This document shows positions 1 to 19,162 of a DNA stretch of 19,162 nucleotides, piece by piece (position 1 is the stretch's first letter; every line of letters begins with the position of its first letter). Source of the stretch: Clostridia bacterium (lineage in GTDB: Bacteria > Bacillota > Clostridia > DSM-8532). A model generated the notes under the pieces. It saw only the letters and a program-made list of their open reading frames with translations. It was not told the DNA's origin and did not search any database. A program made the translations under genes and the position numbers. The stretch spans positions 1 through 19,162 of the forward strand of contig JAOABT010000440.1 in NCBI GenBank assembly GCA_026418215.1. The letters are read 5' to 3'.

Positions 1-1332
1 TGCTCTTGCGCATTCGTAGCATTGCTTATGATTGATATTCACGGGCATAACGCCTTTGGAAAACATAAGGTATGGATTATGCTGGACAAGGCTGTCCGAA
101 AACTGGCTGATAATGCCTGGCAATTTGTCAATATAGCCGCCATTGAAAGCTTCAACACACGCGGCTTGTGCAATTGCAACAGCCTCCTTGATGCTGCCGG
201 TATGAAGCAGAAAACTGATTGCCTTTTCAACCTCCCCCTCATTCCGGTAATAGGATGCAGCAGCAATATACATATTTTTTATCTGATCATTCGTAAAGCA
301 GTCGTGAAGAGTATTGAGCAGTTGTCCTCGAAAAAGAGAATGAAAACGGTAGCGGGCAGGCCTCACGAGTATTTTCTGTATGTAAAGGTTACTCTTTTCG
401 AGCCATTCAATAAGGGCTTCCGGTTCTTCCAAGTTAAATATTTTCTTAAGCTCCAACTCCGAGAAATCTGAAAGGATGGATATCTTCGCCAGCTGAATAC
501 GCCTTTCCTCACCAAGCTCTCTTAAAAACCCCTGAAAAAAACGGTCAAATTGATCATTGGAACTTTGAAGGGTGTGTGAGGGGTCAACAGTACAAACAGA
601 CATGGGATGCCTGCTGTGACAGATCATATAAAGTCCTGCCACCCAGCCCTCGGAATAGGAATAGATTTTCTCAAATTCGTCCTCTGTAAAGTTGAGCTTA
701 TAGGAGGATTTGATGAGCTTATCAGAATCCTCTTTAGTAAATCTCAGATCTTCTGCGCTGATAGCCTTTGCACCGGGGGTGATGGCCAATCTGCCGCTCA
801 GAATGCCGGTCTCCACACGGGAGGTAACAATTATGGACACATGAGAGGGCAAATTGCCAGCAAAATACTGAATACTCTTCACGATCGCCGGATTGTCCAG
901 TACAGAGTGAAAATCATCAAATACTAAATAAAACCTCCCGCTGGGCCTTTTCTTACTATCAGCAGAAGATTCAAAAAAGTCCTGACAAATCTGGGCATTC
1001 AGAAGCGGATATTCACTTTCAATATTCTGGATACTGTTTAATGTTCGGTAGCATTCAAGAGAGCTTTTTTCATATGCTGGAAATAGTATCTCGATAAGAT
1101 GCGTGTAAAAAATGGATAGTAGAGTATCCTCTGTTTCCAACCGATACCACCCGACGCGGCTTTTCTCATTCTTTAAAGACAAAAGCACTGAAGTTGTCTT
1201 ACCGAAGCCTGAGGGAGCAGTAATAACAACAATGCGGTTGTTGGCAATTTCCAAATTTTTAATACGCTGACTATACAGAGCTTTGCTTGGTATTTCAGGA
1301 ACGGTAAGCTTTGATTTCAAAAGTGGGACCAT
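1..1332 (-). CDS. MalT-like LuxR-family ATP-dependent transcriptional regulator (N-terminal part)
   Basis: This frame stays open from the ATG at 1332 to the left edge, giving 444 residues with no stop; the C-terminal part, where a LuxR DNA-binding helix-turn-helix is expected, lies outside the window. I translated it by hand. Visible STAND/MalT features are: the N-terminal LLKSKLTVP segment, Walker A APSGFGKTT (residues 39-47), Walker B FYLVFDD (134-140), a VTSR sensor motif (169-172), the SEGWVAGL segment (near 227-234) and RFHSLFR (near 329-335). Members of this family (MalT, AcoK-like) bind ATP and an inducer, oligomerise and activate transcription. The ATG is preceded by AGGAG at a good distance. 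The gene is divergent from the SLH protein gene, which is a plausible target, but that is inference. The inducer cannot be told. Confidence 0.9.
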   Translation of the reverse strand, partial: MVPLLKSKLTVPEIPSKALYSQRIKNLEIANNRIVVITAPSGFGKTTSVLLSLKNEKSRVGWYRLETEDTLLSIFYTHLIEILFPAYEKSSLECYRTLNSIQNIESEYPLLNAQICQDFFESSADSKKRPSGRFYLVFDDFHSVLDNPAIVKSIQYFAGNLPSHVSIIVTSRVETGILSGRLAITPGAKAISAEDLRFTKEDSDKLIKSSYKLNFTEDEFEKIYSYSEGWVAGLYMICHSRHPMSVCTVDPSHTLQSSNDQFDRFFQGFLRELGEERRIQLAKISILSDFSELELKKIFNLEEPEALIEWLEKSNLYIQKILVRPARYRFHSLFRGQLLNTLHDCFTNDQIKNMYIAAASYYRNEGEVEKAISFLLHTGSIKEAVAIAQAACVEAFNGGYIDKLPGIISQFSDSLVQHNPYLMFSKGVMPVNINHKQCYECARA

Positions 1333-1428
1333 GGTGCAAATCTCCTATTCTCCCTCATAATACGATAGAAAAGGAATCACGGGCCAGAAGCGGAATCTCA
1401 AGCATTATACTTATTGAAGCTAAAGAAT

Positions 1429-1457
1429 ATTATACCATTTTTTTCATTATATAAGAA
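1429..1457 (-). promoter_or_regulatory. Possible promoter of the MalT-like regulator
   Basis: On the minus strand TTCTTA (1457-1452) is separated by 17 bp from a perfect TATAAT (1434-1429), about 97 bp upstream of the regulator start. Two further TATAAT matches lie at 1446-1451 and 1404-1409 on the same strand, so the actual start point is uncertain in this AT-rich stretch. Confidence 0.4.
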
Positions 1458-1509
1458 TTTGAGATTGTACAAGTTTCTGTCATAAATAATTCGTCAGATC
1501 TAAAAATTT

Positions 1510-1537
1510 TTAACCACCATTTAACGCTTCATTAACG
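1510..1537 (+). promoter_or_regulatory. Triple TTAAC direct repeat (pho-box-like operator)
   Basis: Three hexamers, TTAACC (1510-1515), TTAACG (1521-1526) and TTAACG (1532-1537), are separated by exactly 5 bp each, giving an 11-bp helical period. This layout matches binding sites of OmpR/PhoB-family regulators, notably the Gram-positive PhoP box (TTAACA-like hexamers with about 5-bp spacers). A possible -10 (TATGAA, 1553-1558) lies 15 bp downstream of the last hexamer, and another AT-rich candidate (TATAAA) at 1539-1544. The site is 150 bp upstream of the SLH gene and reads toward it. The factor that binds here is inferred, not shown. Confidence 0.5.
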
Positions 1538-1559
1538 CTATAAAAGTTAGGATATGAAT

Positions 1560-1686
1560 GAAGGTCCGGGTTATTAAAGGCCTTTTAAGATGCAGTTTAC
1601 ATGGATTGAGTTTAAGAACGGTTATCGGAAGAATGTTTAGCAGACTGCCACGGGGCAGCTCAAAAGTTATCTAATGGAGGCTAACA
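1560..1686 (+). other. Long 5' leader of the SLH gene
   Basis: If transcription starts near the candidate -10 at 1553-1558, the SLH mRNA has an untranslated leader of about 120 nt. It contains the self-complementary AAAGGCCTTT (near 1576-1586) and a GC-rich hairpin CTGCC-ACGG-GGCAG just upstream of the ribosome binding site TGGAGG. I could not match it to a riboswitch class. The rest of the 354-bp gap between the divergent genes shows no further gene. Confidence 0.3.
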
Positions 1687-3213
1687 ATGATGAAACGAAA
1701 GCTTGTTACGATGGTGACTATTTTGGCAATGATCATGACCTTGATTCCAGCCGTCTCACTTGGGGCATACGCACCTCCCACTAATTTTGGAGCGCCTAAA
1801 GATATCACCCCTATGGTTGAAGAGGATGCAGCCACACTGAAATGGACAGGATTCTCCTTCAGCGCGTCTGCCTCGGATGAAATCAGATCGCTGCTCGATG
1901 CAGCTGCACAGGAAAGCTCATCTTTTAACCAGGCAGGCTATTCACTCACTTCAGCAGATGTTCAGGTTGACTACAAGATAGATAATGGAAACTGGCATTA
2001 TACCAGTGAATGGGATAGTAACCCCGAGATAATGTCTGGCATACTTGGCCTTACATCAGGAAAGTATTCGTCTTATGCGCTGGTTTATAATAATCAGTTT
2101 GAAGCTGTTGCTTTAGCCGGTGAAAAGCTGCCGGCCGACAAATCTTATTTCAACTCCCATAAGATGGAGTTTAGAATACGTTTTGTAGTGATCTACCAGG
2201 ACGAAGGGACAGTATACCATACCTACTTCTCTCCCTGGTCGACGCCTGTCTCATATAGTAACAGTGCAGAAAACCCGGTTGCGCTGATCAATCACGTTCC
2301 GGTTCTCAAAAGCGCGGAACTATTAAAGTATAATGATGGAACACCGTACCTGCATATTGTAACTGACAAGGCTCATGCCGATTTGCAGCATCTGGATTCC
2401 ATCTCCGGAGACCATGTTCAAACGGAACTCTGGTTGAAGGTAGGCACTGGCGAATGGAAGGTCTGCGCAACAGAGAATTTTGTTGAGCAGTTTGATGTCA
2501 TGGGAGCTCAAGCCTATTTCGGATCCCAGGAGAATTACGATGCAGCCGTATATCAGATTAAATACAGATATGTATTCGCCATGGAAAATTATCCTCCATC
2601 GGGGAAGGCCGGCAACATATACAGCCCGTTTTCGAATGTAATATCCCACGGAATGCCGGCCTATACGGGAGCGAGCTCCTGGTCGGTTCAGTATCTGGAC
2701 AAGGCGGCCGTATTGGGCATTATTACCGAAAGGCTGAAAACTAAAAAGATGAGCGATCCGATAACCCGTGAGGAATTTGCCGAAGCCGCCGTACTGTTTT
2801 ATGAACTGGTGACGGGAGAAAAAGCTCAACTTGCGAACGTAACATTCAAGGACACAACAAATCCGGAGATTATTAAGGCTTTCGGACTTAAGATCACAAC
2901 AGGTGTCGGCGATGGAACCAGGTTCGAGCCAAACGCCTTTTTACAGCGCCAGCAAATGGCCGCCATGATCACGAGGACATTGAAGGCATGTTACCCTGAC
3001 ATTGTCTTTAATATCACCGGTCAGCCGGATTTCAAGGATCAGAGCAAATTTGGCGCGTACGCCATTACTCCCGCTAAATTCATGGCAAAGCATGCCATAA
3101 CTGTCGGAGATGGAAAGGGAAACTTTGATCCTATAGGAGCGTGCACGAGGGAGCAGGCGATGACTTTTTTTGTAAGAGCCTTCGAAATGAAGAATAATTA
3201 TGAATACAAATAA
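1687..3213 (+). CDS. Secreted S-layer-homology (SLH) domain protein
   Basis: A 508-residue exported protein. The N terminus has a Lys/Arg pair followed by a hydrophobic stretch and an Ala-rich end (roughly residues 1-29), a typical signal peptide. The C-terminal third (about 333-505) holds three SLH repeats, seen as YLDKAAVLGII...ITREEFAEA, IIKAFGLKITTG...QRQQMAAMI and FMAKHAITVGDG...CTREQAMTFF. SLH domains bind pyruvylated secondary cell-wall polymer, so the protein should be held non-covalently on the cell surface. The middle (about 30-330) is not a family I recognise; it seems to contain two related modules (near 80-200 and 215-330), each with a GxW strand pair and an aromatic YFSPWS or YSPFSN end. 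TGGAGG stands 7 nt before the first of two adjacent ATG codons. The gene is followed by its own terminator and is probably monocistronic. Confidence 0.9.
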   Translation: MMKRKLVTMVTILAMIMTLIPAVSLGAYAPPTNFGAPKDITPMVEEDAATLKWTGFSFSASASDEIRSLLDAAAQESSSFNQAGYSLTSADVQVDYKIDNGNWHYTSEWDSNPEIMSGILGLTSGKYSSYALVYNNQFEAVALAGEKLPADKSYFNSHKMEFRIRFVVIYQDEGTVYHTYFSPWSTPVSYSNSAENPVALINHVPVLKSAELLKYNDGTPYLHIVTDKAHADLQHLDSISGDHVQTELWLKVGTGEWKVCATENFVEQFDVMGAQAYFGSQENYDAAVYQIKYRYVFAMENYPPSGKAGNIYSPFSNVISHGMPAYTGASSWSVQYLDKAAVLGIITERLKTKKMSDPITREEFAEAAVLFYELVTGEKAQLANVTFKDTTNPEIIKAFGLKITTGVGDGTRFEPNAFLQRQQMAAMITRTLKACYPDIVFNITGQPDFKDQSKFGAYAITPAKFMAKHAITVGDGKGNFDPIGACTREQAMTFFVRAFEMKNNYEYK

Positions 3214-3240
3214 CCTGCCGTAATAGTCTAACAATAAAGC

Positions 3241-3319
3241 AAGAGCGAGTAAGGCTTCGAATCAACGTATGTCATTGATATGACAGCTTTGATGATCGAA
3301 CATGCTCGCTCTTTTTTTG
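3241..3319 (+). terminator. Long nested hairpin terminator after the SLH gene
   Basis: AAGAGCGAG (3241-3249) pairs with CTCGCTCTT (3305-3313) and is followed by a T tract. The interior also folds: TTCGAATCA pairs with TGATCGAA apart from one bulge, and TGTCAT-TGAT-ATGACA (3270-3285) forms an apical hairpin. The whole makes an extended, three-tier stem rather than a short simple hairpin. Confidence 0.75.
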
Positions 3320-3429
3320 TTTATTATATTCATTATTTTATGTTGTTTGGCACCCTAAGTTCCCACAGGGTATATTTTCTGATCACCACATGGATGCATA
3401 AATAATAAATAGTATTGAAAACCGATTCA

Positions 3430-3771
3430 TCACATAGCCACTATCTGCTTGATGATAAACTCCCGTCCGCCAAGTAGTTCAAAGTCTGCCTTTGCACAGC
3501 GGGGACAGACACGGCGGTGTTCCTTGACGTTATAAACCTGCCCGCAGGCCCTGCAGCGACCGTTTGCAGGCAGCACCTCAATGTCGAGCCGCGTGTTTTC
3601 AAGCATCGTGCCATGAGCCGCAGCCGGGAAGCACTGCTCAACAAAATAAGGCACGACCGGGGATATCTCCCCGATCTGCAAAACCAATGTCTCAATCTGT
3701 GTCAGCTGTTCTTGCTTGGCTATTGCTTCTACCTGGCGGACAATTTCCACCATGATGCCGAGTTCATGCAT
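3430..3771 (-). CDS. hypA: HypA nickel metallochaperone
   Basis: A 113-residue protein, the normal length for HypA/HybF. It starts with the conserved MHE; His2 is the known nickel ligand of the family. The zinc site has its two CxxC pairs at Cys73/Cys76 and Cys89/Cys92. HypA works with HypB to load nickel into hydrogenases and, in some bacteria, other nickel enzymes. It is the last gene of a four-gene operon, 89 nt after the oxidoreductase, and an AAAGGA lies a suitable distance before the ATG. The gap holds a hairpin (AGACTAT pairing with ATAGTCT, 3791-3811) without a U tract. No hydrogenase subunit, hypC, hypD, hypE or hypF is in the window, so its client here is unknown. Confidence 0.93.
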   Translation of the reverse strand: MHELGIMVEIVRQVEAIAKQEQLTQIETLVLQIGEISPVVPYFVEQCFPAAAHGTMLENTRLDIEVLPANGRCRACGQVYNVKEHRRVCPRCAKADFELLGGREFIIKQIVAM

Positions 3772-3860
3772 AGGGGTTTTCCTTTCAAACAGACTATTCT
3801 TAGTATAGTCTCTGAAGGGGAAGAGTATGTTTCTGACTCTGATTCTCTTTATCCCGTTGA

Positions 3861-6566
3861 TTACTTCTTCTGATGGAGTTTGCTTTTAATCTTCTTTAAG
3901 GCGATTTTCACCTTTCGCTTGAGAACATGGGGAATAATTTTCTTTTTCATGTCCAGAAGTGAAACACCTTCGCCATTGTATCGGCGCGTCAGCGAAATGG
4001 CTTCGAATTTGCATTTGGTGGTACATTGTCCGCAGCCGACGCAGAGGAAATCATCTACCACCACAGCCCCGCAGCCCAGACAGCGCTCGGTTTCCTTTTT
4101 CACCTGCTCTTCTGTCAGCGTTCCGCGGCCGTCTACAAATCCTACTGTGTGGGAAACAGCCGCCTGCTGGCGTGGCATGCGGTCGTAGCTGTCCAGCTCC
4201 AGGGCTGCCTTGTCCAGCGACTTATACTCGCGCTTGTCGCGCCCGATAACAAGGCTCTGTCCTGGCTGAACAAACCGGTGGATGGAGATGGCCGCCTGTT
4301 TGCCCGCGGCGATGGCGTCGATGGCAAACTTCGGGCCGCTGAAGACGTCACCTCCGGCGAAAATATCGGGTTCTGCCGTCTGGTAGGTAAAGCTGTCGGC
4401 ACGAACCGTGCCGTTGGGGTTTCTTTCCACCTTGGTACCAGTCAGCAGCTCTCCCCACTCAATAGACTGACCGATGGATAGCAGCACCCAGTCTGCATCG
4501 ACCAGCATGGTTTGGGTATCGTCGTAGACTGGGGCAAATCGATGGTTTGCATCAAATACCGAGACACAGCGGCGGAAGTTCACTCCCGAAACACGTTCAT
4601 TATTCATCTCAAAACTGCAGGGGCCCCATCCGTTACGTATTGAAATGCCTTCATGGACGGCTTCTTCCACCTCATCGGGTGACGCGGGCATTTCAGCCTC
4701 GCTTTCCAGACAGATCATGGTTACTTCGGAAGCGCCCTTGCGGACGGCCGTGCGGGCCACATCTACGGCTACATTGCCGCCGCCGATGACCACCACCTTG
4801 CCGGAAAGGCGGATGTCCTCTCCCAAATTGACACGCCTTACAAAATCAATGCCCGACAGAATGCCCTCCGCCTGCTCGCCATCCAGGCCAAGCCGACGTC
4901 CGCCCTGTGCGCCAATCGCAAGATAAAAAGCCTCGTAGCCATCCTTTCGGAGGGCTTCAATAGTCACATCACGGCCAACCTCCACTCCTGTACGGAAGGT
5001 CACGCCCAGCTCGCTCAATACACCAATTTCCGCCTCGACAACATCTTTCTGAAGCCGGAAAGCCGGAATACCAAAAGCGAGCATACCGCCCGGTTTCTGC
5101 TGCTTTTCAAACACAGTGACCTTATAGCCGTCAATGGCGAGGAAATAGGCACAGGTCAGCCCGGCCGGCCCGCCACCGATGACGGCAATCTTCTTACCGT
5201 AAGCGTGACGCTTTATTGGTACAAACCTACGATCCTTGTTCAAATCCTGCTCGGCAATGAATTTCTTAATTTCATCAATGGCAATTGGCTCGTCGATATC
5301 ACCACGTGTGCAGGCTGATTCACAGCGACGGTTACAAATGCGCCCGCAGACTGCGGGGAAGGGATTCTCCTTTTTGATGAGCTCGAGAGCATCGGTATAA
5401 CGGCCCTGGGCGGCAAGCTTGATGTATCCCTGAATGCCAATGTGGGCAGGACATTCCGTCTTGCAGGGGGCTGTTCCGGTATCAACAACATTTTTGCGAT
5501 TTGTTCGATATTCGGGGTTCCAGTGCGCGCTGGTCCATTCAGTGTCGCGAGGGGTATCCTTATGTACGATCTTGTCGATTACAGGCTTGGTCGAGCATAC
5601 CCGCTGCCCTAGCTGCAGCGCGTTTACCGGGCAGTTTTCCACACACTGGCCGCAGGCGACGCACTTATCCCTGTCAACCTGAGAAACATAGTTAGAGCGT
5701 ACCATGTCCGCATTCAGGAACATTTCCGCTGTGCGCATGGAAAAGCAGCCGCAGCCGCAGCAGTTACAGATGGCATGTGTTTTCCCGTCGCCGTCCAAAT
5801 TCGGGATTTCATGCATCAGGCCATTCTCCTCAGCCCTCCGAAGAATCTTATAGACCTCATCCTTCGTAACCTGTCTGCCGCGTCCCGTTCGGATATAGTA
5901 TTCGGCGGCATGTCCCATCTGGATACACATATCCTCCTTGAGATGCCCGCAGCCCTCGCCCATGATCTCGCGTGCGGTGCGGCAGGAGCAGTCGGACAGA
6001 GAAAACAGGTCATGCTCTTCAATATGCTTGGAGAGCTCCTCGTAGGAAGCACGGCGGCTTTCGCCGTCGATGGCCTTTTCAATCGGAATCACCCGCATCA
6101 GACCAATCCCGACGGGGGTCATACCCGCGGTTTTGGCGCCGCGGATGCGGCCATAGGCTTCAAAGGCCTCGGCAATCTGCGGAAACTTTTTGGCATTGGT
6201 GGGGTGGTTGGTCATCATCTCCATGATACCCGGCACCCAGGTGTCGTACCAGAAGGTATCCTTGCCGTTTATTGTATTGACAAAGCAAACCCCAACGTCT
6301 GCCAGCTCCAGCAGTATTCTATGGCAATCTGCTACCGCCTTTCCGGTACGTTCAGCCACCGCCTCAGCGGTCACCTTCTCACGGATGGTGAAGGTCATGC
6401 AGATTTCTGCCATTTCGTCAGTCACAACAGGCTCCAGTATCCGGTATTCGGGGGCATCATAGTCATAAGCGTCTTTTGCACCTGGCTTTTTCCGGCCGAT
6501 GTGATTGGCCAGCGCCAGAATTTTCGGGTTACCTTCGGTTTTCGGGGTTTTTATCTGTGTTGTCAT
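3861..6566 (-). CDS. Multi-[4Fe-4S] FAD/NAD(P) oxidoreductase (GltD-like)
   Basis: A 901-residue cytoplasmic electron-transfer flavoprotein. Domains in order: a winged-helix-like N terminus (about 20-110); a Cys-rich module with CSCR (203-206) and CNCCGCGC (near 268-275); a ferredoxin cluster CVACGQCVENCP (302-313); a GltD-type Fe-S domain (PCKTECPAH near 367-375, then cysteines at 417-429); the FAD Rossmann motif GGGPAG (464-469); a second Rossmann motif GGGNVA (595-600) for NAD(P); a second FAD-contact AGGD; and a C-terminal cluster (ERCLGCG, then CVGCGQCTTKC, about 827-852) with a Lys-rich tail. The FAD/NAD(P) part matches the glutamate synthase small-subunit superfamily, where it moves electrons between NAD(P)H and Fe-S partners. 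The ATG at 6566 is chosen because AAAGGATGG precedes it; the frame stays open to an ATG at 6656, which lacks a ribosome binding site. The partner is unknown. Confidence 0.88.
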   Translation of the reverse strand: MTTQIKTPKTEGNPKILALANHIGRKKPGAKDAYDYDAPEYRILEPVVTDEMAEICMTFTIREKVTAEAVAERTGKAVADCHRILLELADVGVCFVNTINGKDTFWYDTWVPGIMEMMTNHPTNAKKFPQIAEAFEAYGRIRGAKTAGMTPVGIGLMRVIPIEKAIDGESRRASYEELSKHIEEHDLFSLSDCSCRTAREIMGEGCGHLKEDMCIQMGHAAEYYIRTGRGRQVTKDEVYKILRRAEENGLMHEIPNLDGDGKTHAICNCCGCGCFSMRTAEMFLNADMVRSNYVSQVDRDKCVACGQCVENCPVNALQLGQRVCSTKPVIDKIVHKDTPRDTEWTSAHWNPEYRTNRKNVVDTGTAPCKTECPAHIGIQGYIKLAAQGRYTDALELIKKENPFPAVCGRICNRRCESACTRGDIDEPIAIDEIKKFIAEQDLNKDRRFVPIKRHAYGKKIAVIGGGPAGLTCAYFLAIDGYKVTVFEKQQKPGGMLAFGIPAFRLQKDVVEAEIGVLSELGVTFRTGVEVGRDVTIEALRKDGYEAFYLAIGAQGGRRLGLDGEQAEGILSGIDFVRRVNLGEDIRLSGKVVVIGGGNVAVDVARTAVRKGASEVTMICLESEAEMPASPDEVEEAVHEGISIRNGWGPCSFEMNNERVSGVNFRRCVSVFDANHRFAPVYDDTQTMLVDADWVLLSIGQSIEWGELLTGTKVERNPNGTVRADSFTYQTAEPDIFAGGDVFSGPKFAIDAIAAGKQAAISIHRFVQPGQSLVIGRDKREYKSLDKAALELDSYDRMPRQQAAVSHTVGFVDGRGTLTEEQVKKETERCLGCGAVVVDDFLCVGCGQCTTKCKFEAISLTRRYNGEGVSLLDMKKKIIPHVLKRKVKIALKKIKSKLHQKK

Positions 6567-6668
6567 TGAAGTCCATCCTTTCCTTGCATTAGCCAGCCCG
6601 ACTTCGCAGAACTGATACCCGCCCCTACCATGGCTTGTGCGGAATGTCGGTGTCATACCGATCCGGAT

Positions 6669-6704
6669 GCAAAGCCTCAGAGACTCATCCTACTCTGCTT
6701 ATCG
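6669..6704 (-). CDS. Possible 11-residue peptide after hypB
   Basis: The end of hypB contains GGAGGAAATGA, where GGAGG could serve as a ribosome binding site but sits very close to the ATG. An in-frame ATG there would encode MSTDKQSRMSL before a stop, within the otherwise non-coding 142-bp gap between hypB and the oxidoreductase. It could help re-initiation or be chance. The rest of the gap shows no clear feature besides the oxidoreductase ribosome binding site. Confidence 0.12.
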
Positions 6705-6708
6705 GTGC

Positions 6709-7377
6709 TCATTTCCTCCATGCTGTCACTTCGTCACGCAGCCATTGTATCCATTCGTCCAACCCTTCGCCTGTTCGGGCACAAATCGGAATCACCCTTG
6801 CCTTCGGGTTAAGCTTGTTCACTCGCTCACGAACAGCATGTAAATCGAAATCGAAATATTGTAAAACGTCAGTCTTGTTCACAAGAATCACATCACAGAT
6901 GGAAAACATCAGCGGGTACTTGAGGGGTTTGTCGTCGCCCTCCGGCACGGATAGGATCATCGCATTCTTAGAGGCGCCGGTGTCAAATTCCGCAGGGCAT
7001 ACCAGATTGCCGACATTCTCCAAAATGGCCAGATCCACTCCGGATACATCCAACCCGACCAATCCTTGCCGTGTCATGCCTGCGTCCAAGTGGCACATGC
7101 CCCCCGTATGGAGCTGTATGACCTTTACGCCGGTTTCGGCAATGGCTCTTGCATCCACATCGGAATCGATGTCCGCCTCCATGACGGCGATCCTCAGCTC
7201 GTCCTTCAGCCGTGCGATGGTCTGGCGCAGCGTGGTGGTCTTGCCAGCCCCCGGTGAGGACATGAGATTGAGCAAAAAGACCCCCTGCCTTTTTAACTCC
7301 TCACGTAGTATTTCAGCTTCACGATCGTTGCTCTCAAACACACTCGCCTTAATGTCCAGAATTCGGAATTCACCCAT
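6709..7377 (-). CDS. hypB: HypB nickel-incorporation GTPase
   Basis: A 222-residue P-loop GTPase of the SIMIBI class. Walker A is SSPGAGKTT (residues 40-48), followed by EADIDSDVDA (66-75), the metal-site segments GGMCHLDA (Cys94, His95) and ENVGNLVCPAEFD (Cys126), and the guanine-specific NKTD. HypB hydrolyses GTP to hand nickel, with HypA, to a target enzyme. This copy has no His-rich N-terminal tract and no N-terminal CxxCGC site, so nickel storage is unlikely and only the G-domain metal site is present. AGGAGTG precedes the ATG, which lies 12 nt after the membrane-protein stop, so the two are translationally close. Its own client is not visible nearby. Confidence 0.95.
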   Translation of the reverse strand: MGEFRILDIKASVFESNDREAEILREELKRQGVFLLNLMSSPGAGKTTTLRQTIARLKDELRIAVMEADIDSDVDARAIAETGVKVIQLHTGGMCHLDAGMTRQGLVGLDVSGVDLAILENVGNLVCPAEFDTGASKNAMILSVPEGDDKPLKYPLMFSICDVILVNKTDVLQYFDFDLHAVRERVNKLNPKARVIPICARTGEGLDEWIQWLRDEVTAWRK

Positions 7378-7389
7378 AACTTACACTCC

Positions 7390-8373
7390 TTATTCGGCCA
7401 GCTGACGTATTTCCTGATATGCAGGGAGGTCGGTATAAAGCTCGGCTTTGTAAGGATTGCGGCCTGTCTTGCGCGCTTTTAGAACCATATAGATCAATAC
7501 TGCGATATTTACCAGCAGTGCTGCCAGACTTACGATAAAATAGATGGTCCGATTGTAGGTGGAATCCACCCTGAACGGGCCCGCATCCTGAAACATCGGG
7601 AAGGTTTGGGCAAACATGCACCACATCGCCAAAGTCTGTGCCCGATGCTGGAGCCATGCGCCTTTTCCAACTGTAAAGGCACACAGGGTAGGAGCCAGTA
7701 AAAGCGCCAGCCCGCAGTACCATGAATGATGCGGCAGGCAGTTATATGTATAGGCAAAGTTCCACAGATCATACGCGATAATCCAGAACCAGAGCATATC
7801 CGGCCACAGCATATCCCGGCTTCCGTCAAACTTAGTTTTTTTGCGGATCACAATCCCAAACCACCCTGTGATGGTTATGATATTGAGGAGTCCGGCAATG
7901 GCGTTCATAAAATTCCAGGGACCGCCCATCAGGTAAACCGGCGTATCCGCCGTCTTATCCAGCGCCATAACAGCGTATGAGATTCCGACTTCAATGTCAC
8001 GTGCACAGGCTTCCAGTATATTGATAGCCAGTATCAGAGGCGGGAAGCAAAGCGCGATCCTATTTGATGACAGCTCCCAAATGGTGCCGTCCTTCCTTCT
8101 GATACGCAAAAAACGGATGAGCCAAAAGCCGATACAGCCGGCCGTTGAGGAATAGACCTTCATAAGGTGAAACCAGTCGGTATAGGTACTGCTTTTCAAG
8201 ACCGTAAACCATAGCACGGAAAGGATTACCGGCAGGACGACGAACACGGCAAACCCAACCCATTTGAATCGGCGTGTCAGCTCGTTGGCTGCAAAAAGAG
8301 CAGCAAGAACACAGAGCCAAACTAAAAGTGTTGGGACAATGTTTGCACCAGCGGCTACGTTGAAAGTAAACAT
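7390..8373 (-). CDS. Polytopic membrane protein, DUF5692-like
   Basis: A 327-residue integral membrane protein with about eight or nine hydrophobic segments spread over its length and short charged loops. I believe it belongs to the DUF5692 family of unknown function, judged from memory of overall appearance and not from a search. A distinctive central motif, AYDLWNFAYTYNCLPHHSW (about 203-221), places a Cys and two adjacent His residues next to a membrane segment; these could bind a metal, but that is inference. An ATG two codons upstream (8379) is in frame, but GGGAG is only 2 nt from it and 8 nt from the chosen ATG. It is the first gene of the hypB, oxidoreductase and hypA operon. Nickel or substrate transport, or anchoring of the redox enzyme, are possible roles. 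Confidence 0.7.
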   Translation of the reverse strand: MFTFNVAAGANIVPTLLVWLCVLAALFAANELTRRFKWVGFAVFVVLPVILSVLWFTVLKSSTYTDWFHLMKVYSSTAGCIGFWLIRFLRIRRKDGTIWELSSNRIALCFPPLILAINILEACARDIEVGISYAVMALDKTADTPVYLMGGPWNFMNAIAGLLNIITITGWFGIVIRKKTKFDGSRDMLWPDMLWFWIIAYDLWNFAYTYNCLPHHSWYCGLALLLAPTLCAFTVGKGAWLQHRAQTLAMWCMFAQTFPMFQDAGPFRVDSTYNRTIYFIVSLAALLVNIAVLIYMVLKARKTGRNPYKAELYTDLPAYQEIRQLAE

Positions 8374-8444
8374 ATGCATTACTCCCTTACCTATTAATTT
8401 GTTGAACAGAAGGTTGATTTTTTGAGACGCACTACGATAATTTG

Positions 8445-8455
8445 TGGTTAGACCA
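8445..8455. promoter_or_regulatory. GntR/FCD-type operator in the hyp operon leader
   Basis: TGGTTAGACCA matches the TGGTnnnACCA palindrome bound by FadR/FCD-subfamily GntR regulators. It lies about 15-25 bp downstream of the predicted start of the minus-strand operon, a position suited to blocking transcription. Confidence 0.65.
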
Positions 8456-8475
8456 GAAAAGATCTCTTTATTAAC

Positions 8476-8505
8476 AATATATCGCAGTGTTGCTTGTTAT
8501 GTCAA
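8476..8505 (-). promoter_or_regulatory. Promoter of the DUF5692-hypB-oxidoreductase-hypA operon
   Basis: On the minus strand a perfect TTGACA (8505-8500) is 18 bp from TATATT (8481-8476). Transcription should start near 8470, giving a leader of about 97 nt that includes the operator at 8445-8455. Confidence 0.65.
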
Positions 8506-8553
8506 TTGAAATGGAAGAATACCGGCTATATTGCTATTTTTATATTGGTAAAG

Positions 8554-8582
8554 TTGCTTTTGCCGCTCAGGTTTGTTAATAT
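8554..8582 (+). promoter_or_regulatory. Promoter of the GntR regulator gene
   Basis: TTGCTT (8554-8559) is 17 bp from TAATAT (8577-8582), so transcription should start near 8589. The second operator (8598-8608) lies just downstream, consistent with autorepression. Confidence 0.5.
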
Positions 8583-8596
8583 AGTATTTGTGGTAT

Positions 8597-8609
8597 CTGG
8601 TTGAACCAG
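8597..8609. promoter_or_regulatory. GntR/FCD-type operator at the regulator gene
   Basis: CTGGTTGAACCAG is a perfect 13-bp palindrome with a single central base. Its core TGGTTGAACCA fits the same TGGTnnnACCA pattern as the site at 8445-8455. It lies between the predicted start of transcription and the start codon of the GntR gene. Confidence 0.7.
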
Positions 8610-8637
8610 TATCACTAGAATGGATCGGAGGACGGCT

Positions 8638-9342
8638 ATGGAGTTTTCAAAATTGAGTGCGCCTTCGCTTAAGGAGTTGTTTGTCCGGGAACTGGAATCT
8701 ATGATTCTGTCCGGGCGCTTACCGATTGGCACGCAGCTTCCGCCCGAACGAGATCTTGCCGGTTCCATGCAAGTAAGCCGGGCTGTCGTCAATTCAGGTA
8801 TCGTCGAGCTGGCGCGCAAGGGCTTCTTAGTGATACGTCCCCGTGTTGGAACGTTTGTGGCGGACTATCGGCGGAACGGGACTATCGAGACGTTTTTATC
8901 TATTGTATCCTACAACGGAGGAATGCTGCGAAACGACGAGGTGCGCTCCATTCTGGAGCTGCGGATCGCTCTGGACAAGCTGGCGGTAGAGCTTTGTTCC
9001 TTAAAAATAACTGATGATGAGCTTGCAAATCTCCGGGCAAGCGTGGAAGCACTTGGTAAGGCAAAAACACCCGATGAGGCGGTCTCTCACGCCTTTGCTT
9101 TTCAGCACCAGCTCGCACTGTACTCCAACAACACCCTTCTGCCCGTTATTTTCAGCTCCTTCAAAGCGCTGACGCGTACCCTTTGGCTGCGATACTGTAC
9201 CCTTTACGGGATTTCTTCTCTGTATGAAAACACACGAGTGCTGTTCAGCCATCTCGAAAAGAGGGATTTTGAAGGTGCGATTCAAAGCCTGACGGCTACG
9301 ATCCAGGACAGTATCTCCGGCAGCAGGCCGATTTATTACTGA
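8638..9342 (+). CDS. GntR-family (FCD subfamily) transcriptional regulator
   Basis: A 234-residue regulator. Residues about 8-75 form the GntR winged helix (LKELFVRELESMILSGRL, then QLPPERDLA, QVSRAVV and RPRVGTFV), and about 85-225 form an all-helical FCD effector domain (NDEVRSILELR onward). FCD proteins bind small organic acids and usually repress nearby metabolic genes. In this copy the C-terminal helix reads ENTRVLFSHLEKRD where a His is common, so the usual metal site may be altered. The ATG at 8638 is chosen because GGAGG lies 6 nt before it; an ATG at 8620 in the same frame has no ribosome binding site. Two TGGTnnnACCA operators in the divergent intergenic region suggest it controls itself and the hypAB-oxidoreductase operon. 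The effector is unknown. Confidence 0.92.
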   Translation: MEFSKLSAPSLKELFVRELESMILSGRLPIGTQLPPERDLAGSMQVSRAVVNSGIVELARKGFLVIRPRVGTFVADYRRNGTIETFLSIVSYNGGMLRNDEVRSILELRIALDKLAVELCSLKITDDELANLRASVEALGKAKTPDEAVSHAFAFQHQLALYSNNTLLPVIFSSFKALTRTLWLRYCTLYGISSLYENTRVLFSHLEKRDFEGAIQSLTATIQDSISGSRPIYY

Positions 9343-9468
9343 TGGAATGCGGGTTTGGATATCCCTAACGATAGAAGCGACCCCAAGGGAATATTTACAA
9401 TTTACAAAAGACCAAAGCTAAGGTGGTAAATTTTCAGGGGAAAACCCGGTAAGGTAGGGGTAAAACAT

Positions 9469-9510
9469 AACAAGCGGCTTTCAGTTATTAGCTGAAAGCC
9501 GCTTGTTTTT

Positions 9511-9511
<1 letters not shown>
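9469..9511 (+). terminator. Strong hairpin terminator between gntR and tRNA-Met (possibly two-way)
   Basis: AACAAGCGGCTTTCAG (9469-9484) pairs perfectly over 16 bp with 9492-9507 around a 7-nt loop. A T run follows on the plus strand, so it ends gntR transcription. On the minus strand the same hairpin directly follows the tRNA 3' end and is followed by a weaker T-rich stretch. The 126 bp between the gntR stop and this hairpin show no gene. Confidence 0.85.
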
Positions 9512-9588
<77 letters not shown>

Positions 9589-9611
9589 ACGTCATTTTTT
9601 AGCGCTTTCTT

Positions 9612-9640
9612 AGTATAACACCGGCTTTAAAATTTTACAA
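9612..9640 (-). promoter_or_regulatory. Promoter of the initiator tRNA gene
   Basis: On the minus strand TTGTAA (9640-9635) is 17 bp from TATACT (9617-9612). The predicted start near 9605 is about 17 nt before the mature tRNA 5' end. Confidence 0.65.
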
Positions 9641-9678
9641 GCACTTTTGACGTATTCCCAAAAATTTATATTATTTCC

Positions 9679-10818
9679 CTAAGCTGCTGCCGCTTCCTTT
9701 CTGCTGAAGCCGTAGACAGCGACTGCGAAAAAGGCTAATGCAAAGGCTGTTACGACGAGGATATTCGTGGATACGTCGCCCAGGGATTTGCCATACATTA
9801 TGCTCTCAATGGCATCCAGTGTCCAGCGCTGGGGGAACAGGTGAGAGATATTCTGCATGAACACCGGCATCATTTTTACGTCCCAGAAGCAGCCTGAGAC
9901 AAGACAAGTCGGGTAGATTACAAGCGTGCAGAGGATGTTCAGCTGGCTTTCGTTCTTTGCAAAGGCTACCAGCATTAATGTTACACCAACGGAGGCAACT
10001 AACAGCGGGAAAAGTACGAGCATCATGGAGAGCGGGTCTACACCCATCTCCACATGGAAGGCATATTTTAATAGAAATAAAGTTGCAAGGGTTTGAAGCG
10101 TCACCAGGCTTACGTTTACAAATACGTTTCCCATAATGAACTGGTGACCCTTAACCGGAGTACAACGGATGCGGGCCAAGGTTTTCTGCTTGCGTTCTTT
10201 TATAATATAGGCTGCTGTTCTTTGGGTGCCAATAAGAACAAATTGAATCAAGAAGCCAATCCCAAGGTATGTAATGCTAAGGCCCGCAGACACGTTCTTG
10301 ACACCCTTGGTTTCGACAGGGATGATACTGGCTTGATTCTCTTCATAAAGGCTCTTGAAGGCGGCGAGATCGCCGTTGGAGGCCTTGGCAAGAATGGCTG
10401 TATTGGGAAGCGTCGTATTGAGAAAGCTTTCAACCCAACCCGTTGCGGCAACACCCTGAACGGAAAGAACCTGAATCATTTTGGGAGTTCCGGTAAGGTA
10501 GCTGCTTGTGAAGCCCTCAGGAATGACAAGTGCACAATCAAGCTTACCCGAGGAGATGGCCTCGTTGACACTGGCCTCATTAATGTCTTTGATTTGGAAG
10601 CGCTTCTGGCCCTTAAGCTCTTCGTAAACAGCTTTTGAAAGAAATTCCGAATCCTTGTTGATAACACCAACACGGATATAGCTTGTACTGGCATTGCTGA
10701 ACATCACGAGGGGAATGATGATGCCGATTATAGGCAGCAAGATGTAAATGACGACACTATTTTTAGTTCTGAACAATATTTTAAACAGATTCTTGGCAAT
10801 CAGGATAATGTTATTCAT
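9679..10818 (-). CDS. ABC-2 type exporter permease (second of two)
   Basis: A 379-residue membrane protein of the ABC2_membrane_3 (NatB/YhaP/DrrB-like) type. One N-terminal membrane helix (about 18-40) is followed by a large extracytoplasmic domain (about 45-170) and then five or six helices to the C terminus. The conserved RTAAYIIKERKQKTLARIRCTPV cytoplasmic segment marks the ATPase-contact region. Its ATG overlaps the stop of the preceding permease by four bases (ATGA), and GGAGG lies 7 nt before it, so the two are translationally coupled and probably form a heterodimer. The substrate is unknown; drugs, antimicrobial peptides or lipids are typical for the family. Confidence 0.9.
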   Translation of the reverse strand: MNNIILIAKNLFKILFRTKNSVVIYILLPIIGIIIPLVMFSNASTSYIRVGVINKDSEFLSKAVYEELKGQKRFQIKDINEASVNEAISSGKLDCALVIPEGFTSSYLTGTPKMIQVLSVQGVAATGWVESFLNTTLPNTAILAKASNGDLAAFKSLYEENQASIIPVETKGVKNVSAGLSITYLGIGFLIQFVLIGTQRTAAYIIKERKQKTLARIRCTPVKGHQFIMGNVFVNVSLVTLQTLATLFLLKYAFHVEMGVDPLSMMLVLFPLLVASVGVTLMLVAFAKNESQLNILCTLVIYPTCLVSGCFWDVKMMPVFMQNISHLFPQRWTLDAIESIMYGKSLGDVSTNILVVTAFALAFFAVAVYGFSRKEAAAA

Positions 10819-11948
10819 GCGTAGACCTCCTTTTTAGACAGAACCGAGGAGATGGCCAGGAACACAATGGCTATACCCAGGTATAAGGCAATAGTGGTTC
10901 CGAAGGTTGAGTAATCATTGGCGTAGATGACCTGCAAAAGTGTTTGGTTCAGCCATTTTACAGGTGACAGCCAGGCAATCTGCGAGATGATGCCGCCAAT
11001 GCCCATGAGCTCCAGGTTTACATATCCGCCCCCAAGGAAAATCAGGATGGGGATAAGTGTGTTTAAAATGGTGGTTCCTGTTGAATTTTCCTTAAAGAGA
11101 TAGGCCATACCCACACCGACCGACACAACCATGATGATTTGCGCAAGCAAAATGGCTGCTACTGCAGGGATGTTGGTTCCCCATTCGGTTTTCAGAACAA
11201 ATTTGTCAAAGAAGAAGACGATAACCACCTGCAGACAGGTGACGAGAGTCATGCCTGTGACCTTGGACACAAGGATTTCTGCATTTTTGACCGGGGAAAG
11301 CACCATTCTGGACAGGGTCCTCTGCTGGCGCTCATCGGAAATGAGGCTGGAGCCTGCGGGGCCTGCGTACATAATGATGAGTGTAAGCATGGTAAGGGCA
11401 TAATAATCGAGGGCACGAGGTGCCTTTTGCTTTTGAAGCGAGACGCTTTCAGTATATTTACTCCCAGTGCTCTCGTCTTGGGAATTCAGGTCTTTAAGGC
11501 TTAAAGGGTTAACTTTTGCCACGGTCATAATTGTATTGAATTTGCTTGCGTAGGCTTTAACCATGGTTTCAGCAATCTGGCCGCTCATGGTTCCGCCATC
11601 GCGCATGGTAATAACAATGCGGTCATCACCAACCTCGATATAGCAGGCCGAGTCCCCGAATTTAACAGCATTTAAGGCTTTCTCAGGGGTTTCCTCCTTT
11701 AGGTAGAGCTTTTCCTTTTCAATCTGGGGGACGAAATCCTTCTTAAAGGCGGCCGCCATGGGGGAGTTTCCTTCGATATGATAATAGGCGTCAATACGGG
11801 TGGGACCGCTGTTGCTGGAGAACATATTAGACAACGAAGCACCTAATACGAGAGTCAAGACAATGGGAAAGACTATCGTGAAGATCATACCGTTCCGGTC
11901 TCTCACAAGCTGCTTAATTTCCTTGATAACGAGCGATAATGTACGCAT
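10815..11948 (-). CDS. ABC-2 type exporter permease (first of two)
   Basis: A 377-residue paralogue of the next gene with the same plan: N-terminal helix (about 18-38), long extracytoplasmic domain (about 40-200) and a C-terminal block of about five helices. The coupling segment is SDERQQRTLSRMVLSPV. The ATG at 11948 is preceded by AGGAGG at 6 nt and lies one base after the ATPase stop. A GTG at 11966 in the same frame would overlap the ATPase gene and is less likely. It should pair with the following permease and the ATPase encoded just upstream to form one exporter. Confidence 0.9.
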   Translation of the reverse strand: MRTLSLVIKEIKQLVRDRNGMIFTIVFPIVLTLVLGASLSNMFSSNSGPTRIDAYYHIEGNSPMAAAFKKDFVPQIEKEKLYLKEETPEKALNAVKFGDSACYIEVGDDRIVITMRDGGTMSGQIAETMVKAYASKFNTIMTVAKVNPLSLKDLNSQDESTGSKYTESVSLQKQKAPRALDYYALTMLTLIIMYAGPAGSSLISDERQQRTLSRMVLSPVKNAEILVSKVTGMTLVTCLQVVIVFFFDKFVLKTEWGTNIPAVAAILLAQIIMVVSVGVGMAYLFKENSTGTTILNTLIPILIFLGGGYVNLELMGIGGIISQIAWLSPVKWLNQTLLQVIYANDYSTFGTTIALYLGIAIVFLAISSVLSKKEVYA

Positions 11949-11949
11949 A

Positions 11950-12894
11950 TCAAGCCTCCTGATCACGGAGCTTACGACCTGTAAGGCTTAAAAAGACGGT
12001 TTCAAGGTCGGGTGTCCGGTTTTCGATGTTTTTGATGGTGTTGTGCGTTCCGATGAAATACTGGATAATTCGGTCCAAGTTCATAACATCTCTTGATGTG
12101 GAGACGCGGATATCATTTTCAGAAATATCAACATTTTTAACGCCGGGAATCTTGAGAAGCTCTTTATCATTGACCTTGTAGGGGTTTTCCACAGTGACGA
12201 ACAGAGTGTCGGTGTCACTAATGATGGACTTCAAATCGGCTTCGGTGCCCTCAGCAATGACCTTCCCGAAATCCATAATGGCTATTCTGGAGCAAACCTC
12301 TTCAACCTCTTCCATGTAATGGCTGGTGTAGATGATGGTGCTTCCCCGCTTGTTAAGCTCTTTAACCGATTGAAGGATGTGATTTCTGGATTGGGGATCA
12401 ATACCTACGGTAGGTTCGTCCATAATGATAAGCTTGGGCTTATGCGCAATGGCGCAGGCGATATTGAGACGGCGCTTCATACCTCCGGAAAAGCCTTTTG
12501 GGAAACGCTTGGCGTGTTCTGAAAGACCTACGAACTCCAGAGCTTCTTCAGCATTCTGCTGCAACTCCCTGCCCTTGATGCCATAAAGCCCTGCAAAGAA
12601 GCTGACGTTTTCATAGGCGGTGAGGTCGCCGTAGATGGCGATATCCTGTGGAACCAAGCCAATAGTGGTCTTGGCAAACAAGGCATTCTTGGCGACGTCC
12701 TTGTCAAAGAGTTTGATGGTGCCGCTGTCCGGGTTGATCAGCCCCGAAATCATGTTGATGGTGGTGCTTTTCCCGGCGCCATTGGGTCCTAGCAATCCGA
12801 AAATCTCGCCTTCCTGAACAGAAAGGTCAATATTGTCGACGGCGGTGATGTCTCCAAATCTTTTTACGAGTCCGTTAAGCTGAAGTGCCTTCAT
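11950..12894 (-). CDS. ABC transporter ATP-binding protein (exporter type)
   Basis: A 314-residue ATPase with every key motif: Walker A GPNGAGKST (36-44), Q-loop Gln83, signature FSGGMKRRL (135-143), Walker B LIIMDEP (155-161) and H-loop His192. The length, with about 90 residues after the H-loop, matches the DrrA/CcmA-like subfamily that partners ABC-2 permeases. The ATG at 12894 has GAGGAG 7 nt upstream; a TTG at 12909 in the same frame would bury that site. It is the first gene of the three-gene exporter operon, downstream of an activator-type promoter. Confidence 0.95.
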   Translation of the reverse strand: MKALQLNGLVKRFGDITAVDNIDLSVQEGEIFGLLGPNGAGKSTTINMISGLINPDSGTIKLFDKDVAKNALFAKTTIGLVPQDIAIYGDLTAYENVSFFAGLYGIKGRELQQNAEEALEFVGLSEHAKRFPKGFSGGMKRRLNIACAIAHKPKLIIMDEPTVGIDPQSRNHILQSVKELNKRGSTIIYTSHYMEEVEEVCSRIAIMDFGKVIAEGTEADLKSIISDTDTLFVTVENPYKVNDKELLKIPGVKNVDISENDIRVSTSRDVMNLDRIIQYFIGTHNTIKNIENRTPDLETVFLSLTGRKLRDQEA

Positions 12895-12935
12895 ATTAAA
12901 ACTCCTCAATCATCAAAATCATTTGCTACACTTTG

Positions 12936-12970
12936 ATTATAGAGGAGCCCAGGTGAATGACAGAAGTCCA
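12936..12970 (-). promoter_or_regulatory. Activator-dependent promoter of the ABC exporter operon
   Basis: A perfect TATAAT (minus, 12941-12936) lies 42 bp before the ATPase start codon. The -35 position at optimal spacing reads TCTGTC or TTCTGT, a poor match. A degenerate copy of the upstream palindrome (ATGAC-AGA-AGTCCA, 12957-12970) covers that -35, as expected for a promoter that needs a bound activator. Confidence 0.5.
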
Positions 12971-12986
12971 AAAGGTCATGAATAGT

Positions 12987-13087
12987 ACGTGACTTTAGTC
13001 ACGTTTAAAGAGGTACATGACTTTAGTCATGCAAAAAGAGGTACGTGACTAAAGTCACGTTAAAAGAAGTTATGAGTAAAGTCATAA
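12987..13087. repeat. Array of four palindromes at 27-28 bp period (regulator boxes)
   Basis: Four near-identical inverted repeats sit between the response regulator and the exporter genes: ACGTGACTTTAGTCACGT (12987-13004), CATGACTTTAGTCATG (13016-13031), ACGTGACTAAAGTCACGT (13043-13060) and TTATGAGTAAAGTCATAA (13070-13087, one mismatch). Their centres are 28, 28 and 27 bp apart, and the linkers also resemble each other (AAAGAGGTAC-like). A shorter palindrome GTAATGTCATTAC (13097-13109) follows. The likely binder is the NarL-type regulator encoded next door. The remaining 13110-13277 contains a weak AATGGT/ACCATT stem but no gene I can support. Confidence 0.8.
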
Positions 13088-13277
13088 ACATAATAAGTAA
13101 TGTCATTACACATATATTAAGGTTTACATGATGAGAAAGATGGAGCCACTAATATCTATAAGTAAATGAGAAAGGATGTAGCAGTCATAAGCAGAAACCT
13201 TGTACTATCAACATCGAATCATATCAATGGTATGTAGAGAGACCATTCATCCTGCATAAAGCCTTTACTTAACATCT

Positions 13278-13931
13278 TCAAGGACGCAGAGTCCCCCCGT
13301 TTATATAGTAAATGGCCACCTGAGTACGGTGCTCAAGCCCTGTCTTGTCGAGAATGGAGGTGATGTGGTTTTTGACCGTTCCTTCCGAGATAAAGAGGGT
13401 CGATGCGATCTCACGGTTTGAAAGCCCCTCGGAGATTAAACGCATGATTTCAAGCTCCCGTTCGGAGAACAGACTGGTGTCTATGCTTTTTTTTGCAGAA
13501 GGCTGTGAGCTTCCTGAAAGATTATCCTTGAGCTTCTCAAGGACGACGTTCTCCATTACGGAACCGCCCTGGTGGACAAGCTTGACGGCCGCTTTGATTT
13601 TGTCAGGTGTATTATTCTTTAATAAATAGCCCTTGGCTCCCGACTGTATAGCATCCCTGATATGGGAGTCGTCATCAAAGGTTGTAAGAATGAGAACCTT
13701 CGTCTTTGTCCGCTCGCAAATTTCCTTGGTAGCTGCAACGCCATCCATGACGGGCATGCGGATATCCACCAGCGCAACATCTATTTCAGGGTGCCCAAGG
13801 CAGGCATCAACTGCCTGACGGCCATTTTCAGCACAGGCAATTATCTGAAAGTCAGGGTCCATGCCCAGGATAATATTGAGTCCCTCGCGAATTAAGGCAT
13901 CATCATCTGCCAAAAGAAGTCGTATGGCCAT
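13278..13931 (-). CDS. NarL/FixJ-type response regulator
   Basis: A 217-residue two-domain regulator. The receiver (about 1-120) has the acidic pocket DDD (9-11), phospho-acceptor Asp56 in VDIRMP, the switch Thr in LILTT and the conserved Lys in GYLLKN. The C-terminal LuxR helix-turn-helix (about 150-215) contains SERELEIMRLISEGLSNREIA and SEGTVKNHI. It overlaps the end of the kinase gene by 29 bp and should be its partner. Three in-frame starts are possible; the ATG at 13931 has GGAGG 9 nt upstream, while the one at 13937 is too close to it. It probably binds the palindrome array and switches on the ABC exporter. Confidence 0.94.
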   Translation of the reverse strand: MAIRLLLADDDALIREGLNIILGMDPDFQIIACAENGRQAVDACLGHPEIDVALVDIRMPVMDGVAATKEICERTKTKVLILTTFDDDSHIRDAIQSGAKGYLLKNNTPDKIKAAVKLVHQGGSVMENVVLEKLKDNLSGSSQPSAKKSIDTSLFSERELEIMRLISEGLSNREIASTLFISEGTVKNHITSILDKTGLEHRTQVAIYYINGGTLRP

Positions 13932-15039
13932 TTGCATCCCCCTCCAATGGAACAAGCATAGTGAGTGAAAAGCCCTTGGAGCCCTCCACCAGCAGGCGGC
14001 CGCCTACGGTTAAGAGCCTTTCCTCCATGCCGGCAAGGCCCAAACCCTTTTTAATCGGGCCTGTGACCAAACCGTTGTCTGTTATTTGATAGCGTATCAT
14101 CTTGTTCATGACGAAAATGGACACGACAACGCTGTCAGCCTTGGAATGTCTCAAGAGATTGGTAAGAGCCTCAGAGGTATTTTCAAAAAAGATTTTCCAG
14201 AACAGCGGCGTCAGCTTGGAAATGTCACCCTCATAATGTAAGGAGGTCTGAATGCCGTGCTTTTCTTTAAAATCGTTCAAAATGAGCTGCAATCGATTAA
14301 GACCCATTTGCTCGGAGGGCGGCTTGATGTTTCGCAGTGTCATGCGGATATTCTCAAGCCCCGTTCTTAGGGTCGCAATAACGGTATCCATCATGGAGGC
14401 TGCTTTTTGCGGGTCCTTCAGTGAAATGACCTTAATGGCCTCAAGCTGCATCAGGCTCCCGGAGATGGAATGGCCCACTTTATCATGGATTTCCTGCGCA
14501 ATTTTATTTCGTTCCTCCAACTGTGTGGTATAGGTGAGCTGCTGCCTGATTTCTTCTCCAATGGAAAGCTTTTTGTGAAGCCTGTCATTCAAAAGTCTCA
14601 ACTGGTCGTTTTGCTTTTGCAGGTTTACAAGCTTGCTGTCCCGATTTTGAAGCAGATAGATGATAGAAGCAAAACCAATTGCCAAAAAGTACTCGCCCTC
14701 AAGGTGATATTGAATGGACAAGGGGAGTAAAAATAGAATAATGAGAGAAGCATAAAGAGGATTAACGCTTAAATTAAAAAAGATTTCTGTCACGATTATG
14801 GGGACAAGCAGAAGCAAGCTTTGGTTATCGGGCAGGAACCCGGCTATTAAAAGGATGGAGGCGATTTGCAGTGCTAATCGGACATATTTACTTTTCATGA
14901 CCGGTACCAGAACAGACAGGGCCATCAGCAAGAGCACTGCCATCAGTGTCAGGGCCATGGTGCCTGTGAACACACCGGGTTTTGTATAAATACAATAAAT
15001 CAGTAGAATAATCTTTATGAACAAAAAAGGTTTACCCAT
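13903..15039 (-). CDS. NarL-family membrane sensor histidine kinase (HisKA_3)
   Basis: A 378-residue kinase. Residues 1-130 form about five or six membrane helices with only short loops, which suggests that it senses something in the membrane or a membrane transporter rather than through a periplasmic domain. A coiled linker (about 133-180) leads to the HisKA_3 dimerisation domain, with phospho-acceptor His195 in AQEIHDKVGHS, and then an HATPase domain with the N box (ENTSEALTNLLRHS) and the G box GLGLAGM. This layout resembles the DesK/LiaS/YvfT kinases of Firmicutes. TAGGAG lies 7 nt before the ATG. The regulator gene overlaps its 3' end, and the exporter operon follows. Confidence 0.93.
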   Translation of the reverse strand: MGKPFLFIKIILLIYCIYTKPGVFTGTMALTLMAVLLLMALSVLVPVMKSKYVRLALQIASILLIAGFLPDNQSLLLLVPIIVTEIFFNLSVNPLYASLIILFLLPLSIQYHLEGEYFLAIGFASIIYLLQNRDSKLVNLQKQNDQLRLLNDRLHKKLSIGEEIRQQLTYTTQLEERNKIAQEIHDKVGHSISGSLMQLEAIKVISLKDPQKAASMMDTVIATLRTGLENIRMTLRNIKPPSEQMGLNRLQLILNDFKEKHGIQTSLHYEGDISKLTPLFWKIFFENTSEALTNLLRHSKADSVVVSIFVMNKMIRYQITDNGLVTGPIKKGLGLAGMEERLLTVGGRLLVEGSKGFSLTMLVPLEGDANGHTTSFGR

Positions 15040-15077
15040 GCCATATGCTCCTATAACCCGGGGAAGCGCTTATTTTC

Positions 15078-15106
15078 ATTCTATCATTGGTTCTAAATAC
15101 GAGCAA
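15078..15106 (-). promoter_or_regulatory. Promoter of the kinase-regulator operon
   Basis: On the minus strand TTGCTC (15106-15101) is 17 bp from TAGAAT (15083-15078), about 39 bp before the kinase start. No copy of the exporter palindrome is present here, so the two-component genes do not seem to use the same box. Confidence 0.5.
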
Positions 15107-15153
15107 GAAAGCATTTGGTTCAGTAAATTGTAATGGTAATTTTTACCCTTGGG

Positions 15154-15182
15154 TTGATTTATGAAACCTCAGTTGATATAAT
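15154..15182 (+). promoter_or_regulatory. Promoter of the riboswitch-NlpC/P60 transcript
   Basis: TTGATT (15154-15159) is 17 bp from a perfect TATAAT (15177-15182). Transcription from about 15189 would include the whole riboswitch. Confidence 0.65.
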
Positions 15183-15232
15183 GAACGAAGCATATGGAAT
15201 AAAACGTTATATTTTTGTAACAAATATGCAAC

Positions 15233-15346
15233 AAGGCTGAATCTTTCGAACAGAGAGTACGGAGGACCCATTTATTGGGGTTAATCCATGGTTTCCATGG
15301 TAGGGTTTCCTATTACCCGCACCCGTCAGCTAACTCCGGAAGCCTT
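15233..15346 (+). ncRNA. c-di-AMP riboswitch (ydaO/yuaA type)
   Basis: The closing P1 helix is AAGGCT (15233-15238) with AGCCTT (15341-15346). Conserved core blocks of the class are recognisable: GGAGGACCCA (15261-15270) followed by GGGGTTAATCC, a short CCATGG-TTT-CCATGG hairpin, GGGT/ACCC (15303-15318), and CCCGTCAGCTAACTCCGG (15322-15339), which matches the highly conserved 3' core CCGUCAGCUAACCUCG. The class binds c-di-AMP and usually lowers expression of cell-wall hydrolase and ion-transport genes when the ligand is present. The ribosome binding site starts only 4 nt after P1 and no terminator stands between them, so control of translation is more likely than termination. Confidence 0.88.
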
Positions 15347-15363
15347 AAATAGGAGGAACATTA

Positions 15364-16359
15364 ATGAAAAAACCAAAGTCAATCAATCTCTCCCTGGTGG
15401 TTTTGACACTGCTTTTTCTGCTGTCACAAACCACATTTGCCCTAACGGCTTCCGTATCTCTTGAGGGCAATCCGCAACAGACTCCACCACAGGCAACAAC
15501 TCAGGACATCGGCACAGATAGAAGCGTAAGCAAGACTTCCGTTTACGATGATCCTCAGAACTTCGAAATGATGAAGGCTGCTGCATCTGCTGTCAATGCT
15601 GACACAGCTGCTCCCCAGGTTATGATGGCTTCTGTTGTTACACAGGCCGTGACCGCAGCTCAAGCAGATCCAACTCCCGCAAAGGAATCCGCTAAGCCCG
15701 TTGTCCGCTACATCAATGCCAATGAACTCAATGTGCGTGCTGAAGCAAACGCAGACAGCAAGCTCGTTGGAACCTTAAAGCGCGGCGATAAGGTTACCTT
15801 CTATGAAAACGTTGGTGAATGGGCTAAGATCAAGACCTGGAGCGACAAGGACGGTTATATCCTCGCTAAGTTCCTCGTTAACAGCGAAAAAGAGGTTGAC
15901 AAGGATGAGGCTGCCGAGCCTGTCAAAAAGGTTTCCAGAGGCTCTGTTGAATCTGCGAAGTCTTCTGAACCCACCGATGAGGAACGCTCGCTGATCCAAA
16001 AAATCGTAAGCTACAGCAAGTCCCTTCAGGGCGTCAAGTATGTTTACGGTGGCTATTCAACAAAAGGCTTCGATTGCTCCGGCTTTACCAAGTATGTTTA
16101 TGCAAGGTATGGTATTGAACTTCCCCGTTCCGCCTCCGAATACTGGGGCTTCGGCAAGAAGGTTTCCCGTTCGGATTTAAGACCCGGTGACATTCTTCTC
16201 TTCGATACCGACGGCGGCTCAGCTGATGTCAGCCATGTCGGCATATATGTTGGAAACGGAAGCTTCATTCACGCCTCCACCTACAAGGGCCATGTCATCG
16301 TGATGTCACTGGCTGAGTATCGTGGTAAGTACATGGGAGCAAGAAGAATCATCAATTAA
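15364..16359 (+). CDS. Secreted SH3b-NlpC/P60 peptidoglycan endopeptidase
   Basis: A 331-residue exported wall hydrolase. A signal peptide (about 1-28: Lys-rich start, hydrophobic LSLVVLTLLFLL) is followed by a low-complexity Ala/Thr/Pro region (30-110), a bacterial SH3 domain (about 112-173, with ELNVRAEANADSKLVGTL and GYILAKFL), a charged linker and an NlpC/P60 catalytic domain (about 210-331). The catalytic residues are present: Cys238 in FDCSG, His291 in DVSHVG and His303 as the third polar residue. The family cleaves the D-Glu to meso-DAP or related stem-peptide bond. AGGAGG lies 7-8 nt before the ATG and directly after the c-di-AMP riboswitch. It is monocistronic, with its own terminator. 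Confidence 0.96.
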   Translation: MKKPKSINLSLVVLTLLFLLSQTTFALTASVSLEGNPQQTPPQATTQDIGTDRSVSKTSVYDDPQNFEMMKAAASAVNADTAAPQVMMASVVTQAVTAAQADPTPAKESAKPVVRYINANELNVRAEANADSKLVGTLKRGDKVTFYENVGEWAKIKTWSDKDGYILAKFLVNSEKEVDKDEAAEPVKKVSRGSVESAKSSEPTDEERSLIQKIVSYSKSLQGVKYVYGGYSTKGFDCSGFTKYVYARYGIELPRSASEYWGFGKKVSRSDLRPGDILLFDTDGGSADVSHVGIYVGNGSFIHASTYKGHVIVMSLAEYRGKYMGARRIIN

Positions 16360-16388
16360 TCATAAGCGACAAATAAATAGGAAAATTT

Positions 16389-16417
16389 AAGCGCATTGAG
16401 TGATCAATGCGCTTTTT
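16389..16417 (+). terminator. Terminator of the NlpC/P60 gene
   Basis: AAGCGCATTG (16389-16398) pairs with CAATGCGCTT (16405-16414) around a 6-nt loop and runs into TTTTT. It lies between convergent genes; on the minus strand it is followed by AAATTTT, so it may also weakly terminate the sensor kinase transcript. Confidence 0.85.
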
Positions 16418-16481
16418 GTACGACGGTGAATCCTTGCCTCAAGCCGCTTTGTTCATGCTGATGGGGAGTACGACGGTGAAT
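16418..16481. repeat. 14-bp direct repeat at the 3' end of the sensor kinase gene
   Basis: GTACGACGGTGAAT occurs at 16418-16431 and again at 16468-16481, exactly 50 bp apart. The second copy lies within the kinase gene (codons for EFTVVLP); the first lies just past its stop codon, beside the terminator. This could be the remnant of a small tandem duplication. Confidence 0.6.
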
Positions 16482-18199
16482 TCGGTGCCTTCTCCGGGCT
16501 TGCTCTGGACCTCAATGCGTCCATTGTGCTTCTTTATGACGCTCTGGCAAATAGCCAGTCCAAGGCCGCTGCCCTTGCCGCATTTCTTTGTTGTAAATCC
16601 GGTATCAAAAATATAGGGCAGGATGCCTTCTTCAATACCGGTACCGGTGTCTCTGATGGAGACGTAGACGTATTGCTGGTCATTCCAGGTCCTTATATGA
16701 ATCTCGCCCTTATCGGGGATGGCATGGATGGCGTTGACGGTGATATTCATGAAAACCTGATTAACCAGACCCGGATTGGCCATGATAAGCGGGATGTCCC
16801 CGTAATCCTCTATAATGTTGATTCTGCGCTTCCAAAGGTTTGAGGTCAGGAGCACCACGCTCTTGACGCTCTCGTTGATGCAGGTTTCCTCCATTTCAGT
16901 CAGGTCCTGGCGGGAGAAGTTCTTTAGACTCTTAATAATGGAGGAAATACGGTCTAAGGCTGTATGGTTAAGGCTTGCGGCTTCCCCCAGCTGGGTGATG
17001 AAATCCTTCGTATCCTGGTTGGCTTGTACCTTGGGGTTATTTAAAAGCTTCATGATAAGCGCACTCTGCGTGTCAACGCTGTCACGGATAGTATCGAGCG
17101 GATCATTGATTTCATGGGAGATGGCGGCTGTCAGCTGCCCGATGGAGGCCAGATTCTGACTCTGTACGAGCTGCGACTGTGCTTCCTGAATCATATGCCT
17201 TGACTCGATAAGCTCTTCCTTCTGGTTCTCAAGCTCGTTTCGCTGCTCCTCGAGCTGATTCTTCTGAGTCAGCATCATTTCGTTAAAGTCCAGCATCTTA
17301 CGAAGGATGGTATTGGTTGATTCTGCGACTGAGGCAATTTCGGCAATGGGGCGCTTTTTGATGACAATCTGGGAATGGAGTGTGGTCTCGTAATCCTCCA
17401 GAGCAAGGGATTTAAGCCGGGCCTCCAAAACTGTGAAGGGCTTGGCGATTCGCCGTGAAAGCACCCTGGCAAGCAAGCCCGTTACGATGAAGCCCAAAAT
17501 ACCGAAAATCAAGGAACCGCCAACCATGATCAGGTAGAAGGAGACTAAAAAGGATGGGTCAAGTCTCACCGTAATGGTCGCAAACGGAAGTCCTGACTGC
17601 GTTGTAGGGATTTTTGAGTCCAGATCCATGTAGAGATAGTACTTCGACTCGACCTTGAAGAAATCCGAGAGATAGGCAATAACAGGATAGTAGAATTTGC
17701 CCTTGGCATCGGTAAGAATTTTGTATTCTCCAAGATGAGGGCTCTGATAAATCTGTTTACCCTGAATCGTTATTTCAGTCTGGGCGATTTCACCGAGCTT
17801 GTAAAAATGATTGGTCATAGGATGATAAACATAATTTTTAAAGCTCGGAATCTTGCTTGTGTCAAGATCGATGGGAAGAATAATGGAGCTTCCGGGATTC
17901 TCGGTACTTACCATGGTGCTGATGGTTTTGCTCTCCAATCCCTGAACCTTTATGACAAGCCGCTGGATTTTCTCATCGTTGCCCACAACTTGATAAAAGC
18001 TTGAGATATCCAGCTCCTTCAGCATTTCCTGACTGAAAACCTGGGTTGAAACCAGATTGCTGATCATGGAGGCCAAAAGATAGCCTTTCTTTCGCTCAGC
18101 CTCGGCTGATGCAATGGAAAGTACGATAAAGAAGAACAGGACCGATATAGCTATGCTCAAATACACCACCCGGCGTATTCTTGACCTTAAGGTATTCAT
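16439..18199 (-). CDS. Membrane sensor histidine kinase (HAMP, HisKA, HATPase)
   Basis: About 586 residues from the ATG at 18199. An N-terminal membrane helix (about 12-32), an extracytoplasmic sensor region of about 185 residues with no family I recognise, a second helix (about 218-243), a HAMP-like segment, a Gln/Glu-rich coiled coil (about 305-350) and the kinase core follow. The H box is AAISHEINDPL (His362), then the N box QVFMNITVNAIHAI and the glycine boxes DTGTGIEEG and GKGSGLGLA, as in the NtrB-like class. The start is uncertain: the frame is open to a GTG at 18256, and neither that nor the ATG has a strong ribosome binding site; a TTG at 18208 after GGGGTGA is a third choice. It is divergent from the HD-GYP-type regulator, its likely partner. 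Confidence 0.9.
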   Translation of the reverse strand: MNTLRSRIRRVVYLSIAISVLFFFIVLSIASAEAERKKGYLLASMISNLVSTQVFSQEMLKELDISSFYQVVGNDEKIQRLVIKVQGLESKTISTMVSTENPGSSIILPIDLDTSKIPSFKNYVYHPMTNHFYKLGEIAQTEITIQGKQIYQSPHLGEYKILTDAKGKFYYPVIAYLSDFFKVESKYYLYMDLDSKIPTTQSGLPFATITVRLDPSFLVSFYLIMVGGSLIFGILGFIVTGLLARVLSRRIAKPFTVLEARLKSLALEDYETTLHSQIVIKKRPIAEIASVAESTNTILRKMLDFNEMMLTQKNQLEEQRNELENQKEELIESRHMIQEAQSQLVQSQNLASIGQLTAAISHEINDPLDTIRDSVDTQSALIMKLLNNPKVQANQDTKDFITQLGEAASLNHTALDRISSIIKSLKNFSRQDLTEMEETCINESVKSVVLLTSNLWKRRINIIEDYGDIPLIMANPGLVNQVFMNITVNAIHAIPDKGEIHIRTWNDQQYVYVSIRDTGTGIEEGILPYIFDTGFTTKKCGKGSGLGLAICQSVIKKHNGRIEVQSKPGEGTEFTVVLPISMNKAA

Positions 18200-18411
18200 T
18201 CTGGACAAACACTTCACCCCGAAAGCATAAAAGATATACAAACTATATTTAACCACAACAAAGACTTCTGTACCATATTCATAAAATTAATTTTATTTTG
18301 CGTAAAGTGCTCGTAATCAGTCGATAAATGTTTTAAAATTGATGGAAAGTGGTAATAAAACGTAGACCCTATCACTTTTTATGTGGGCCGTTTGATTTGT
18401 GGGAGGATACT

Positions 18412-19162
18412 ATGAGCCGAACCATCATGATTGTTGACGACGAAACCATGATCACCAACACATTATCAAATCTTGTTAAACTGTTTCTGAAACACAATGT
18501 TGTGACCTTTAACAGTCCATCCGACGCCTTACAGTCAGAAAAGCTCTCTGAAGGCCAGGTGGACTTGGTTATATCTGATTTTATGATGCCCGGAATGAAT
18601 GGCCTAGAGTTTTTGAAGAGAGCCAAGGAGAAATCTCCCGAGCTTGTTACAGTCATGCTCACAGGCTACGCGGACAAGGAAAATGCCATTCGCAGCATCA
18701 ATGAAGTGGGGCTCTATTACTACATTGAAAAGCCCTGGGATAACAATGCCCTGCTCAAGATTGTCCAGAACGGTCTTGAAAGAAAGGAAATGCAGGAAAC
18801 ATTAGTTAAGAACTATGATGAAATCAAGAAGTCACATAATGAAATAGAAAGACTCTACGATCTTTTAAAGAACGACTATAACACAGAGCTGGAAAACTCC
18901 AGAAGCCTTATTGTAACCCTTGCCAACGTCATTGAAGCCAAGGATTCCTATACAGATGGGCATACCCGCCGTGTGGCATCTATATGCCGTATGATTGGAG
19001 AAAGGCTGGGCTATAGTAAAGAACGCCTTAGTAATCTCGAAATAGCCGGAATTATCCATGATATCGGTAAGGTAGGCGTTTCCGAAGCCATTATCAACAA
19101 GCCCGGAAAGCTCACCGACGAGGAATTCACGGTGATGAAAAACCATACGGTGATTCTGTCTC
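18412..19162 (+). CDS. Response regulator with HD-GYP-type output domain (C-terminus cut)
   Basis: The frame runs open from the ATG at 18412 to the right edge (250 codons). GGGAGG lies 5 nt upstream. The receiver (about 1-120) has the pocket DDE (9-11), phospho-acceptor Asp56 in ISDFMMPGMNG, a Thr in MLTGY and a Lys in IEKPW. A coiled linker (about 125-160) leads to an HD domain with GHTRRVA (His184), the metal pair His216-Asp217 in IIHDIGKVG, and the INKPGKLTDEEF segment typical of HD-GYP proteins. The GYP motif itself would lie beyond the window. RpfG-like members hydrolyse c-di-GMP. The divergent kinase is the probable input. The 212-bp gap between them has no obvious operator. Confidence 0.92.
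   Translation, partial: MSRTIMIVDDETMITNTLSNLVKLFLKHNVVTFNSPSDALQSEKLSEGQVDLVISDFMMPGMNGLEFLKRAKEKSPELVTVMLTGYADKENAIRSINEVGLYYYIEKPWDNNALLKIVQNGLERKEMQETLVKNYDEIKKSHNEIERLYDLLKNDYNTELENSRSLIVTLANVIEAKDSYTDGHTRRVASICRMIGERLGYSKERLSNLEIAGIIHDIGKVGVSEAIINKPGKLTDEEFTVMKNHTVILS

Follow-up and report, generated by a model that had tools for sequence, protein, structure and literature searches.

A conserved clostridial locus joining an IsrA-type oxidoreductase with HypA, HypB and a DUF5692 membrane protein

The described system closest to the locus analyzed here is the isr operon of Acetobacterium wieringae, which encodes HypA, HypB and IsrA, a putative isoprene reductase of 901 residues, and whose host genome lacks a NiFe hydrogenase (Kronen et al., 2023; PMC10134865; all statements on this paper refer to the part of it that was available). 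Isoprene induces IsrA together with HypA/HypB, and IsrA has been proposed as a nickel client, with a six-cysteine site as the possible place of the metal (PMC10134865). For the neighborhoods of 988 IsrA homologs, co-occurrence values of 0.73 for HypA, 0.56 for HypB, 0.4 for DUF5692 and 0.21 for TetR were given; in the literature searched, the available part of this paper was the only text with DUF5692, which it mentions once and to which it assigns no function. In addition, "putative diene reductase cluster" is the name that the locus received in a 2025 genome note, and an Acetobacterium strain with the same type of cluster converts 1,3-butadiene into 1-butene (PMC12509576).

Here, we analyzed a window, that is, a whole stretch of 19,162 nucleotides from a Clostridia bacterium, in which the initial annotation had recognized four co-directional genes for a DUF5692-like protein, HypB, a 901-residue oxidoreductase and HypA. 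This gene content was confirmed by the minus-strand coordinates and by Pfam and NCBIfam profiles (Table 1), and Pfam matches of ten other ORFs, the larger ones of the window, agreed with the annotation in revealing no hydrogenase and no Hyp family beyond HypA and HypB. In the order DUF5692-HypB-oxidoreductase-HypA, the coordinates leave intergenic gaps of 12, 142 and 89 bp. The DUF5692 gene may alternatively start at the ATG at 8373 chosen initially, which gives a protein of 327 residues and fits the ribosome-binding-site spacing as judged by eye. HypB scored 244.7 bits with TIGR00073 (hypB; cut-off 121.2) and carries the G-domain CHxnC metal residues (C95, H96 and C127), which were kept in all 58 aligned sequences. 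HypA scored 85.9 bits with TIGR00100 (hypA), slightly below the cut-off of 88.1, which counts against the reading preferred below; the N-terminal MHE, the two CxxC zinc motifs and PF01155 are all present, and the four zinc cysteines were kept in 76 of 76 aligned HypA sequences and H2 in 75. An Rfam scan of the window gave no match at gathering score in the operon region. The window also holds a c-di-AMP riboswitch (RF00379, 95.3 bits) at 15225-15360 (+), directly upstream of an ORF with SH3_3 and NLPC_P60 domains (15364-16359), and a tRNA-Met (anticodon CAT) at 9512-9589 (-), downstream of the regulator gene.

Table 1. Features of the locus, with positions in the window
Feature	Position	Strand	Evidence
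HypA-type nickel metallochaperone, MHE start and two CxxC	3430..3771	-	PF01155, E 5.7e-31
901-aa FAD/NAD(P) multi-[Fe-S] oxidoreductase, IsrA (clade 9) kind	3861..6566	-	PF07992 (E 1.5e-27), PF14691 (E 3.8e-21), PF00037
HypB-type nickel GTPase, His-rich N-terminus absent	6709..7377	-	PF02492 (3.4e-22); TIGR00073
DUF5692 polytopic membrane protein, 329 aa	7390..8379	-	PF18948, 393.1 bits (cut-off 27), E 1e-117
Operator-like palindrome TGGTTAGACCA, operon-proximal	8445..8455	.	Pattern search and comparison of intergenic regions
Operator-like palindrome TGGTTGAACCA, regulator-proximal	8598..8608	.	Pattern search and comparison of intergenic regions
GntR/FCD (FadR-type) transcriptional regulator, divergent from operon	8620..9342	+	PF00392 (5.1e-15), PF07729 (3.1e-11)

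The oxidoreductase has the domain composition of the IsrA type (clade 9), with about 900 residues, PF07992 and PF14691, and two extra 4Fe-4S motifs (C302/305/308/312 and C842/845/848/852) that were kept in all 57 oxidoreductases aligned. Eleven N-terminal residues (C193, C195, C206, H208, C214, H252, C267, C269, C270, C272 and C274) were likewise kept in 57 of 57 sequences and in all 121 of a second set, the window protein being counted in each set. The CxC pairs C193xC195 and C267xC269, together with the first ferredoxin motif, lie at a constant offset of +13 from the IsrA positions printed in the available part of PMC10134865, and these two CxC pairs, which correspond to those of the six-cysteine site of IsrA (Cys180-182 and Cys254-256), recur in 57/57 and 121/121 sequences; this match is one of position and pattern taken from printed residues, with the IsrA sequence itself outside the alignment. 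The window protein is 56% identical to its homolog from Acetobacterium fimetarium (L074), a species for which the same paper lists a clade 9 homolog and which it places in cluster II; a reductase homolog has also been published for Acetobacterium woodii. Approximately residues 360-769 align with the flavoprotein module of NfnB, GltD and dihydropyrimidine dehydrogenase (4ylf, 6s6s and 1h7x), whereas the N-terminal 290 residues, with the Cys/His-rich site, were the best stretch of none of the 14 PDB matches.

Judged from the available part of PMC10134865, the isr operon resembles the window in the 901-residue oxidoreductase, its domains and cysteine pattern, the HypA/HypB neighbors and a genome free of NiFe hydrogenase matches. 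However, it has two HypA and an ENOG4105DQ9 4Fe-4S protein, whereas the window operon has one HypA and no such protein, and the DUF5692 gene and GntR/FCD regulator of the window locus distinguish it from the isr operon; the strict isr gene set (two HypA, HypB, oxidoreductase and ENOG4105DQ9 protein) was not found in the window operon. The locus is real, conserved and functionally coherent, and it is a member of a published family: the neighborhood of oxidoreductase, HypA, HypB and DUF5692 already appears in that part of PMC10134865, so the initial proposal of an undescribed system had to be given up. To the published picture the present analysis adds four points: other nickel clients were eliminated, DUF5692 was seen to be co-inherited, a pair of operators was recognized and a role was proposed for DUF5692.

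The linkage to hypAB, suggested at the outset as a point to check in homologous neighborhoods, turned out to be conserved. The best 80 of 314 loci with DUF5692 relatives were examined for neighbors (hereafter the best 80 loci); 35 of them hold HypB, the oxidoreductase and HypA together, and 51 hold HypA or HypB. Partial sets comprised HypB with oxidoreductase (3), oxidoreductase with HypA (2), HypB with HypA (1) and HypA alone (10), and in the remaining 29 none of the three partners was seen in the fetched DNA, some being clipped by contig ends. Chance adjacency of hypAB was rejected in view of this conserved linkage across loci. Divergent DUF5692 proteins (32-45% identity) are still joined to other genes of the set (L102, L103, L105-L107, L113 and L114), and a plasmid record of Subdoligranulum variabile (OY725877.1) carries the regulator, HypB, oxidoreductase, HypA and DUF5692 together. 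Forty DUF5692 loci have no oxidoreductase nearby; 39 of their genomes were searched (that of L029 was left out), 31 of which have one elsewhere (E<=1e-100) and eight of which gave none at this threshold, which counts against the preferred reading. A TetR regulator is the recurrent neighbor of DUF5692 loci without the reductase, and nine same-strand neighbors (one in each of nine loci) come from unrelated families and thus give no functional hint. In the L003 genome, three HypA of equal score lie within about 7 kb, and a second reductase piece and HypA follow the operon (9001-17991).

In ten loci (L005, L006, L008, L009, L011, L012, L019, L023, L024 and L054), DUF5692 is followed by HypA, with neither HypB nor the reductase. 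Seven of these ten genomes have a reductase elsewhere; the other three (G044, G045 and G050, all MAGs) gave none at E<=1e-100 with HypA adjoining DUF5692, which again speaks against the preferred reading. From the side of the oxidoreductase, the 19 best-scoring of the loci found elsewhere in the 31 genomes named above (L082-L100; no DUF5692 in their 1.5-kb flanks) contain HypA in 19 cases and HypB in 13, and 40 further oxidoreductase places (L121-L160) have HypA in 32, HypB in 21 and DUF5692 in 11 cases within a few kb. The eight places without HypA, one at a contig edge and four with DUF5692 instead, count against the same reading; six of the eight belong to genomes with several copies. Three of the eight, L127, L129 and L130, each hold a reductase paralog and two DUF5692 copies with no HypA or HypB within a few kb, so DUF5692 tracks the oxidoreductase even without HypAB.

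Across 291 genomes of the class, DUF5692 was found in 18, the oxidoreductase (E<=1e-150) in 22 and both in 15, compared with about 1.4 expected from the counts (Fisher p 3e-17, kinship ignored). Nine family labels are represented among the 15 genomes, and the sample overlaps with the DUF5692 locus set in at least one genome, G125, from which L018 comes. DUF5692 occurs alone in three genomes, where the match is partial (G190), weak (G348) or clipped by a contig end (G250). DUF5692 tends to be inherited with the oxidoreductase. Seven genomes have the oxidoreductase with no DUF5692 match, and in all seven it lies beside HypA and HypB, so the oxidoreductase with HypAB also occurs without DUF5692.

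Which protein receives the nickel was approached through a set of 42 genomes, namely those of the 41 among the best 80 loci with HypB or the oxidoreductase near DUF5692, plus the window's own. The initial annotation had raised the matter of a second hyp set and a [NiFe] hydrogenase in such genomes: HypD is present in 19 of the 42, which counts against the preferred reading, and profile searches found no HypD in the other 23, the window's own (G000) included. Among these 23, 21 gave no match to the NiFe large subunit, G035 gave a partial one and G038 one below cut-off. Matches of at least 100 bits were found to urease in one (G030), to CODH in five (G007, G012, G028 and G038 over the cut-off, G035 a fragment) and to LarA in four (G012, G017, G028 and G038), and 16 of the 23, with the window's genome among them, have no such match to the NiFe large subunit, urease, CODH or LarA. 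In 11 of these 16 there are CODH-profile matches of 20-38 bits, below cut-off, and urease or LarA profiles matched some of the 16 over short stretches at 20-30 bits, in a few cases slightly over the cut-offs; these weak matches are presumably other proteins. At E<=0.001, neither the NiFe large subunit nor HypD, urease, CODH or LarA was matched in the window's own assembly (82.6% complete, 6.3% contaminated), HypD being the member of hypCDEF that the profile searches covered. Its HypA and HypB belong to the families of [NiFe]-hydrogenase maturation, with the same metal-binding residues, and differ from that system in a genome without a HypD or hydrogenase match.

A single strong HypA (at least 90 bits) was found in 21 of the 23 HypD-less genomes, and two in G001 and G034. 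In 17 of the 21 this HypA, when compared, was the locus copy (99-100% identical); G006, G010 and G012 offered no locus to compare, and the HypA of G028 lies on another contig. The five HypA proteins beside HypD that were compared share only 33-37% identity with the locus type. HypD, the one gene of hypCDEF that was placed, could be positioned relative to the locus HypA in ten genomes (G003, G014, G015, G018, G019, G025, G026, G029, G031 and G040), where the two are either on different contigs or separated by more than 400 kb; as far as HypD goes, the immediate vicinity of hydrogenase or hypCDEF genes, which the initial annotation had named as evidence against its view, was thus not seen there. 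In G014, G019, G031 and G040, no strong HypA other than the locus copy was present; a hydrogenase may therefore share it in these genomes, a point against the preferred reading. HypAB therefore very probably serve a non-hydrogenase client, as initially suggested, judging from the 23 genomes without HypD and the single HypA in 21 of them. The likeliest client appears to be the oxidoreductase, because HypA and HypB stay beside it in all seven genomes that have it without DUF5692. In five of the best 80 loci (L030, L036, L046, L050 and L055), DUF5692 is followed by an ECF transporter of the nickel/cobalt type, with genes for a CbiM-PDGLE protein, CbiQ and an ATPase, as seen by a Pfam scan of L050 and by similarity grouping of the other four; the PDGLE domain is a marker of nickel transporters.

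The initial annotation had also pointed to a Cys-x-x-His-His motif in DUF5692 (C214 with H217-H218) and to nickel use by the oxidoreductase or the membrane protein. The oxidoreductase is still the likeliest client, and the case for the membrane protein lost its motif, which is no family feature: H217 is present in 22 of 94 close homologs and H218 in 92, and in a wider alignment of 91 sequences the 43 invariant columns include no Cys or His, C214 being nearly invariant and H217/H218 not. A role of DUF5692 as haem or nickel carrier through this motif was consequently rejected, the nickel carrier having no sequence support. The invariant columns include N32, E33, R36, W69, K74, Y76, R89, N120, E123, R127, W155, N156, N159, W173, W206, N207, Y210, Y212, W242 and R246, whose polar members look like an enzyme-type set. 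An AlphaFold2 model of DUF5692 (mean pLDDT 90.6) has nine helices of at least 15 residues; Foldseek returned 331 matches at E<=10 and none at E<=0.001, and the top VIA-align rows, 7-TM receptors and rhodopsins, were all weaker than that threshold. Neither of the two structural models run through Foldseek matched at E<=0.001, which counts against the preferred reading, and the DUF5692 profile found nothing at E<=1 among PDB sequences. EBP-type sterol isomerases, which we had supposed to be possible structural relatives, are absent among the matches listed.

The window holds two copies of the palindrome TGGTNNNACCA, each in the stretch that separates the regulator from the operon; shuffled sequences held 0.21 on average and reached two in 7 of 200 cases. 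In 52 intergenic rows, which separate the gene for a similar regulator from that for HypB, DUF5692 or the oxidoreductase (the window being counted twice, also as L111), at least one site is present in 44 and at least two in 27, and these rows contain 72 sites in 11,517 bp compared with 117 in all 1,996,969 bp searched. An exact site was missing from eight rows, all of them DUF5692-HypA loci of the Lacrimispora kind (the ten listed above except L023 and L054), and a one-mismatch copy was present in all four inspected. As a regulon marker the operator was rejected, since an extended pattern was genome-wide no rarer than chance (sites versus backward control: 9 versus 25 in G000, 6 versus 14 in G024 and 17 versus 9 in G005). 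Other extended-pattern sites, seven in G000 and four in G024, all lie inside ORFs by a simple ORF caller, although one site is close to where a 97-residue ORF ends and about 110 bp ahead of the next ORF, so the regulator looks local in these two genomes.

Taken as a whole, the explanation that we consider reasonably probable is a diene/ene reductase with nickel inserted by HypAB, acting on the same substrate as DUF5692 and repressed by the GntR/FCD protein. The IsrA-family reductase, an NAD(P)H-dependent flavin/iron-sulfur enzyme, would saturate a C=C bond of a hydrophobic compound, most likely a conjugated diene, as an anaerobic electron sink or a detoxification step. NAD(P)H would feed electrons via FAD and the [4Fe-4S] chain into the N-terminal Cys/His-rich nickel site, where the double bond would be reduced, HypB and HypA having inserted the metal into this cluster site. 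DUF5692 may isomerize the same substrate, admit it or hold the reductase at the membrane, and the regulator may bind the two TGGTNNNACCA operators and keep its own gene and the operon repressed as long as no inducer is present. This reading draws on the IsrA-like architecture and cysteine pattern, the isoprene and 1,3-butadiene links of related clusters, the HypA neighbors, the single HypA copies and their low identity to HypA beside HypD, the ECF transporters of five loci, the co-occurrence of DUF5692 with the reductase, and the operators. Against it, we know of no DUF5692-linked member with an established substrate, metal content or activity, and IsrA itself is called putative. If the reductase holds nickel, it would be a new kind of nickel enzyme and would explain HypA/HypB in many anaerobes free of NiFe hydrogenases; should DUF5692 prove to be its partner in isomerizing or gating the substrate, a function would be at hand for a large family.

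Other explanations deserve consideration. HypAB are known for roles with ordinary nickel enzymes, and they may serve a hydrogenase, urease, CODH or lactate racemase encoded elsewhere and stand in the operon by accident, in keeping with the 19 HypD-bearing host genomes and the hydrogenase-bearing ones with locus-type HypA only; the lack of such nickel-enzyme matches in the window's genome and in 16 of 23 HypD-less ones, together with linkage conserved across many families, makes this highly improbable. It is scarcely more probable that DUF5692, a polytopic neighbor of HypAB found with HypA but without HypB or reductase in 10 of the best 80 loci, is itself a nickel transporter or a donor for HypAB: its motif varies, it accompanies the reductase in the three loci with no HypA/HypB nearby, and five loci have a separate CbiM-PDGLE/CbiQ/ATPase transporter in the gene run.

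HypAB could also be needed only for folding or for zinc or iron, the reductase having iron-sulfur clusters and no nickel. The candidate ligands, cysteines and two histidines, also occur in Fe-S sites, and the available part of PMC10134865 gives no metal measurement for IsrA; the metal-binding residues kept in HypA and HypB and the adjoining CbiM-PDGLE transporter in five loci argue the other way, and we regard this explanation as unlikely. In another scheme, which we hold to be somewhat unlikely, the family reduces something other than a diene (an activated ene, quinone or sulfur compound) and DUF5692 acts as its electron partner in the membrane. In favor of this scheme, the related flavoproteins GltD and NfnB perform varied chemistry, and the GntR-linked lineage has no known substrate. 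Against it, the members found with an experimental link act on isoprene (available part of PMC10134865) and 1,3-butadiene (PMC12509576), and DUF5692 has no invariant histidine pair for a b-type haem.

Within the diene reductase reading, a more specific and rather doubtful idea is that DUF5692 and the IsrA-type enzyme catalyze the isomerase and reductase steps by which clostridia biohydrogenate polyunsaturated fatty acids. Conjugation of the double bonds would then fall to DUF5692 as the membrane-bound isomerase, and the IsrA-type enzyme, as a nickel-containing reductase, would turn the conjugated diene into the trans monoene; if true, HypAB would mature, with none of the remaining Hyp machinery, a class of nickel enzyme not yet among those known. 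In its favor, IsrA has been tied to conjugated-diene reduction (PMC10134865, part available), and Clostridium sporogenes is a fatty-acid biohydrogenator with a membrane-bound linoleate isomerase, for which, as for that of Butyrivibrio fibrisolvens, the available parts of PMC12254105 and PMC13365329 give no gene. DUF5692 is likewise a membrane protein, linked to a reductase of the conjugated-diene type, and of this pair the reductase is the one found in C. sporogenes: six named entries are 79-80% identical to the query from L076, and all 27 checked Cys/His were kept in each. Oleate hydratase (MCRA) gave strong matches in 29 of the 291 genomes, including 6 of the 22 with the reductase and 6 of the 18 with DUF5692 (Fisher 0.014 and 0.005, respectively, kinship ignored), and it lies inside the gene run of three of the best 80 loci (L038, L051 and L074), all TetR-linked and with reductases only 56-58% identical to the window's. 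The window's own genome gave only a weak match to it (9.4e-4, below cut-off). Oleate hydratase is thus only moderate support for a fatty-acid substrate. Against the biohydrogenation idea stand this lack of a strong match and the origin of the hints, which were gathered in the TetR-linked lineage or on proteins sharing 58-59% identity with the window's. The locus supplies named candidate genes for the old question of fatty-acid biohydrogenation.

The DUF5692 family comprises at least 5716 protein clusters (7999 candidates scored). A divergent query reached entries named Exiguobacterium, Vibrio metschnikovii and Oerskovia, names which indicate that the family is not restricted to strict anaerobes; its occurrence under the latter two names also counts against the preferred reading. 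A plasmid record of Latilactobacillus curvatus, by its name a lactic acid bacterium, likewise carries the family, as a solitary DUF5692 adjoining a weak TetR-like ORF (L119; CP117684.1).
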